Of a stretch of 64,000 nt of DNA, positions 1 through 64,000 are shown in pieces. The notes under the pieces were generated by a model. That model worked only from the letters and a program-made list of their open reading frames with translations. It was not told the DNA's origin and did not search any database. Both the position numbers and the translations under genes were made by a program. Numbering within the stretch: the first letter of the stretch is position 1; each line of letters opens with the position of its first letter. The DNA is from Methanococcus voltae (GTDB taxonomy: Archaea > AGJL01 > Methanococci > Methanococcales > Methanococcaceae), in contig NZ_JAGGMO010000008.1 in NCBI RefSeq assembly GCF_017875395.1, forward strand, positions 1 to 64,000, in the 5' to 3' direction.

Positions 1-106
1 AGAAGTAGTTAATGAAGAAGTAGTTAATGAAGAAGTAGTTAATGAAGAAGTAGTTAATGAAGAAGTAGTTAATGAAGAAGTAGTTAATGAAGAAGTAGTT
101 AATGAA
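1..106 (+). repeat. 15-bp tandem repeat coding EEVVN
   Basis: About seven copies of a 15-bp unit (gaagaagtagttaat) run head to tail from the window edge to about 106. The unit length is a multiple of three, so copy-number change keeps the TPR gene in frame. The array continues beyond the left edge. Confidence 0.95.
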
Positions 107-787
107 GAAGAAACTCCAGAATATTGGTTTAATTTAGCAAATATGGCTAAAGATAATAACAAGAAAATAGAATACTATAATAAAGCTTTAGATATAAACC
201 CTAACTATGAAAATGCCATCAATGGTAAGGAAGCAGTTTTAAAATCCATTAAAGAATTAGAAAGATTAGAAGAAATTAGAAAGAATAAAGAAACTGCAAA
301 AAAATTCTGTAAAATGGCATATGGTGAAAAAGATAAAGCTACACAGCTCAAATATTATGAAAAAGCTTTAAAATTAGATTCTGACAACATAAAGATATTA
401 TTAAATTGTGCAGTAGCACACCATAACTTAAAAGAATATAATGAAGCATTAAACTACTATGATAAAGCTTTAGATATAAACCCTGGCTATGAAAGTGCCG
501 TCAATGGTAAAAAAATAGTATCAAAACTATTAAAACAAATTGAAGACGCTAAAAAGCTTTGTAAAATGGCATATGGTGAAAAAGATAAAGCTACACAGCT
601 CAAATATTATGAAAAAGCTTTAAAATTAGATTCTGACAACATAAAGATATTATTAAATTGTGCAGTATCACATTATAATCTTAAAAACTATAAAATATGT
701 AATGAATATGCTTTAAAAATCTTAAAAATCGATAAAAATAATTCAAAGGCAAAAGAACTCATTGAATTATGTAATAATAAAAAATAA
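2..787 (+). CDS. TPR-repeat protein (5' end outside window)
   Basis: The reading frame is open from the first bases, so the gene begins upstream; the ATG at 143 is internal. The visible N-terminal part is a run of EEVVN pentapeptides (acidic, low complexity) encoded by a 15-bp tandem repeat, followed by about 220 residues of tetratricopeptide-type helices (for example YYEKALKLDSDN and NYYDKALDINPGYE). TPR arrays mediate protein-protein contacts; no enzymatic domain is visible. One stretch of 108 bp occurs twice without a mismatch inside the gene, so the TPR array has recently expanded. No membrane segment is seen in the visible part. Function unknown; TPR assignment is firm, role is not. Confidence 0.8.
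   Translation, partial: EVVNEEVVNEEVVNEEVVNEEVVNEEVVNEEVVNEEETPEYWFNLANMAKDNNKKIEYYNKALDINPNYENAINGKEAVLKSIKELERLEEIRKNKETAKKFCKMAYGEKDKATQLKYYEKALKLDSDNIKILLNCAVAHHNLKEYNEALNYYDKALDINPGYESAVNGKKIVSKLLKQIEDAKKLCKMAYGEKDKATQLKYYEKALKLDSDNIKILLNCAVSHYNLKNYKICNEYALKILKIDKNNSKAKELIELCNNKK
308..667 (+). repeat. 108-bp exact internal duplication in TPR gene
   Basis: Bases 308-415 and 560-667 are identical (offset 252 bp, 84 codons), beginning in FCKMAYGEK / LCKMAYGEK and ending in NCAV. Identity at third positions points to a recent duplication or gene conversion rather than protein-level constraint. Confidence 0.9.
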
Positions 788-1003
788 ATATTAATTAATA
801 ATTATTTTCTATTTTTTTAAAAGTTTCATCCAAACCATTTTATTCACTTTGTTCATAAAATCCTTTGATGGACATATTTTGTATATTGATTTATTTTATC
901 CATAAAATCCTTTACACTAAAATCATAGATTTTAGGTATTTTAAAAACCGTAGGTTTTTAAGATGATGGATATATTTTGTATTTTTAAAAGTTTCATCAA
1001 AAG
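788..1003. repeat. Spacer repeat downstream of surface-protein gene 1
   Basis: No gene is seen here. On the minus strand the stop codon of the surface-protein gene is followed by cttttgatgaaactttt, then by a stretch containing aatacaaaatatatcc and catcatcttaaaa, and it ends with atggtttggatgaaac. The same series of blocks appears at 6150-6290 behind surface-protein gene 2, so this is a dispersed spacer element of roughly 150 bp tied to the 3' ends of this gene family. Confidence 0.6.
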
Positions 1004-3589
1004 TTATTTAATAACTCTATAACCAGAACTAGTCCACTCTACAACAATAGGTTCAGTAGGTAACTCCGTAAGAGTTTCAAAGTATTTTAAAGCAGCTTCA
1101 GTTCCTAATCTATCGGAACCAGCTATATAGATTAACTTATAATTCTGTATTACAGTTGAAGAGCCTGAAGGAATTGAAATAACTTGTATAATTCCCCTAT
1201 TTTCTCCAGGATTATCATTAGTTACGGGGATAGAGAATCTATCGTTGTATTGGTTAGCTATTCTGTTAGCTATTGGTCCACCTACGATAATCGTATCTCC
1301 ATCGATTTCAGTATCGTCTGAATGTATATTTTCTTTTAATTCTTTTGCTAACTGTTTATCGAAGCTACTTCCGTAAACTACGTTTGAATTTGAAACTGTC
1401 CTTCTTAATGAGCTTGATTCTATGCTTGGTGAAGCATCTATTTTATTATTCTTATTGTTATTTGAAGGTACGTGAGTATCTATTGTAAATGTTGTAGTTG
1501 TTGAATTACTGTTGTTAGCATTATCGGTAGATGTAACGTTTAATAGGTATGTTCCATCGTTTAATGTTTTTTCCGCTACGTAGTAATCTCCTGTTTTAGT
1601 TAATGTAATGTTTTCATTAATATTTCCATTAGTTATGTTTGCCTTTACTTCTTTAACTTTAGATCCAGAATCTAAAGAGCTAACGTTTATTAAGAATTTA
1701 TTAGTTTTTAAAGTTCCTGTTGGTGTGTTTATTGATACGTTTGGAGCTGTTGTATCTATAACGATCCATTGTTTTTTAACAGCTCTATTTCCTGCATTAT
1801 CAAATACATAGAGTTTTAGCGAGTAATTTTTATCAAGTAGACTATTATAACTTAGGTAGTAAAAAGTAGGATATTCTGCAAGAGTATTATTCCAATCGCC
1901 AAGTTCAGCTACTATTCTATCAATACCACTTGCGTCTACTGCAGTTACATTTACTATAAACCTATCTACGTTTAATATTGATTTATTTACTGGTGAAAGC
2001 ACCGTGAAAGTAGGTAGTGTCGTATCAACTGAGAATATTACTTCATCGGTTACGTTTTTGTTTCCTACAATATCTTCAGCGTAAACCTTTAAACTATATT
2101 TCCCATCTATAAATGTTTCATTTAATGTATAATAACTATTATTTTTATTTAATGTATAATTAGTTCCATTTATGTTTGCTTTTACTTCTTTTATTCCATT
2201 TGTATCGTTTGCTGTAGCATTTATAAATATATTAGTTGTATTGTATACTTTAGCTGTTGGAGTGTTTATTGATACGTTTGGAGCTGTTGTATCTACAACA
2301 ACCCATAGTTTTTTAACAGCTCTATTTCCTACATTATCGAAAGCATATATTGTTAATGAGTGATTTTTATCCGTTAGATTGTCATATGTGACATCATAAT
2401 ATGTAAGATATTCTGTAAGTGTAGTATTTGAATCGCCAAGCTCGGATATTATTTTATTAACACCACTTGCATCTCTTGCAGTTACATGTACTCTAAATTT
2501 TGGTATGTTATATATTGAGTTATTTGAAGGTATATGTACTGTGAAAGTTGGACCTTGAGTATCGATTAATCGAGGCAAATAATCAATATTATCTAGAACT
2601 ATAGGGTATGGTTCATCACAAAATCCATCATTGTCATTGTCAGGATGAGTTTCTGAGAAACCTGTTCCTTTTGGATTAAACCAGTAGTTTCCGCCACCTT
2701 TTTCTTTTGTAGTGCTCCAACTGTTTCTTTTAATGGGTACTATCCTTAAATTGTTTGTGTTATTAAATATATTGCCTACAAAAGAGTTACTTTCGGAATA
2801 GTATATGGAAATACCTTGAGCTTTTGAATTTATAACACTATTATTTATGATATAATTATTGTACGATTGATATAGATGAATACCATCGAATTTTGAACTT
2901 ATAATACAATTATATAATAAAGAATTATTTGTTGATTTATCCAAGTAAATGCCATAATTGTTTAAATTTACAGTATTATTTCTAATTAATGTATTATTAG
3001 AATTCCTTAGATTAATGCCATAACTAGTTGAATTTATGGTATTATTAACAAGGGGATTGCTATTAGAATCCGATAGTGAAATACCAATACCATTTGAATT
3101 TAAAGTATTATTTAATAAAGAAGTATTAATTGACTTACTTAAACTAATGCCGCAAACATTTGAATTCACTGTATTATTAATAATAACGTTATTCTTGGTA
3201 TTATGTATCGAAATACCATACTCTTTGTTTGAACTCACAGTGTTATTAACAATCCTGAGATTATAGGAATAAAACGTAGAGATACCTGCAGTAAAATTCT
3301 TTATTATAATGTCCTGTATTGTAACATTCTTTACAGGATCTACGTAAATAGCAGTACTTCCAGTACCATTACCATCTAGGGTAAAACCATTACCTTTGAG
3401 TGTTACATTATCGCAACAAATTCTAATGGGATTTCCCAAGGGGGCAGTTATGTTGTTATTTAAATAATATATTCCGGGGCTTGTAATCCGCGTTTGTTTA
3501 GTTATTGCATTATCTGCATACGCCGTATTAACAGCTAACATCATTATGACTAAGAACGTAAAAAATATCAGTTTATTATTTAGCTTCAT
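1004..3589 (-). CDS. Secreted beta-helix / Ig-like surface protein 1
   Basis: Start chosen at the ATG at 3589, which has GGAGG nine bases upstream; an ATG 15 codons earlier lacks this. The product is about 861 aa. It opens with a signal peptide (LIFFTFLVIMMLAVNTAYA), followed by NosD-like parallel beta-helix rungs to about residue 310 (NNTxxxN pattern). Next is a GGNYW block with a calcium-loop-like DNDNDGFCDE. Four Ig-like modules of about 90 residues follow, each starting DT(Q/T)xP. The last 140 residues (from about 723) are an S-layer-like domain with VGGPIANRIA and IAGSDRLGTEAALKYF, shared with three neighbours. Expected to be exported and cell-wall associated, and rich in N-glycosylation sequons. 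Ligand unknown. It is the only family member here with Ig-like modules. Confidence 0.85.
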   Translation of the reverse strand: MKLNNKLIFFTFLVIMMLAVNTAYADNAITKQTRITSPGIYYLNNNITAPLGNPIRICCDNVTLKGNGFTLDGNGTGSTAIYVDPVKNVTIQDIIIKNFTAGISTFYSYNLRIVNNTVSSNKEYGISIHNTKNNVIINNTVNSNVCGISLSKSINTSLLNNTLNSNGIGISLSDSNSNPLVNNTINSTSYGINLRNSNNTLIRNNTVNLNNYGIYLDKSTNNSLLYNCIISSKFDGIHLYQSYNNYIINNSVINSKAQGISIYYSESNSFVGNIFNNTNNLRIVPIKRNSWSTTKEKGGGNYWFNPKGTGFSETHPDNDNDGFCDEPYPIVLDNIDYLPRLIDTQGPTFTVHIPSNNSIYNIPKFRVHVTARDASGVNKIISELGDSNTTLTEYLTYYDVTYDNLTDKNHSLTIYAFDNVGNRAVKKLWVVVDTTAPNVSINTPTAKVYNTTNIFINATANDTNGIKEVKANINGTNYTLNKNNSYYTLNETFIDGKYSLKVYAEDIVGNKNVTDEVIFSVDTTLPTFTVLSPVNKSILNVDRFIVNVTAVDASGIDRIVAELGDWNNTLAEYPTFYYLSYNSLLDKNYSLKLYVFDNAGNRAVKKQWIVIDTTAPNVSINTPTGTLKTNKFLINVSSLDSGSKVKEVKANITNGNINENITLTKTGDYYVAEKTLNDGTYLLNVTSTDNANNSNSTTTTFTIDTHVPSNNNKNNKIDASPSIESSSLRRTVSNSNVVYGSSFDKQLAKELKENIHSDDTEIDGDTIIVGGPIANRIANQYNDRFSIPVTNDNPGENRGIIQVISIPSGSSTVIQNYKLIYIAGSDRLGTEAALKYFETLTELPTEPIVVEWTSSGYRVIK

Positions 3590-3929
3590 GCCTGTTTTCC
3601 TCCATATGTTATGAATATATGTATAGTTATTCAATTAAATAATTGTTGATTTAGGTTATAAAGATAGTTCTAAAATTGTAATATTATATACGATAAAATA
3701 AAAAATAAATAATAAAAAATAAATAATAGAAATAAAAAATAAAAAATAAATTTGTTAAAAAAGAAGTCGATTATATATTATTTTACTAAAAAATGATTAA
3801 TATTCCTAATTATCAACTTATAAATTTATTTTATAGTTATTTTAATTAGATATCTGATTTAATCGATATGAATAATTATTTATTTAATAAACTAAATAAA
3901 TAATTATGTAAAATATGCTGGAGGATATT
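3590..3929. promoter_or_regulatory. Divergent promoter region of surface genes 1 and 2
   Basis: This 340-bp AT-rich gap lies between two divergently transcribed surface-protein genes and holds no ORF. TATA-like stretches occur on both strands (ttataaatttatttt near 3819 for the plus gene; tatataatatta near 3682-3694 read on the minus strand). Each gene has a GGAGG ribosome binding site. The exact promoter elements are inferred, not demonstrated. Confidence 0.4.
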
Positions 3930-6035
3930 ATGAACAAAAATTATAAAATATTATTTTTTACAATGTTAATGGTAACAATATTGGCCGTTAATACATCATA
4001 TGCAGAGATTGGTACCCCAATAACGGGGCCTGTTACAATAGATACGCCAGGAATGTATTATTTAGCAAATAATATAACCCTTTCAGAAAGTGCTAATGCC
4101 ATAACTATTGAATGCGGTAACATAACAATAGATGGAAAGGGATTTACCCTTGATGGGTCAGTATATGATAGTGTTGCTATAACGACAAATACTACTGCAC
4201 TGATTAAAAATGTCACAATAAAAAATTTTAAAATAAAAAATTTTAATAGTGGTATATATTTATGTGATATGGAAAACGCCACTATTATAAACAATACCGT
4301 CTATTCGAATAAATATCATGGTATCTTCACATTTTTTGCTACCAATGTAACAATTGCAAATAATACGGCCTATTCAAATAATAATAATGGTATTTGCCTA
4401 TCTTTTACTCATGACAGTACAATTAAAGATAATAACGCAAGTTTAAATAATAATGGTATTTATATAGCCTACTCTACGAAAAATAAAGTTATAAACAATA
4501 CTATGAATTCAAATGGTTATAGGGGTATTGAAGCACTTGAATCTGATAATAACACCTTTATAAACAATAATATAACGTTAAGTAATGACGATGGTATTTT
4601 TCTAGAGGACTCTAATAATGCCATATTTATTAATAATACCATAAGTTCAACCGTGATTAATGGTGGTATCGAGTTAAAAAACTGTAATAATACAGTATTT
4701 ACTAATAATACAGCTTATTCAAATGATGATGAAGGTATTCGTTTAAACGCCTGTAATAATACAGTATTTATAAACAATACTATCTATTCAAATGGCGAAG
4801 AGGGTATTTACCTCACTAATTCCCATAATAACACCATTATAAACAATAATGTAAGTTTAAATTATGACGAACAGGGTATTTACCTCACTAATTCCCATAA
4901 TAACACAATTGCAAATAATACTGTGAATTCAAATCAGGAAGAGGGTATTTACCTCACTAATTCCCATAATAATACAATTGCAAATAATAAAGTATGTTTA
5001 AATGAAGATGAGGGTATTTATCTGGGTAGTTCGCATAATAACACCATTATAAACAATAATGTAAGTTTAACCCAGAATAATGACGATGGTATGTACTTCA
5101 TTAATTCCCATAATAACACAATTGCAAATAATACTGTGAATTCAAATACGCGAGAGGGTATTTACATATACTGGTCCAATAACAATACAATTGCAAATAA
5201 TACTGTGAATTCAAATACTAATAATGGTATTTATTTAGGATATTGCTGTAATAACACCCTTATAAATAATATTATAAATTTAAATAATGAATCGGGTATT
5301 AGAGTAACTAACTCATATAATAACTCAATATATGTTAATAGATTTAACAATACAAAAAACGTTTTCTTATCCGATAACATGGGATTAAATTACTTCAACA
5401 CAACAAAAGAGAAAGGTGGTGGAAACTACTGGTTTACACCCGAAGGAACAGGTTTCTCTGAAACTCATGCAGATTTAGATAAAGACGGTTTCTGTGACGA
5501 AATATACAATATATCCTTAGGTAACATAGATTACTTACCAAAATGTTTTAAAAGAGAAGAACCGGCACCTAAATCAAGCAATAATAACAATAAAAAATTA
5601 GATGCTTCCACTAGTATCGATTCTAAGTCTTTAAGAAGGACAGTTTCAAATTCAAACGTAGTTTACGGAAGTAACTTCGATAAACAATTAGCTGAAGGTT
5701 TAAAGGAAAATATACATTCAGACGATACTGAAATAGACGGAGATACAATTATCGTAGGTGGGCCAATAGCTAACAGAATAGCTAACCAATATAATGATAG
5801 ATTCTCTATCCCGGTAACTAATGATAATCCTGGAGAAAATAGAGGAATTATACAAGTTATAAGTATTCCTTCAGGCTCTTCAACTGTAATACAGAATTAT
5901 AAGTTAATCTATATAGCTGGTTCTGATAGATTAGGAACTGAAGCTGCTTTAAAATACTTTGAAACTCTTACAGAGTTACCTACTGAACCTATTATCGTTG
6001 AGTGGACTAGTTCTGGTTATAATGTAGTTAACTAA
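3930..6035 (+). CDS. Secreted NosD-like beta-helix surface protein 2
   Basis: Start at the ATG at 3930, where GGAGG lies six bases upstream; an in-frame ATG five codons earlier is rejected. The product is 701 aa. A signal peptide ends near SYA (residue ~25). Residues ~80-480 are parallel beta-helix rungs of about 22-24 residues built on NNTIxNNTVNSN, with several nearly exact copies (YLTNSHNNTI). Then come GGNYW and DLDKDGFCDE (calcium-loop-like), a short linker and the C-terminal S-layer-like domain (residues ~560-701). The tail ends in TSSGYNVVN. The beta-helix fold is typical of sugar-binding or copper-periplasmic NosD-type proteins; here a cell-surface role is inferred. A 102-bp orphan tail follows 7 bp after the stop. 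Confidence 0.85.
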   Translation: MNKNYKILFFTMLMVTILAVNTSYAEIGTPITGPVTIDTPGMYYLANNITLSESANAITIECGNITIDGKGFTLDGSVYDSVAITTNTTALIKNVTIKNFKIKNFNSGIYLCDMENATIINNTVYSNKYHGIFTFFATNVTIANNTAYSNNNNGICLSFTHDSTIKDNNASLNNNGIYIAYSTKNKVINNTMNSNGYRGIEALESDNNTFINNNITLSNDDGIFLEDSNNAIFINNTISSTVINGGIELKNCNNTVFTNNTAYSNDDEGIRLNACNNTVFINNTIYSNGEEGIYLTNSHNNTIINNNVSLNYDEQGIYLTNSHNNTIANNTVNSNQEEGIYLTNSHNNTIANNKVCLNEDEGIYLGSSHNNTIINNNVSLTQNNDDGMYFINSHNNTIANNTVNSNTREGIYIYWSNNNTIANNTVNSNTNNGIYLGYCCNNTLINNIINLNNESGIRVTNSYNNSIYVNRFNNTKNVFLSDNMGLNYFNTTKEKGGGNYWFTPEGTGFSETHADLDKDGFCDEIYNISLGNIDYLPKCFKREEPAPKSSNNNNKKLDASTSIDSKSLRRTVSNSNVVYGSNFDKQLAEGLKENIHSDDTEIDGDTIIVGGPIANRIANQYNDRFSIPVTNDNPGENRGIIQVISIPSGSSTVIQNYKLIYIAGSDRLGTEAALKYFETLTELPTEPIIVEWTSSGYNVVN

Positions 6036-6042
6036 CCTTTTG

Positions 6043-6144
6043 ATGAAACTTTTTTCAAAAGTTTCCTTTGAAACTCTTACAGAACTTCCTGAAGAACCTA
6101 TTGTTGTAGAATGGGTTGATGGAGGATTTAGAGTGGTTGAATAA
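6043..6144 (+). other. Orphan C-terminal tail cassette A (33-codon mini-ORF)
   Basis: This is a 102-bp unit starting at an ATG (MKLFSKVS) and running directly into a copy of the last 25 codons of the surface-protein family (FETLTELPEEP...), ending DGGFRVVE. The preceding gene ends TSSGYNVVN, so the orphan carries a different ending, the one used by surface proteins 3 and 4. The unit includes a hairpin with arms GAAACTTTT and AAAAGTTTC. No good ribosome binding site is visible, so translation is doubtful; it reads as a silent 3' cassette or recombination remnant. Confidence 0.8.
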
Positions 6145-6338
6145 CCCCTTTTTATGAAACTTTTGAAAATACAAAACATGCCCATCATCTTAAAAATCTT
6201 AGATTTTTAAAATATCTAAAATCGAAGATTTTATATAAAGGATTTTTACTCGTTTCACTCGTAAAAATGGTTTGGAGTGAAGCTTTTTTCAAAAGTTTCG
6301 TTGAGTGGACTTCTAACGGACATATGGTAGTTAAATAA
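6145..6338 (+). repeat. Spacer repeat plus degenerate second tail
   Basis: After cassette A comes a spacer homologous to the one behind surface gene 1 (blocks aatacaaaacatgccc, catcatcttaaaa, atggtttggagtgaagc), then a hairpin arm (ttttttcaaaagtttc). Bases 6300-6338 then encode VEWTSNGHMVVK and a stop. This is another family ending, but only 12 codons long and joined at VEW instead of FETL. It is a truncated fourth tail. Confidence 0.65.
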
Positions 6339-6520
6339 AAATAATAAATAATAATAAAATAATAACTTAATAAAAATAAAATTAAAATACTTTTTTCTTT
6401 TTTTTAATTGATTAGTATTTTTAGTTATTATTGTCTACACCACATATTCAATAATCTAAATCAACAAGTATTTATCCTATTAAAAAAATAAATGATTTCA
6501 TAAGATTTGTGGAGGATAAT
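6339..6520 (+). promoter_or_regulatory. Upstream region of surface gene 3
   Basis: AT-rich region without an ORF between the degenerate tail and surface gene 3. The ribosome binding site GGAGG sits just before the ATG at 6521, as in genes 1, 2 and 4. No distinct operator was recognised. Confidence 0.35.
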
Positions 6521-9043
6521 ATGAACAAAAACTATAAAATAACATTTTTTATGTTACTAATGGTAACAATGTTAGCGATTAATGCAACGTATGCAGATAT
6601 GCCAATAACTACAACTCAATCAATCAATACGCCTGGAAAATATTATTTAGCCAATAATATAACAGTTTCAGATGCAGATGCTATAATTATTACATGTGCC
6701 AATGTAATAATAGATGGTAAAGGGTTTACCATAAAAGGAAATAATAATATGATGATAAAAGGGATATATGTATATGATTCTTCGATTGTTGACAATATCA
6801 CAATAAAAAATGTTAAAATATCTAATTTCGGAAGAGGTATACATATACAAAATGCAAGAAATATAACTATTGTAAATAATACCATAATTTCAAACAATGT
6901 TCATGGTATAGAACTTGCGAATTCTAATAATAACACCGTTATAAATAATACAATGAATTCAAATAAGGATTATGGTATTCGTATCAGTTATTCCGACAAT
7001 AACACCGTTATAAATAATAATATTAGTTCAAACCAAGAAGAGGGTATTTACGTAACAAATTCTGAATTTAACCTTATTACGAACAATACTGTGAGTTCAA
7101 ATTTAGGATTGGGCATTAGCTTATTAGCTTCTAATAATAACACTTTTGCAAATAATAGCATTACATTAAACGGTTATGATGGTATCCGATATTTCAACTC
7201 CCATTATAACACATTTACAAATAATAATATTAGTGTAAATAATAGGGACATATACGGTTTGGGAGGTATTGTCGCAATGAGTTCTAAAGGTAACTCCTTT
7301 ACAAATAATACTATACATTCAAATGGAAAGTATGGTATTTATTACAAGAATACAGAGGATGAATCCCTTACGAATAATAAAATAAGTTCAAACTTTAATT
7401 ATGATGTTTGGATGGAAGATTCCAAAAATATCGCTATAGTAAATAATACAATGAATTCAAGTACTGAAAATATTTATTTGGAGAACACTCAAAATATTAC
7501 AATTATTGGAAATTCTTTAAATGAGGGTATTACCATATCTGAATTAGATGGAAGTTACTTATTTTATTATAATACTCACACGATAGTAAATAACACAGCA
7601 AATGGTAAAACAATTTACTATTATAAAAATAATAATACGGGAAAAGTTACAGAAGATGCTGGGCAGGTAATACTCGCAAATTGTTCAAACATGATAGTAG
7701 AGAATTTAGACATATCCGACGTATATACTGGACTACTTGTAATATATAGCTCAAATTGTTCAGTAAAAAATAATAATATTAGTTCAAATCAGGGTATAGC
7801 TATTTATAACTACTATTCTGAGAATAATACGATTACAAACAATATATTGAATTCAAATAGATTAGAGAGTATTTATATACGTGAATCTAATAATACCATA
7901 ATTACGAATAATACCGTATGTTTAAATAGTGAAGAGGGTATTCACTTACGTAATTCAAATAACTCTATAATTATGTGTAATAATGCAAGTTTAAATGATG
8001 ATGAACAGGGTATTCGCTTAGATAGTTCGCATAATAACACAATAAGAAATAATATCGTAAATTCAAACCAAGAAGAGGGTATTTACTTAACTAGTTCTGA
8101 TAATAACACCATTGAGAATAATATTGCATTCTTAAATGGGGATGAAGTTATTCACTTAATTAACTCAAATAATAACAAAATAAGAAATAATATCGTATGC
8201 TTAGGTAAGGAAGAAGGTATTTATTTAGAGAATTCTAATAATAACACAATTACGAATAATACTGTGAATTCAAACCAAGAAGAGGGCATTCAGTTACTTA
8301 ACTCAAATAATAACGCAATATATCTCAATAAATTTAACAACAGTAATAACGTATATGTTGAGAATTCTAACTTAAATTACTGGAATACTACAAAAGAGAA
8401 CGGTGGCGGTAATTACTGGGCAACTCCAAACGGAACAGGTTTCTCTGAAACTCATGTAGATTTAGATAAAGACGGTTTCTGTGATGAAATATTTAATATT
8501 TCATTAGATAACATAGATTACTTACCAATTTCTGGCAAAAAAGTAGAACCAACGCCTGAGCCACAGCCTGAGCCAACATACAACAGAAATAATAACAATA
8601 AAAAATTAGATGCTTCACCAAGCATAGAATCAAGCTCATTAAGAAGGACAGTTTCAAATTCAAACGTAGTTTACGGAAGTAGCTTCGATAAACAGTTAGC
8701 AAAAGAATTAAAAGAAAATATACATTCAGACGATACTGAAATAGATGGAGATACAATTATCGTAGGTGGACCAATAGCTAACAGAATAGCTAACGTTTAC
8801 AACGATAGATTCTCTATCCCTGTAACTAATGATAATCCTGGAGAAAATAGGGGAATTATACAAGTTATAAGTATTCCTTCAGGTTCTTCAACTATAGTTC
8901 AAAGTTATAAGTTAATCTATATAGCTGGTTCTGATAGATTGGGAACTGAAGCTGCTTTAAAATACTTTGAAACTCTTACAGAGTTACCTACTGAACCTAT
9001 TGTTGTAGAATGGGTTGATGGAGGATTTAGAGTGGTTGAATAA
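6521..9043 (+). CDS. Secreted NosD-like beta-helix surface protein 3
   Basis: Start at the ATG at 6521 (GGAGG seven bases upstream, same MNKNYK N-terminus as protein 2). About 840 aa: signal peptide ending near TYA; a first beta-helix block; a NosD-type hinge around residues 360-420 (NGKTIYYYKNNNTGKV, then AGQVILANCSNMIVENLDIS); a second beta-helix block; GGNYW and DLDKDGFCDE; a Pro/Glu linker (EPTPEPQPEPT); and the shared S-layer-like C-terminal domain from about residue 700. The tail ends DGGFRVVE. The 3' 825 bp form an inverted repeat with surface gene 4. Exported, cell-envelope location inferred; ligand unknown. Confidence 0.85.
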   Translation: MNKNYKITFFMLLMVTMLAINATYADMPITTTQSINTPGKYYLANNITVSDADAIIITCANVIIDGKGFTIKGNNNMMIKGIYVYDSSIVDNITIKNVKISNFGRGIHIQNARNITIVNNTIISNNVHGIELANSNNNTVINNTMNSNKDYGIRISYSDNNTVINNNISSNQEEGIYVTNSEFNLITNNTVSSNLGLGISLLASNNNTFANNSITLNGYDGIRYFNSHYNTFTNNNISVNNRDIYGLGGIVAMSSKGNSFTNNTIHSNGKYGIYYKNTEDESLTNNKISSNFNYDVWMEDSKNIAIVNNTMNSSTENIYLENTQNITIIGNSLNEGITISELDGSYLFYYNTHTIVNNTANGKTIYYYKNNNTGKVTEDAGQVILANCSNMIVENLDISDVYTGLLVIYSSNCSVKNNNISSNQGIAIYNYYSENNTITNNILNSNRLESIYIRESNNTIITNNTVCLNSEEGIHLRNSNNSIIMCNNASLNDDEQGIRLDSSHNNTIRNNIVNSNQEEGIYLTSSDNNTIENNIAFLNGDEVIHLINSNNNKIRNNIVCLGKEEGIYLENSNNNTITNNTVNSNQEEGIQLLNSNNNAIYLNKFNNSNNVYVENSNLNYWNTTKENGGGNYWATPNGTGFSETHVDLDKDGFCDEIFNISLDNIDYLPISGKKVEPTPEPQPEPTYNRNNNNKKLDASPSIESSSLRRTVSNSNVVYGSSFDKQLAKELKENIHSDDTEIDGDTIIVGGPIANRIANVYNDRFSIPVTNDNPGENRGIIQVISIPSGSSTIVQSYKLIYIAGSDRLGTEAALKYFETLTELPTEPIVVEWVDGGFRVVE

Positions 9044-9052
9044 CCCCTTTTG

Positions 9053-9154
9053 ATGAAACTTTTTTTAAAAGTTTCCTTTGAAACTCTTACAGAGTTACCT
9101 ACTGAACCTATTATCGTTGAGTGGACTAGTTCTGGTTATAATGTAGTTAACTAA
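9053..9154 (+). other. Orphan C-terminal tail cassette B (33-codon mini-ORF)
   Basis: Same 102-bp architecture as cassette A: ATG, MKLFLKVS, then a copy of the family ending from FETLTELPTEP to TSSGYNVVN and a stop. The upstream gene ends DGGFRVVE, so gene and orphan endings are exchanged relative to the gene 2/cassette A pair. The cassette is also in frame with the preceding TAA stop at 9041-9043, with no intervening stop, so readthrough would append a second tail. A hairpin follows at about 9160-9185. Confidence 0.8.
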
Positions 9155-9261
9155 CCTTTTGATGAAACTTTTTTCAAAAGTTTCATTTCATTATTTACTT
9201 TTTTACTTTTTTTTATTAAACGTTTTAAATTAAATTTAAAGTTTTTTTAAGATTGTTATTT

Positions 9262-9444
9262 TTAAATAAATATATTAACAATCACATTAATATCAAATAT
9301 AAAATTAACTGGAATAGTTATAAGAGCTAATTTTATTAACATATTTAAATACATATTTGAATTTATTGTATAACTATTATTTTTAGAGGGGTTATTTTCA
9401 TTTTTTATGTTTACGGTATTTGAGTTTCCGATTATTATTATCAT
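9262..9444 (-). CDS. Small hypothetical protein with hydrophobic C-terminus
   Basis: A 60-codon ORF with a convincing archaeal ribosome binding site (GGTGAT, five bases before the ATG). The N-terminal half is polar and Asn-rich; the C-terminal half (MLIKLALITIPVNFIFDINV) could be one membrane segment. No family recognised. A GC-richer, possibly structured leader lies immediately upstream. The ribosome binding site and leader are the reasons for calling it; the amino-acid composition alone would not be enough. Confidence 0.4.
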   Translation of the reverse strand: MIIIIGNSNTVNIKNENNPSKNNSYTINSNMYLNMLIKLALITIPVNFIFDINVIVNIFI

Positions 9445-9598
9445 AGTAAATCACCTTTTTGTGCTACATTGCTTTTAGTTTTGGAAGTCCCCTTAACTTC
9501 CCTAATTATACCTTGTCCTGGCGTATAGATTAAGCCCAGTATACTCATTAAGCTTAATAGACTTAGTAAACTTATTAGGCTTAATATTTTTATATGAT
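9445..9598 (-). ncRNA. Candidate structured leader RNA
   Basis: Read on the minus strand, a TATA-like atataaaaatatt at about 9586-9598 is followed by some 120 bases before the small ORF. Bases 9481-9540 hold 26 G/C of 60, against well under 20% in neighbouring spacers. Two stems can be drawn: GGAAGT/ACTTCC (9483-9501), and TATA plus CTGG paired with CCAG plus TATA (9507-9543). In AT-rich methanogens, GC-rich intergenic islands often mark functional RNA. Riboswitch, leader or unrelated RNA cannot be told apart; no known class recognised. Confidence 0.35.
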
Positions 9599-9653
9599 AA
9601 AAAACAAATCAGTATAATAAAAAAATAAAAAAATAAAAAATCAAGGGATTATT

Positions 9654-10751
9654 GTGAACGATAAAACGTCTAATTATACAATAAGGGAAAAAACTAATGA
9701 TTTACAAAAAAATATGGAAAATATGAAGAATAAAGGTTCTAGGGTACATATTGCGGTTTTAGGTTATGAATTAGATAGAATAACCGAAGTTCCAATTGAA
9801 ATACGTACAGATAAGGTATATATAATCACACGTAATGAAGATAAAGAAAGCCCGGAAGCAGTTAAATTTTTGAATGAATGTATAAATAGATTGGAAGATA
9901 ATAAAATTAAGACATTTATTAGGCGAAACGAACCCTTAAATCTTGAAAATATAATTGTTGAAATGAAAAAGATTATTAAATTTGAAAAAATGAACGAAGT
10001 ACGTGAAATTTATATAAATGTTTCATCCGGCAGTAGTGTAGGGGCAATTGCTGGAACAATATGCGCTATGCTTTTTTCCGATGAAAATACGAAAATTACC
10101 CCATATTATGTTATACCTAATGAACATTATGAAAATTTAAGTGACGAAGAAAAATTAAAAAAGCAAGAAAATTATCGGAAATTGGGCTACGATGGAATTA
10201 TGCCACGTTCTTTTGGCGTTTATGGAATAGAGTATGTCACTCCTTTTAATATAAGTCTTCCCGATGAAAAATTAATGATATTTGCAAAGAGAATTTATGA
10301 AATGGAAAGAGAAAGCGAATACGGAGTTTCAATGAAAAAGATTGCAAAGTTAGTAATTGAAACAAAAGAATCTCAAAATCTTATAAAATTAATAACTGAG
10401 CCCGAGAATAAAGAAGAAGAGGAATATAATAAAAAATTAATGGAAGATCTGTTAAAAAAATATAAAAAATTGGATTATGGGGAAAATGAGATATTAACTA
10501 TGATTGAAGAAAATTACACCATACTAAAATGGAGAAAAATGAGGATGGGTATTGAAAAAGGCGACGAAGAAAATATAAAAAGATTGCAAAGAGAAAAACC
10601 AGAACCTGTGGATTATGTTTGGCTTAAACAAAATGTAATCTCTAAATTACAAAAATGGGAAATGATTGAAATACCTGAAGATAGAATTGGAGGCTATAAA
10701 AGAGTTAAATTAACAAAAAAAGGAGAAGATTTAGTTAAATATTTATATTAA
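9654..10751 (+). CDS. CARF-domain transcriptional regulator (HFX_2341/DUF6293-like)
   Basis: GTG start at 9654 with agggatt upstream. The N-terminal ~200 residues look like the CARF-type Rossmann fold of the HFX_2341 (DUF6293) family: RVHIAVLGYELDRITEVPI opens the domain, and a Ser/Gly loop NVSSGSSVGAIAG lies at residues ~121-133, where CARF proteins bind cyclic oligonucleotides or other nucleotides. The C-terminal ~70 residues form a winged helix (WLKQNVISKLQKWEMIEI then GGYKRVKLTKKGEDLV). The likely role is a ligand-controlled DNA-binding regulator. No CRISPR array or cas gene is in the window; the next genes are a type I modification system. Family call is from motif recognition; target genes unknown. 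Confidence 0.7.
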   Translation: MNDKTSNYTIREKTNDLQKNMENMKNKGSRVHIAVLGYELDRITEVPIEIRTDKVYIITRNEDKESPEAVKFLNECINRLEDNKIKTFIRRNEPLNLENIIVEMKKIIKFEKMNEVREIYINVSSGSSVGAIAGTICAMLFSDENTKITPYYVIPNEHYENLSDEEKLKKQENYRKLGYDGIMPRSFGVYGIEYVTPFNISLPDEKLMIFAKRIYEMERESEYGVSMKKIAKLVIETKESQNLIKLITEPENKEEEEYNKKLMEDLLKKYKKLDYGENEILTMIEENYTILKWRKMRMGIEKGDEENIKRLQREKPEPVDYVWLKQNVISKLQKWEMIEIPEDRIGGYKRVKLTKKGEDLVKYLY

Positions 10752-11050
10752 CTTATCACTGTTGTTATAATTTATAAATACTTTGTAATAAATTATAAAT
10801 AATTTGAAATAACATGTTTTTTAAATATTTTCTTTTTATTTGTTAATATATGTAATTTTATTTTTTCTTTTTACATTTCTATTATTATTCCATTAATATT
10901 CTATTACTATTCTATTACTATTCTATTATTATTCCATTAATTATTTTAAAAATTTATTGGGAAAATACTTTTTCAACACATATATTAATAACAAACATCT
11001 AAACAAGATAATATAATAAAGTAATTAACGATAATTTTTTTAGTGATACT
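10752..11050. other. Intergenic region before hsdS
   Basis: No gene. Contains short direct repeats of the form attctattactattc / attctattattattcc at about 10876-10940, T-rich runs that could end the CARF transcript, and the upstream region of hsdS. No operator identified. Confidence 0.4.
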
Positions 11051-12193
11051 ATGGTTACCATATTTGAAAATTTACCTGAAGACTGGGAAATTAAGAAATT
11101 AGGTGAAATTGCAAAAATCCGAACTGGAAAATTGGATGTAAATGCTGAAAAACCCGACGGTAAGTATCCTTTTTTCACTTGCTCCAAGGAGATTCACAAA
11201 ATCAATGAATGGAGATACGATTGTGAATGTGTATTGGTTGCAGGAAATGCAGATTTGAATGTAAAGTACTATAAAGGTAAATTTAACGCATATCAAAGAA
11301 CCTATATCCTAGAAGTTTTAGATAAACGAATAATAAAAACCAAATATCTATATTATTTTTTGAGTGTATATGTTGATATATTACGAAAAAAAAGCAATGG
11401 GGGGGTTATAAAATACATAAAGTTATCTGATTTGGCGGATATATGTTTACCAATTCCTCCATTAAATATACAACACGAAATCGTTAAAATTTTAGAAAAT
11501 ATAGAAAATGGGATAAATTTAAGGGAAAAAGCAATTTTGGAAACTGAAAATTTAATAAAATCTGTGTTTTTAGATACTTTTGATGACCTCTGGCACAATC
11601 CAAAAGGTTGGGATGTTACGGAAATAAAAAAAGTATGTTTAAAAATACCAAATATAGTCCCAAACGAGTCTTTAGCTGACGAATATATTAATTACATTGA
11701 TATATCGGCAATAGATAACACGTCTAAAAAAATAGTAAATGTTAAAAAAATTAAGGGGAAAGAAGCCCCCATCAGAGCAAGACAAATTTTAATGAAAGAT
11801 GATATTTTAGTAGCCATAGTTCGACCTAATTTAAATTCTGTAGCATTAGTATCTAATGAATATGATAACTTGATTGCTTCTACAGGATTTTGTGTTTTAC
11901 GCCCTAAAAAAAATATGATTAATGAAAAATATTTATTTGAAATTTCAAAATCAGATTATTTCATATGTAATTTAGTTTCGAAATGCAAAGGTGCAAATTA
12001 CCCTGCAGTTAACAAACCGGATGTATTGAATTTGGAAATTCCAATACCGCCAATAGATTTACAAAATAAATTTGCTGAAATCGTTCAAAAATTAGAAGAA
12101 ATTAAAGAAAAACAAATTAAATCAAAGGAAGAAATGGAAGAATTATTTAATTGTTGTTTATATACTACTATTATTGGTAATTTAATCAAATAA
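11051..12193 (+). CDS. hsdS: Type I restriction-modification specificity subunit HsdS
   Basis: 380 aa with the usual two-fold layout: target recognition domain 1 (from LPEDWEIKKLGEIAKIRTG), a conserved helical spacer (LADICLPIPPLNIQHEIVKILENIENGI split over residues ~125-160), target recognition domain 2 (from NPKGWDVTEIKKVCLKI), and a second spacer helix (IPIPPIDLQNKFAEIVQKLE). HsdS sets the DNA sequence recognised by the HsdM methylase. The length is typical. It lies 50 bp upstream of hsdM in the same direction, so the two are probably co-transcribed, in the less usual S-then-M order. A GTGAT-like element precedes the ATG. Confidence 0.9.
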   Translation: MVTIFENLPEDWEIKKLGEIAKIRTGKLDVNAEKPDGKYPFFTCSKEIHKINEWRYDCECVLVAGNADLNVKYYKGKFNAYQRTYILEVLDKRIIKTKYLYYFLSVYVDILRKKSNGGVIKYIKLSDLADICLPIPPLNIQHEIVKILENIENGINLREKAILETENLIKSVFLDTFDDLWHNPKGWDVTEIKKVCLKIPNIVPNESLADEYINYIDISAIDNTSKKIVNVKKIKGKEAPIRARQILMKDDILVAIVRPNLNSVALVSNEYDNLIASTGFCVLRPKKNMINEKYLFEISKSDYFICNLVSKCKGANYPAVNKPDVLNLEIPIPPIDLQNKFAEIVQKLEEIKEKQIKSKEEMEELFNCCLYTTIIGNLIK

Positions 12194-12243
12194 TACATAT
12201 TAAATTTTTATGTACTTTTAAAGATTAATTAAAAGGTATTATC

Positions 12244-13746
12244 ATGTTAAAAAAGGAATTAAAATCAGAAATAAGCAAATTATGGGACAAATTTTGGAGT
12301 AATGGAATTTCAAACCCCTTAACGGCAATAGAACAAATGTCATACTTATTATTTCTAAAAAGAATGGAAGTAGAGGATACCAAAAAACAAAATGCTACGA
12401 AATATAACTCTGAATTAAACTATGTTTCAGTATTTAACGGCTATGAAAATTGTAAATGGTCAAAATGGTCAAAAATGGAAGGCAAAGAAATGTGTAAATA
12501 TATTGATAATGTCGTATTTCCATTTTTAAAAGAATTGGGAACTTCTGATTCATTATATGGAATTTATATGAAAGATGCAACCTTTGCAATACCTAATGCT
12601 TCTTTATTGCTCGAAGCTGTCAACGTAGTTGATAACCTATACTTGGATAACTTAAACTATGACGTTAATGGAGATATATACGAATATTTGCTTTCAGAAT
12701 TAAAAACTGCGGGTAAAAATGGTCAGTTTATGACTCCGCGACACATTATTAAACTTATGATGGAAATGGTAGACCCCCAAGTCGGAGAAACTATTTACGA
12801 CCCTGCATGTGGTACTGCTGGTTTTTTAGTTTCTGCACATGAATATATTTTGGAAAAAAACAGTTCGAAAGATGGGGTAATATACGATGAAGAAGGTTAT
12901 CCTTTTGACTATGCAGGTGACAAACTGAACGATAATGATTGTAAAACACTAAAAACAAAAATGATTTATGGTTCAGAATTTGACCAAACTATGGTTAGAA
13001 TTGCGTTAATGAACTTAATGATGCACGGTATTGAATCACCTCACATATTTAGAAAAAATAGCCTGGTTGATTGTGAAGAAAACAAAAACCAATATAATGT
13101 AATATTAGCAAATCCTCCGTTTAAAGGCACGTTGAATAAAAAAGAGCTATCAAGTAGCTTTACAATTAATACAACAAAAACAGAACTTTTATTCCTTGAA
13201 TTAATATATAATTTATTAAAAGGTGGAGGACGATGTGCGATTATTGTACCTGATGGTGTGCTATTTGGAAGTAGTAAAGCACATAAAAAGATTAGGGAAA
13301 AGTTATTGAATGAGTGTAGGCTTGACGCAGTTATTTCAATGCCCCCTGGAGTTTTTAGACCATATACGGGTGTTTCAACCGCCATATTATACTTTATAAA
13401 AGGAGAACCAACAAAAAAAGTATGGTTCTATAACATGACTAATGATGGATACACATTGGATGATAAAAGAAATATAATTGATGGAAAAGGGGATATTCCA
13501 GATATTATAAAAAGTTTTAAAGAAAGATACGATCAGGACGAAAACAACCGTAAGGGCAAAAATTTCTTCGTAACGTTTGAAGAAATTAAAAAAAATAATT
13601 ATGATTTAAGTATTTTAAAATATACGGAAATTGAATATAAAATTCCTGATTACGATAAACCTGAGATTATAATTAAAAGAATTAATGATTTAGAAGATGA
13701 AATTAAGAAAAGTTTTGAAGAATTAGATGTGCTAATGAAAAAATAA
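12244..13746 (+). CDS. hsdM: Type I DNA adenine methyltransferase HsdM
   Basis: 500 aa. An N-terminal helical HsdM domain (residues ~5-135) is followed by the class I methylase core. The SAM-binding motif DPACGTAGF is near residue 186, and the N6-adenine catalytic motif NPPF is near residue 290 (ILANPPFKG). FMTPRHIIKLM before motif I is characteristic of HsdM. Together with HsdS it methylates adenine at a bipartite site. No hsdR endonuclease gene lies on either side: upstream is the CARF regulator and downstream is a surface-protein gene. It may therefore act as a methylation-only system, or depend on an HsdR elsewhere. Confidence 0.93.
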   Translation: MLKKELKSEISKLWDKFWSNGISNPLTAIEQMSYLLFLKRMEVEDTKKQNATKYNSELNYVSVFNGYENCKWSKWSKMEGKEMCKYIDNVVFPFLKELGTSDSLYGIYMKDATFAIPNASLLLEAVNVVDNLYLDNLNYDVNGDIYEYLLSELKTAGKNGQFMTPRHIIKLMMEMVDPQVGETIYDPACGTAGFLVSAHEYILEKNSSKDGVIYDEEGYPFDYAGDKLNDNDCKTLKTKMIYGSEFDQTMVRIALMNLMMHGIESPHIFRKNSLVDCEENKNQYNVILANPPFKGTLNKKELSSSFTINTTKTELLFLELIYNLLKGGGRCAIIVPDGVLFGSSKAHKKIREKLLNECRLDAVISMPPGVFRPYTGVSTAILYFIKGEPTKKVWFYNMTNDGYTLDDKRNIIDGKGDIPDIIKSFKERYDQDENNRKGKNFFVTFEEIKKNNYDLSILKYTEIEYKIPDYDKPEIIIKRINDLEDEIKKSFEELDVLMKK

Positions 13747-13785
13747 AAAAAAGTAAGAAACTTTTGAAAAAAGTTTCATCAAAAC

Positions 13786-13887
13786 TTATTCTATAACTTT
13801 AAACCCATCAGCAGTCCACTCAACGATAATAGGTTCAGTAGGTAACTCTGTAAGAGTTTCAAAGGAAACTTTTAAAAAAAGTTTCAT
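13786..13887 (-). other. Orphan C-terminal tail cassette C (33-codon mini-ORF)
   Basis: Third 102-bp cassette, nine bases behind the stop of surface gene 4. It starts with ATG (MKLFLKVS), joins the family ending at the same Phe codon (FETLTELPTEP), and ends with a third variant, TADGFKVIE. It is flanked on both sides by the hairpin with GAAACTTTT and AAAAGTTTC-type arms (13757-13780 and 13864-13887). No full-length gene in the window uses the TADGFKVIE ending. Confidence 0.8.
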
Positions 13888-13896
13888 CAAAAGGGG

Positions 13897-16800
13897 TTAT
13901 TCAACCACTCTAAATCCTCCATCAACCCATTCTACAACAATAGGTTCAGTAGGTAACTCTGTAAGAGTTTCAAAGTATTTTAAAGCAGCTTCAGTTCCCA
14001 ATCTATCAGAACCAGCTATATAGATTAACTTATAACTTTGAACTATAGTTGAAGAACCTGAAGGAATACTTATAACTTGTATAATTCCCCTATTTTCTCC
14101 AGGATTATCATTAGTTACCGGGATAGAGAATCTATCGTTGTAAACGTTAGCTATTCTGTTAGCTATTGGTCCACCTACGATAATTGTATCTCCATCTATT
14201 TCAGTATCGTCTGAATGTATATTTTCTTTTAATTCTTTTGCTAACTGTTTATCGAAGCTACTTCCGTAAACTACGTTTGAATTTGAAACTGTCCTTCTTA
14301 ATGAGCTTGATTCTATGCTTGGTGAAGCATCTAATTTTTTATTGTTATTATTTCTGTTGTATGTTGGTTGTGGCTCAGGTTGTGGCTCAGGCGTTGGTTC
14401 TACTTTTTTGCCAGAAATTGGTAAGTAATCTATGTTATCTAATGAAATATTAAATATTTCATCACAGAAACCGTCGTTATCATTATCCGGAGTTATTTCA
14501 GAGAAACCTGTTCCGTTTGGAGTTGCCCAGTAATTACCGCCACCGTTCTCTTTTGTAGTATTCCAGTAATTTAAGTTAGAATTCTCAACATATACGTTAT
14601 TACTGTTGTTAAATTTATTGAGATATATTGCGTTATTATTTGAATTTTCTAAATAAATACCAGTCTCATTATTTGAATTTACAATATTGTTTATAATGGG
14701 ATTATTAACAGAATCTTCTAAATAAATACCCCAATTATTTGAATTTGCAGTATTATTTATAAGAGGAGTATTATCACAATTATCTAAATAAATACTATAA
14801 TCATTTGAATTTGCAGTATTATTTATAAGGGAGTTATTAACAGAATCTTCTAAATAAATACCCCAATTATTTGAATTTGCAGTAGAATTTATAATGGGGT
14901 TATTATTGGAATAGTATAGGTAAATACCACAATCGTTTGAATTTGCAGTATTATTTATAAGGGAGTTATCATTAGAATTTCGTAAATAAATACTCCAATA
15001 GTTTGAATTTGCAGTATTATTTATAAGGGAGTTATCATTAGAATTTCGTAAATAAATACTCCAATAGTTTAAATTTGCAGTATTATTTATAAGGGAGTTA
15101 TCATTAGAATTTCGTAAATAAATACTCCAATAGTTTGAATTTGCAGTATTATTTATAATGGAGTTATTATTGGAAACATATACGTAAATGCCATACTCAG
15201 TGTTTAAATTTGCAGTAGTATTTATAATGGAGTTATTATTGGAAACATATACGTAAATACCATAACATTCGTTCGAACTTGCATTATTAGTTATAACGGA
15301 GTTATTATTAGAATTAGTTAAATAAATACCATTATTATTGTTTGAATTTGCAGTATTATTTATAATGGAGTTATTATTAGAATTACTTAGAGAAATACCA
15401 TTATTAATGTTTAAACTTGCGGTATTATTTATAATGGAGTTATTATTGGAATAGAATAAGGAAATACCATAATCGTTTGAACTTATATCATTATTTTTTA
15501 CTGAACAATTTGAGCTATATGTCATAAATAGTCCATTACATACATTGGATAAATTCAAATTTTCAACAATCATATTTGAACAGTTTGCGAGTATTACCTG
15601 TCCAGCATCTTCTGGAACTTTTCCTGTATTGTTATTTTTATAGTAGTAAATTGGTTTACCATTTGCTGTGTTATTTAGTATCGTATGGCTATTATATTGT
15701 AATAAAGAACTTCCGGAAATACGAATACCCTTCGTCAATGAATTTTCAATAACGGTATTATTTTGTGAATTTTCCAATTTTATACAATAAATACTTGAAT
15801 TTGCAGTATTATTTATAAGAGAGTTATTATTAGAATTATCTAAAAAAATACCATACTTGTTTGAATTTACAGTATTATTTATAAAGGAGTTATCATTGGA
15901 ATAGTATAGGTAAATATCATACTTGTTTGAATTTACAGTAGTATTTATAATGGAGTTATCATTGGAATTTCGTAAATAAATACCACAATTGCTTGAATTT
16001 GCATTATTATTTATAATGGAGTTATTAACAGAATTAGTTAAATAAATACCATTAATGTTTGAATTTGCATTATTAGTTATAACGGAGTTATTATTGGAAT
16101 AGTCTACATAAATACCACTATTAATGTTTGAATTTGCAGTATTATTTATAATGGAGTTATTATCAGAATTTTTTACATAAATACCATTATCACTGTTTGA
16201 ACTTGCATTATTAGTTATAATGGAGTTATTAACAGAATTAAGTAAATAAATACCATTCTTTGTATTTGAATTTGCAGTATTATTTATAATGGAGTTATTA
16301 TCAGAATTACTTATAGAAATACCATTATTAATGTTTAAACTTGCGGTATTATTTATAATGGAGTTATTATTGGAATAGTCTACATAAATACCACTATTAC
16401 TGTTTGAACTTGCATTATTAGTTATAACGGAGTTATTAACAGAATTACTTAGAGAAATACCAAAATTGTTTGAATTTGCATTATTATTTATAACGGAGTT
16501 ATTAACAGAATTACTTAGAGAAATACCAAAATTGTTTGAATTTGCAGTATTATTTATAATGGAGTTATTATTGGAATAGTCTACATAAATACCATTTTCC
16601 CTGTTTGAAATTACAGTATTATTTATAATGGAGTTATTATCGGAATAGTATACGAAAATACCATAATCGTTTAAACTTGCATTATTAGTTATAACGGAGT
16701 TATTATTAGAATTAGCTAAATAAATACCATTATTATTGTTTGAATTTGCAGTATTATTTATAATGGAGTTATTATTGGAGTTATATACGAAAATACCGAA

Positions 16801-17430
16801 ATTGTTTGAACCTGCATTATTATTTATAAAGGAATTATTATTAGAATTATCTAAAAAAATACCAAAATCGTTTGAAATTACAGTATTATTTATAATGGAG
16901 TTATTATCGGAATAGTATAGGTAAATACCCTTATTAGTGTTTGAACTTGCATTATTAGTTATAAAGGAGTTATTATTAGAATTAACTAACCAAATACCAT
17001 TATTACGGTTTGAATTTACAGTAGTATTTATAAAGGAGTTATTATTAGACTTTCGTAAATAGATACCATCACTGTTTGAAATTACAGTAGTATTTATAAA
17101 GGAGATATCCTTAGAATTATCTATAAAAATACCACACGTGAATTTCGTTATGTTAACGTCCTTTATTGTAATATTATTTACACCATCTGCATATATCGCT
17201 TTCCCCATATAATTACCGGATATAGTAAATCCTTTACCATCAAGTATTACATTATCACAATTAATAGTTATAGCACTATCTGAAACTGTTATATCATTAG
17301 CTAAATAATACTTTCCCGGCGTATCTATCGTATCGGGTCCAGATATCGGCGTATCTGCATATGTCGTATTGATTGCTAACATTGTCACCATTAGTAACAT
17401 AAAAAATGCTATTTTATAATATTTATTCAT
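13897..17430 (-). CDS. Secreted NosD-like beta-helix surface protein 4
   Basis: 1177 aa, ATG at 17430 with GGAGG nearby. A signal peptide (IAFFMLLMVTMLAINTTYA) leads into two long beta-helix blocks separated by the NosD-type hinge near residues 570-630 (NGKPIYYYKNNNTGKV, AGQVILANCSNMIVENLNLS). More than 30 rungs repeat NNNSIINNTANSN with little variation at protein and DNA level, including a 66-bp unit present three times in a row. Then come GGNYW, DNDNDGFCDE, a PEPQP linker and the S-layer-like domain from about residue 1036. The tail ends DGGFRVVE. Nearly every rung offers two N-glycosylation sequons. Cell-surface role inferred; ligand unknown. Confidence 0.85.
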   Translation of the reverse strand: MNKYYKIAFFMLLMVTMLAINTTYADTPISGPDTIDTPGKYYLANDITVSDSAITINCDNVILDGKGFTISGNYMGKAIYADGVNNITIKDVNITKFTCGIFIDNSKDISFINTTVISNSDGIYLRKSNNNSFINTTVNSNRNNGIWLVNSNNNSFITNNASSNTNKGIYLYYSDNNSIINNTVISNDFGIFLDNSNNNSFINNNAGSNNFGIFVYNSNNNSIINNTANSNNNNGIYLANSNNNSVITNNASLNDYGIFVYYSDNNSIINNTVISNRENGIYVDYSNNNSIINNTANSNNFGISLSNSVNNSVINNNANSNNFGISLSNSVNNSVITNNASSNSNSGIYVDYSNNNSIINNTASLNINNGISISNSDNNSIINNTANSNTKNGIYLLNSVNNSIITNNASSNSDNGIYVKNSDNNSIINNTANSNINSGIYVDYSNNNSVITNNANSNINGIYLTNSVNNSIINNNANSSNCGIYLRNSNDNSIINTTVNSNKYDIYLYYSNDNSFINNTVNSNKYGIFLDNSNNNSLINNTANSSIYCIKLENSQNNTVIENSLTKGIRISGSSLLQYNSHTILNNTANGKPIYYYKNNNTGKVPEDAGQVILANCSNMIVENLNLSNVCNGLFMTYSSNCSVKNNDISSNDYGISLFYSNNNSIINNTASLNINNGISLSNSNNNSIINNTANSNNNNGIYLTNSNNNSVITNNASSNECYGIYVYVSNNNSIINTTANLNTEYGIYVYVSNNNSIINNTANSNYWSIYLRNSNDNSLINNTANLNYWSIYLRNSNDNSLINNTANSNYWSIYLRNSNDNSLINNTANSNDCGIYLYYSNNNPIINSTANSNNWGIYLEDSVNNSLINNTANSNDYSIYLDNCDNTPLINNTANSNNWGIYLEDSVNNPIINNIVNSNNETGIYLENSNNNAIYLNKFNNSNNVYVENSNLNYWNTTKENGGGNYWATPNGTGFSEITPDNDNDGFCDEIFNISLDNIDYLPISGKKVEPTPEPQPEPQPTYNRNNNNKKLDASPSIESSSLRRTVSNSNVVYGSSFDKQLAKELKENIHSDDTEIDGDTIIVGGPIANRIANVYNDRFSIPVTNDNPGENRGIIQVISIPSGSSTIVQSYKLIYIAGSDRLGTEAALKYFETLTELPTEPIVVEWVDGGFRVVE
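14936..15133 (-). repeat. Three perfect-length 66-bp tandem repeats in surface gene 4
   Basis: Three consecutive copies of a 66-bp unit encode WSIYLRNSNDNSLINNTAN rungs, almost without base differences. Since 66 is a multiple of three and equals one 22-residue beta-helix rung, slippage or unequal crossover would lengthen or shorten the helix without breaking the frame. Confidence 0.85.
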
Positions 17431-17582
17431 ATTATGCCTCCATAAATCTTATGAAATTAGTTATTTAATTAATTGAATATATAATTATTGATTTAAATCT
17501 AGACATAAATAAACTAACTAAATAGTATAAAAAAATAGAATATATATAAAAACTAAAAAAAAGTAGAAAATAAAATTAAAAA

Positions 17583-18326
17583 TTAAATGTCCAATATGTT
17601 AACAACATCGCCCACTACAATAATTCCAGGAGCTTTTACGTCGCTGTTTTGCGCAATTTCTACAATGGTTCCGAGCGTTCCTTTAACCATTCTTTGATTA
17701 TCTCTTGTACCATCCATTAAAATTGCAATAGGTGTATTTTCGTTTCTTCTTGGATTTTTTAACAATTTTTTAACATGATTTTCCAAATTAGAAATTCCCA
17801 TTAATATAACAATCGTTTGAGCGTTTAAATCTTCCAATTTAACTTGCTTTTCATTTTCTGATTTATCTTCTGCTTCATGCCCTGTTACAACGGTGAAAGA
17901 TGTTGCCACTTTCCTATGAGTTACTGGTATGTCGAATATCTCAGGTACTGAAATAGAGGATGTAATTCCAGGTATGATTTCGTAAGCTATCCCTTCTTTT
18001 TTTATTGCTAGTACTTCTTCGCCCCCTCTACCAAATACGAAAGAGTCTCCACCTTTTAATCGAACTACAAGTTTATTTTCTTTTGCTTTATCGACTATAA
18101 TTTGGTTAATTTCGTCCTGTTTGTGTGAATGCTTACCTTTTCTCTTTCCAACGTATATAAGCTCAGCATCTTTGGATGCGTTATTTTTGATGATGTTTTC
18201 CCCAACTAAATCATCGTATATTATAACTTCTGCATTTTTTATTGCATTAATTCCCTTTAAAGTTATTAATTCTTCATCTCCAGGGCCTGCACCAACTAAT
18301 ATTACTTTTGAATTGTTTTTTTCCAT
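17583..18326 (-). CDS. cobA: Uroporphyrinogen-III C-methyltransferase
   Basis: 247 aa, full length for the SUMT family. It catalyses SAM-dependent methylation of uroporphyrinogen III at C2 and C7 to precorrin-2, the branch point to cobalamin, siroheme and coenzyme F430. Signatures: VGAGPGDEELITLKG at the N-terminus, YVGKRKGKHSHKQDEIN, the VRLKGGDSFVFGRGGEE loop, and PGITSSISVPE. AGGTG precedes the ATG. It stands alone between surface gene 4 and cofG, both on the same strand; 117 bp separates it from cofG. Confidence 0.95.
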   Translation of the reverse strand: MEKNNSKVILVGAGPGDEELITLKGINAIKNAEVIIYDDLVGENIIKNNASKDAELIYVGKRKGKHSHKQDEINQIIVDKAKENKLVVRLKGGDSFVFGRGGEEVLAIKKEGIAYEIIPGITSSISVPEIFDIPVTHRKVATSFTVVTGHEAEDKSENEKQVKLEDLNAQTIVILMGISNLENHVKKLLKNPRRNENTPIAILMDGTRDNQRMVKGTLGTIVEIAQNSDVKAPGIIVVGDVVNILDI

Positions 18327-18443
18327 AATTACACCTAATTAAAAATACAAATTAAATATTGTAATCAATTTACTTTATAATTCTTAATTTATTCTATATT
18401 AAGTTATTCTTTTATTTTTTATTTTAGTTTATTATAGTTTATT

Positions 18444-19559
18444 TTATTTTCCGATTTCCTGAATTTTATTGTATATTCTTTCATCCAGCCATTCTTTGTT
18501 GATGTATTTTTCATATACGGGCAATCTCTCGACTAAATTATAGCCCAATTCAGCACTAAATTTGTTTAATTCTTCGATCTCTGGCCAAGGCGCTTCAGGA
18601 TTAACAAAATCTTTCGTAACAGGTGAAACTCCGCCCCAATCGTCAATACCTGCGAGTAATAATAATTGACCGGTTTCTTTATTTAAATTAGGTGGTACTT
18701 GAACAGAAATATCCTTTAAAATCATTCTAGAAATAATAATTGTTTTTAAAACCTCAATAGGCGTAGGTTCGGGGTAATTTTCCATAGCTATACCCTTTTT
18801 GGCTCTAAAATTTTGAACTATTACTTCTTGTATATTTCCGTATTTTTCGTTTATCCGATTAATTTCAAAAAGTGAATCCACCAATTCTTCTTTGGTTTCT
18901 CCAATACCTATTAAAATACCCGTTGTAAAAGGTATTTTCAATTTTCCCGCGTTTTCCATCATTTCAATACGCGTTTTAGGCAATTTTCCAATGCTATCTT
19001 TATGGGCAACTGTACTGCAAAGTCTGCTACTTGAATTTTCCAACATTAAACCCATAGAAGCGTTAACTTCCCGCAATGTCTTTAATTCTTCGTAAGAAAG
19101 TATCCCGCAATTTGTATGGGGTAATAAGTCCGTATTATTTAAACACCAGTCTTCAATATCATAGAGGTATTCGATGATATTGGCATAGCCCATTTTGTTC
19201 AATTCTTCCATTATTTTTGGATTTTCATCCACATTTTCTCCAAAAGTAAAAAGAGCTTCGTGGCAATTGTATTTATCCGCTTCCCTAAGCGTTTCCTTCA
19301 TCTGTTCCTTTTTTAAAAGTGTGTAATTTTCTTCCCTAAATGTGCAGTAACCACAAATATTTCTGCACCAGGTACAAACCGGTATAAAAGCATTTTTTGA
19401 GTAAGTTATGACTTTATTGTTTATATTATTTACATTATTCTTGTTATTTACATTATTTTTATCGGCGTTATCTAATTTCGATAAATTTAATAAATTTTCT
19501 AAAATTTTTGTTGTAGATGTGGAATTTAAGATATTTAACGCATTTTCACGGCTTATCAC
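18444..19559 (-). CDS. cofG: FO synthase subunit CofG (7,8-didemethyl-8-hydroxy-5-deazariboflavin synthase)
   Basis: A radical-SAM enzyme that, with CofH, makes the deazaflavin FO of coenzyme F420. The cluster motif C-x3-C-x2-C is CRNICGYC, with an extra Cys three residues before it. Downstream are EALFTFGE and GILIGIGET, typical of the family. I prefer the GTG at 19559 ([11 protein letters not shown]), because GGTGAT lies three bases upstream, the same spacing as in feoA here; an upstream TTG at 19586 would add nine residues. An Asn/Val low-complexity insert ([14 protein letters not shown]) before the core is unusual. cofH is not in the window. Confidence 0.93.
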
Positions 19560-19657
19560 ACAATCACCATTACTGATTTTTATCAATTATGTTAAATAAT
19601 TTTAATTAATTCTTATCAATTATGTTAAATAATTTTTAATTATTTCAATTTTTTAAA

Positions 19658-19873
19658 TTAACCACCAGAAACTACAGGTAATATTCTTAATTTATCGTTA
19701 TTTTGCAATATATCGTCATCGGACAGTATTTCCCCGTTTTTAACAATTAAAACGTCTTCTAAATCCATTAACTTAATAAGGGTATTTACATTACTATTTT
19801 CATTAATTTCAATTGTTTTTTCTTCATTATTGTAATTCACAATCACTTTGATTATATTATCCAAATTAATCAA
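19658..19873 (-). CDS. MoaD/ThiS-like ubiquitin-fold sulfur carrier or small modifier
   Basis: About 70 aa with a beta-grasp pattern and a C-terminal Gly-Gly (PVVSGG), the adenylation/thiocarboxylation or conjugation site of ThiS, MoaD and archaeal SAMP proteins. There is no ATG; the start is TTG, either at 19873 or, judged by GAGTTGAT placed four bases before it, the TTG at 19864. It lies just upstream of cofG on the same strand (about 100 bp). The sequence cannot say whether it serves thiamin, molybdopterin/tungstopterin, tRNA thiolation or protein conjugation. A ThiF-like protein is encoded about 2.5 kb away on the other strand. Confidence 0.75.
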   Translation of the reverse strand: MINLDNIIKVIVNYNNEEKTIEINENSNVNTLIKLMDLEDVLIVKNGEILSDDDILQNNDKLRILPVVSGG

Positions 19874-19987
19874 CTCAAAATTGTTATTTCCTATTTTATC
19901 ATTATTCTTACTATTTATTTAATTTATTAACTTACTATCTATTTAATTTATTAAATTTATTTTTATTATTTTTATTATTTTTATTTT

Positions 19988-21034
19988 TTATTTTTTATTT
20001 TTATTTTTATCCTTTAAAAAGTTCAATAGTTCTTCAGTATCGCCCATCTGTTCTAATTCTTTTAAACTAAGCGCTGCAATTCTTTTATATTGCATATCTT
20101 TGTTTTCCAATATCAAAATTGAATGACTGTTGAATAATTTTGATATCTCATTGACTATTAAAGCTTTTCTTTTTACTTCTTCGTTGCTGGATTCTTGAAT
20201 ATTTGTAAACAACAAGTTTTTAGAGTTTTCCTTATCTTCCCCGAGCGCGTCAAAAGGTGCCCTAGTTGTTTCAGTTACATTAAACCCTAAATCGCTAAAT
20301 AAGTCAAGTACGTTACTTTTAAAACTGTCTTCCTCAAATTGATTTTGATGGCTTTGATGGCTTTGATGATTTTTGGTCGATTCGCTGTTTATACCACTTA
20401 CTTCATTTTTGATATTATCGTTGATATTAGGCTCGACGTGTTTTTCTCTGCTCGATATCTCGATATCTTCTCTTATAATGTGCAAACCCTTAACAAGTGG
20501 GACGTCCAAATATTCCTCAATTTTAATTGCAACTTCAGCGGACGGGTTTGCTTCGTTTTGCTCGTATTTGTATATAGTTTTCCTTGAAACACGGGATATT
20601 TCCGCTAGTTCGCCGACTGAAATATTCAACTGCTCACGGGTTCTTTTTAACACACTACCGTCGATATTAACGAAAAAACCGCCCCTATCGGCATAAACTA
20701 CAGGAGGTCGCCCGGTTATCTGGTTTTCAAAAGTTTTTGTAGTTACTGCTTTTATATGGTGACGTTCATAAACTACTTCGTCTTCCATTGTTGAATTACG
20801 AGTTCTAGAACCAACTATTATGGGTGTAGCGGATACTATAGACGCTATTTTACATAATTCATCAGATTGCTGAGAGCTTAAGCTATCAATATTTTTTAAC
20901 ACTTTTATAAGCAATCTCGTGTTTCCCCTTCTTGCTATTAAATCAAAGCACGATCTGTCCAAGGATGGCTTTGAAATTACAAAATTATTTTCATATAGTA
21001 TTTGAATACATTCTGATAATAATACTTCTCGCAT
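19988..21034 (-). CDS. Archaeal HTH-type transcriptional regulator
   Basis: About 348 aa. The N-terminal ~110 residues resemble a nuclease-like or sensor fold (FDLIARRGNTRLLIKVLKNI, then TPIIVGSRTR). A Cro/C1-type helix-turn-helix follows at roughly residues 130-180 (REQLNISVGELAEISRVSRK, then TIYKYEQNEANPS). The C-terminal domain again looks like a restriction-endonuclease-like or sensor repeat (FDALGEDKENSKNLLF). The layout matches a conserved archaeal family of putative HTH regulators. ATG at 21034 is preferred over a GTG nine bases upstream. A His/Gln-rich stretch (NHQSHQSHQNQ) links the domains. Targets unknown. Confidence 0.8.
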   Translation of the reverse strand: MREVLLSECIQILYENNFVISKPSLDRSCFDLIARRGNTRLLIKVLKNIDSLSSQQSDELCKIASIVSATPIIVGSRTRNSTMEDEVVYERHHIKAVTTKTFENQITGRPPVVYADRGGFFVNIDGSVLKRTREQLNISVGELAEISRVSRKTIYKYEQNEANPSAEVAIKIEEYLDVPLVKGLHIIREDIEISSREKHVEPNINDNIKNEVSGINSESTKNHQSHQSHQNQFEEDSFKSNVLDLFSDLGFNVTETTRAPFDALGEDKENSKNLLFTNIQESSNEEVKRKALIVNEISKLFNSHSILILENKDMQYKRIAALSLKELEQMGDTEELLNFLKDKNKNKK

Positions 21035-21266
21035 TATAACCACGCTTTTTTTATATTTTATAAGTTACTTTACTGGTATAATCTGTAATTATTTATTGTA
21101 TAAACTTTCATAAAATTCATAAAATTCATAATTCATAACATTCATAAATTACATAAAGTACGTTAAAGTAAATATATTTAATACAATTATAGTTATACTC
21201 TATATATAATTATATAGTTAATATTACGCTGGGTTAAACACAATTATAAATATTTTAGGTTAAATC

Positions 21267-22184
21267 ATGGAAAAAAAGAATATCGATGACAAATTTATTG
21301 GATTAAAAATAAAAGACGCCATAATATTTAATGAAAATTTAAAAAAATATGTTGAAGTAAAAATAAATAAATCGGGAAAGGAAATTTACAAAATTGATTT
21401 TAATTCAAAAGAAGCAGTTTATGAATACAACGTAGCAATTTTAAAAGGATTGTATGGCTTAAATATGAAATTCCATAGCGATGCTTTGGTACCTACTCCA
21501 GTTAACAGATATACGTTTATTTATTACATAATATCTGAATTTTTAAATAACTTAGATACTTTAGATAAATCAGAAGATAAACCAGAACTAAATATTTTAG
21601 AAATAGGTACTGGTTCAGGGATTTTATCAATTTTAATGTCAAAATACTTCTGCGAATTAACCAATAAATGCGATAAAGATAATAAAGATATTGAATTAAT
21701 TAACATGTATGCAACAGATATTAAAGAAGAATATTTAGAAATAGCAAGAGAAAATTACTCCAATAATTTAGATAAATTAAAATTACCAATTAAATTTGTT
21801 AATTCGCAAGGCAATTTAATAAAAAACATTTCAGAATTAAATAAAGAATTGAATAACAACAAGTATGATATAATATTTACCTATCCTCCATACTATTCAG
21901 ACCATTCGGTCGCTTCTATACGGAGTTTTGGGGGTGCAGATGCCGAAAAGGTCGAGCTAATTGGTGGTGGTAAATATGGGGAAAAGTTTTCGGAAAAGTT
22001 AATTGAAGAAGCAAAAGACGTTTTAAATGAAAATGGAATTATTGCATTCATGTTTCCCGATAAACCCGAAGAAAGGCGTACTTTAGTTGAAAATAAAATT
22101 TTAGACTGCAATTTAAAGTTGGAAAAGTACGAAATTCAGTCTGGAAAACGTAAAAGACATATTATATTTGGAATTAAAAAATAA
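21267..22184 (+). CDS. RlmF/METTL16-like SAM-dependent methyltransferase
   Basis: 305 aa. It contains the class I SAM-binding motif ILEIGTGSGILSILMSKYF and, where N6-adenine methylases have NPPF/NPPY, the sequence FTYPPYYSDHS. The N-terminal KFHSDALVPTPVNR and the layout resemble RlmF/METTL16 proteins, which methylate adenosine N6 in structured RNA. Tyr replaces the usual Asn/Asp of the catalytic tetrapeptide, so chemistry or substrate may differ. It is followed 85 bp later by the ThiF-like gene on the same strand. Confidence 0.7.
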   Translation: MEKKNIDDKFIGLKIKDAIIFNENLKKYVEVKINKSGKEIYKIDFNSKEAVYEYNVAILKGLYGLNMKFHSDALVPTPVNRYTFIYYIISEFLNNLDTLDKSEDKPELNILEIGTGSGILSILMSKYFCELTNKCDKDNKDIELINMYATDIKEEYLEIARENYSNNLDKLKLPIKFVNSQGNLIKNISELNKELNNNKYDIIFTYPPYYSDHSVASIRSFGGADAEKVELIGGGKYGEKFSEKLIEEAKDVLNENGIIAFMFPDKPEERRTLVENKILDCNLKLEKYEIQSGKRKRHIIFGIKK

Positions 22185-22269
22185 TAATAAAAATAAACAT
22201 AGCAATAAACATAAAAATATTAAATTAATGGCTTAATAAATTAATAAAATACAATTAAAATGGGATATT

Positions 22270-22923
22270 ATGGAAAAATTAGATAATAAAAATAATAAAA
22301 ATAATAAAAATAATAATGAGGATATAACCGAAATAAAAGCTTTAGAAGATAGATTAAAAGCTACTGGAACAGTTACAGTTCTTGGAGCGGGTCGCTTAGG
22401 CATTAGAGTAGTTATGGATTTATTAGAAGTCCATAGGGGCGGTTTTGAAAAAATACAAGTTTTTGACGGTGCAAAAATCGATAAAAACGATATTATCCAT
22501 AGGAAATATGGTGCAAAAGTAGGGGACTTTAAAGCTAAATTTTTAGAGGATTTTTACCCTGAAAAAGTAACGGGAATTTCAAAATATGTGGATATTGAAA
22601 ATATCCTCGAAATAGAAGGCGATGTTATAATATCCGTTATAGCAGGCGGGGATACTTTAAAAATCAGGGAATTAATATTGGATTACGCTTTAAAAAATAA
22701 TAAACAATTTATATCTACAAATGGTGTTTTTGGAATTGAAAAACCTGTAAAAGTTGAAATGTCGCAAGACGCAAAAGGTCCAGTCGAATTTATGAAAAAT
22801 ATGCCAAATCATACCGTTGTTGGTACTGGGGGCTTAATTAAAGATGGTGAGCCAATTACACCATATACACTTGACAAAATGAGCGAATTAATAGTTAAAA
22901 CTTCATTAAAACTTAAAAAATAG
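22270..22923 (+). CDS. ThiF/E1-like Rossmann-fold protein
   Basis: 217 aa. After an Asn/Lys-rich N-terminus comes a nucleotide-binding loop VTVLGAGRLGIRVV, an acidic residue at the end of the second strand (IQVFDG) and DIIHRKYGAKVGDFKA. This resembles the adenylation core of ThiF/MoeB/E1 enzymes, including the KID...HRKYG segment. The protein has no cysteine at all, so it cannot form the thioester of classical E1 enzymes. It could adenylate a carboxylate only (the methanogen protein HcgE works this way) or simply bind NAD(P). GGGAT precedes the ATG. Exact substrate unknown. Confidence 0.6.
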   Translation: MEKLDNKNNKNNKNNNEDITEIKALEDRLKATGTVTVLGAGRLGIRVVMDLLEVHRGGFEKIQVFDGAKIDKNDIIHRKYGAKVGDFKAKFLEDFYPEKVTGISKYVDIENILEIEGDVIISVIAGGDTLKIRELILDYALKNNKQFISTNGVFGIEKPVKVEMSQDAKGPVEFMKNMPNHTVVGTGGLIKDGEPITPYTLDKMSELIVKTSLKLKK

Positions 22924-23026
22924 AAATTTTAAATATATTCTAATATTTTTTAAATAGATATATAAAAATTTAAAAAAAATTAATTTAATTAATTAACTTA
23001 TTATCTAATTTAATTATTTATTTAAC

Positions 23027-23689
23027 TTATTTGGTTTGAGTAGGTATGTAAGGTAATATGAAATCCACAAAGCTTTCTACGTTTCTTGTTTGGATGTATA
23101 TTGTTCCAGTACCTGAAAATCTGTATACTAAACCTTCTCCACCCAATAAAGTTGATTTTAAACCGCCTACTTTGGTTAATTGGTAGTCTAATCCTTCGGT
23201 AAATCCTATTAAGTTACCGTTATCAACAACTAACGATTCATTGTTTAATTCAACTGTTTCTATTGCACCATAAGATGATAAGAATAAATCTCCTTCACCG
23301 TTTAATTTCATTAAAAATAAACCCTTACCGCCGAAGAAAGATTTAGCACCTCCAAATTTGGTGTCTATATCAATATTAGGGGATGAGGCTAAATAAGCTC
23401 CGTGTTGTACGTATAATGTACCATTTAATTTATGGTATTGTATATCCCCTGATAAAGAAGGTGCTAAAGCTAATTTACCAGAACCCTCAAAAGTGTTTAG
23501 GAATAAACTTTCGCCAACCACAGCTCTTTTTAATACGCCAAACAAGCCTCCTTTAGCTTGTGTTTTTATTTCCACACTTGGTTCCATGTAAACCATTGCA
23601 CCAGTTTCTGTTACTATACCTTCATTGTTAAGATTTAGCTTTAAAATTGAATATGATGGACCTTTTTCGATAGAATAATCGTAAGCCAT
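23027..23689 (-). CDS. AIM24 / TIGR00266-family protein
   Basis: About 220 aa, rich in beta-strand and Gly, with the family pattern of two similar halves: VTETGAMVYMEPSVEIKT, GGLFGVLKRAVVGESLFLNT, FFGGKGLFLMKLNGEGDLFL and LVYRFSGTGTIYIQTR. AIM24-like proteins occur in all domains; their biochemical role is not established. The ATG at 23689 with GGGTG just upstream is preferred to the GTG at 23698. Convergent with the ThiF-like gene. Confidence 0.85.
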   Translation of the reverse strand: MAYDYSIEKGPSYSILKLNLNNEGIVTETGAMVYMEPSVEIKTQAKGGLFGVLKRAVVGESLFLNTFEGSGKLALAPSLSGDIQYHKLNGTLYVQHGAYLASSPNIDIDTKFGGAKSFFGGKGLFLMKLNGEGDLFLSSYGAIETVELNNESLVVDNGNLIGFTEGLDYQLTKVGGLKSTLLGGEGLVYRFSGTGTIYIQTRNVESFVDFILPYIPTQTK

Positions 23690-23824
23690 TTCTAACACCC
23701 TTAAATTTTTATAAATTAATTAATACGTTATTATTTATTCCATTTATTGTTTTTATCTTTTTTTATTTAGATTAATTATTATTTGTTAATTTAATTCAAT
23801 AAATTAATAAACTAAATTAATAAA

Positions 23825-25174
23825 CTAAATTTCTCCAATTCCAATATATATGTTATTGTTTCCAATTTTCTTAAAAGCTTCAGAATACAATTCAATACCG
23901 TATTTATCTGCAAATTCTTGCATTCTCTTTCTGCCAGTATCTTTAGTTCGTTCTCCAACTGAAACAAGTACGTAACTATCGTGAATTTTTTCACAAGCTA
24001 GTATCTTTTTTCTTTTGTACTGACCAACCCTTAAATCAAGGTTTATCATTTCAGGTATTTTTTCAAGGTGCATAATGGCTTGTTTTGCATCTTCAATTAA
24101 CATACAGTCTTTTAAGTGCTCAAAGATTAATTTACTGCTTTCGTTATTTTTTATATCCTTTACATCTTTTTTAGCACTTGTTTTTTCTTTTGCATCAGAT
24201 TTTTTTTCAATATTTTCTTTTTCTTTTCGCTCTTCCATTAATTTTTCACTCTTAATGGATTTGTCATTTGTATTGATGGCTAACCTATCCTTTTTATAGT
24301 AATTTAACTTACCACTTTGGAAATCTACGATTATAGACCTAGAAGCTCGGTTTATATCGGTAATGCCACCTTTTGCAAGATAGTTTAATTTTTTACCGAT
24401 TAATTCTATCGTATCTTCATCTATTTTTTCAGCAGGAATCTCTGCTAATTCCTCGATTTTATAATACTCACTTAATATGGTATTATCAAATTTTTGAAGT
24501 CTTTGGAGGATTTTAATAGCCGGAGATGTGATATTTTTTGACTTTTCAAATCTTAAAGCTCCTGATATTATCAATTCGTCGTCATCGTTTGGTTCGATTA
24601 TTCCGGGGGTGTCTAATAATTTTATATCCTTTGTAAGCTTAATCCATTGCTCTCCAACAGTTAAACCTGCAACTAAACCACTTCTAGCACTTTTTTTGCC
24701 CGTAAGTGAATTGATAATTGAAGATTTACCTACGTTAGGGTATCCTACTACACCTACAGTGCCAATGTTTTGAGGTTTGGATGAATTTGGATGGGAATTA
24801 ATATTTGGATTAGGATTGGATGAGTTTTTAGCCTTATTTTTTGCATTAGCATAAATATGGAGCTTTATTTCGTCCCTTAATATTTTAGTACCTAACTTAT
24901 GGGTAGCACTAACAAATACGACTGAAGCGTCAGGATTTTCTGCCATAAATTTCTTTTTCCAAACTTCTAAGATTTCTTTAGGTACTAAATCGGCTTTATT
25001 CAGTACATATATAAGTTTTTTACCATTGTGAATAATACTACTTTCTAAATCGTAGTTACGGGTAGTTTCGGGGTCTCTAGCATCTACCACTAGTAAAATA
25101 ACGTCACATTCTGTTATTATCCCTTTAACCTTTAATTTTGTTGATATTCTAAGTGTTGATTTTTTCTTTTCCAT
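23825..25174 (-). CDS. Circularly permuted GTPase (YlqF/YawG-like)
   Basis: 449 aa with G motifs in permuted order: G4 NKADLVP near residue 60, G5 SATHK, then G1 GYPNVGKSS near residue 146 and G3 DTPG near residue 195. This is the YlqF/YawG family, usually linked to ribosome assembly. The C-terminal third carries a Lys/Glu-rich charged linker (KEKENIEKKSDAKEKTSAKK) and a separate ~95-residue domain (LKDCMLIEDAKQAIMHLEKI to the end) that I do not recognise. GGTGA precedes the ATG. Confidence 0.85.
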   Translation of the reverse strand: MEKKKSTLRISTKLKVKGIITECDVILLVVDARDPETTRNYDLESSIIHNGKKLIYVLNKADLVPKEILEVWKKKFMAENPDASVVFVSATHKLGTKILRDEIKLHIYANAKNKAKNSSNPNPNINSHPNSSKPQNIGTVGVVGYPNVGKSSIINSLTGKKSARSGLVAGLTVGEQWIKLTKDIKLLDTPGIIEPNDDDELIISGALRFEKSKNITSPAIKILQRLQKFDNTILSEYYKIEELAEIPAEKIDEDTIELIGKKLNYLAKGGITDINRASRSIIVDFQSGKLNYYKKDRLAINTNDKSIKSEKLMEERKEKENIEKKSDAKEKTSAKKDVKDIKNNESSKLIFEHLKDCMLIEDAKQAIMHLEKIPEMINLDLRVGQYKRKKILACEKIHDSYVLVSVGERTKDTGRKRMQEFADKYGIELYSEAFKKIGNNNIYIGIGEI

Positions 25175-25429
25175 GATTTCACCATAAAATTGATTAAATA
25201 CTTTTATACATCTATACGTCCTTAAGTTATAAAGTTATAAAGTTTAATTATAAATTTATAAATTTCAAGTTGTATCAATTAAAATAGTAGCATATCATTT
25301 AAATAATTATCAGTGTAAATTATTGATAGAATTATTAAAATTGATAGAATTGGTAGAATCATATAAAAATAGTTATATAATATGATAAATAGATAAATAA
25401 TCCATAAAATTATTAAAATCGGTGTAAAA

Positions 25430-26584
25430 ATGTCAAATTTAAGAGCATTAAGAGCAAGATTAAGAGATTTTGTAGAAACTGAAGAGGGTTATTTTGCAGT
25501 TAATACATATCAACACCCAAATGACAGAATAATTGCATTTTTAAGGTACATTAATTTAAATAAACTATCAGAAGTGACAAATAAGGAAATTGACGAATTA
25601 TTATGTATATATAATTTAAATAAAGACGATGTACGAATTAAATTAGACGAAAATGGAAATGAGTTGCAATTTATTAAAGTAGCAGATTCGAAAACTGCAT
25701 ACGATATATTACAACAAAATTATCCAAGATACGTTTATTATGATAGTGTAAACGACGTATTGTTGCACGCTATACCTTACGCCGATATAAAACAGATTAT
25801 AAGTCCAAAAGACAGATTAATGGAAATAATAAAGAACCCCAAGACGCCACTGGAAGAAAAATGTAAAAGATTAGCTGAAAAGTTAAAAGAATGTGGTAAA
25901 AAGAATAATTTACCTATTGATTTTGATAACATGGGAGTTTCAGGCTCTACCATACCAAAACTTAACAATGAAGGTTCAGACATTGATTTTGTAATATATG
26001 GTATGAAATATCACAAAATAGCAAGAAAAATTTTAGAAAAATGCTTTGAAGATGAAGAAATTCCTGAAATAACGCCATTATCTGAAAATTTCTGGAAAAA
26101 AGCATACAATAAAAGAATTAAAGACGATACTCTTGATTACGATGAATTCGTATGGCACGAATTAAGAAAATACAATCGTGGCTCCATAAATGGAACAATG
26201 TTTGATTTACTGGCTACAAGAGAATGGGACGAAATAAACGATAATTATGGCGATAAATCCTATAAAAATAATGGTTTTATTAAAATAAATGCTAAAGTAA
26301 AAGACGATGACTATATGTTCGATAATCCAGCGACATATACACTTGAAAACGTAGAAATAGCAGGATACGAGGGAAATATAAATATTAATGAGGTTGCTGA
26401 AAATTCCTTAAAAGAGGTAGTTTCTTTTACCCATACCTATGCAGGTCAGTGTTTAAATGATGAAAACGTATCCATTAGGGGCAAATTAGAATCTGTGAAA
26501 TCTTCCAATTGTGAAAATTACTACAGAATTGTTGTAGGAACTACAAGAGAAGCATTTAATGAGTATATTAAATTAAATAAGTAA
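25430..26584 (+). CDS. Polymerase-beta-type nucleotidyltransferase
   Basis: 384 aa. The nucleotidyltransferase signature GSTIPKLNNEGSDIDFVIYG (GS, then D-x-D) sits near residues 171-190, giving two of the three metal-binding acidic residues; a third is probably FDLLA near residue 260. The N-terminal ~100 residues (ALRARLRDFVETEEGYFAV) and the C-terminal ~100 residues are archaeal-specific. It belongs to the predicted archaeal nucleotidyltransferases; nucleotide and acceptor are unknown. GGTG precedes the ATG. Stands alone, divergent from the GTPase gene. Confidence 0.8.
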   Translation: MSNLRALRARLRDFVETEEGYFAVNTYQHPNDRIIAFLRYINLNKLSEVTNKEIDELLCIYNLNKDDVRIKLDENGNELQFIKVADSKTAYDILQQNYPRYVYYDSVNDVLLHAIPYADIKQIISPKDRLMEIIKNPKTPLEEKCKRLAEKLKECGKKNNLPIDFDNMGVSGSTIPKLNNEGSDIDFVIYGMKYHKIARKILEKCFEDEEIPEITPLSENFWKKAYNKRIKDDTLDYDEFVWHELRKYNRGSINGTMFDLLATREWDEINDNYGDKSYKNNGFIKINAKVKDDDYMFDNPATYTLENVEIAGYEGNININEVAENSLKEVVSFTHTYAGQCLNDENVSIRGKLESVKSSNCENYYRIVVGTTREAFNEYIKLNK

Positions 26585-26692
26585 ATACTTTTAAAAATAA
26601 AAATAATAAAAAATAACATATATTATATATTTTTTAATTTTATATATTCTTTAATTTTATTTATTACTTTTAAGTTATTATTTTTTTATTCA

Positions 26693-27910
26693 TTAATTTG
26701 TTTTATCTTCCTTTTTTCTATCAATTTCTTTTAATAACGGCGGGAACGGGTCAGATGTTGGGAATATATTGTAAAAATGGGCATAATCCCCATTTCCTTT
26801 GATATATTGTAAAAAGTAAGGTGCAACTTCATTTGGTGAACCCATGGTAACACCCCCCACGACTTTTCCATCCTCAAAGTAAACTCTATTAAAGCCCCTG
26901 TATTTTTCAAAGTAAGCTCCATGTACATTTCCAGTTTTTATCTCTTTATAATCATTGGTTTGAGTTCCAATTAATCCCAGAGGTATTTTTAAGCGTATTA
27001 CTTCCATATATGGAACGGGTTTTAATTTAATCAATGTTTCTTTTAGTATATCGTTATGTATATTAATCGCGACGATGGCACCTTGCCTTGCAGAAATAGG
27101 CGTATTGCTCCTACCTATGGCATCACCGCAAGCGTATATATTTTCAACGTCACAACGAACCTTTAAGTTACTATTCACACTAAACGGTCTAGTTCCTCCA
27201 AATGCTATTAAATTGTACACGTTTTCGTCGTTTAGTAGCTCTTTAGTTTTGTTTTCATCTTTTATTATGTTAAAATTAATTATATGGTCTAAAACGTACT
27301 TTCTAACGTCGGGGTCGGTAATACGTTTTAATATATTGGAACGGACGTAAGTGCTAACTTCTGTACCTAATGATGAAAATACCGACGAAATTTCCGAAGC
27401 AGATATTCCACCGCCGATTACAATCATTTTTTCGGGCAATTCTTTTAATTTAACCAAATCAGAGTATTTATTGCATATTATTCCTTCGTAAACGTTAGGA
27501 TATTCCATGCCTGTGGCGTAAACTACATAATCATAGTTTTGCTCTTGCTCCTTTTCAAATCGCTTATATATTACTTTTATGCCTTCTTTTTTTAATTTTT
27601 CAAAACTATTCTTTCTAATACTAGAATGGACTTCGTCTATTTTTTTGTTTAATGTTTCAAAGCTCATAAAGTCATTTAAAGTATATTTAGGCGCATTGGA
27701 TTCTCCCTTAATTTCATTTAGCCGGTCTATCGAATCAGAAACTTCTTTAAGTGCGTTTATGTATTTACATCCGTAATTTAAACAGAGGCCTCCTAATTTA
27801 TCTTTTTCGTATAAATCTACAGATATTCCCATTCTCGAAAGCTTTTTAGCACAAGATGACCCTGCAGGACCTGCACCTACTACTGCCACCGTTACATTTG
27901 ATAAATCCAT
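26693..27910 (-). CDS. FAD-dependent pyridine nucleotide-disulfide oxidoreductase
   Basis: About 405 aa; ATG at 27910 with GGGGG upstream (an earlier in-frame start at 27922 overlaps it). FAD-binding VAVVGAGPAGSSCAKKL is at the N-terminus, a redox-disulfide motif CLNYGC in GGLCLNYGCKY follows, then an NAD(P)-binding loop MIVIGGGISASEISSVF and the second FAD motif NIYACGDAIGRSN. This resembles dihydrolipoamide dehydrogenase/mercuric reductase relatives. The C-terminal part lacks the His-Glu pair typical of true Lpd. Partner disulfide unknown; no 2-oxoacid dehydrogenase gene is nearby. Confidence 0.85.
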   Translation of the reverse strand: MDLSNVTVAVVGAGPAGSSCAKKLSRMGISVDLYEKDKLGGLCLNYGCKYINALKEVSDSIDRLNEIKGESNAPKYTLNDFMSFETLNKKIDEVHSSIRKNSFEKLKKEGIKVIYKRFEKEQEQNYDYVVYATGMEYPNVYEGIICNKYSDLVKLKELPEKMIVIGGGISASEISSVFSSLGTEVSTYVRSNILKRITDPDVRKYVLDHIINFNIIKDENKTKELLNDENVYNLIAFGGTRPFSVNSNLKVRCDVENIYACGDAIGRSNTPISARQGAIVAINIHNDILKETLIKLKPVPYMEVIRLKIPLGLIGTQTNDYKEIKTGNVHGAYFEKYRGFNRVYFEDGKVVGGVTMGSPNEVAPYFLQYIKGNGDYAHFYNIFPTSDPFPPLLKEIDRKKEDKTN

Positions 27911-27947
27911 AATAACCCCCAATATGAATTTTTTATATTACTATATC

Positions 27948-28011
27948 ATAATTTTATTTTATTATAATTTTATTTTATTATAATTTTATTTTATTATAAT
28001 TTTATTTTTTT
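27948..28011. repeat. Four-copy 16-bp tandem repeat
   Basis: Four consecutive copies of ataattttattttatt lie between the divergent oxidoreductase and selB genes. Purely A/T apart from position; probably slippage-derived. No function is evident. Confidence 0.85.
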
Positions 28012-28179
28012 AGTTAGCAATAGTAATTATGTTAAAATAGATTTATAAACCATATGTCGAAATAAAATATAATTTAAAATATGGCATAATATAAAGTAAT
28101 ATAAAGTAATATACAATATTATATTTAGAAATTTATTAAACTTAATTGATTAAAATTACTTAATTATGGTACGATTATT

Positions 28180-29745
28180 ATGGCAGATTTATCAAAAGAA
28201 TTAAACGAATTAAGCGAAAAAGAATTAAAAGACTTAAAAAACATTAATTTAGGAATTTTTGGACACATCGACCACGGGAAAACTACATTGTCCAGCGTAT
28301 TAACCGAGATAGCTTCTACTTCATCACTCGACAAGTTACCAGAATCCCAAAAGCGAGGAATAACTATAGATATGGGATTCTCATCTTTTAACCTAGTGAA
28401 AGAAGAAACAAACCAAAATTACATGGTTACGCTTGTTGACGCTCCCGGACACGCTGATTTAATTAAAACCGTTGTTAGTGCTGCGGATATAATTGATATT
28501 GCGCTAATAGTTGTGGATGCAAAGGAAGGGCCAAAAACACAGACTGGAGAGCATTTACTCATATTAGATAACTTTAAGATACCTACAATCGTGGTTATTA
28601 CGAAAATAGATAATGCAAATAATGACGAAATTGCACAAACAAAGTTATTTATGAATTCCATACTTAATTCAACCCAGAATTTAAAAAATAGCGAAATTTT
28701 GGAAATTTCTGCAAAAAGCAATATCGGAATCGATAATTTAAAAAATTCAATAATGGAAAATTTATTAAAACTTGAAAAAGAAAATAAACTTGACAGGAAC
28801 ACTGATAATTACTTTAAAATGCCGTTAGACCACGCATTTCCAATTAAAGGGGCGGGAACTGTTGTAACAGGGACTATAAACAAAGGTATTGTTAAAGTTA
28901 GCGATGAATTGCAGATATTACCCATAAATATGGAAACAAAAGTAAGAAGTATTCAACGGTTTAAAAAGAGCGTAGGGGAAGCAGAAGCCGGAGATCGTGT
29001 TGGTATGGCACTACAAAACGTAGAAGCTAAACAAATATACCGTGGCTGTATATTAACTTCAAAAGATACTAAATTACAAATGGTTGACAAAATAGTAGCT
29101 AAAGTAAAGATTTCTGATATATTCCGATACAATTTAACCCCTAAAATGACTGTACACCTTAATGTAGGAATGTTGACGGTTCCTGCGAAGGTAATTACCT
29201 ATAGAAAGGTTTTAGACCCTCAAAACAACAAAACCGAAAACTTAATTGTAAATCAAGTTAGTGCAGGACAAGAGTGCTACTGCTCATTTGAACTTGATGA
29301 TAAGGTACTCGCAGAAGTTGGGGACAGAATATTAATAACAAGGTTAGATTTACCGCCTACTACGCTTAGAATTTGTGGTCACGGAACCGTAGAAAGTTTT
29401 GAATCTTTAAAAGAGTTGAATATTAAAAAAGAAGTTTTAAGGGACGGAACCATTAGAATAGAGAAAGGAAGAGTTAGCATAGAAAATTTAGCACCTTCAA
29501 AATCCAATGCCGAAAACTTAATCGGTGAAAAAGTCTACGTTATTGATAAATCGAAGAATATTGAAGAAGTTAAAAAATTATTGTCTGAAAATGATGTTAT
29601 TGAATCCCAACGTCCTGAATATATTAAAGCCATCGGAAAGATTAAAGGTACTTTCGGTACTAAAGGGGTGCTTGTAGCTGATTTTGATGCAGATATTGGC
29701 AATAGGGACGTTGTACTTTTGAAAAGGCTCAGAAGGTGGGGCTAA
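28180..29745 (+). CDS. selB: Selenocysteine-specific elongation factor SelB
   Basis: 521 aa. An EF-Tu-like GTPase: G1 GHIDHGKTT, G2 region KRGITIDMGFSSF, G3 DAPGHAD and G4 TKID. The two beta-barrels follow (FPIKGAGTVVTGTI; VGEAEAGDRVGMALQNVEAK). The KRGITIDMGF form and the short archaeal C-terminal extension match archaeal SelB, which delivers Sec-tRNA to UGA codons in mRNAs with a SECIS element. This implies the organism makes selenoproteins, although I found none in this window. The stop codon is directly followed by the start of mvk, so the two are co-transcribed. Confidence 0.88.
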   Translation: MADLSKELNELSEKELKDLKNINLGIFGHIDHGKTTLSSVLTEIASTSSLDKLPESQKRGITIDMGFSSFNLVKEETNQNYMVTLVDAPGHADLIKTVVSAADIIDIALIVVDAKEGPKTQTGEHLLILDNFKIPTIVVITKIDNANNDEIAQTKLFMNSILNSTQNLKNSEILEISAKSNIGIDNLKNSIMENLLKLEKENKLDRNTDNYFKMPLDHAFPIKGAGTVVTGTINKGIVKVSDELQILPINMETKVRSIQRFKKSVGEAEAGDRVGMALQNVEAKQIYRGCILTSKDTKLQMVDKIVAKVKISDIFRYNLTPKMTVHLNVGMLTVPAKVITYRKVLDPQNNKTENLIVNQVSAGQECYCSFELDDKVLAEVGDRILITRLDLPPTTLRICGHGTVESFESLKELNIKKEVLRDGTIRIEKGRVSIENLAPSKSNAENLIGEKVYVIDKSKNIEEVKKLLSENDVIESQRPEYIKAIGKIKGTFGTKGVLVADFDADIGNRDVVLLKRLRRWG

Positions 29746-30855
29746 ATGAAAGATAATGGATGTAATTGTAATATTAATTGTAATATTAATTGTAATTTTA
29801 ATGGTAACGATATCTCCGAACAAAGCCCTTCAAAAATAATTTTATTTGGAGAACATGCTGTTGTAGATGGATATCCCGCTATTTCAATGGCAATAGATCT
29901 AAAAACACACGGCACTATTAAAAAATTGCAATCTGATAAAATTAAAGTAAATTTGGAAGATTTAGACGAAGAAATTGAAATTAGTATTGGAACAGAAGAA
30001 GAAATAAAAAATTTTTTAAATTTGGATATTAATAAAATTGATAAAAACGTTAAATACGTAGTTTGTGCAATCAAAAATACTTTAAACTACCTAATCTACT
30101 TAAAAAATAAAAATAAAAATGCCCCTGTTGAAGATATTAAGAACTTGATTGTTCCTTTTGAATTATCCTTGCATTCTGAAACGCCTGTTAGTTGTGGACT
30201 AGGCTCTTCAGCCTCTGCAGTATTAACCACTATCAAATTAGTATCTAAATTATTGGGTAGTAAGTTATTAGGTAACGAGTTTAATTCGTTATCTAATCTC
30301 AAAATGGCAGAAATCGCATATAGTGTTGAAAAAGAAATACAGGGTAGGGCAAGTATAACTGATACTTATACGGTTTCAATGGGTGGTATTTTAGAAATAA
30401 CTAACAATGGGTATAACCCTAATAATTTAAACAATGAATTTGTTGAATTTATAAAAACTTGCAATTTCTTAATAGTTTACGTTGAAGAAAGAAGCAGAAA
30501 AACCGCCGAATTAGTCCAAGAGGTTGGGAGTAATCCTAAAAAAGATGAAATATTTTCTAAAATTGGACAAATAATCTTAAAATTAAAAACTTGTGACGAT
30601 AAAATAGAATTTGGTAATTTAATGGTTCAAAACCATATGTTCCTAAAAGAATTGAATATATCTACTGAGAAAATTGACCAAGTCGTAGAATTAGGTTCTA
30701 AATATGGATTAGGTGCTAAATTAACTGGTGCAGGTGGCGGTGGTTGTGCAATAATTCTCTTAGATGAAAATAGCTCTCATAAGAATGAATTAATTGATAA
30801 TCTTAAAAAAATATCTGTTAAAGGAATTTTTGAATGTAAAATGTACTTAGAATAA
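29746..30855 (+). CDS. mvk: Mevalonate kinase
   Basis: 369 aa GHMP kinase that phosphorylates mevalonate for archaeal isoprenoid lipids. Motifs: SPSKIILFGEHAVV at the N-terminus, ATP-binding PVSCGLGSSASAVL, and C-terminal GAKLTGAGGGGCAIIL. The ATG follows the selB stop without a gap. The first ~24 residues are an odd Cys/Asn repeat (CNCNINCNINCNFN) encoded by a 12-bp repeat; there is no alternative start codon before the catalytic core, so this extension appears genuine. It is longer than usual for archaeal mevalonate kinases, partly because of this and of Lys/Asn-rich insertions. Confidence 0.92.
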   Translation: MKDNGCNCNINCNINCNFNGNDISEQSPSKIILFGEHAVVDGYPAISMAIDLKTHGTIKKLQSDKIKVNLEDLDEEIEISIGTEEEIKNFLNLDINKIDKNVKYVVCAIKNTLNYLIYLKNKNKNAPVEDIKNLIVPFELSLHSETPVSCGLGSSASAVLTTIKLVSKLLGSKLLGNEFNSLSNLKMAEIAYSVEKEIQGRASITDTYTVSMGGILEITNNGYNPNNLNNEFVEFIKTCNFLIVYVEERSRKTAELVQEVGSNPKKDEIFSKIGQIILKLKTCDDKIEFGNLMVQNHMFLKELNISTEKIDQVVELGSKYGLGAKLTGAGGGGCAIILLDENSSHKNELIDNLKKISVKGIFECKMYLE

Positions 30856-30954
30856 TAAATAATATTTAATATAACATTTAATATAATAAAATAATAATAT
30901 ATAAAATAAACAAAAAATAATGAATAATATATAAAATATAAAAATTATTTTTTA

Positions 30955-31377
30955 TTACTTATTACCCTCAGGGAATGTTTTTTCGATTTCCTCGCCGTGA
31001 GGACAAGTTTTAGGTTTTTTTATAAATTCGTAAAGTTTTTCAATTGTTTCGTCACTCATCGAGTGTTCTAATTTGCAAGCTTCCTTACACGCTTTTTCTA
31101 AATCCAAGTCCAAACAATCAGTTAAAAAGTGTTCAATAATCCTATGTTTTCTTAATATTTTTCTTGCGATTAATTCGCCTTTTTCATCTAATTTTATTCC
31201 TACGTAAGGTTCGTATATAATATAGCCTTCACTACTTAATTTTTTAGCCATTCCGGTAACTGCAGCGGGTTTAACGCCCAATAAATTTGCTAATTCGGTT
31301 GTTTTTACAGGTCTTTGTTCTTTTTGTGTAAACATATGAATACTTTCAAGATAATCTTCAATGTTTGGAGAAATCAT
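30955..31377 (-). CDS. DtxR/MntR-family metal-dependent repressor
   Basis: 140 aa. An N-terminal winged helix (NIEDYLESIHMF; TTELANLLGVKPAAVTGMAK as recognition helix) is followed by the dimerisation/metal domain with HRIIEHFL and CKEACKLEHSMSDETIEKL, which hold the metal-binding Cys/Glu/His residues of the family. It ends with a CPHG motif, also typical. It has no C-terminal SH3-like FeoA domain. Strong ribosome binding site GGTGGTGAT. It is divergent from feoA across a 474-bp gap, so control of feoA and of itself by Fe(II) or Mn(II) is likely. Confidence 0.9.
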   Translation of the reverse strand: MISPNIEDYLESIHMFTQKEQRPVKTTELANLLGVKPAAVTGMAKKLSSEGYIIYEPYVGIKLDEKGELIARKILRKHRIIEHFLTDCLDLDLEKACKEACKLEHSMSDETIEKLYEFIKKPKTCPHGEEIEKTFPEGNK

Positions 31378-31851
31378 TAAATCACCACCGTGGGTGTGTA
31401 CTTTGTATATTTAGCATATTTCACATATATTTGTAATTCATAATTTATAAGTCGTAATTCTTATTACCTTACATTTGTATAAAACGTGGCATGTGGATTA
31501 ATAATATAAATTAATAATTAATAATTAATAACTAATAACTAATAACTTAATAAATTACTAATTAATAATTCGGGTAATAACAAATGCTGAAATCATGTTA
31601 CTTATGTATATCTATCGTTTATAGTATTTAAAGTTTTAAACCAAATTAAAATTTTTAACCAACATTAATTAAGTATCTTTAATAAATTATATATAGTAGG
31701 AAGTACATTATATATTTAAGTTAGTTTAAATTATTTAATTATAATAAAAGTATTAAAGATTACTAGAATTATTATATTAATAAAATATTACTGAAATTAT
31801 TAAATCAACTGAATTAACGCCCATAAATAATAAAACATCAAGGGTGATTTT
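31378..31851. promoter_or_regulatory. Divergent dtxR-like/feoA control region
   Basis: 474 bp with no ORF. A TATA-like attatatata lies at about 31687-31696 on the plus strand. Bases 31716-31729 (ttaagttagtttaa) match the classical DtxR half-palindrome TTAGGTTAGCCTAA at 11 of 14 positions. In so AT-rich a background this match is suggestive only. Confidence 0.3.
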
Positions 31852-32058
31852 ATGGAAAGTATTTTATCAAAAAACCCAGGTTCATACACGGTATTAGAAG
31901 TAAACGGTGGAGCTTGTAGGAAATTTTACGAACTCGGAATTATTCCAGGATGTAAATTGACTGTATTAAACAAAAGTCAGGGTCCTTTATTAGTCAGAGT
32001 GGGAAACAGTAAAATAGCTATCGGTCGAGGAATGGCTGATAAAATTATGGTAAAATAA
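31852..32058 (+). CDS. feoA: FeoA-family protein
   Basis: 68 aa SH3-like protein: a conserved LGIIPGCKLTVLN and an IAIGRGMADKIMV ending. FeoA normally assists the ferrous-iron transporter FeoB. Here no feoB follows; the next gene is a minus-strand TIM-barrel protein only 42 bp away. The ribosome binding site GGTGAT is three bases from the ATG. The divergent DtxR-type gene supports an iron-related role. Confidence 0.9.
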   Translation: MESILSKNPGSYTVLEVNGGACRKFYELGIIPGCKLTVLNKSQGPLLVRVGNSKIAIGRGMADKIMVK

Positions 32059-32099
32059 TACTATAAAAATTTAAGATTAATTTTTAAAACTTTAGAGTT

Positions 32100-33026
32100 T
32101 TACAATTCTAAAATTTCATAGATGTGATTGATTTCCCCTGACATTATATCTATTTTATGCTCTTTTGTCATTTCATTACCTTTATTAAATAATAGGTCAT
32201 TTAATTCTAAGATAATTGAACTTTTGTAATTATATTTATAGACTAAATCATACAATGATTTTTCAAATAGCGATTTGTAAGGTTCTTCTGAATGTACTAA
32301 TGAATAATGCTCTGATTTTTTAGAATCTAAACCTGAAATATGAATATTGGAAATTTTTGAAGTATCAACTTTTCTTAAAAATTCTTGCACGTCGGCATTA
32401 GCATGTACGAAATCAAGTGTAAATCTTAATTTTTCGTATTTACCTAAATAGTAATTTATTTCTTCAGGCGTTTTGCAGAGTTTATTTAATCCTTTCGGGG
32501 AATTTTCAATAGATAGTATTATTTCCTTTTTTATCAATTCGTCAACTTGCTGAACAGATTCTAAGTCGCTATATTCAATGTACTCATTAAATTTAGAGCA
32601 AAGCCTTATATAATTAGTTAAGTATGCGTATTCTTCATTAATACGAGGTAGTCGTTTAGCACTTCGTTGACCTGCATGAAAAACCATATGTTTTGCACCA
32701 TAAAATTTTGCAACGTGTAAAGCCCAAAAGGTTTCTTCCAAGGTAATATTTCGAAGATTTTCATTCGTAGATGCAGGGTTTAACTCCAAATAAGGTGAAT
32801 GTATACTTAAATAATCTATTTTAACCATTTCTTTTTTTAAATTTCTCAAATAGTCTTCATCATACCTATTTTTCCAAAATTCTGGATTTTCTACCACAAA
32901 TTCAAAACATGATAATCCCAATTCCCTAACTGCATCGATTATCTCTTCGATAGGATATTCCCAAAAAAATAACGATGTAACCCCAATACAAGGTTTTGAA
33001 TTTTTTGATTTTATTAATTCAGACAT
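32100..33026 (-). CDS. TIM-barrel sugar isomerase/endonuclease IV-like protein
   Basis: 308 aa of the xylose isomerase-like TIM-barrel superfamily. The expected acidic and His metal ligands are visible on successive strands: YLSIHSPY, MVFHAGQRS, ILSIENSPKG, FTLDFVHAN, IHISGLD and ILELND. Members include sugar-phosphate isomerases/epimerases and AP endonuclease 2 relatives; the sequence does not tell which. GAGGGAT precedes the ATG. Neighbours do not suggest a pathway. Confidence 0.75.
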   Translation of the reverse strand: MSELIKSKNSKPCIGVTSLFFWEYPIEEIIDAVRELGLSCFEFVVENPEFWKNRYDEDYLRNLKKEMVKIDYLSIHSPYLELNPASTNENLRNITLEETFWALHVAKFYGAKHMVFHAGQRSAKRLPRINEEYAYLTNYIRLCSKFNEYIEYSDLESVQQVDELIKKEIILSIENSPKGLNKLCKTPEEINYYLGKYEKLRFTLDFVHANADVQEFLRKVDTSKISNIHISGLDSKKSEHYSLVHSEEPYKSLFEKSLYDLVYKYNYKSSIILELNDLLFNKGNEMTKEHKIDIMSGEINHIYEILEL

Positions 33027-33180
33027 CTAATCCCTCTTTTCAGTGTCTTATAATTATAAATTACTAAATTCTGTATTGATATGTTGTATTCATAATCTTG
33101 TAGTATAATATATGAAAAATAGGTAATATATAACTTATGAAAATTAATATAAAATATGGTAAACTACTAAAAAAAATAAA

Positions 33181-33243
33181 AAAATAGAAAATAAAAATAG
33201 AAAATAAAAATAGAAAATAAAAATAGAAAATAAAAATAGAAAA
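33181..33243. repeat. 13-bp tandem repeat
   Basis: Four copies of aaaatagaaaata plus a partial fifth, ending just beyond the stop codon of nrpR. Simple A-rich slippage repeat; no function seen. Confidence 0.8.
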
Positions 33244-33250
33244 AGTTAAA

Positions 33251-35068
33251 TTATAAAATTAAATCATAATCATCTAATTCTGAATAATCCATTATTCTGT
33301 AATGTGTTTCAATTTTTACCGGTATTTTGTTAACGTTTAAGTATGCAAACGGATTTGTGCCCCCTAAAGTTACATAACCTAGCATTTCGCTTTCTACTCG
33401 TATGCCACATAAATCATTATTTGGTTTGCCATATTCTAATATTGAATTCCAACCTAAATCTTCATAAATTTCTTCAATTTTTGATTTTGAGAACATTGGT
33501 ACTTTCCTAATACCTGCCAATATGGTGTTTTTACCGTCTGATTTATCAAAAAATACTTCGTGAGGGTCTAATGAAGTACCTTCATAGGAAATAGCTTCTA
33601 TAAATCTCATTTCGGGGCGCTCTAATAAGCCCCCATAGTATGGAAGTACAGGGATTTGATTATTGAGGAGTATGCCGTCGAAAGTTAATGAACAGATTGT
33701 ATAAATATTTAAGAAACCATTTTTAACATCTTTTTCAATCTTTAATTTATTGGAAATTGATAAATCTTTTTTATATACTTCTTTCAATAATTTTAAAACA
33801 TCTTCTTCATTTTCGATATGATTTAAATCTATTTTTGCCATATTTACGATAATTTGACCTGATTCATTCTTGATGTCAAATTTTACTTCGTGCATCATTG
33901 AAATCATTTTTGATAAAACTGGTTTGACATTATAATCTTTTAAAACGTTCAGACGTTTTAAATCTTCGATATTACATATATCATAACCCTTTGTATTAGA
34001 TTTACCGTAGTTTTTAAACTTGTACTTGTTTAAAAAGTCGTCGGTCACTTCTATTGGTTCAATGATGTTTTCTTTAGGCACTTGAATTTTGGGATTATCT
34101 ATTATGGTGGTACTTGGGTCAATTTCTAAGGTATAACCTAGCTCTACGGGTGGGCAAAGCGGAGTAAGACCTCCTATTAAGGCTACACCTATTTCTTCAT
34201 CATTTAAATTTATCCCTAGTATGTTGTTTTCCCCATAACATATTACTGATTTTAAATCATCTTTTTTCAAAAGCTGTTTAAAGTCATTCAATTTTGATTT
34301 TGGAATAACTCTAAAGTTGGCAGGTATGTAACCTTCGCCATTTTCCATTACGCCCAAGACATCTGTCTTTTTTTGCATTATGAACGCTATTAATGGGTCT
34401 ACGGATGATTTTTTAAATTCAATAACACCTTTAAAGTTAACAGGCTCGCCATCTTCGTATTTAACAACTCCCCCGTGTTTTGGCATAGGCATTATTCCAT
34501 TTTTAATTAAATAATTGTCAAAATTCACATTACATAGTGTTTCAACCTTTAATTTTGAAACATTACTTGTTATTTTACCAGTTACTTTATCGGTTATTTC
34601 ATTTGCCAATTCTTCCATTTTTAAATAATTTCCAGTGCTAAAACCTTTCATAAAACTAGATAAAATTAAATCTTTTAATTTATCAACGGAATTATTTCTT
34701 AAATTTATATCCTTTATATTATCGTTTAAATTATCCTCTAAATCAAATATTCCTGTGTTTATGATTATTGTTTCTGGATAGTTATTTTTTATAATTTTAT
34801 CATATATATTAGCGGAAACAGAACCTATACGGTGGGCTACATTGGCTTTTTGTAATTCTTCAGTTCCCTTTTCGGTTATAATCCTGCCAGAATAACCCAC
34901 TCGCTTTGTTAGTTCTTCGTCATCCATAGATTGTAAATGGTATCTAACCGCACGCTCTCCTATCTCGTATCCGCGTAATTTTAAATCTTCGGCTATTATC
35001 TTAGCCCCTATTGGTTTATTATATTTTGAGAGTAAATTCAAAATAGCAATATTTAGGTTTTTAGTCAT
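33251..35068 (-). CDS. nrpR: Global nitrogen regulator NrpR
   Basis: 605 aa. An N-terminal winged helix (NIAILNLLSKYNKPIGAKII; EIGERAVRYHLQSMDDEELT) is followed by two tandem NrpR (DUF128) domains, each with a conserved PMPKHGGVVKYEDG / PVLPYYGGLLERP segment and a GLTPLCPPVELGY / GGTNPFAYLN segment. In Methanococcus NrpR represses nif and glnA operators, and 2-oxoglutarate relieves repression. It is longer than described NrpR proteins, mainly through a Lys/Asn-rich insert (DNIKDINLRNNSVDKL). Strong GGTGAGGGA ribosome binding site. No obvious GGAA-N6-TTCC operator was found in its own upstream region. Confidence 0.92.
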   Translation of the reverse strand: MTKNLNIAILNLLSKYNKPIGAKIIAEDLKLRGYEIGERAVRYHLQSMDDEELTKRVGYSGRIITEKGTEELQKANVAHRIGSVSANIYDKIIKNNYPETIIINTGIFDLEDNLNDNIKDINLRNNSVDKLKDLILSSFMKGFSTGNYLKMEELANEITDKVTGKITSNVSKLKVETLCNVNFDNYLIKNGIMPMPKHGGVVKYEDGEPVNFKGVIEFKKSSVDPLIAFIMQKKTDVLGVMENGEGYIPANFRVIPKSKLNDFKQLLKKDDLKSVICYGENNILGINLNDEEIGVALIGGLTPLCPPVELGYTLEIDPSTTIIDNPKIQVPKENIIEPIEVTDDFLNKYKFKNYGKSNTKGYDICNIEDLKRLNVLKDYNVKPVLSKMISMMHEVKFDIKNESGQIIVNMAKIDLNHIENEEDVLKLLKEVYKKDLSISNKLKIEKDVKNGFLNIYTICSLTFDGILLNNQIPVLPYYGGLLERPEMRFIEAISYEGTSLDPHEVFFDKSDGKNTILAGIRKVPMFSKSKIEEIYEDLGWNSILEYGKPNNDLCGIRVESEMLGYVTLGGTNPFAYLNVNKIPVKIETHYRIMDYSELDDYDLIL

Positions 35069-35326
35069 TTGTGTCCCTCACCTAAATTAAAATTATATAA
35101 TAAGTTGAATATGTTTAATTTGTTATATATAACTATAGATTTTAAATTGGCAAATTTTGTCTAAAAAAATAATGTAAAGGAAACGAAATAGAAATGATAA
35201 AAATAGAAGAATATAAACTAAGTATAAAATAAAATAGAAATAAACTAAGTATAAAATAAAATAAAAATAAAATAAAAATAAAATAGAAATAAAATAGAAA
35301 ATTAATTAAAATTAATTGTTATTTAC

Positions 35327-36148
35327 TTAATTAGGTAAGCTATCTACGATATCAATGCTGTTAGCGATTAAAATACCAGGGTAACTTCTCAACATGATTT
35401 TTCCTTCTACTTTAAGTACTGAACCAGCTTTTATGTCCTCTTCGTTACATAATACTTTTGTTTCAGGACCTACTCTTATAAATAATGGTGTATTAGCACT
35501 TGTATTTATTTTTATGTCGTATACTCCATTTTCATCTTTTTCTGAAATGTTTACGATGGTTCCGTAGGTGTAACTTGGTAATTCATATTCTTTTATTACT
35601 TCTACGCTGTTAGCGATTAAAATACCGGGGTAACTCATCAACATGATGTCGCCTTGTACTTTAATAGCTGATCCTTCTTCAATTTCCCCAGAGGTAGTTA
35701 TGATTTCAGTTTCATTTGTTACGCCAATGAATAAGATTGTGTTTTCACTTGTATTTATTTTTATTTTGTAAGTACCGTGTTCGTCTTCTTCTAAAATTTC
35801 TATAATTTTACCGTATGTATAGTTATCTTCTAATTCAGTTGTTTTATTTTCATCTGTGATATTATTTGAATTATTAATATTGTCTACATTATTTGAATTG
35901 TCTGTATTATCGTTATTATCATCAGTATCTTCAGTATTAAATCCGAAGAAATTTAAAATTTTATTCCAAATGTCTGCTAATAAGTTAGATAATGTATATT
36001 CGTTATTTGATTCTGTTTCATCAATTTCTGCACTTATCAAAACTGGTTTGATGTCTTCAGAGCTTGAATTTTCCGAGGTTGCAAAAACTGGCACAGTGAA
36101 TAAAGAACCGATTACCATTAATAGCATTGCAAGTTTTTTTATATTCAT
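35327..36148 (-). CDS. Secreted protein with two tandem OB-like repeats
   Basis: 273 aa. A signal peptide (KLAMLLMVIGSLFTVPVFA) is followed by an amphipathic helix (LLADIWNKILNFFGF), then an Asn/Asp-rich linker. Two ~75-residue repeats come next: YTYGKIIEILEEDEHGTYKI to IMLMSYPGILIANSVEV, and YTYGTIVNISEKDENGVYDI to IMLRSYPGILIANSIDI. The repeats look like small beta-barrels (OB-like), and are also duplicated at DNA level. Extracellular location inferred; no function recognised. GGTGAT precedes the ATG. Confidence 0.65.
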   Translation of the reverse strand: MNIKKLAMLLMVIGSLFTVPVFATSENSSSEDIKPVLISAEIDETESNNEYTLSNLLADIWNKILNFFGFNTEDTDDNNDNTDNSNNVDNINNSNNITDENKTTELEDNYTYGKIIEILEEDEHGTYKIKINTSENTILFIGVTNETEIITTSGEIEEGSAIKVQGDIMLMSYPGILIANSVEVIKEYELPSYTYGTIVNISEKDENGVYDIKINTSANTPLFIRVGPETKVLCNEEDIKAGSVLKVEGKIMLRSYPGILIANSIDIVDSLPN

Positions 36149-36281
36149 TTTATCACCAAATAATACTATGCCTTAAAAATTATATATAAATAAAGTTTAT
36201 GTAAGGAATTGACCGAACAATGTGAATGAATAAAAAAAATTAAAAAATAATAATTAAATAAATAGTATGATAAAAATATAC

Positions 36282-36347
36282 AATAAATAATGTAATAAAT
36301 AATGTAATAAATAATGTAATAAATAATGTAATAAATAATGTAATAAA
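36282..36347. repeat. 12-bp tandem repeat (5.5 copies)
   Basis: Five exact copies of aataaataatgt (36282-36341) and half of a sixth lie between the secreted protein gene and the methyltransferase array. They create a spurious Tyr/Ile-rich ORF on the minus strand. The array sits immediately downstream of methyltransferase 1. Confidence 0.9.
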
Positions 36348-36373
36348 AAATAAAAAATAAAATAAATAATGAT

Positions 36374-37561
36374 TTAATTTCTAACTTTTTTAGCAACTAC
36401 GATGTAATTACCTGTTTTTATATTGTTGTAGTGGTGCCTTTTAGCAGCATGGTGATGATGACGTTTTCCACTGTTTAAAGACTTTTTATTTTCTACGGAG
36501 AAAATACCTAATATTTCAAAGCCTTTTTCTTCTAAGTAGCTTACATATCCTTCTAAAGTTAAGCTATTTTCAAAGGTATAGCAAATTTTTTCTTTTTTAG
36601 TTCCCGTAAAGCTAAACATATTCCAGTCTATACCATCAAAAGCTTTTTTAGTAGCGTATTTTTTACCGATATTTTCAGGAAATGCTTGTTTATTTGCAAA
36701 TATGCCGTTTAAAGCTGTCGCTTCACAAATTTTGTCAATCACTGCTGGGTTTTTACCCCCTGGATTGTATGAACTGAATATTAAATCATAACCTTCTGAA
36801 TTTGAATCATCTAGTGTATCTACAAAGTTATCAGTAAAGAAGTTACCTGGTATTGTTGATACTCTATCAGAACCGTATTCTTCAATGTATTTTTTTGTTT
36901 CTTCACAAACTTCGGGTAAATCAAATACTTTACATTGAGAATCTTCATTTAAGTATGATAACGCTATACCATACAAACCGTGACCGCCTGCAACATCTAA
37001 AATGCTTTTAGCGTTTTTAATGTCTTCAAAGTGTTTTAAATAGTCAATTGTTAATTTTAATTCGCCCGCCCTACAATCAATTGCCATTCTTTTAATTATA
37101 TCTGGGAAGAAAGAACCTTCTTCAGTTTTTAATTCTCCGGACTTCAAAGTTTCTTCTAAGTTAATCCATCTGTTTGCTCTTTCACCGTAAGTGAAGAAAG
37201 GAGCTAATGAATCTATTTTACTATATTCTGAATTTGAACTCAAATATGTTTTTGAGATTTCAGTAGCCTTGTAAAATACATTTTCTGAATTATATGCTGG
37301 GTGATAAACCTTTACTAATCCAAATTGTACTAAAGCGTCTAATATGCTTTCTAATAAATTATTATTTGGTTTAAATCCTTGCTCTTCAAACCATACAGCG
37401 ATTTCTTCAAAAGTTTTAGGTTTTTCTAAGAGTTCAAAGACATTGTACTTTAAGCAGTACTTTAATAAAAAGAACTTTCTTAAACCTAGGTAAGCGTCTT
37501 CAAAAAGGTCTTCGATTTGTTCAGGTCCAACTTTAGGGGTTTCCAATACATTTTTAGCCAT
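36374..37561 (-). CDS. SAM methyltransferase paralog 1 (O-methyltransferase-2 fold)
   Basis: 395 aa. An N-terminal winged-helix dimerisation domain (LKYNVFELLEKPKTFEEIAV; LLESILDALVQFGLVKVYHP) precedes a class I SAM domain with motif I SILDVAGGHGLYGIAL and FDLPEVCEETKKYIEEYG. The fold is that of plant-type O-methyltransferases and of tetrapyrrole/carotenoid methylases. Two close paralogs lie upstream on the same strand. Unlike them it has a His-rich insert near the C-terminus (GKRHHHHAAKRHH), a possible metal-binding patch. Substrate unknown; five metal-chelate-type binding proteins next door suggest a link to a chelator or tetrapyrrole. GGTGA precedes the ATG. Confidence 0.75.
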   Translation of the reverse strand: MAKNVLETPKVGPEQIEDLFEDAYLGLRKFFLLKYCLKYNVFELLEKPKTFEEIAVWFEEQGFKPNNNLLESILDALVQFGLVKVYHPAYNSENVFYKATEISKTYLSSNSEYSKIDSLAPFFTYGERANRWINLEETLKSGELKTEEGSFFPDIIKRMAIDCRAGELKLTIDYLKHFEDIKNAKSILDVAGGHGLYGIALSYLNEDSQCKVFDLPEVCEETKKYIEEYGSDRVSTIPGNFFTDNFVDTLDDSNSEGYDLIFSSYNPGGKNPAVIDKICEATALNGIFANKQAFPENIGKKYATKKAFDGIDWNMFSFTGTKKEKICYTFENSLTLEGYVSYLEEKGFEILGIFSVENKKSLNSGKRHHHHAAKRHHYNNIKTGNYIVVAKKVRN

Positions 37562-37732
37562 TTTTTCACCATTTATTATTGTATTATGCCGTAATAAATA
37601 TATTATGTTGTAATAATTAATAATTCAATAAATAATTAATAATTCAATAATTTGCAATAAATCCATATAAATTTGTAAGATACAAAAATATTATTTAATA
37701 TGATTTAATTATTGATATTGAAATATTAATTA

Positions 37733-38905
37733 TTATCTTATTTTCTTAGTAACGATTATATAGCTTCCCATCTGATTATTCATTATTTTAGGGTTACATT
37801 TATAACTAACTTCATTTTTAACGCTTCTTCTTTCATCAAATGAATATATATCTAATAATTCAAAGCCTTTTTCTTTCATATAACTTATATATCCATCTAA
37901 CGTTAAATCGTTTTTAAAAGTATTGCTTGCTCCTTCTTTTCCAAGTGAGGAAAATGAAAACATATTCCAATCAATGTTTTCAAAACTTTGTCTAAGCTTG
38001 TATTCGTCTCCGATTCCTTCTGAAAATATTTGTTTATTTACAAATACACCATTTGGAGCCATTGCATCGTAAATTTTATCAATTACTTCAATACTTTTAC
38101 AACCAGGGCTATGGGAAGTAAATACTAAATCATATCCTTTTGAATTTGAATCGTCTAACGTTTCAACAATCGTACCTTTGTAATAGTCACCGGGTGCAGT
38201 AGTTACTCTATCAGAACCGTATTCTTCAATGTATTTTTCTGTTTCTTCGCAAACTTTTGGTAAATCAAATATTTTACATTTTGAGTCTTCATTTAGGTAT
38301 GATAACGCTATACCATACAAACCGTGACCGCCTGCAACATCTAAAATACTTTTAGCGTTTTTAACTTCCTCGAACTGAGATAAATAATCAATTGTAGCTT
38401 TTAATTTACGGGAACGGCAATCAGTAACCATTCTTCTAACTGCTTCGCTGAAAAATGATTTTTCTTTTAATTTAGGCTCTTTTCCCATAAAGGTATCTTC
38501 TAAATTAATCCATTTTTTAGCTCTGCCTTTGTATGTAAGTAGTGGCGATACAGAGTCTATCCCACTAAATTCAGATTTTGGATTTAAGTAAATATTTGCA
38601 ATCTCTGAAGTTTCGTAATAAGTTTCTGCACTGTTATGGGATCGGTTGTATCTATTTATTAATCCAAATTGCACTAGTGCGTCCAATAAATTTAATAATA
38701 AGTTATCATTAGGTTTAAAACCCTGTTCTTCAAACCATATTTTGAGTTGTTCAAAAGTTTTTGGTTCTTCTAGGAGTTCGTATATATTGTATTTTAAACT
38801 GAATTCCATTAAGTAAAATTTTCTTAAACCTAAATATGCTTCTTCAAAAAGATTTTCAATGTGTTCGGGTCCTAATTTTGGACATTCCATTACGTTTTTG
38901 CTCAT
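37733..38905 (-). CDS. SAM methyltransferase paralog 2 (O-methyltransferase-2 fold)
   Basis: 390 aa, same two-domain layout as its neighbours: winged-helix part (LKYNIYELLEEPKTFEQLKI) and SAM motif SILDVAGGHGLYGIALSYL with FDLPKVCEETEKYI. After motif I comes LVFTSHSPGCKSIEVIDKIY, where paralog 1 has SSYNPGGK, so the active-site region varies. The C-terminus has YKCNPKIMNNQMGSYIIVTK instead of the His-rich insert of paralog 1. AGGTGG precedes the ATG. It lies 70 bp downstream of paralog 3, probably in one transcript. Confidence 0.75.
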   Translation of the reverse strand: MSKNVMECPKLGPEHIENLFEEAYLGLRKFYLMEFSLKYNIYELLEEPKTFEQLKIWFEEQGFKPNDNLLLNLLDALVQFGLINRYNRSHNSAETYYETSEIANIYLNPKSEFSGIDSVSPLLTYKGRAKKWINLEDTFMGKEPKLKEKSFFSEAVRRMVTDCRSRKLKATIDYLSQFEEVKNAKSILDVAGGHGLYGIALSYLNEDSKCKIFDLPKVCEETEKYIEEYGSDRVTTAPGDYYKGTIVETLDDSNSKGYDLVFTSHSPGCKSIEVIDKIYDAMAPNGVFVNKQIFSEGIGDEYKLRQSFENIDWNMFSFSSLGKEGASNTFKNDLTLDGYISYMKEKGFELLDIYSFDERRSVKNEVSYKCNPKIMNNQMGSYIIVTKKIR

Positions 38906-38975
38906 TTTTCCACCTAAATTTGTTAAGTTAATTAAATTAATAAATTAATAAATAATATTCTACGTCACTTATTGA

Positions 38976-40151
38976 TTATTGCCCTATTTTTTTAGCAACG
39001 ATTATATAGCTTCCCATCTTGCTATTCATTATTTTAGGGTTACAAGCATAGCTTAGCTCATTTCTAACGCTTTTTCCTTCGTCAAGTGCGTATACGTCCA
39101 ATATTTCAAAGCCTTTTTCTTCCATATAACTTATGTATCCCTCTAACGTTAAATCGTATTTAAAGGTGTTATTAATTCTTTCTTTCTCGAATCCTGAAAA
39201 TGAAAACATATTCCAGTCTATATTTTCCAAACTCTGTTTAACACGGTATTTATCGCCAATACATTCTGAAAATACTTGTTTGTTTACAATTAGACCATTT
39301 AAAGCGGTTGCTTCACAAATTTTATCGATTATTTCATTAGTCTTACAACCAGGGCTATTTGAGGTAAATATTAAATCATAGCCTTTTGAATTCGAATCAT
39401 CTAATGTATCTACAAAGTTATCTTTAAAGTAATCCCCAGGTATTGTAGATACTCTATCAGAACCGTATTCTTCAATGTATTTTTTTGTTTCTTCACAAAC
39501 GTGTGGTAATTCAAATATTTTACATTTTGAGTCTTCATTTAAGTATGATAAAGCTATACCGTACAAACCGTGACCGCCTGCAACATCTAAAATACTTTTA
39601 GCGTTTTTAACTTCATCAAAGCTTTTTAAATAATCGATGATAGATTTTAACTTACCTGCTCGGCAGTCTAAAACTGTTATATTAACTAAATCAGTGAAAA
39701 ACGATTTTTCTTTCACTTCTAGCTTTTTTTCTTTCAATGTATCTTCTAAAGTAATCCATCGTTTAGCTCTGTTTTTATACAGTAAAAAAGGTGAAGCTTT
39801 GTCTATTCCACTATATTCAGACTTTGGATTTAAATAAATATTTGCAGCTTCTGCAGTCTCATAATATGTTTCGCTACTATCGTAAGACCGTTTATAGCTA
39901 GTTACCAACCCAAACTGGACTAAAGCGTCTAATATGCTTTCTAATAAGTTATCATTAGGTTTAAAACCTTGCTCTTCAAACCATACTTTAATTTCTGCAA
40001 AATTTTTTGGTTTGCTTAAGAACTCGTACATGTTATACTTCAAACTGAAATATAATAAAAAGAACTTTCTTAAACCTAAGTAAGCATCTTCAAAAAGGTC
40101 TTCGATCTGTTCAGGTCCCACACTAGGGGTTTCTAATACATTTTTAGCCAT
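38976..40151 (-). CDS. SAM methyltransferase paralog 3 (O-methyltransferase-2 fold)
   Basis: 391 aa, closest to paralog 2 at the C-terminus (YACNPKIMNSKMGSYIIVAK) and to paralog 1 at the N-terminus (MAKNVLETPSVGPEQIEDLF). SAM motif SILDVAGGHGLYGIALSYL and FELPHVCEETKKYI are present; LIFTSNSPGCKTNEIIDKIC follows. It is the first gene of the methyltransferase array in the direction of transcription, with a 375-bp upstream gap containing repeated ttaataattagttaa-like elements. Ribosome binding region GGGGCG is imperfect. Confidence 0.75.
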   Translation of the reverse strand: MAKNVLETPSVGPEQIEDLFEDAYLGLRKFFLLYFSLKYNMYEFLSKPKNFAEIKVWFEEQGFKPNDNLLESILDALVQFGLVTSYKRSYDSSETYYETAEAANIYLNPKSEYSGIDKASPFLLYKNRAKRWITLEDTLKEKKLEVKEKSFFTDLVNITVLDCRAGKLKSIIDYLKSFDEVKNAKSILDVAGGHGLYGIALSYLNEDSKCKIFELPHVCEETKKYIEEYGSDRVSTIPGDYFKDNFVDTLDDSNSKGYDLIFTSNSPGCKTNEIIDKICEATALNGLIVNKQVFSECIGDKYRVKQSLENIDWNMFSFSGFEKERINNTFKYDLTLEGYISYMEEKGFEILDVYALDEGKSVRNELSYACNPKIMNSKMGSYIIVAKKIGQ

Positions 40152-40526
40152 TTAAACGCCCCGATATATAAATTAATTAGTTAATAATTAGTTAATAATT
40201 GGTAAATAATTAGTTAATAAGTAATTAATTACGATCATGTATTAATTAAAAGTTTTAAAATATCCGTAATTAGATTATACGATAAGATTGATGATATAGA
40301 TAATAATGATAATATTTGTAAGATTGACAACATTTATATTGCTAAATAATTAATAAATAACATTATATTAAATAATAACTAATTTAATCAAATAGAAAAA
40401 ATAAGTAAATGGAGATTTTATAATCTTTTACTTATTTATCTTTTTTAATTTAAATTTAAATTAACTTAGTTTAACTTATTTTAGATTAGTTAAGTTTTAT
40501 TAAGTTTTATTTGGTATTATATTCAT
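40152..40526 (-). promoter_or_regulatory. Upstream region of methyltransferase array
   Basis: 375 bp without an ORF between binding protein 1 and methyltransferase 3. Bases ~40170-40225 contain four imperfect copies of attagttaataattagtt, which could be regulator half-sites or slippage products. No clear palindrome was identified. Confidence 0.3.
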
Positions 40527-41705
40527 TTATAAGTCTTCCAATTTTTCAAATCCCAAATTCTTATTGGAAAGTCCTTCATATGCTGGTTTTCCAGTGAAGA
40601 AAGTGTATACTTCATCTGCTTTTTCAACCGGGTCAATATCTTCAAACTGTTCTGGATAAAGTACCTTACCTATGTAGTAGGAATCTGCTATTGCACTAGC
40701 TTTGTTAAATCCATACCAGCAGTATGGGATTAACCTATAGGTTTTACCGTTTTTAACGGCATCTAAATTGCCAAATTCTGGTCTTTCCAAATCTTTTAAA
40801 ACTAAATCCATTGAAGCTGAATTTATGAATAAATATTCTGGATTCCAAGTTACTAATTGCTCGTCACTTACGCTATAAACCTTACCGGTTTTTGAGATAT
40901 TGTATGCTACGTTATTAGCTCTATTGTTAGCGCCTAAATATTCAAAAGGCATCCAATGTGGGTCAGTTGTAGTTATACCGTGTCCCCCACTGTATACTCT
41001 ACCACCAATGTAAGTAGTTGGATTTTTATCAGATTTTGAAGCTCTAGTTTTTAAATCGTTTTTGTATTCTTCCAATTTATTTACCACAGCATCTGCTCTC
41101 TCTTCTTTACCCAATACCTTACCCATTACTCTTAATGATTGAGCATATTTTTCATTTTGGTCTTCGGAACCTGTTGTATCCATGAAAACTACTACGACAG
41201 GAACACCTATTTTCTTTTGTATTTCATCTGCTAAATCAGCTTGATACCCTAAAAATATCATATCGGGATTTGCAGCAATGATTTTTTCATAGTAATAACC
41301 AGAACCTGCTTTACCGACCACTGGTAAATCTGTTAATTCAGGGTTTGCTGCGACGTAAGGTAATGCCATAGAACTATTTTTATTACCTTCTGCAACTTCT
41401 ACGCCGACTACCTTATCGGCTGCATCTAAATAAACTATTTCTCTTAAACAACAACCTAAACCAATTACTCGGCTTACGTTTTTTGGTACCTGAACTGTTC
41501 TACCTGCCATATCTGTAACAGTTATGTATTCTGTAGATTTATCTGCATCTAAACCTTTAGGGTCTAGATTATTGTTCCCCTCGTTACTTTTAATGTCATT
41601 CGTTGATTCAGTACTATCGCCAATACATCCACAACTCATTGCTACGATTGTTATCATAAGTACATTAAAAGCCATAATAAATGATTTTTTCAAAGCTTTA
41701 GACAT
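40527..41705 (-). CDS. ABC transporter substrate-binding lipoprotein 1 (iron-chelate/cobalamin type)
   Basis: 392 aa. Hydrophobic signal ending in a lipobox-like MSCGC, an Asp/Asn-rich spacer, then the class III (PF01497-type) binding fold: ITVTDMAGRTVQVPKNVSRV, GLGCCLREIVYL, NPDMIFLGYQADLADEIQKK, and a C-terminal YYIGKVLYPEQFEDIDPVEK. Such proteins hand Fe(III)-siderophores, heme or cobalamin to BtuCD-type importers. It is the last of five paralogs in transcription order; none has a permease or ATPase gene nearby. GLGCC carries two Cys where others have SS, CS or CT. Confidence 0.85.
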   Translation of the reverse strand: MSKALKKSFIMAFNVLMITIVAMSCGCIGDSTESTNDIKSNEGNNNLDPKGLDADKSTEYITVTDMAGRTVQVPKNVSRVIGLGCCLREIVYLDAADKVVGVEVAEGNKNSSMALPYVAANPELTDLPVVGKAGSGYYYEKIIAANPDMIFLGYQADLADEIQKKIGVPVVVVFMDTTGSEDQNEKYAQSLRVMGKVLGKEERADAVVNKLEEYKNDLKTRASKSDKNPTTYIGGRVYSGGHGITTTDPHWMPFEYLGANNRANNVAYNISKTGKVYSVSDEQLVTWNPEYLFINSASMDLVLKDLERPEFGNLDAVKNGKTYRLIPYCWYGFNKASAIADSYYIGKVLYPEQFEDIDPVEKADEVYTFFTGKPAYEGLSNKNLGFEKLEDL

Positions 41706-42166
41706 TTTATCGTCCTTATATTATTTCCTTATATTTTATAGGTTTTATATTAGATTATATTAGATATATTAGATTATATTATATCATATTTTGTCGTATT
41801 TGTCGTATGATATTACACATTTTAGTTTAAAATTTACTCATTTGTCTACTTATTATAATTTCATATTAATAACAAATAGTTATGTGATTGGTAATAATTT
41901 TTTATAATTTATGAATTAATATTCATACAAATTAAGGAATAGTATTACTAATTAATATAATTTGCGATATAATCGTAATGAAAAAAATAAATTATAAAAC
42001 TAATATAAATTATAAAGCCAATATAAAATTAAACATAATAAAGATAACAATTAACAAGTTTAAATCTTGAAAAAATCGAAAATACATCTAAAATTTATAA
42101 ATAGATGAAATTGTTAAAATATAAAGCATGGATAATAGCTAGGTGTATATATCATGATATATGGCA
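41706..42166 (-). promoter_or_regulatory. Upstream region of binding protein 1
   Basis: 461 bp without an ORF. Bases 41903-41970 match 48121-48188 (upstream of binding protein 5) with only a few differences; inside is an 18-bp inverted repeat TATGAATTAATATTCATA (41910-41927). On the minus strand a TATA-like ttatattaatt lies about 25-30 bases before it. Near the gene, two direct copies of tacgacaaa occur (about 41793-41812). Confidence 0.5.
41910..41927. promoter_or_regulatory. 18-bp inverted repeat, candidate operator (binding protein 1)
   Basis: TATGAATTAATATTCATA: 7-bp arms around a 4-bp centre. The same arms, with centre TATT, occur 5' of binding protein 5 at 48128-48145, embedded in a conserved 68-bp block. 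The placement just downstream of a TATA-like element suggests a repressor site. Confidence 0.45.
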
Positions 42167-43369
42167 TTATTTAACCTCCCATTTTCCGAATTTTAAGTTA
42201 TAGTCGGAAAGTTCATTATATACAGGTTTTCCATTGAAAAAGGCGTGTATTTCGTCTGCTTTTTCAACTGGGTCAATATCTTCAAACTGTTCTGGATAGA
42301 GTACTTTACCGATATAGTAAGAATTTGCCAAAGCATTATCTTCATTAAATCCATACCAGCAATAAGGTAATATTGTATACATTTTATTTTCAGATACTGC
42401 CCTTAAACTTTTAAATTCTGGTCTTTTTAATTCCTTTGATATTTTAGGTACTGTAGCAGAATTCACAAAAATATATTCGGGATTCCAAGATATGACTTGT
42501 TCTTTGTTTACCGTACAATCGTTACTTACTTCTGAGATATTATATGCAACGTTGTTTGCCCTATTGTTTGACCCTAAAAATTCAAATGATGGTAAATGTG
42601 GATCAGTCGTAGTTAATCCAGTAACTCCTCCGAATACTCTGCCTGCAACGTAAATACTAGGATTTTTATCGGACTTTGTAGCCCTATTTTTTAAATCTTC
42701 TTTGTATTCTTCCATTTTATTTAATATTTCTTCAGCTCTTTCTTCTTTATCCAATATTTTAGCCATTAATCTTAAAGATTGTGCGTATTTATTATTTTGA
42801 GTGCCCGTACCTGTAGGGTTAATATACGTAACTACTACGGGTATACCCACTTTTTCTTGCAAATCATCTGCCGATTCAGAGTTAAAACCTATAAATATTA
42901 CATCAGGCTTTACTTTTATAATTCTTTCATAGTAATAATTAGAACTGGCTTTACTTACCGGGGTTAAATCCATTAATTCCTTATTTGCAGCAATATAAGG
43001 CATTCTAGTACCTACTTTTTTATCGCCTTCTTTTACTTCTATGCCAACGACCTTGTCTTTAGCACCTAAGTAAACTACTTCTCTTAATGAAGATCCTAAT
43101 CCAATTACTTTATTAACTGTTTTTGGAACCTTAACAACTCTACCCGCCATATCGGTAATTTCGATATATCCTACATTTTTATCTAAATTGTTTTCAAGGT
43201 TATTGATTCTATTATCTTTAGTAATGCTATTGTTATCATTTTTATTGTTATTTTCATTTATTACTGAAGGAGCTGTAGCTTCACCAGTACATCCACAACT
43301 AATTGTTACTATTACAAGCATAAATATACAGAATAGTATATTTTTTGGCTTTTTTAAATTTTTATCCAT
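42167..43369 (-). CDS. ABC transporter substrate-binding lipoprotein 2 (iron-chelate/cobalamin type)
   Basis: 400 aa. The signal ends in ISCGCTG (lipobox-like), followed by an Asn-rich spacer and the binding fold: YIEITDMAGRVVKVPKTVNK, GLGSSLREVVYL, KPDVIFIGFNSESADDLQEK and YYIGKVLYPEQFEDIDPVEK. It is the most divergent of the five in its N-terminal spacer. GGGAGG precedes the ATG. Its own upstream region has a 22-bp inverted repeat different from those of the other paralogs, so it may respond to a different signal. Confidence 0.85.
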   Translation of the reverse strand: MDKNLKKPKNILFCIFMLVIVTISCGCTGEATAPSVINENNNKNDNNSITKDNRINNLENNLDKNVGYIEITDMAGRVVKVPKTVNKVIGLGSSLREVVYLGAKDKVVGIEVKEGDKKVGTRMPYIAANKELMDLTPVSKASSNYYYERIIKVKPDVIFIGFNSESADDLQEKVGIPVVVTYINPTGTGTQNNKYAQSLRLMAKILDKEERAEEILNKMEEYKEDLKNRATKSDKNPSIYVAGRVFGGVTGLTTTDPHLPSFEFLGSNNRANNVAYNISEVSNDCTVNKEQVISWNPEYIFVNSATVPKISKELKRPEFKSLRAVSENKMYTILPYCWYGFNEDNALANSYYIGKVLYPEQFEDIDPVEKADEIHAFFNGKPVYNELSDYNLKFGKWEVK

Positions 43370-43433
43370 AATGTCCTCCCAATCATATGATTTGTTATTT
43401 TATCTTTCGAATTTTTAAATATTATTTAAGTAA

Positions 43434-43455
43434 TTAATTAAGTGTACTTAATTAA
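43434..43455. promoter_or_regulatory. 22-bp inverted repeat, candidate operator (binding protein 2)
   Basis: Arms TTAATTAAGT and ACTTAATTAA around a 2-bp centre, 65-86 bp upstream of the binding protein 2 start. A TATA-like ttaaatatatt (minus strand, about 43464-43474) lies just upstream of it, a typical place for an archaeal repressor site. The remaining part of the 339-bp gap (43370-43708) holds no ORF. Confidence 0.4.
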
Positions 43456-43708
43456 ATAAAGTTAATATATTTAAGTATAGTTAAATAATTTAATAATACT
43501 TAATATTACACTAATAGGATATAAATTTTACTATTAAATCATACTTTGCTAGTATTAAAAATAACAAATAAAAATATTAAAAATATTAAAGATATTAAAA
43601 AATAGAATAAAACTCATATTACTAATAAAAAAATAGAATAAAAAATAAAAAGACGATGATATTAATTATTTATTAATTATTTATTAATTGTTAGTTAATT
43701 ATTCAATA

Positions 43709-44893
43709 TTATTCAATATTATTTAAGTCTAATTTCTTAAATCCGCCTATTTTTCCAGTTAACTCGTCATAAGCTGGTTTTCCATAGAAGAATGTGTATA
43801 TTTCGTCTGCTTTTTCAACCGGGTCAATATCTTCAAACTGTTCTGGATAGAGTACCTTACCAATGTAGTATGAATCTGCTATCGCAGTATCTTTATTATA
43901 CAAGTACCAACGGTATGGCAATACCTGATAAACATTATTGTTTGAAACTGCACCTAAGCTTTTGAATTCTGGTTTTTGGAATTCTTTTGAAACTTTATCT
44001 ATTGAAATAGAACTTATAAATATATATTCTGGGTTCCATTCTAATAACTGCTCTTTACTTATAGCCATACCTTTACTTTCATTACAAAGGTCATATGCCA
44101 CGTTATTTGCTTTATTATTAGTGCCTAAATATACTAATGGTGGCCATTTTGCGTCTGTTGCGGTTAATCCATTTATGCCCTGGTATGCTCTACCACCAAG
44201 GTAAACACTCGGGTTATTATTAGATTTTGAAGCTCTTAGAGCTAAATCTGCTTTATATTCTTCAATTGTGGTTAATATTTCTTCTGCTCTTTCTTCTTTA
44301 TTTAATATTTTACCCATTAATTTTAAGGATTGCGTATATTCCTCATTTTGAGCTTCTGTACCAACAGGAGCTGTATAAACTACAACTACAGGAATTTGTA
44401 ATTTTTCTTGCATATCATCTGCTACATCAGATTCATATCCTATGAATATAACATCAGGGTTTATTTGTAAGATTCTTTCATAATATTGTTCAACATTACC
44501 AGATTCGCTCACAATAGGTAATTTCATTAATTCCTTATGTGTTAAGATATACAATGTTCTTAAACCTACTTTATCGTCAGCTTCTAATTTTTCTACGCCG
44601 ACTACTTTGTCACTTGCATTTAAATAAACTATTTCTCTTAAAGAAGAACCTAAACCAATTATTCTAGTTACATTCTTCGGAACTTGAACTGTTCTGCCCG
44701 CCATATCTGTAATAGTCATATATTCTGCAGTTTTACTTGCGTCACTACCTTTAGCATTTGCGTCAGTATTATCTGTAGTCGATACAGGCGTCAGTTCAGT
44801 AGCTCCACTTGTACAACCACAACTCATTACGATAGCTACAACTGCAAATATGCTAAAAATCGTAACTAATGATTTTTTCAGTGTTTCATTCAT
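43709..44893 (-). CDS. ABC transporter substrate-binding lipoprotein 3 (iron-chelate/cobalamin type)
   Basis: 394 aa. MSCGCTSGA lipobox region, then YMTITDMAGRTVQVPKNVTR, GLGSSLREIVYL, NPDVIFIGYESDVADDMQEK and YYIGKVLYPEQFEDIDPVEK. The first ~70 codons and the upstream region are nearly identical in DNA to binding protein 4, whereas the ligand-binding part has diverged. This is a mosaic that points to recent duplication or gene conversion of the secretion/regulation part. The likely role is capture of a metal chelate at the outer face of the membrane. Confidence 0.85.
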   Translation of the reverse strand: MNETLKKSLVTIFSIFAVVAIVMSCGCTSGATELTPVSTTDNTDANAKGSDASKTAEYMTITDMAGRTVQVPKNVTRIIGLGSSLREIVYLNASDKVVGVEKLEADDKVGLRTLYILTHKELMKLPIVSESGNVEQYYERILQINPDVIFIGYESDVADDMQEKLQIPVVVVYTAPVGTEAQNEEYTQSLKLMGKILNKEERAEEILTTIEEYKADLALRASKSNNNPSVYLGGRAYQGINGLTATDAKWPPLVYLGTNNKANNVAYDLCNESKGMAISKEQLLEWNPEYIFISSISIDKVSKEFQKPEFKSLGAVSNNNVYQVLPYRWYLYNKDTAIADSYYIGKVLYPEQFEDIDPVEKADEIYTFFYGKPAYDELTGKIGGFKKLDLNNIE

Positions 44894-45237
44894 CTTATCT
44901 TCTCATATGTTTTATATTTTGAAATCTAAGTATACACTAATATTGTCACATATGTGATATATATAACTTTAAGATTGGTAAAGAAAAGTTTAATTACAAG
45001 TCAAAAAGTAATACTAAGTAATAATGGGTTAAAGAACTTAGAAAATAAAGTATCACGCGGGACATAAAAAACCATTAAAAAGTAATAACGTAAAAAATCA
45101 TAAAATAAAATATAATAAAATAGGAAATTATAATAAAATATAAAATAAAAATACTGTTCCCAACAACTAAAATATAGAACAATTTACTGGATTAAAAAAA
45201 TATAGAATAATTTAATAAAATATTTTTATGATTTTTA
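44894..45237 (-). promoter_or_regulatory. Upstream region of binding protein 3
   Basis: 344 bp, no ORF. The 205 bp nearest the gene are the duplicated block described for 44679-45098; the rest is A-rich spacer after binding protein 4. Confidence 0.45.
44946..44957. promoter_or_regulatory. TCACATATGTGA palindrome (binding protein 3)
   Basis: A perfect 12-bp palindrome 53-64 bp before the start of binding protein 3, abutting a TATA-like ttatatatat on the minus strand. Likely operator; conserved because it lies in the 420-bp duplicated block. Confidence 0.5.
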
Positions 45238-46416
45238 TTATTTTATATCCAATTGTTCAAATCCTAAATTTTTCTTAACTATTTCGTCATATACTTCTCC
45301 ACCATTGAAGAATAAGTATATTTCATCTGCTTTTTCAATGGGGTCAATATCTTCAAACTGTTCTGGATAAAGTATTTTTCCGATATAATAAGAATCTGCT
45401 ATCGCAGTACCTTTATTGTAGGAGTATAATCTGAAAGGAGGTACTTTATAAACGTTGCCATTTTTAACGGCACTTAATTCTTTAAATTCAGCTTTTTCGA
45501 AACCTTTTTCAACCATACCAAGCGCAGTAGCAGGTATGAACATATATTCAGGGTTCCAGGTTATTAATTGCTCTTCACTTACTGATACACCTTTACTTGC
45601 ATTATCCATTCCATATGCTACGTTATTAGCTCTATTGTTAGCACCCAATAATTCGAATGGTGGCCATCTAGGGTCTGTGGTGGTTATACCGTTTGTTCCG
45701 TAGTATGCCCTACCTGGGATATATACACTAGGATTTTTATCAGATTTTGAAGCTCTTGCCTTTAAATCTGCTTCATATTCATCCATTTTATTTATTATTT
45801 CTTCAGCTCTTTCTTCTTTATTTAATACTTTACCCATTAATCTTAATGAGTTTTCATATTTTTTGTTTTGTTCTTCTGAGCCGATTGCAGTGGCATGAAC
45901 AATTATAACAGGTATATTTAATTTAGATTGCATGTCATCTGCTATTTCTGCTTCTTGATTTCCCAGAAATATTACATCAGGATTTGCTGCAAGGATTCTT
46001 TCATAATATTGCTGTGTTTTACCTGCTTTACTTACCGTAGGTAATTCTGCTAATTCAGGGTTTGCCATCATATATGGCATTCTCATACCTATTTTTTCAT
46101 CACTTTCTACTTCTTCTATGCCCATAACTTTATCTTTTGCACCCAAGTAAACTATTTCTCTTAACGTACATGCTAAACCTATTACTTTATCCACTTTTTT
46201 TGGAACTTGAACTGTTCTGCCCGCCATATCTGTAATAGTCATATATTCTGCAGTTTTACTTGCGTCACTACCTTTAGCATTTGCGTCAGTATTATCTGTA
46301 GTCAATACAGGCGTCAATTCAGTAGCTCCACTTGTACAACCACAACTCATTACGATAGCTACAACTGCAAATATGCTAAAAATCGTAACTAATGATTTTT
46401 TCAGTGTTTCATTCAT
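45238..46416 (-). CDS. ABC transporter substrate-binding lipoprotein 4 (iron-chelate/cobalamin type)
   Basis: 392 aa. The N-terminal ~70 residues equal those of binding protein 3 apart from one Ser/Leu change; beyond PKKVDKVIGLACTLREIVYL the two diverge. ANPDVIFLGNQEAEIADDMQ and YYIGKILYPEQFEDIDPIEK mark the binding fold. GLACT replaces the GLGSS of protein 3 at a position where ligand contacts are plausible. Expected membrane-anchored binding protein with a distinct ligand preference but the same control as protein 3. Confidence 0.85.
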   Translation of the reverse strand: MNETLKKSLVTIFSIFAVVAIVMSCGCTSGATELTPVLTTDNTDANAKGSDASKTAEYMTITDMAGRTVQVPKKVDKVIGLACTLREIVYLGAKDKVMGIEEVESDEKIGMRMPYMMANPELAELPTVSKAGKTQQYYERILAANPDVIFLGNQEAEIADDMQSKLNIPVIIVHATAIGSEEQNKKYENSLRLMGKVLNKEERAEEIINKMDEYEADLKARASKSDKNPSVYIPGRAYYGTNGITTTDPRWPPFELLGANNRANNVAYGMDNASKGVSVSEEQLITWNPEYMFIPATALGMVEKGFEKAEFKELSAVKNGNVYKVPPFRLYSYNKGTAIADSYYIGKILYPEQFEDIDPIEKADEIYLFFNGGEVYDEIVKKNLGFEQLDIK

Positions 46417-46468
46417 CTTATCTTCTCATATGTTTTATATTTTGAAATCTAAGTATACACTAATATTG

Positions 46469-46480
46469 TCACATATGTGA
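46469..46480. promoter_or_regulatory. TCACATATGTGA palindrome (binding protein 4)
   Basis: Second copy of the 12-bp palindrome next to a TATA-like sequence, in the duplicated upstream block of binding protein 4 (46417-46621). The rest of the 46417-46783 gap shows no ORF. Confidence 0.5.
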
Positions 46481-46783
46481 TATATATAACTTTAAGATTG
46501 GTAAAGAAAAGTTTAATTACAAGTCAAAAAGTAATACTAAGTAATAATGGGTTAAAGAACTTAGAAAATAAAGTATCACGTGGGACATAAAAAACCATTA
46601 AAAAGTAATAACGTAAAAAATAATAAGATAATATTTAATATAATGGTGTAAAAAAATCATAAAATAATAAGATTAAACACTAGTAAATTAAAAAAAGAAC
46701 TTAAAATATAAAAACTAAAAATAAACCTATAAACCTATAAAATTATAAAATTATAAAAAAAATAAAAAATAGAATGGATTAAA

Positions 46784-47974
46784 TTATGCTTCTAATTTAC
46801 CGTATCCGCCCATTCTATTTGCTATTTCTTCGTAAGCTACACCGCCATCGAAGAATGTATATATTTCGTCTGCTTTTTCTTCAGGATTAATGTCTGCAAA
46901 CTGCTCCGGATAGAGTACTTTGCCAACGTAGTAAGCATTTGCTATTGCAGTATCCTTGTTAAATGCGTACCAGCAGTAAGGTAATACTTTGTAAACTTTA
47001 CCGTTTTTAACTGCATTCAACCCTTGGAATTCAGGTTTTGCTAAATCAGCTGTAACTTCATTCATTGAAGCCTCACTTACAAAGATATATTCAGGATTCC
47101 AAGCTACCACTTGTTCTTTGCTAACTTCTTTACCTTCACTAATCTTTGAAACGTTGTATGCTACATTATTAGCACCTAAAAATTCAAATGGTGGCCATCT
47201 AGGATCTGTTGTTGTAATTCCGTGAGCTCCGTTGTAAGCCCTACCTGCAACATATACGGTTGGGTGAACTGTAGCTTTTGAAACTCTAGATTTTAAATCA
47301 TTTTTGTATTCTTCCATTTTGTCCAATACTTCGTTGGCTCTTTCTTCCTTATCTAATATTTTACCCATTAATCTTAATGAGTCTTCGAATTTTTTATTTT
47401 GACCTTCTGAACCAATTGCTGCAGTATAAACAACTACTACAGGAATGTTTAATTTACTTTGTAAATCTTCAGCTGCGTCTTTATTATTACCTATAAATAT
47501 TATATCAGGGTTCATTTTAAGAATTGCTTCGTAATTATAGTTAGCCCCTGCTTTACCCGCTACAGGTAAGTCAATTAATTCAGGGTTTGCTGCTAAGTAT
47601 GGTAATTCAGTACCACAAGGGAATTTATCATCGTCAGATTTTGCTTTAACACTTTCTCTCATTTCTATTGCTATTACTTTATCTTCTGAATCTAAGTAAA
47701 CTATTTCTCTTAATGAACAGCCTAAGCCGATTATTCTATTTATTTCGGTTGGAACTTCTACAGTTCTGCCCGCCATATCTGTAACAGTTATGAATTCTGC
47801 ATTTTTGGTCGTTTCTGCACCTTTATTTTGATCTGCATCGCCACTGGTGTTTGCACTATCAAGGTTTGTTGTAGGGGCGGTATTTCCACCGATACATCCG
47901 CAACTCATTACAATAGCTACGACCATAAAAACACTGAAAACCATAACCAATGATTTTTTTAAAGTTTTATTCAT
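46784..47974 (-). CDS. ABC transporter substrate-binding lipoprotein 5 (iron-chelate/cobalamin type)
   Basis: 396 aa. MSCGCIGGN lipobox region, FITVTDMAGRTVEVPTEINR, GLGCSLREIVYL, a slightly longer loop (ESVKAKSDDDKFPCGTELPY) than in the paralogs, NPDIIFIGNNKDAAEDLQSK, and YYVGKVLYPEQFADINPEEK. First gene of the binding-protein array in the direction of transcription. Shares its upstream palindrome block with binding protein 1, not with its immediate neighbours. No importer membrane or ATPase component is nearby. Confidence 0.85.
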   Translation of the reverse strand: MNKTLKKSLVMVFSVFMVVAIVMSCGCIGGNTAPTTNLDSANTSGDADQNKGAETTKNAEFITVTDMAGRTVEVPTEINRIIGLGCSLREIVYLDSEDKVIAIEMRESVKAKSDDDKFPCGTELPYLAANPELIDLPVAGKAGANYNYEAILKMNPDIIFIGNNKDAAEDLQSKLNIPVVVVYTAAIGSEGQNKKFEDSLRLMGKILDKEERANEVLDKMEEYKNDLKSRVSKATVHPTVYVAGRAYNGAHGITTTDPRWPPFEFLGANNVAYNVSKISEGKEVSKEQVVAWNPEYIFVSEASMNEVTADLAKPEFQGLNAVKNGKVYKVLPYCWYAFNKDTAIANAYYVGKVLYPEQFADINPEEKADEIYTFFDGGVAYEEIANRMGGYGKLEA

Positions 47975-48374
47975 AATATCATCGTCTTTTTTTGGTTTTA
48001 ATTAGTAATTTATTTTATTAATTTTTAATTTATTAATTTTTAATTTATTAATTTTTAATTTATTATTTTATTATATTGCACTCTATTCTAATTTATTTTG
48101 AATGCGTAATAATAATTATCTATAATTTATGAATTATTATTCATACAAATTAAGAAATAGTATTACTAATTAATATAATTTACGATATGATATTATTAAA
48201 ATCAATATATTCTTATATTTCTATATTATTATTTAAGATTATATTGGGGTTATTTACCAATATTAAGACCATTTTTTACCCTTTTATTTAAAAAATTTAG
48301 TAAATGAATGGAATTAATCAAAAAGTATATAATTATGAAATATTAAAGTATATTTTATAACTTGGAGGTGCATT
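47975..48374. promoter_or_regulatory. Divergent control region of binding protein 5 and the symporter
   Basis: 400 bp without an ORF. Three copies of taatttattaatttt-like sequence lie near 48010-48065. Bases 48121-48188 repeat the block upstream of binding protein 1 and include the inverted repeat at 48128-48145. Toward the symporter, aaagtatataattatg (about 48317-48332) is a plausible TATA box, followed by the strong ribosome binding site GGAGGTG. Confidence 0.45.
48128..48145. promoter_or_regulatory. 18-bp inverted repeat, candidate operator (binding protein 5)
   Basis: TATGAATTATTATTCATA: same arms as at 41910-41927. Conserved in position within a 68-bp block while the surrounding spacers differ, which supports selection. 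Confidence 0.45.
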
Positions 48375-49679
48375 ATGTCTAACAAAATACTAAATGCTTA
48401 TACAAGCATACCACTAGTTGCAAGAATGTTGGGTGCATTAGCTATTGGTTTGCCTATTGGTTTGGCGATATCTTTCTACGCCCCTGATTTAATAAATGTT
48501 ATTAGTGCTTATTTATCACCGTTTGGTACTGTTTTAGTAAACATGCTTAAAATGATTGTTATACCTATCATATTCTTCTCATTAATTGCAGGTGCTGCAA
48601 GTATACCACTCGGTAAACTCGGAAGAGTAGGTTTCAAAACTATTTTATGGTATTTAATGACTTCATTATTCGCGTCATTATTCGGTGTTATTGTTGCAAT
48701 GTTATTTAACCCAGGTGTTGGTTTCACACCGCAAGAGGTTGCAAGTTCAGTTACACAAGTTGGTGTTCAGCCATCCGCTGATATCATTGGTATATTATTA
48801 GGAATGTTTGCAAACCCATTTGCTTCCCTTGCTCAAGGTAATTTCTTGCCTATCATCGTGTTCGCAATTTTATTTGGTGTTGCTACAAGATTAGTAGCTG
48901 ATAAACCACTCGATGAAGAAGAGTCAAAAAGGGCATTCTCATTGATTGATTTCGCAAAAGCTGTTAACTCATCAATGTTTAAAATTGTTAACTGGGTTAT
49001 GGAATACGCACCAATTGGTGTTTTAGCTTTGACAATTGTAAACTTCGGAACTTACGGTTCTGATTTATTAGGAAGCTACGGACAAATCGTTATTGGTATT
49101 GTTCTTGGTATTATTGGATTAATAGCATTCGTATACTCTGGATTAATAGTCCTCATCGGAAGAGAAAATCCATTAAAGATATTCAATAAAATTAAAGAAG
49201 CAATGGTTACTGCATTCGCTACAAGAAGTAGTGCTGCTACATTACCAGTTTCAATGGAAGTTGCAAGAGATGAATTAGGCGTAAAAGAGGAATTAGCTTC
49301 ATTTACATTACCATTAGGTGCTACAATCAACATGGATGGAGTTTGTATCCACTTACCAATGTGGGCTTTCTTCGCAGCAAACATGTTTGGTATCCCGATG
49401 ACAATTGATTCAATCCTTGTAATGGTTATTACAACAGTTTTAGCTTCAATTGGTGCAGGTGGTGTTCCAGGTGGAAGTTTAATGCTTTTATTCATTATTT
49501 TAGGTACTATGGGATTAGCTCCAGAACAAATCGCAATTGTTGTTTCATTGGCTATCGCAGTGAACCCAATTTTAGATATGTTCGAAACCATGAACAACAT
49601 CACAGGAGATTTGGTTATGACTTACTTAGTTGGTAAAACCGAAGGCTTAGTTGACGAAAACGTTCAAAAAAAGTTATAA
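48375..49679 (+). CDS. Dicarboxylate/amino acid:cation symporter (DAACS family)
   Basis: 434 aa, highly hydrophobic, the length of GltPh/GltP transporters. Signatures of the transport core: TRSSAATLPVSMEVARDELG (the serine-rich re-entrant loop HP1), FTLPLGATINMDGVCIHLPM (TM7 NMDG motif, cation site), GAGGVPGGSLMLL (HP2) and AVNPILDMFETMNNITGD (TM8, where the Asp and Asn bind cation and substrate). Likely Na+- or H+-coupled uptake of aspartate, glutamate or a C4-dicarboxylate. The TM8 Asp is present; the substrate-selecting Arg of glutamate/aspartate carriers is not evident there. Very strong ribosome binding site GGAGGTG. Confidence 0.92.
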   Translation: MSNKILNAYTSIPLVARMLGALAIGLPIGLAISFYAPDLINVISAYLSPFGTVLVNMLKMIVIPIIFFSLIAGAASIPLGKLGRVGFKTILWYLMTSLFASLFGVIVAMLFNPGVGFTPQEVASSVTQVGVQPSADIIGILLGMFANPFASLAQGNFLPIIVFAILFGVATRLVADKPLDEEESKRAFSLIDFAKAVNSSMFKIVNWVMEYAPIGVLALTIVNFGTYGSDLLGSYGQIVIGIVLGIIGLIAFVYSGLIVLIGRENPLKIFNKIKEAMVTAFATRSSAATLPVSMEVARDELGVKEELASFTLPLGATINMDGVCIHLPMWAFFAANMFGIPMTIDSILVMVITTVLASIGAGGVPGGSLMLLFIILGTMGLAPEQIAIVVSLAIAVNPILDMFETMNNITGDLVMTYLVGKTEGLVDENVQKKL

Positions 49680-49861
49680 TTAGTATTTAATTTATTAATA
49701 CTAATTAAATATTAATTAAAATATTAATTAAATACAATACTAAATTATAATCTGTCAAAAATAAAATAAAAAAAATATTAAATAAAATAACTAAAATATC
49801 TAAAATAACTAAAATAAATAAAATAAAAAATAACTATTTAATTTCTTTTTTTAATTTCTTT

Positions 49862-50560
49862 TTAAAAAGTTATAACGCATACTGCCATATATGAGAATTC
49901 CAAACCATTTTCTATGTTTTTAATTAATTCGCCCAATTTATATGTGCTTATTTTTTCATCAGGATATGATAAATTTTCGCAAATTGTAATTCTTACATCT
50001 TTTAAATGGTAATCAACGTTTTTAAGATTAAAGCTAACATTATTTTTGTTTAACATGTATTCAACATCTTTTTTTATGTCACTCGGTAAAAATATTACAC
50101 TGTGATTATTTATTACCATATTATATAGCAATTCTTGATTATATTCTTTACCGTGAAGTGTTAGTATGGCATAATCGTCCCAAGATATTTTTAACCTTGC
50201 ACAAGCTACCTGTATTGAAGAAATACCGGATATAACTGATATATCCTTTTTATCCACGCCTAAATTTAGCATAGTTTTTAATAAACCGCTAAAACATGGG
50301 TCGCCAGTAGATAAAATACCGATATCTTTATTTTTAAATTTATCATCAAAAGCTATTTCTTTTAAAGTTTCTTTAAGATTTTTGGATAAATAAATTATTT
50401 CTTTAGATTCTAAATCGTTTGAATTAATGGAATCAATTGATTTAATTGACTCTATACTTCTTTTGCTACCTACTAGAATATCTAGTTTATCAATTGTATT
50501 TAGTGCTTTTAGGGTTATCAAATCGCTACTTCCTGCGCCTATTCCTATAATATAAATCAT
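49862..50560 (-). CDS. cbiE: Cobalt-precorrin-7 C5-methyltransferase CbiE
   Basis: About 232 aa. A tetrapyrrole methylase in the anaerobic corrinoid pathway (C5 methylation; C15 and decarboxylation are done by CbiT, not present here). Signatures: MIYIIGIGAGSSDLITLKAL at the N-terminus, GILSTGDPCFSG, SVISGISSIQVACARL, and WDDYAILTLHGK. The ATG at 50560 with GGATGA upstream fits the usual family start; the longer form from 50590 adds ten atypical residues. Monocistronic by spacing. Confidence 0.9.
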   Translation of the reverse strand: MIYIIGIGAGSSDLITLKALNTIDKLDILVGSKRSIESIKSIDSINSNDLESKEIIYLSKNLKETLKEIAFDDKFKNKDIGILSTGDPCFSGLLKTMLNLGVDKKDISVISGISSIQVACARLKISWDDYAILTLHGKEYNQELLYNMVINNHSVIFLPSDIKKDVEYMLNKNNVSFNLKNVDYHLKDVRITICENLSYPDEKISTYKLGELIKNIENGLEFSYMAVCVITF

Positions 50561-50924
50561 ATTTTCATCCAACGGCATAATCTTTTTCAATTTTTTAATT
50601 AATTTTTAATTAATTTTTAAATATTACTTAATTATGTAGTATAATCTATGATATAATCTATGATGTATTCTGTAGTATAATTTGTAGTATTTATAGTATA
50701 TTTCTAGTATAGTTTATTCTATTTTTTTATCTTTTTATAACTTTAGATTTTATATTCAAATTTAATGATAGATCCTTGATAAACTCATCGATTATATGGT
50801 TTATATAATTTTACAAACATATTATTATACACACTATAAATTATGAAATAATTATGAAATACCTAAATTCATATGAATTATAAGTCATACGATAAATACG
50901 ATATAAAGCACGAGGTGTCAGGGT
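50561..50924. promoter_or_regulatory. Divergent region cbiE/cysS
   Basis: About 360 bp with no ORF; repeated taatctatgatata- and tagtataatttgtag-like stretches (50638-50710) are simple AT repeats. The ribosome binding site of cysS (GAGGTG) is clear. No operator recognised. Confidence 0.35.
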
Positions 50925-52598
50925 ATGATACACCGAGAATCTCAAAATTCAGACTCTAATAATAGAGCACTAAGTGAAAAGGGATATTTTATTACCGTAT
51001 ACAACAGCTTAACAAATACTATGGAAAAATTTATTCCATTAGACAAAAAAGCCATAAAGATGTATATTTGCGGACCTACGGTTTATGATTCGTCGCATTT
51101 GGGTCATGGTCGTACGTACGTATCTTTTGACGTAATAAAACGATATTTGGAACATAAGGGTTATAACGTTTATTTAGTCATTAATTTTACTGATATCGAC
51201 GATAAGATAATAAATAAGGCTAAAAATCTTAAAATGGATTGTAAAAATATTTCTGAAGAAAATATAGACTCATTTTTGATAGACATGCTTTCCTTAGGTG
51301 TAGAACCTGCAAATGTGTATCCTAAGGTTACACAATCAATCTCTGAAATAATAGATTTTATAGGTGTATTAATGAAAAAAGAGTACGCTTATAAAACAAC
51401 AGATGGAATTTATTTCAACGTTAGGAAATTTAGGGAGTATGGTAGGCTTAGCAATGTAAATATAGATAAATTAAAATCTAAGACTAAGGCCAAGACTAAA
51501 GAAGATGTAGATAGTGAAAGTGAAAATAAAAATAAAAATAAAATTGGTAAGTCAACAACCGAAAAATTAAATGTAGAAGATTTTGCACTTTGGAAGTTTA
51601 ACGAGCCAATTTTTGAAGGGGATATTTGTGTAGAACCTGCATGGGATAGCCCTTGGGGTAAAGGACGCCCTGGTTGGCACATTGAATGCTCGGTAATGAG
51701 TGCAAAGTATTTCGGAGAATGTTTCGATATACACGGAGGCGGAAAAGATTTAGCATTCCCACACCACGAAAATGAAATAGCTCAAAGCGATAGTTATTTT
51801 GAAGCACCTTGCGTCAAATATTGGATGCACACGGGTTTTGTTAGGGTAAATGGGGAAAAAATGAGCAAAAGCCTTGGAAATTTTGTAACCATTAAAGATA
51901 TGTTGCAAAAATATAATAAAGACACCTTAAGATTGTTCTTTATCCAAAGACATTATCGCTCGCCTCTTGATTATTCAGACGAGTCCTTGACGCATGTACA
52001 AAATACATTAGATAAATTTGAGAATGCAATTAAAAAATTAATCTATTATTCAAAAGATTCTGAAGTTAAAAATAAGTTATCAATAACTGATGTAGAATTT
52101 ATGAATGTACTATACACCTGCAGAAACAAATTTTATGATGCTATGGACGATGATTTTAACACCGTTGAAGCTATTAAAGTTCTTTACACACTGGTAACCG
52201 CTACAAATAAATATATGGCGGAATTGGAAAATTTAAAAAATCCTAATGCAAATACATCCATTATAATCCAAGCTTTAGAATTTTATAGGGATGTAGGGGA
52301 AATATTTGGCATATTTGGAGATTTAAAGATTGATTGTTATTTAAATTGCTTAAAAAGATATGGTTACGAAGAAGAAGTAAGAGAAAGTAGTGCCTGTATT
52401 GATAAAATAGCAAAAGCGGAGTTTAGCTTTGCTAGTGCGGGAAAAGTAGACGGCTTAATGAAATTAGTAATTGAGTTACGGGAAGATTTACGCGCCAATA
52501 AAAATTATGAAATGGCGGATAAAATAAGAGATAAATTAGAAGAATTAGATATTATCTTGGAGGATAACCCGAAAGGTACTCGATGGAGCATTAAATAA
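50925..52598 (+). CDS. cysS: Cysteinyl-tRNA synthetase
   Basis: 557 aa class I synthetase. [20 protein letters not shown] holds the first zinc Cys and the HIGH-type HLGH. Other zinc ligands are in WHIECSVM and [20 protein letters not shown] is the KMSKS loop. It charges tRNA-Cys with cysteine. A Lys/Glu/Asn-rich insertion ([20 protein letters not shown]) interrupts the catalytic domain. The N-terminus has about 25 extra residues before the core. Its presence matters because many methanogens lack CysRS and use the SepRS/SepCysS route. Confidence 0.95.
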
Positions 52599-52771
52599 TA
52601 AACTAATAAAAATAGAAAAGTTATCCAATTTATCCAATTAAATAAATTAAATAAAATAAATAATACTTAATAAATAAAATTAAAAATAAGGAAAAGGAAT
52701 TTTATTTATTCTTGTATTTCTTTTTGTATTTGTATTTATATTTTAATTTTGTATTTTATTTTTTAGTATTT

Positions 52772-54487
52772 TTACAATTTAGTCTCATTTAGTCTTTTTT
52801 CAACTAATTCTTTACCGATTTGAGCTAATTTATATTTTTGAATTTTACCACTTGCTGTAAGTGGATATTCTTCAACCATAAAGACGTATTTAGGCACCTT
52901 GTACCTTGCAATTTTGGTTATTGCGTAGTCCCTTATATCTTCCTCGGTTAAATCTGCACCTTCTTCAAGAATTACGAATGCTCCAACGATTTCACCGTAT
53001 TTTTTATCAGGGATACCTGCAACTTGAACATCTTTTACGCCGTCCATTGTATGAATAAATTCTTCGATTTCCCTAGGGTAGATATTCTCTCCGCCCCTGA
53101 TAATCATGTCTTTTATTCTTCCAACGATTTTATAGTACCCTTCATCGTCTTGTGTTGCTAAATCTCCACTGTGAAGCCATCCGTCTTCGTCGATTGCTTC
53201 AGCGGTTTTTTCCGGCATGTTATAGTATCCTTTCATTACATTGTAACCTTTACAGCAGATTTCACCGACTTGGTTCCTACCGAGTGTTTCGCCTGTTTCA
53301 GGGTCTACAATTTTTACTTGACTGTGTGGTAGAGCCACACCTACGGTGTTAACTCTTTTATCAAGGCTATCCGTAGCCTTAGTTTGCGTAAACACAGGTG
53401 AAGCTTCCGTAAGTCCATAAGCAATTGTAACTTCGGACATATTCATCTCTTCGATTACTTTTTTCATTGCTTCTGTAGGGCATGTTGAGCCTGCCATAAT
53501 ACCGGTTCTTAATGAACTGAGATCGAACATCTTAAACATAGGGTGGCTAAACTCTGCAATAAACATTGTAGGAACCCCGTAGAGTGATGTACATTTTTCT
53601 TTTTGGACTGCTGCAAGTGCAAGTAATGGGTCGAATAATTCAAGCATTACGAGGGTGCTACCGTGTGTTAAAACTGCCATAACCCCCAGAACTATACCAA
53701 AGCAGTGGAATAAAGGAACTGGTAAGCATAGCCTATCTTTTTCGCTATAGTGCATACTTTCTCCGATATAGAATCCATTATTAAGGATATTTCTATGCGT
53801 AAGCATCACACCTTTTGGAAAACCTGTTGTTCCTGAAGTATATTGGATATTTACCACATCGGTATTTTTAACTTGCTTTTTAGCTTCTTCAAGCTTATCA
53901 TTTGGCAAGTGTTTACCTAATAACATGATTTCATGAGTATTATACATACCCCTATGCTTTTCAGGTCCTATATACATAATGGTTTTTAAATGAGGGTAAT
54001 TTTCGCTGTTTAACTCCCCTCGCTTCTGTGTTTTCAATTCAGGTATTAAATCGTAAACCGTTTCAATGTAGTTCACATCCCTAAATTGATCTACGATTGC
54101 TAAAGCTTTCATATCGGATTGCTTAAGTACGTAGTCAAGTTCGTGACTTTTGTAGGCAGTGTTAACGGTTACAGCTACAGCCCCGATTTTTGCGGTTGCA
54201 AATACGAAAGTTAACCAGTCTGGTACGTTTCTTGCCCAAAGGCCAACGTTATCGCCTTTAGATATACCAATCTCTAAAAGACCTTTCGCCATCATATTAA
54301 CACGTTCGTTAAATTCTCCGTAGGTAAATCTTAAATCTCTGTCTGGATAAACCATAAACTCTTGGTCAGGGTTTTTTGATACCATTTTTTCAAAGAATTC
54401 ACCGATTGTTTCTTCTGTAAATAGATTTCCATAATCTAGTGGTGCTTCCATGTTTTCATAATAAACATTTCCTGTTTTTTCGACCAT
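52772..54487 (-). CDS. Acyl-CoA synthetase (AMP-forming)
   Basis: 571 aa ANL-superfamily ligase that activates a carboxylic acid as acyl-AMP and then acyl-CoA. Motifs: P-loop-like [75 protein letters not shown], and the catalytic Lys in [13 protein letters not shown]. The length and motifs suit medium/long-chain or branched-acid ligases rather than acetyl-CoA synthetase. A hotdog thioesterase and an XRE-cupin regulator are encoded just upstream on the same strand. The acid is unknown. Confidence 0.9.
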
Positions 54488-54750
54488 AACATCACATTTT
54501 AGTTGGTTAATTGATTAATTGTCTAGTTTTTATTATTATTTCTTATTAATTTATATTAATTTATATTAATTCGTATTAATTCGTATTAGTTCTTATTTTA
54601 ATTTACATTATAATTAGCTTAATTAATTTGGATTGAAATTGTAAAATTAAGATTGTATAATTGATAATGTAAAAATGTAAGATGTAAAAAAGCAGAATTT
54701 AGTTGTTATTTAGTTGTTATTTTATTATTCATAAAATATTAATATAATAT

Positions 54751-55161
54751 TTAATTTTTATCGAGTTCTATGTAATGTTCCATCAATTGATTCCTTATGT
54801 CTTCTGGTATAGGAACTGATTTTTGTTCGATAAAATCAAAATGAACAACTACTGCTTTACCTTTTACACACAATACACCGTCTTGCCAAGCTTCGTGATA
54901 TAAAGTGAATGACTTATTTCCTATTCTGCTAACGTAACTTCTTATTTGAACGTTTTTACCCAATTCCATTTGGCTAACAAAGTCAAAGTCTGTGTGAGCC
55001 ATTATAAGTTTCCAATCTTCGTGTTTTGTTGATAAATTTGGGGTGAACATCTTGAAAAATGGATTTCTTGCTTGTTCAAACCATATTGCTACAACGGTAT
55101 TGTTTATGTGGCGCAACCCATCGATATCGCCAAATCTTGGTTCTACGGTTATTTCATACAT
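54751..55161 (-). CDS. Hotdog-fold acyl-CoA thioesterase
   Basis: About 136 aa of the 4-hydroxybenzoyl-CoA thioesterase type: RFGDIDGLRHINNTVVAIWF carries the conserved catalytic Asp and HxxN, followed by a central beta-sheet (FDFVSQMELGKNVQIRSYVS) and FTLYHEAWQDGVLCVKGKAV. It would hydrolyse an acyl-CoA, perhaps the product of the neighbouring ligase. ATG at 55161 follows GGTG; a GTG at 55173 is less likely. The 263-bp gap to the ligase (54488-54750) holds no ORF. Confidence 0.88.
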   Translation of the reverse strand: MYEITVEPRFGDIDGLRHINNTVVAIWFEQARNPFFKMFTPNLSTKHEDWKLIMAHTDFDFVSQMELGKNVQIRSYVSRIGNKSFTLYHEAWQDGVLCVKGKAVVVHFDFIEQKSVPIPEDIRNQLMEHYIELDKN

Positions 55162-55293
55162 AATATACACCAATTTAAGAATTTTACTAAGTTTAATAAT
55201 TTTTTAATTTTTAATTTTTAATTTTTGGCTTTAATTTTAATTTCTTTAGCATTTTATATTATTAATTTTCCTTATACTAAATTCCCATAGTAT

Positions 55294-55878
55294 TTACAAT
55301 GGTGTATATACAACCGCTAAAATCTTTGAATTTTGGTCTTTAGCGTGTAAGTTGTGAGGTACGATTGAATCATAGTATATGCTATCTCCTTTTGCTAAAA
55401 CATATACATCTTGTCCGTAGTTGATTTCAATCTCTCCGCTCATAACATATATAAATTCTTCACCTTCGTGGGAAGATAATTCAATTTCCTCATCTGCTTG
55501 TGGATACACATCAATAATAAATGGTTCCATGTGCCTATCTATTTTACCCGCAGCTAATGAATAAAAGTTTAATTTACTTTCTTCTTCGTTGGAGTACGTT
55601 TTTGTTCCTGAAAACCTAACAACATTTTCTGATGCACCAAATCTTGATACAACTGGTCCGATTTCAGGCAAGTCGTCCAAAAAAGTACCCAACCTAACGC
55701 CTAAAGCTCTTGCAATTGCGATTAAAGGTTTTAATGAAGGTATCAAATCGCCGTTTTCAATTTTCTTGAGCAATTCAACATCGTTACCGCTAATTTTTGC
55801 AAGTTCTTCAATAGACATGTTATTTAATTCTCTAACTTTTTTGATTTTAATTCCTACTTGGTTGTTCTTTTCTGACAT
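55294..55878 (-). CDS. XRE-family regulator with cupin sensor domain
   Basis: 194 aa. An N-terminal helix-turn-helix (IKKVRELNNMSIEELAKISG; LLKKIENGDLIPSLKPLIAI) is followed by a C-terminal cupin barrel (EIELSSHEGEEFIYVMSGEI; KGDSIYYDSIVPHNLHAK). This class of regulator is often encoded beside acyl-CoA ligases, as here, and probably senses a small carboxylate or its CoA ester. GAGGG precedes the ATG. An unusual GC-rich repeat cluster lies 150-210 bp upstream. Confidence 0.92.
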   Translation of the reverse strand: MSEKNNQVGIKIKKVRELNNMSIEELAKISGNDVELLKKIENGDLIPSLKPLIAIARALGVRLGTFLDDLPEIGPVVSRFGASENVVRFSGTKTYSNEEESKLNFYSLAAGKIDRHMEPFIIDVYPQADEEIELSSHEGEEFIYVMSGEIEINYGQDVYVLAKGDSIYYDSIVPHNLHAKDQNSKILAVVYTPL

Positions 55879-56434
55879 ACTTACCCTCTTTTTACTTGGA
55901 GTACAACTTAAATTTTTTGTTTTGTTTTTATATTTGTATATTTTACGCTATTTTTAATTTATCCATATTTGCATTTATTTATTTATTTATTTATTGTTTT
56001 AATTTAGTTGTACTCTTCTTTTAGTCGGATATCTCCGATTTTTTACAATTTTGCCTCGCGTGAGGTTTTGTACAATTTGTACAATTTGTTTGTTTTTTCA
56101 TTTTGGACCTTTTCCTTATTTTTTATTTCATTTAATTTAGTTACTTAAGTTATTTATTTAAACTATTTATTTAAACTATTTATTCTTTACTTAAGTTTAC
56201 TAAAATTTTTTAGATATTTATTTTATTGTTAGATTTAATGATTGGTTTATTTGCATTAATTAATTGATACATATACATAAACCAAAACATTAAATTTAAA
56301 ATATATCTTATTATTTAAAAAGTTAACGGTCAAAGGTAGTTTTGATACGATAAAAAAGTAAAAAGAGTACTAAAAAAGAAAGGTTTCTACGTATAAATTA
56401 AAATTAAATAAAAATACATAAAAAAAGAATGGTA
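55879..56434. promoter_or_regulatory. Upstream region of XRE-cupin regulator
   Basis: 556 bp without an ORF. Bases 56025-56084 stand out: a TCGGA/TCCGA hairpin followed by six T on the plus strand, a CCTC/GAGG hairpin in gcctcgcgtgaggtt, and two copies of TTGTACAA (56068-56075 and 56077-56084). The rest is AT-rich with tttattta-type runs. Confidence 0.4.
56025..56084. promoter_or_regulatory. Hairpin and TTGTACAA repeat cluster
   Basis: Two short GC-rich stems (56025-56038 and 56054-56065) and two adjacent TTGTACAA palindromes nine bases apart. Could be the operator of the XRE-cupin protein, a terminator of the ZIP gene transcript arriving from the right, or both. Confidence 0.4.
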
Positions 56435-57520
56435 TTAAAGTAGTACGGCAATTCCAACTGCGAAAATACCCAATAATATGTAATAAAATCCTTTTATATT
56501 TGCATGTTTTGGGTTAATCAGTAAAAGCATAGATGTAGCTATAAATACACCTGCTGAAAAAGATATCAAAGGCTTAACGGGTAATTCCGGTAATATCCAA
56601 AGCCCTGCAAAAGTTCCCAGTACGGTTGAAAGAGAAACGATACTTCCAATCAATAAAGAGTACGGTCCATAGTACTTTTTTAAAGGTGAGAATAATGCAA
56701 AACCTGCAGGTAACTTGTGCAATAGTATTGCAAGGTACAAAGACATTCCCAAACTACCAATAAAGGTTAAAGCAATTACCAAACCGTCAATAAACGCGTG
56801 AATAAAGAATGAAATAGGGTAAATGTATTTAATTCTAACATCTACATTTTCATATATTTTTTCAAGGCTGGAAATGTTTTTTTGAATTATTTCTTCAGGT
56901 AATTTAACGGTTGTCTTTAAAACCATATCTTCCTTATTTATTTTTGAATTTATTTCTTCGCAATCCACACAAGTATTTGAATTAATATTATCGATTGTAC
57001 AGTTTTTACTATTTTTTAATTCCTTTTCATCGTATGACTTATTTAAATTGTCATTGTAATTTTTATTACCTTTACGGCCTATACTTTCACTATGATTTAT
57101 ATCATAGTCTATTATTTCAATAATTTTGTTTGAAACCTTATTTTTAAATTTGCCCAATGAATTATCATTTTTAATATTTTTAATATTTTTAATATTTTTT
57201 GCATTGTTTTCGGCATTTTTTTCATTATTTAATCGATTAATGACGTGTAATTGATGATGTACACCCAATTTTCTAAAATACTTTTCAAATAATATTACAA
57301 GTGTTATACCCAGTAACACATACAATGTAGAATATTTAAAGTACCCCTCAGGTATCATAATAAATATGCTCGCCCCTAACAAAAATCCCCCTGCAAATAG
57401 CTCATAATTTTCAGATTCCTTTAAAAAGTTGGTATAATACGCCAAAAATCCCCCAAAAATCATTATGAAAAATGCTATTATTGCAACATGTATTCCTTCA
57501 TTGCTTATCAAATCTATCAT
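56435..57520 (-). CDS. ZIP-family metal transporter
   Basis: About 361 aa. Three membrane segments, then a long hydrophilic loop (residues ~95-215) rich in Asn/Lys with an NIKNIKNIKN repeat and a CVDCEE motif, then five more segments. The metal-site helices are recognisable: FIHAFIDGLVIALTF (TM4) and LHKLPAGFALFSPL (TM5), variants of the ZIP HNxxE and HExPE motifs. Likely uptake of Zn(II), Fe(II) or similar. ATG at 57520 with GGGTG upstream is preferred over a GTG at 57529. Overlapping palindromes near the predicted promoter suggest metal-dependent control. Confidence 0.82.
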   Translation of the reverse strand: MIDLISNEGIHVAIIAFFIMIFGGFLAYYTNFLKESENYELFAGGFLLGASIFIMIPEGYFKYSTLYVLLGITLVILFEKYFRKLGVHHQLHVINRLNNEKNAENNAKNIKNIKNIKNDNSLGKFKNKVSNKIIEIIDYDINHSESIGRKGNKNYNDNLNKSYDEKELKNSKNCTIDNINSNTCVDCEEINSKINKEDMVLKTTVKLPEEIIQKNISSLEKIYENVDVRIKYIYPISFFIHAFIDGLVIALTFIGSLGMSLYLAILLHKLPAGFALFSPLKKYYGPYSLLIGSIVSLSTVLGTFAGLWILPELPVKPLISFSAGVFIATSMLLLINPKHANIKGFYYILLGIFAVGIAVLL

Positions 57521-57579
57521 TGTAAACACCCATAATATAATCTATATACTTCAAGTTTTTTAATGTTATTTAATCTTTT

Positions 57580-57605
57580 CTAATATGGTTATTAGATTAT
57601 CTAAT
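57580..57605. promoter_or_regulatory. Overlapping palindromes upstream of ZIP gene
   Basis: CTAATA-tggt-TATTAG (57580-57595) overlaps ATTAGAT-t-ATCTAAT (57591-57605), giving three alternating CTAATA/TATTAG half-sites. A TATA-like ttttataat (minus strand, near 57625) lies upstream, so the sites would cover the transcription start. Plausible metalloregulator operator. Confidence 0.45.
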
Positions 57606-58077
57606 ATCAAAGGTATAATATTATAAAATTTATAAAAAAATTATAAAAAATTATAAAAATTTATCTAATTCGAATAAATCAGGGTAAATTCATGATAAAT
57701 GTTAGATGTTCTAATATTAATATTTAAGCATACTTAATATTATTAATTATACTTAAATATTTTTAATAAAAATAAAATATCGTGATTTAAACGATTAATA
57801 ATAGTATAATTTATTATGTTGTCACATTACGCATTTTTGGTCATCGATACGGTTATCGTATAAAACTTACTCAAAATAATATATTTTAAAAATAAAATTA
57901 AAATCATATGTAAGAATATATAATTAGTATATTAATTAAAAATTTTAATTAATATGTATTTTTATGTATTAGTTATTTAGTATTTTATTTAGTATTTTAT
58001 TTTCTTTTTTATTTTTTACAGTCTATTACAATAGAAGTTATCTATCGTATAATTATATCTATTTTAATTATATATAC
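57606..58077. other. Intergenic region between ZIP and ferredoxin genes
   Basis: AT-rich, no ORF. One moderately GC-richer patch (cacattacgcatttttggtc to ggttatcgtataaaac, about 57825-57868) shows no convincing structure. Confidence 0.3.
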
Positions 58078-58284
58078 TTAGTCATCTTTTTTCATGTTAA
58101 TAGTAATTGCATCTACAGGACATTTTCCTACGCATATTTTACAGTTGTGGCAGTCTGAAACATCAAAAGCATAGAACTTGCCGTCTTTGTCTTTTTTCCA
58201 TATTCGTGGCCCTTTAGGACAAGCATAATAGCACTTTTCGCAACCAGTACACTTTTCCTTATCAACAATTATTTCTACGGACAT
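58078..58284 (-). CDS. 2[4Fe-4S] ferredoxin-type protein
   Basis: 68 aa with two cluster motifs: CTGCEKCYYACPKGPRIW and CHNCKICVGKCPVDAI. The first cluster's last Cys is followed by PKGPRIW instead of the usual PxxAI, a variant seen in methanogen polyferredoxin-like proteins. Electron carrier in the cytoplasm; partner unknown. ATG at 58284 with GTGAT upstream is preferred over an ATG three codons earlier. Confidence 0.92.
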   Translation of the reverse strand: MSVEIIVDKEKCTGCEKCYYACPKGPRIWKKDKDGKFYAFDVSDCHNCKICVGKCPVDAITINMKKDD

Positions 58285-58293
58285 AATTATCAC

Positions 58294-58593
58294 ATTTATA
58301 TCTTTTTAGGATTTTATTTTAGTTTTATACGTATGCCCACCATAGGTATCAACCATTTTAAATCTTAATAAGATATGCCCATAATATAACTTATCATTTT
58401 ATTATATATTATTTATTGCATTTTATCCATATTGGTGCATAATGTACATAATATACATAATATATTTATTCTAAAATTTATTCCATGACAATAATTTAAA
58501 TAAGATAAAATTAAAAAAATAAAACTAATAAAAAATAAAACTAATAAAAAATAAAAAAAATAACAAACAAAATGTAATAAAATTGGTGCAGCT
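58294..58593. promoter_or_regulatory. Divergent ferredoxin/DUF531 region
   Basis: 300 bp, no ORF. Contains tatgccca repeated (58331-58337 and 58374-58380) and long A-rich runs before the DUF531 gene. No operator identified. Confidence 0.3.
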
Positions 58594-59214
58594 ATGGAAG
58601 AATACAATTACGAATATGATTACAAAAAATATGCTAATAATAAAAACAGAAGCGGAAACAAGGACAAACACTACAAAAGATGTACAATGATATTGTACAA
58701 TTCTTACGATAAATCAAAATGGCACGAAGCTCATAAAAGAGCAATAGCTAGAGCAGCGCCAATTTGCACAGCTTTTGATTGGAATTTAGCAATATATGAT
58801 TTTCCAGTAGATAAAATAGAAAATTTGGAAGGTTTAGAAAGCACCAATACTGAAAAAGACGTTATAAAATTAATTGAAACTACCATAGGCGGTTCAGGTA
58901 GTTATTTAAGGAATTTGATTGATAATAATAGATTCATTGTAACAAATAAGTATCAAGCACAATTTGGTACGCCTATAGCTACAACTTCAAAGCCTGACGC
59001 TAAAAAGTTAATAACTCCAAAACAAGTGCTTCAAGAATTACAAAAAAAGCCTTGTGGTGTATTTATTGGGCTAGGAAGACACGGTTTACCTAAAGATGTG
59101 ATGAAAATGGGTCATTATGAGTTAGATATCACCGAAAAAGGTTTATCACTTGAAACTTGCACTGCAATAGCTTCAATACCTTCAGTACTAGGTACTATGG
59201 CAAAATACGAATAA
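58594..59214 (+). CDS. DUF531-like archaeal protein, possible SPOUT methyltransferase
   Basis: 206 aa. A Tyr/Lys/Asn-rich N-terminus precedes a conserved core: KWHEAHKRAIARAAPICTAF, TIGGSGSYLRNLI and a C-terminal VFIGLGRHGLPKDVMKMGHY followed by GLSLETCTAIASIPSVLG. The Gly-rich GLGRHGLP and the LETCTAI segment resemble the SAM-binding knot of SPOUT RNA methyltransferases. The family is archaeal and uncharacterised as far as I know. GGTGC precedes the ATG. Confidence 0.65.
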   Translation: MEEYNYEYDYKKYANNKNRSGNKDKHYKRCTMILYNSYDKSKWHEAHKRAIARAAPICTAFDWNLAIYDFPVDKIENLEGLESTNTEKDVIKLIETTIGGSGSYLRNLIDNNRFIVTNKYQAQFGTPIATTSKPDAKKLITPKQVLQELQKKPCGVFIGLGRHGLPKDVMKMGHYELDITEKGLSLETCTAIASIPSVLGTMAKYE

Positions 59215-59440
59215 AATGACAAAATGACAATCTATTACATCATACCAACAATATAATAACAGTATAATAAGTTAAAAAAGAAAATAATATGTAAATTATA
59301 TAAAATAAATAAAAAATTAAAAATTAAAAATTAAAAGGCGAAAAATTAAATATAACACAATAATTAGATGTAGATTAAGATTTAATTAACTAAATAATAG
59401 TTAAATAAATAATTAAATAAGAATTAACTATTATAGTTAA

Positions 59441-59836
59441 TTATTTAACGTTAATCGAAACAATCGGCTTTACGCCTTTAACTTTTTTATCAGAGATTTT
59501 TTTGTCGATTAATGCTAAATCGTTTAATTTATCTTCTATTTCAACAGATATTTCTTTTACAAGGTCAACTGGGTCAATTGATGAATAAACGTATGGTTTT
59601 TTGCCCAAACCTTCCCTGTCCATTTTTTTCCTAAATACATGATCTTCATTAAACATCTCAAATATTGATTCCCTTACAGTTGATGGATATATGCCAGTTC
59701 CTTCCGCAATATCATCTACCGTACTTTCACCGTACATTCTTAGGTATACGTATATTTTAGCTTTGACCTCACTACCCATTAATTTGGATAAGTTTGCTAT
59801 TAATTCTTTATTAACAGAACTCAAATCTTTGGTCAA
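59441..59836 (-). CDS. Winged-helix (TrmB/ArsR-like) transcriptional regulator
   Basis: 131 aa. TTG start at 59836 supported by GGAGGGG seven bases upstream. Winged helix in the N-terminal half (VKAKIYVYLRMYGESTVDDI; GTGIYPSTVRESIFEM as recognition helix; KKPYVYSSIDP as wing), then a short helical C-terminus (EISVEIEDKLNDLALIDKKI). It resembles TrmB-type wHTH proteins without a ligand domain. The promoter region is unusually rich in symmetry elements, suggesting autoregulation. Target genes unknown; iorBA lie next upstream on the same strand. Confidence 0.8.
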   Translation of the reverse strand: MTKDLSSVNKELIANLSKLMGSEVKAKIYVYLRMYGESTVDDIAEGTGIYPSTVRESIFEMFNEDHVFRKKMDREGLGKKPYVYSSIDPVDLVKEISVEIEDKLNDLALIDKKISDKKVKGVKPIVSINVK

Positions 59837-59857
59837 ATTTTCCCCTCCACTTAACGA

Positions 59858-59977
59858 AATAATGAATATTCATTATTCAATTGTAATAATCGCCCCTAAT
59901 CGTTTAGTCACTCCATATATAAAGTTGCCGTGACTAACGATATTGTTAATTATTAAATAATCTAAATGTTTAGTCAC
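59858..59977. promoter_or_regulatory. Promoter/operator array of the winged-helix regulator
   Basis: AATAATGAATATTCATTATT (59858-59877) is a perfect 20-bp palindrome 22 bp upstream of the TTG start. Further upstream, TTAGTCAC (59904-59911) and its inverse GTGACTAA (59930-59937) bracket a TATA-like atatataaa (59915-59923), and a third TTAGTCAC lies at 59970-59977. Confidence 0.6.
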
Positions 59978-60083
59978 CATAGTTGATAAATTAATGTAAT
60001 TAAAGTAAATAATTAAGCAACATTATTTTAATTTCAGTAATTCAATTGACTTAGTTTAGTATGGTTTACTAATTTACTTAAAT

Positions 60084-60220
60084 TTAAAATAATGCGTAGG
60101 CCCATTTAATCGTCTTTATTTTTCCATCTTCAAACGTAATAATCTCATTTATGTATCTTCTTTTATCCCACGATAAAAGGTTTATAGTTAATTGTTTATA
60201 TAGTTATCCAATATGCCCAT
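60084..60220 (-). pseudogene. Small frameshifted gene remnant
   Basis: On the minus strand an ATG at 60220 follows GGTGAC with four-base spacing but closes after MGILDNYINN. In another frame the DNA then reads coding-like sequence (LLSWDKRRYINEIITFEDGK, then IKTIKWAYALF and a TAA at 60084-60086) without any start codon of its own. One indel would join them into about 45 codons. No family recognised. The remaining parts of the 59978-60387 gap show nothing else. Confidence 0.35.
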
Positions 60221-60387
60221 TATGTCACCAATTATATGGGTATATTATCCATTCTAAATTTAAAAATGGAATTAATAAGGGTATAAAATAAAAATAAGGA
60301 TATGCAATAAAAAAAACTAAAAATGATAAAATAAAATGATAAAATAAGAAATAAAATAAAAAAATAATTGAATAAATAATTAAACGA

Positions 60388-60954
60388 TTAATTTAAATTA
60401 TAACCCATTTCAAAAGCTTTTAAATTTACATCTAAAAATCTTTCAGGAACGGTTTCCTTAATCGCTTTTACCCATTCCTCTTTAGCAATAGGGCTATTTT
60501 TTGCAAGTAATCCGATTAAAACAGTATTCACTGTTTTTATATTGCCAGATTCCTTTGCTAAATCAAGAGCATCAACAAATTTTGTATTTATGTTTTTTTC
60601 AGCCATTTTCTGCTTAATATCTTCAGGGTAGTCAACCGCTCCAATAATAACAGGCATTGGATTTATTTTTTGAGTATTGGATATCAATATGCCGTTTTCT
60701 TTTAAATAATCTACGTATCTAGCACCTTCGAGTAATTCGAAAGCCAAAACGATATCTGCGGAGCCTCTTTCTACCACTGGCGAATATATTTTATCGCCAA
60801 ATTTAACATGCGCGACTACACTACCGCCTCTTTGTGACATTCCATGAACTTCAGATACTTTAACATCTTTTCCGATGTTTTGGGCTAACTTCCCAAGTAC
60901 TTTAGAAGCTAATACGGCACCCTGACCCCCAACAGCAGCAATTAATATATTCAT
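60388..60954 (-). CDS. iorB: Indolepyruvate:ferredoxin oxidoreductase beta subunit
   Basis: 188 aa gamma-type subunit of 2-oxoacid oxidoreductases: ILIAAVGGQGAVLASKVLGK at the N-terminus, VHGMSQRGGSVVAHVKFG, and ADIVLAFELLEGARY. With IorA it oxidatively decarboxylates aryl pyruvates (from aromatic amino acids) to aryl-acetyl-CoA, or runs in reverse to make aromatic amino acids from aryl acids, as shown for methanococci. AGGTGG precedes the ATG. It lies 70 bp downstream of iorA in the same direction. Confidence 0.93.
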   Translation of the reverse strand: MNILIAAVGGQGAVLASKVLGKLAQNIGKDVKVSEVHGMSQRGGSVVAHVKFGDKIYSPVVERGSADIVLAFELLEGARYVDYLKENGILISNTQKINPMPVIIGAVDYPEDIKQKMAEKNINTKFVDALDLAKESGNIKTVNTVLIGLLAKNSPIAKEEWVKAIKETVPERFLDVNLKAFEMGYNLN

Positions 60955-61024
60955 AATTCCACCTAAGTTTATTTTTTAAAATTTTTAAATTATGTATTAC
61001 ATTCACTAAATTTTTAAATTAAAT

Positions 61025-62812
61025 TTAATCCTTTTTCTCTTTTAATTCGATTGCAGAACGTTTGCAAACATCTACGCATAAACCACAACCTACACAGAGC
61101 GATTTATTAATTTCTGCTTTTTTAGTTTCGTTATTAAATGAAATTGCAGGACAACCGATTCTTAAGCAAAGTTTACAACCATTACATTTTTCAGAATTCA
61201 CTTGTAAATCTTTATATTCGAATTTAACTCCTTTTATCAATATACAAGGTCTTTTTGTAATTATAAGTGATGGCTCTTCAGCGTTTACTTCTGTTTTAAT
61301 AACTTCTTCGAGTTTTTCTAAGTCGTAAGCGTCAACTTCTACAACTCTTTTAATACCGATTGCCTTACCTAATGCTACAAAATCAATTTGCGGAGCCATA
61401 TCGCCTTTTAAGGTCTTACCAGTTGATGGATTTTCTTGGTGACCTGTCATAGCAGTTATTGAATTGTCTAATACTATAACGGTGCTATTTCCTTTGTTGT
61501 ATACTATGTCGATTAATCCTGTAACGCCAGAGTGCCAAAATGTAGAATCTCCGATAACTGCAACGGATTTTTTCGCGAATTCTTTGCCTTTCGCCATTTC
61601 AAAGCCATGAGCCATTCCAATACTTGCACCCATACAAATTGTAGTGTCGATAGCACTTAATGGAGGTACACCGCCCAATGTATAACAGCCGATATCTCCT
61701 GAAACGTTTAATTTAAGCTTTTTCAAGATATAGAATGGTCCCCTATGGTGACAACCGGGGCATAATACTGGAGGTCTAACGGGTAAATCTTCCTGTACTT
61801 CGTAAGTAACCAAAGATTTGGATTCTAGCTCGCCAGCTTCTTTTAAACAGGTTCTTATGATTTCAGGGCTTAATTCTCCGATTGTTGGGAAAATTTCTTT
61901 TCCGATAACATATAATCCCCAAGATTTTATTTCTTTTTCGAAAATAGGTTCCAATTCTTCAATAACATATACCTTATCGCAATTATTAACGAATTCGGTT
62001 ATTGCTTCTTTAGGTAATGGATATACCATTCCTAATTTAAAAAATGAAGCGTTAGGACATACTTCCTTTGCATATTGGTATGATGCGCCACTCGTTATAA
62101 TACCTATAGCTTTATCATTGTATTCTACGTTTATAAGGTTATTTTCTGGATTGTTTGTGAATTCTTGAAGTTTACCAAGCCTTTCTTCGATAATAACTCT
62201 TCTTTTTCTTGCGTTTGCAGGTGCAGAGATGTATTTATCAGGATTTTTATCATAAGGTCTTGAAATTATCTCTTCGTCAGTTATCCGGTCTTCTAAGGAT
62301 ACAATACTTTGAGAGTGGGATATTCTTGTAGTTAATCTTAAAATCACAGGGGTATCAAATTTTTCACTTATTTCAAAAGCCATTTTCGTATAATCCTTAC
62401 ATTCTTGGCTGTTTGAAGGTTCTAAAACAGGGCATTTTCCTGCCATTCCGAAGTACCTTGTGTCTTGCTCATTTTGGGAGCTGTGCATACTTGGGTCGTC
62501 AGCTACAGCAATTACAAGACCACTGTTTACGCCAGTGTATGTAACAGTCATAAATGGGTCAGCAGCTACGTTTAAACCAACGTGTTTCATTGAAACTATA
62601 CTTCTTGAGCCTGCTATTGATGCCCCTATAGCCACTTCTAATGCTACTTTCTCGTTTGTTGACCATTCTGAATTTATTTTATCATATTGTGCAATATATT
62701 CTGTTATTTCAGTACTTGGGGTTCCAGGATAAGCTGTTGCAACAGTTGCGCCTGCTTCGTACGCACCACGAGCTACTGCAAAGTTTCCAAGCAATAATTC
62801 TTTTTTTGACAT
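61025..62812 (-). CDS. iorA: Indolepyruvate:ferredoxin oxidoreductase alpha subunit
   Basis: About 595 aa. Pyrimidine-binding N-terminal domain (GNFAVARGAYEAGATVATAY, PGTPSTEI), TPP-binding domain (CPGCHHRGPFYILKKL; GDSTFWHSGVTGLIDIVYNK, then VLDNSITAMTG) and two C-terminal [4Fe-4S] motifs (CNGCKLCLRIGCPAI; CVGCGLCVDVCKRSAI). Uses ferredoxin as electron partner. ATG at 62812 follows GAGG; an upstream TTG at 62824 is unlikely. Operon with iorB. Confidence 0.95.
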   Translation of the reverse strand: MSKKELLLGNFAVARGAYEAGATVATAYPGTPSTEITEYIAQYDKINSEWSTNEKVALEVAIGASIAGSRSIVSMKHVGLNVAADPFMTVTYTGVNSGLVIAVADDPSMHSSQNEQDTRYFGMAGKCPVLEPSNSQECKDYTKMAFEISEKFDTPVILRLTTRISHSQSIVSLEDRITDEEIISRPYDKNPDKYISAPANARKRRVIIEERLGKLQEFTNNPENNLINVEYNDKAIGIITSGASYQYAKEVCPNASFFKLGMVYPLPKEAITEFVNNCDKVYVIEELEPIFEKEIKSWGLYVIGKEIFPTIGELSPEIIRTCLKEAGELESKSLVTYEVQEDLPVRPPVLCPGCHHRGPFYILKKLKLNVSGDIGCYTLGGVPPLSAIDTTICMGASIGMAHGFEMAKGKEFAKKSVAVIGDSTFWHSGVTGLIDIVYNKGNSTVIVLDNSITAMTGHQENPSTGKTLKGDMAPQIDFVALGKAIGIKRVVEVDAYDLEKLEEVIKTEVNAEEPSLIITKRPCILIKGVKFEYKDLQVNSEKCNGCKLCLRIGCPAISFNNETKKAEINKSLCVGCGLCVDVCKRSAIELKEKKD

Positions 62813-63192
62813 GGTATACCTCAATTTACATTATATAGCCTATTTAGGTTATATGGATTATATAAATTATAATAAAATTTATAAGTTATAATAAAATTCG
62901 ATTTAATAACTTTACTAATATAATTTACTTGTAATTTTACTTATCTTAATTGTAATAGTAATTGTAATCTTAATTGTAATTATTAATAGTGATAGTATTC
63001 GCACATAATAATAATTTCAATTCATATATAAATATTAAGTAGAAGTATTTAACAAAAACGCTGATTTAAAGTCTTCGTAAAAATTGATAAAGTTACATAC
63101 TTAAATTAATATATACAAATCAATAAATAATATATTAAGGGGAAATTAAAAATATATCGTAAATAAGGATTAAAAAATACATTAAATTATAA
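62813..63192. other. Divergent region upstream of iorA
   Basis: About 380 bp without an ORF. Repeated aattgtaatagtaattgtaat-like units lie at about 62948-62990 (taattgtaat recurs four times), and a ttataataaaatt direct repeat is near 62865-62897. No defined operator. Confidence 0.35.
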
Positions 63193-63642
63193 ATGGGGGA
63201 AATTTTGGCAAATTTATTAAAATTATTAACTTTACCAAAGTTATCGCGTAAGTCTAGTTCACAACGATGGATAAAAAACAGGGGAATTAAAAAATTATTT
63301 TTATTCATAGTTATTACTATGTTATTTTTAAACTCAAGTTGTGGATTAGTTGCTAAATTTATATTACCCACCATAAATACTGGAGATATCGAAAGTACGG
63401 ACGAAAAAATAGTAAATACTAAAAATATAACTTCTTCAAACTATAAAATAGAATTAATTAAAGATTTAGCCCAAAAAGTACCTGTAATGGATAGGGGTAC
63501 TGAATACGTAATTACTTTAATATCTGCAGTAACTTTTAGTATTTTGGCGTACGTATTTTTCGCTTACCTATCAGAAGAGCATAAAAAACAAAAAAAGCGG
63601 TTAGAGAAATCTAAAAAAAGAAAGGAACCGTCATACGTTTAG
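63193..63642 (+). CDS. Small membrane protein, function unknown
   Basis: 149 aa from the ATG at 63193. Because GGGGG is six bases upstream of the in-frame TTG at 63205, translation may start there (four residues shorter). Two hydrophobic helices: residues ~34-58 (LFLFIVITMLFLNSSCGLVA) and ~104-124 (VITLISAVTFSILAYVFFAY), with a ~45-residue loop between and a strongly basic C-terminal tail (KKQKKRLEKSKKRK). No family recognised. Confidence 0.55.
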   Translation: MGEILANLLKLLTLPKLSRKSSSQRWIKNRGIKKLFLFIVITMLFLNSSCGLVAKFILPTINTGDIESTDEKIVNTKNITSSNYKIELIKDLAQKVPVMDRGTEYVITLISAVTFSILAYVFFAYLSEEHKKQKKRLEKSKKRKEPSYV

Positions 63643-63703
63643 TATCTTATTAAATTATTTCTTTATTTCTTTATTTTATTATAGTAGTATTTTTTTATTT
63701 TTT

Positions 63704-64000
63704 TTATTTTTTTATCTTTATCTCATTGATAAATTTTTCACAATAATTACACCTTATTTTTAAATTTTCCTTATCTTCTATCTTGAATTTTCCCATAACT
63801 TTTTCCTTATTTGTTATACAATTTGGATTAGTGCAGATTAATATGCCTTCAATTTCGTCAGGAACTTTAACATTAAACTTTTTTACTACTTCACTATCTT
63901 TTATAATGTTTATGGTAGCATTTGAGGATATTAATGCAATTTTACTAACTTCAGCTTCACAAAGTTCCTTTCCTTCAATTTTTAAAATATCTTTAGCCCC
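63704..64000 (-). CDS. pyrI: Aspartate carbamoyltransferase regulatory subunit (3' part)
   Basis: The last 98 codons are visible; the gene starts beyond the right edge. The reading ends with the zinc domain: KFNVKVPDEIEGILICTNPN, then CxxxxC (CTNPNC) and CNYC further on, giving the four Cys ligands of PyrI. ALISSNATINIIKD precedes it, typical of the junction with the allosteric domain. PyrI binds nucleotide effectors and holds the PyrB trimers together in pyrimidine synthesis. pyrB is not visible. Convergent with the small membrane protein gene. Confidence 0.9.
   Translation of the reverse strand, partial: GAKDILKIEGKELCEAEVSKIALISSNATINIIKDSEVVKKFNVKVPDEIEGILICTNPNCITNKEKVMGKFKIEDKENLKIRCNYCEKFINEIKIKK

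Follow-up and report, generated by a model that had tools for sequence, protein, structure and literature searches.

C-terminal displacement is known from bacterial toxin loci. Its logic was proposed for the tips of rhs genes (Jackson et al., 2009; PMC2935791), and for the T6SS effector-immunity arrays of Vibrio cholerae homology-facilitated illegitimate recombination has been proposed (Kirchberger et al., 2017; PMC5361080). Here we describe a family of surface-protein genes of Methanococcus voltae, several of which are followed by short orphan copies of a gene's 3' end. We consider it rather likely that these cassettes are the products of repeated C-terminal (3'-end) displacement, i.e., displaced or stacked tails, which could act as donors. 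If so, C-terminal displacement would reach beyond bacterial toxin loci to surface proteins of archaea, with no toxin-immunity logic involved. No earlier report for an archaeal surface-protein family or for methanogens was found in the open literature, which is not proof of absence; the sequence-only reading of this DNA had named no such system in methanogens either.

The window, i.e., the whole stretch of DNA analysed, comprises positions 1-64,000 of contig C8 of a 1.90-Mb genome (15 contigs, GC 28.5%); other positions are given as contig and coordinate. Genes 1-4 of the window encode NosD/parallel-beta-helix surface proteins that share a C-terminal domain (Table 1). Orphan units of 102 bp each, running from ATG to stop, begin 7, 9, and 9 bp past the stop codons of genes 2, 3, and 4, respectively, and their coordinates are as the sequence-only reading had given them. 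All three units read MKLF(S/L)KVS-FETLTELP(T/E)EPI(V/I)VEW followed by nine residues that differ from unit to unit, and contain a 21-bp hairpin of the form GAAACTTTT-nnn-AAAAGTTTC. Among the open reading frames of at least 100 amino acids in the 64-kb window only genes 2-4 have their own 3' end copied downstream (18-37 nt exact), the next best exact copy being 13-14 nt long. Gene 1 carries a long version of the hairpin after its stop codon (about 819-1003) and no orphan tail. The 39-nt remnant behind gene 2 is presumed to be the native end of this gene.

Table 1. Surface-protein genes, hairpins, and orphan tails in the window.
Feature	Position	Strand	Description
Gene 1	1004-3634	-	Shared C-terminal domain at 1004-1381; tail TSSGYRVIK
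Gene 2	3915-6035	+	C-terminal domain at 5658-6035; tail TSSGYNVVN
Hairpin 3' of gene 2	6045-6065	+	
Gene 2 orphan tail unit	6043-6144	+	ATG, hairpin, 25 codons; tail VDGGFRVVE
Gene 2 hairpin, long version	6147-6300	+	Broken by a dispersed repeat element of about 120 bp
Gene 2 third tail remnant	6300-6338	+	VEWTSNGHMVVK-stop, 39 nt; begins at the right foot of the hairpin
Gene 3	6509-9043	+	C-terminal domain at 8666-9043; tail VDGGFRVVE
First hairpin 3' of gene 3	9055-9075	+	
Gene 3 orphan tail unit	9053-9154	+	Tail TSSGYNVVN
Second hairpin 3' of gene 3	9164-9184	+	Followed by ordinary 3' UTR
Gene 4	13897-17430	-	C-terminal domain at 13897-14274; tail VDGGFRVVE
First hairpin 3' of gene 4	13865-13885	-	
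Gene 4 orphan tail unit	13786-13887	-	Tail TADGFKVIE
Second hairpin 3' of gene 4	13757-13777	-	

The sequence-only reading had stressed the equal length, the identical left junction, and the retained reading frame of the units. Length and left junction agree at genes 2-4, which represent one shared junction class, but 102 bp is one class among several and elsewhere the orphan tails measure about 19, 24, 32, 34, and 39 nt. The tails are intact throughout, in the six full orphan tails of the genome as well as in the shorter remnants, whereas the ATG of the unit is in frame with the tail in some junction classes only. As no ribosome-binding site is evident ahead of it either, the ATG is probably incidental, and for the same two reasons a translated mini-ORF starting at this codon was rejected.

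The C-terminal domain spans about 125 residues and received no name from Pfam; in a search of the PDB by sequence only, an S-layer protein matched weakly (E 0.085). Its AlphaFold model has a mean pLDDT of 48, too poor for a fold search, with values of 68-79 in the last two blocks. In this model the exchanged residues seem to make up the terminal beta-hairpin of the domain. Since the swapped residues are probably this last beta-hairpin, tail exchange probably varies the C-terminal end of the protein conservatively.

Several other features of the window and the genome were recorded. The convergent genes 3 and 4 are separated by a block (9654-13746) with an HFX_2341-like gene, HsdS, and HsdM (type I restriction-modification specificity subunit and methylase), beside which no HsdR gene was identified; in another genome of the genus (G006) the corresponding surface genes directly adjoin, so the HsdS/HsdM block was gained here or lost there. 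The dispersed element inside the long hairpins at 819-1003 and 6147-6300 measures about 120-165 bp (…ACAAAATATATCCATCATCTTAAAAACC…AATGGTTTGG), is apparently flanked by duplicated GATGAAACTTTT, and has other copies at C9:5818, C9:17325, C9:772, and C4:57756, the C4 copy being some 1.3 kb away from a tyrosine-recombinase-like gene. On the minus strand at 37733-47974 lies a run of similar-sized genes (about 390-400 aa), one of which was tested and codes for a periplasmic binding protein (PF01497), so that the run looks like a family amplified in tandem. At its start (1-120) the contig lies within a 15-bp tandem repeat of coding sequence (AGAAGTAGTTAATGA), with a TPR protein downstream, and repeats of this kind form the ends of several contigs of the genome. 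The start of C9 and the end of C11 share a CRISPR array, with the repeat GTTTCAATCCTTGTTTTAATGGAATTGCCACTGTGAC, in which the two contigs overlap.

In the 1.9-Mb genome the exact hairpin is found 16 times and the reversed control pattern not once, so the hairpin is not a chance occurrence, and all 16 matches sit 3' of the shared C-terminal domain family. A protein search returned 29 matches, namely 22 domain copies, one domain-start fragment, and the six full orphan tails, which are those of genes 2-4, a tandem pair at C6:117849-118032, and a single one at C11:6216. Each of about a dozen close copies of the gene has 0-2 orphan tails, in the layouts T-H-UTR, T-H-T-UTR, T-H-T-H-UTR, and T-H-T-H-T-UTR (T, tail; H, hairpin). 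A 19-nt duplicated stretch is found within the main family at C11 and C9:5974. Diverged subfamilies that retain tails of their own also have hairpins, with shorter duplicated stretches of 34 nt at C6:30262, 32 nt at the C6 end, and about 24-29 nt at C12/C8 end, where the copies at the end of C8 and the start of C12 are one locus split by the assembly (90-nt overlap). The assemblies are drafts, one genome per species, and break at these repeats, so that array lengths may be underestimated. At C6:120446-120507 a contig end lies inside the tail-hairpin-tail array of a paralog, so the assembly may have collapsed arrays that are longer. Outside the surface-domain family the palindrome pattern is not diagnostic, because among the matches listed for GTDB genomes it falls in scattered unrelated taxa, none of them Methanococcus. 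A scan of viral contigs gave nine matches, and no Rfam family was found at E ≤1 within the first 20 kb.

Relatives of the genome show in which direction the loci have changed. The exact hairpin is present here and in a sister species (G005, DNA about 90% identical), but in no other of seven genomes of the genus. G006 has, behind three copies with one tail each, a hairpin that is related but differs in its arms (GATGAAACC-TTTCA-GGTTTC); it was not seen in the copies read from other species of the genus, and 3'-end duplication was absent from the other sampled members of the family. As the G006 hairpin comes without duplication and these other members have no 3'-end duplication, the hairpin after the stop codon probably predates the tail arrays.

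Orthologous 3' ends were compared with the sister species at five loci; for genes 2-4 this species offers no resolved 3' end. Three loci are collinear through gene body and flanks. At G005 C2:172321 the sister species has T-H-T, while the locus in this genome has one tail and no hairpin; C6:30262 has T-H-T-H-T here vs. one tail and a hairpin there; and C12/C8 end has two tails here vs. one there, with the right-hand copy continuing into the conserved native UTR. Two further loci are collinear on the 3' side only, C6:118064 (three tails here, one in the sister species) and C9:16947 (a different tail), and here the flanks are 90-93% identical but the tails 76-79%. On contig C7 of the sister species a gene ends in VDGKSVLV and the hairpin, which are followed by VEWTSDGFKVIE-stop and a UTR start native to two other copies of that genome. 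Gene 4 has positional orthologs in both relatives; that of G006 is single-tailed, and that of the sister species (C5:1) runs off its contig within the repeated domain or shortly before it. Because orthologous loci carry a single tail, the comparison identifies the tail arrays as derived. Wherever this could be followed, the right-hand copy is read as the old native end and the left tail with its hairpin as the newcomer, since the native UTR is kept at the right-hand copy at C12/C8 end and at G005 C7.

Exchange between the copies has left long exact identities. The tail and hairpin of gene 2 match the cassette and hairpin of gene 3 exactly over 109 bp, an identity of 306 bp between genes 3 and 4 ends within the second tail, and C6 and C11 share an exact 131-bp stretch that runs from one tail through the hairpin into the next tail. 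Of the 1891 informative site pairs in 12 domain copies, 1055 do not fit a single tree, and incompatibility between neighbouring sites is below expectation (permutation p ≤0.0005), a signature of recombination that marks the domain as strongly mosaic. Paralogous tails are up to 95% identical here and 99% in the sister species; as orthologous tails are less alike than paralogous tails can be, the tails evolve in concert within each genome. Five changes, four of which are synonymous, separate the third tail at C6:30262 from the first two, and so few, mostly synonymous changes indicate that the newcomer tail came from a different functional allele. These comparisons support the view that tails are exchanged by recombination.

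To this extent the earlier proposal of exchangeable silent 3' cassettes was upheld, by the 109-bp and 306-bp identities, the mosaic domain, and the differing orthologous tails. In its stronger form the proposal is one of programmed switching: the tails downstream would be kept as a reservoir from which the C-terminus of the gene is varied by recombination. Genes 2 and 3 hold two tails reciprocally in gene and cassette position, every cassette is an intact reading frame, and the direct repeats of about 79-109 bp would permit loop-out or conversion. However, displacement alone yields the same pattern, there are one or two cassettes per locus and no fixed expression site, the three-tail arrays (C6:118064, C6:30262) hold nearly identical tails, and arrays were not found in the other species sampled. 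Synteny moreover points to the downstream copies as native or older tails, most of them single remnants that keep the native 3' UTR, so a dedicated reservoir is not supported and programmed switching seems unlikely to us.

The hairpin itself could instead be a tiny mobile element that inserts past the stop codon and copies the end of the gene as its target-site duplication, the tails diverging or being converted later. The two flanking copies are indeed identical at G005 C2:172321 (32 nt) and at the C6 end, and identical or nearly so at C12/C8 end, and a moving hairpin would account for its arrival in diverged subfamilies that keep their own tails. We nevertheless judge this improbable, as the duplication ranges from 19 to about 80 nt, all 16 hairpins stand behind one domain family, newcomer and remnant tails differ at many loci, and the related hairpin of G006 occupies the same place without duplication. 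Neither a Y1 (HUH) transposase (PF01797) nor a reverse transcriptase (PF00078) was found in the genome, with positive controls for both searches. Mobilisation of the IS200/605 or REP type was dropped for want of the former, and reverse-transcribed mRNA ends, which would explain the precise hairpin end, for want of the latter. Spacer-like insertion by Cas1, an idea prompted by the insert of about 30 bp, the 32-34-bp duplication at some loci, and the CRISPR array in the genome, was rejected because the insert is constant while the length duplicated can be anything from 19 to about 80 bp.

The junctions point to the hairpin foot. All 15 of 15 coding remnants, in six sequence classes from this genome and the sister species, begin at the right foot of the hairpin within about 1 nt, a count that is biased as the loci were partly found via the hairpin. 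The same start at the foot holds for the six full orphan tails, which came from the protein search alone; they share one junction class and hence do not stand for six independent events. Genes 2-4 have the junction class in which the foot is joined to CTTTGAAAC. By inspection, microhomology at the right junction amounts to 0-5 nt, and the sequences past the foot have no common core site. The target position GGGTSGATGG recurs at non-orthologous loci in both species, which suggests either spread of the module or a target preference.

A deletion reaching from the hairpin foot to the tail of the next gene would give the same junction, and surface genes do stand in tandem (genes 2 and 3). The cassettes could thus be no more than degenerate 3' ends left by tandem surface genes that lost their bodies through deletion, the alternative that the sequence-only reading had named against itself. 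It is contradicted at the three loci, genes 2-4 not among them, that are collinear with a sister-species ortholog having one tail and no second gene, and with the remnants intact instead of decayed we regard it as very improbable. An attC site is much longer than the 21-bp hairpin. An integron-like site-specific recombinase using the hairpin as an attC-like site is scarcely credible despite the ORF-hairpin-ORF-hairpin layout and several tyrosine-recombinase-like genes with weak matches, since the integron integrase model TIGR02249 gave nothing above cut-off in the genome, with weak matches only and the same in all control genomes, and no core site is common after the foot.

Under repeated C-terminal displacement, the reading we prefer, the donor 3' end would consist of part of the shared C-terminal domain, the tail, the stop codon, and the 3' hairpin. 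On the left it would recombine into the recipient gene through the homology that the domain provides; on the right, where there is little homology or none, it would be joined precisely at the hairpin foot somewhere in the recipient's own tail. The recipient would then end in the new tail and hairpin, and its old tail would remain downstream with the native 3' UTR as an intact, probably untranslated remnant. The tail-hairpin-tail module, because it is homologous on both sides, could afterwards spread and reshuffle among paralogs by ordinary homologous recombination, giving rise to stacked arrays and swapped tails. The recombination step itself is inferred, as would be any function of tail switching. 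The one-sided illegitimate join may arise when repair synthesis halts as the copied hairpin folds, followed by end-joining. Natural transformation, documented in Methanococcus maripaludis (PMC10133366), is one route for incoming DNA. The whole process is possibly a neutral by-product of gene conversion.

Whether the 21-bp hairpin takes an active part is a separate matter. It is conceivable, though we think it doubtful, that the foot of the palindrome defines the donor end and that hairpin-bearing 3' ends invade hairpin-less ones within the gene family. This would amount to a minimal form of "homing" without known transposase or reverse transcriptase, by which surface proteins would be continually re-tailed. 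The hairpin-foot junctions lead to a specific recombination hypothesis that can be tested in a genetically tractable archaeal genus, Methanococcus. The loci offer a readable record of successive 3'-end replacements inside one genome, and a route by which multi-copy surface proteins may be homogenised and re-tailed between paralogs.

Among the known systems, integron arrays likewise consist of short reading frames in tandem with a hairpin after each, the newest one adjoining a fixed upstream part; they differ in that here no integrase reaches the cut-off, the hairpin is too short, and the tails are gene fragments instead of whole genes. REP/PATE palindromes are likewise short, multicopy, and located downstream of genes, but the hairpin of M. 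voltae is confined to one gene family and its genome yielded no Y1 transposase. With Borrelia vlsE and Neisseria pilE/pilS the family shares gene conversion among surface-protein copies and silent partial copies adjoining expressed genes, and recombination between expressed and silent copies was indeed found (109-bp identity, permutation test). In contrast to these systems there is no single expression locus with a large silent donor array, many genes are expressed, and variation is confined to the last nine residues.

The T6SS arrays of V. cholerae resemble the loci in serial displacement, in the old 3' module that is kept, and in the later spread of arrays by homologous recombination; retention pays there through immunity genes, an advantage not known for the remnants here. 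The rhs tips, being non-homologous toxin domains with large core fragments, differ from the tails described here, which are nine residues of a homologous short beta-hairpin in several variants, have a repeated fragment of at most 16 residues, come mostly from paralogs, join at the hairpin foot, and have no homology to rhs. As in rhs, however, a conserved upstream part is combined with a variable 3' end in serial arrays, the orphans mostly lack a start site, the displaced old end stays downstream in frame with a fragment of conserved sequence, and relatives show the ancestral tail that was displaced (G005 C7, five ortholog pairs).
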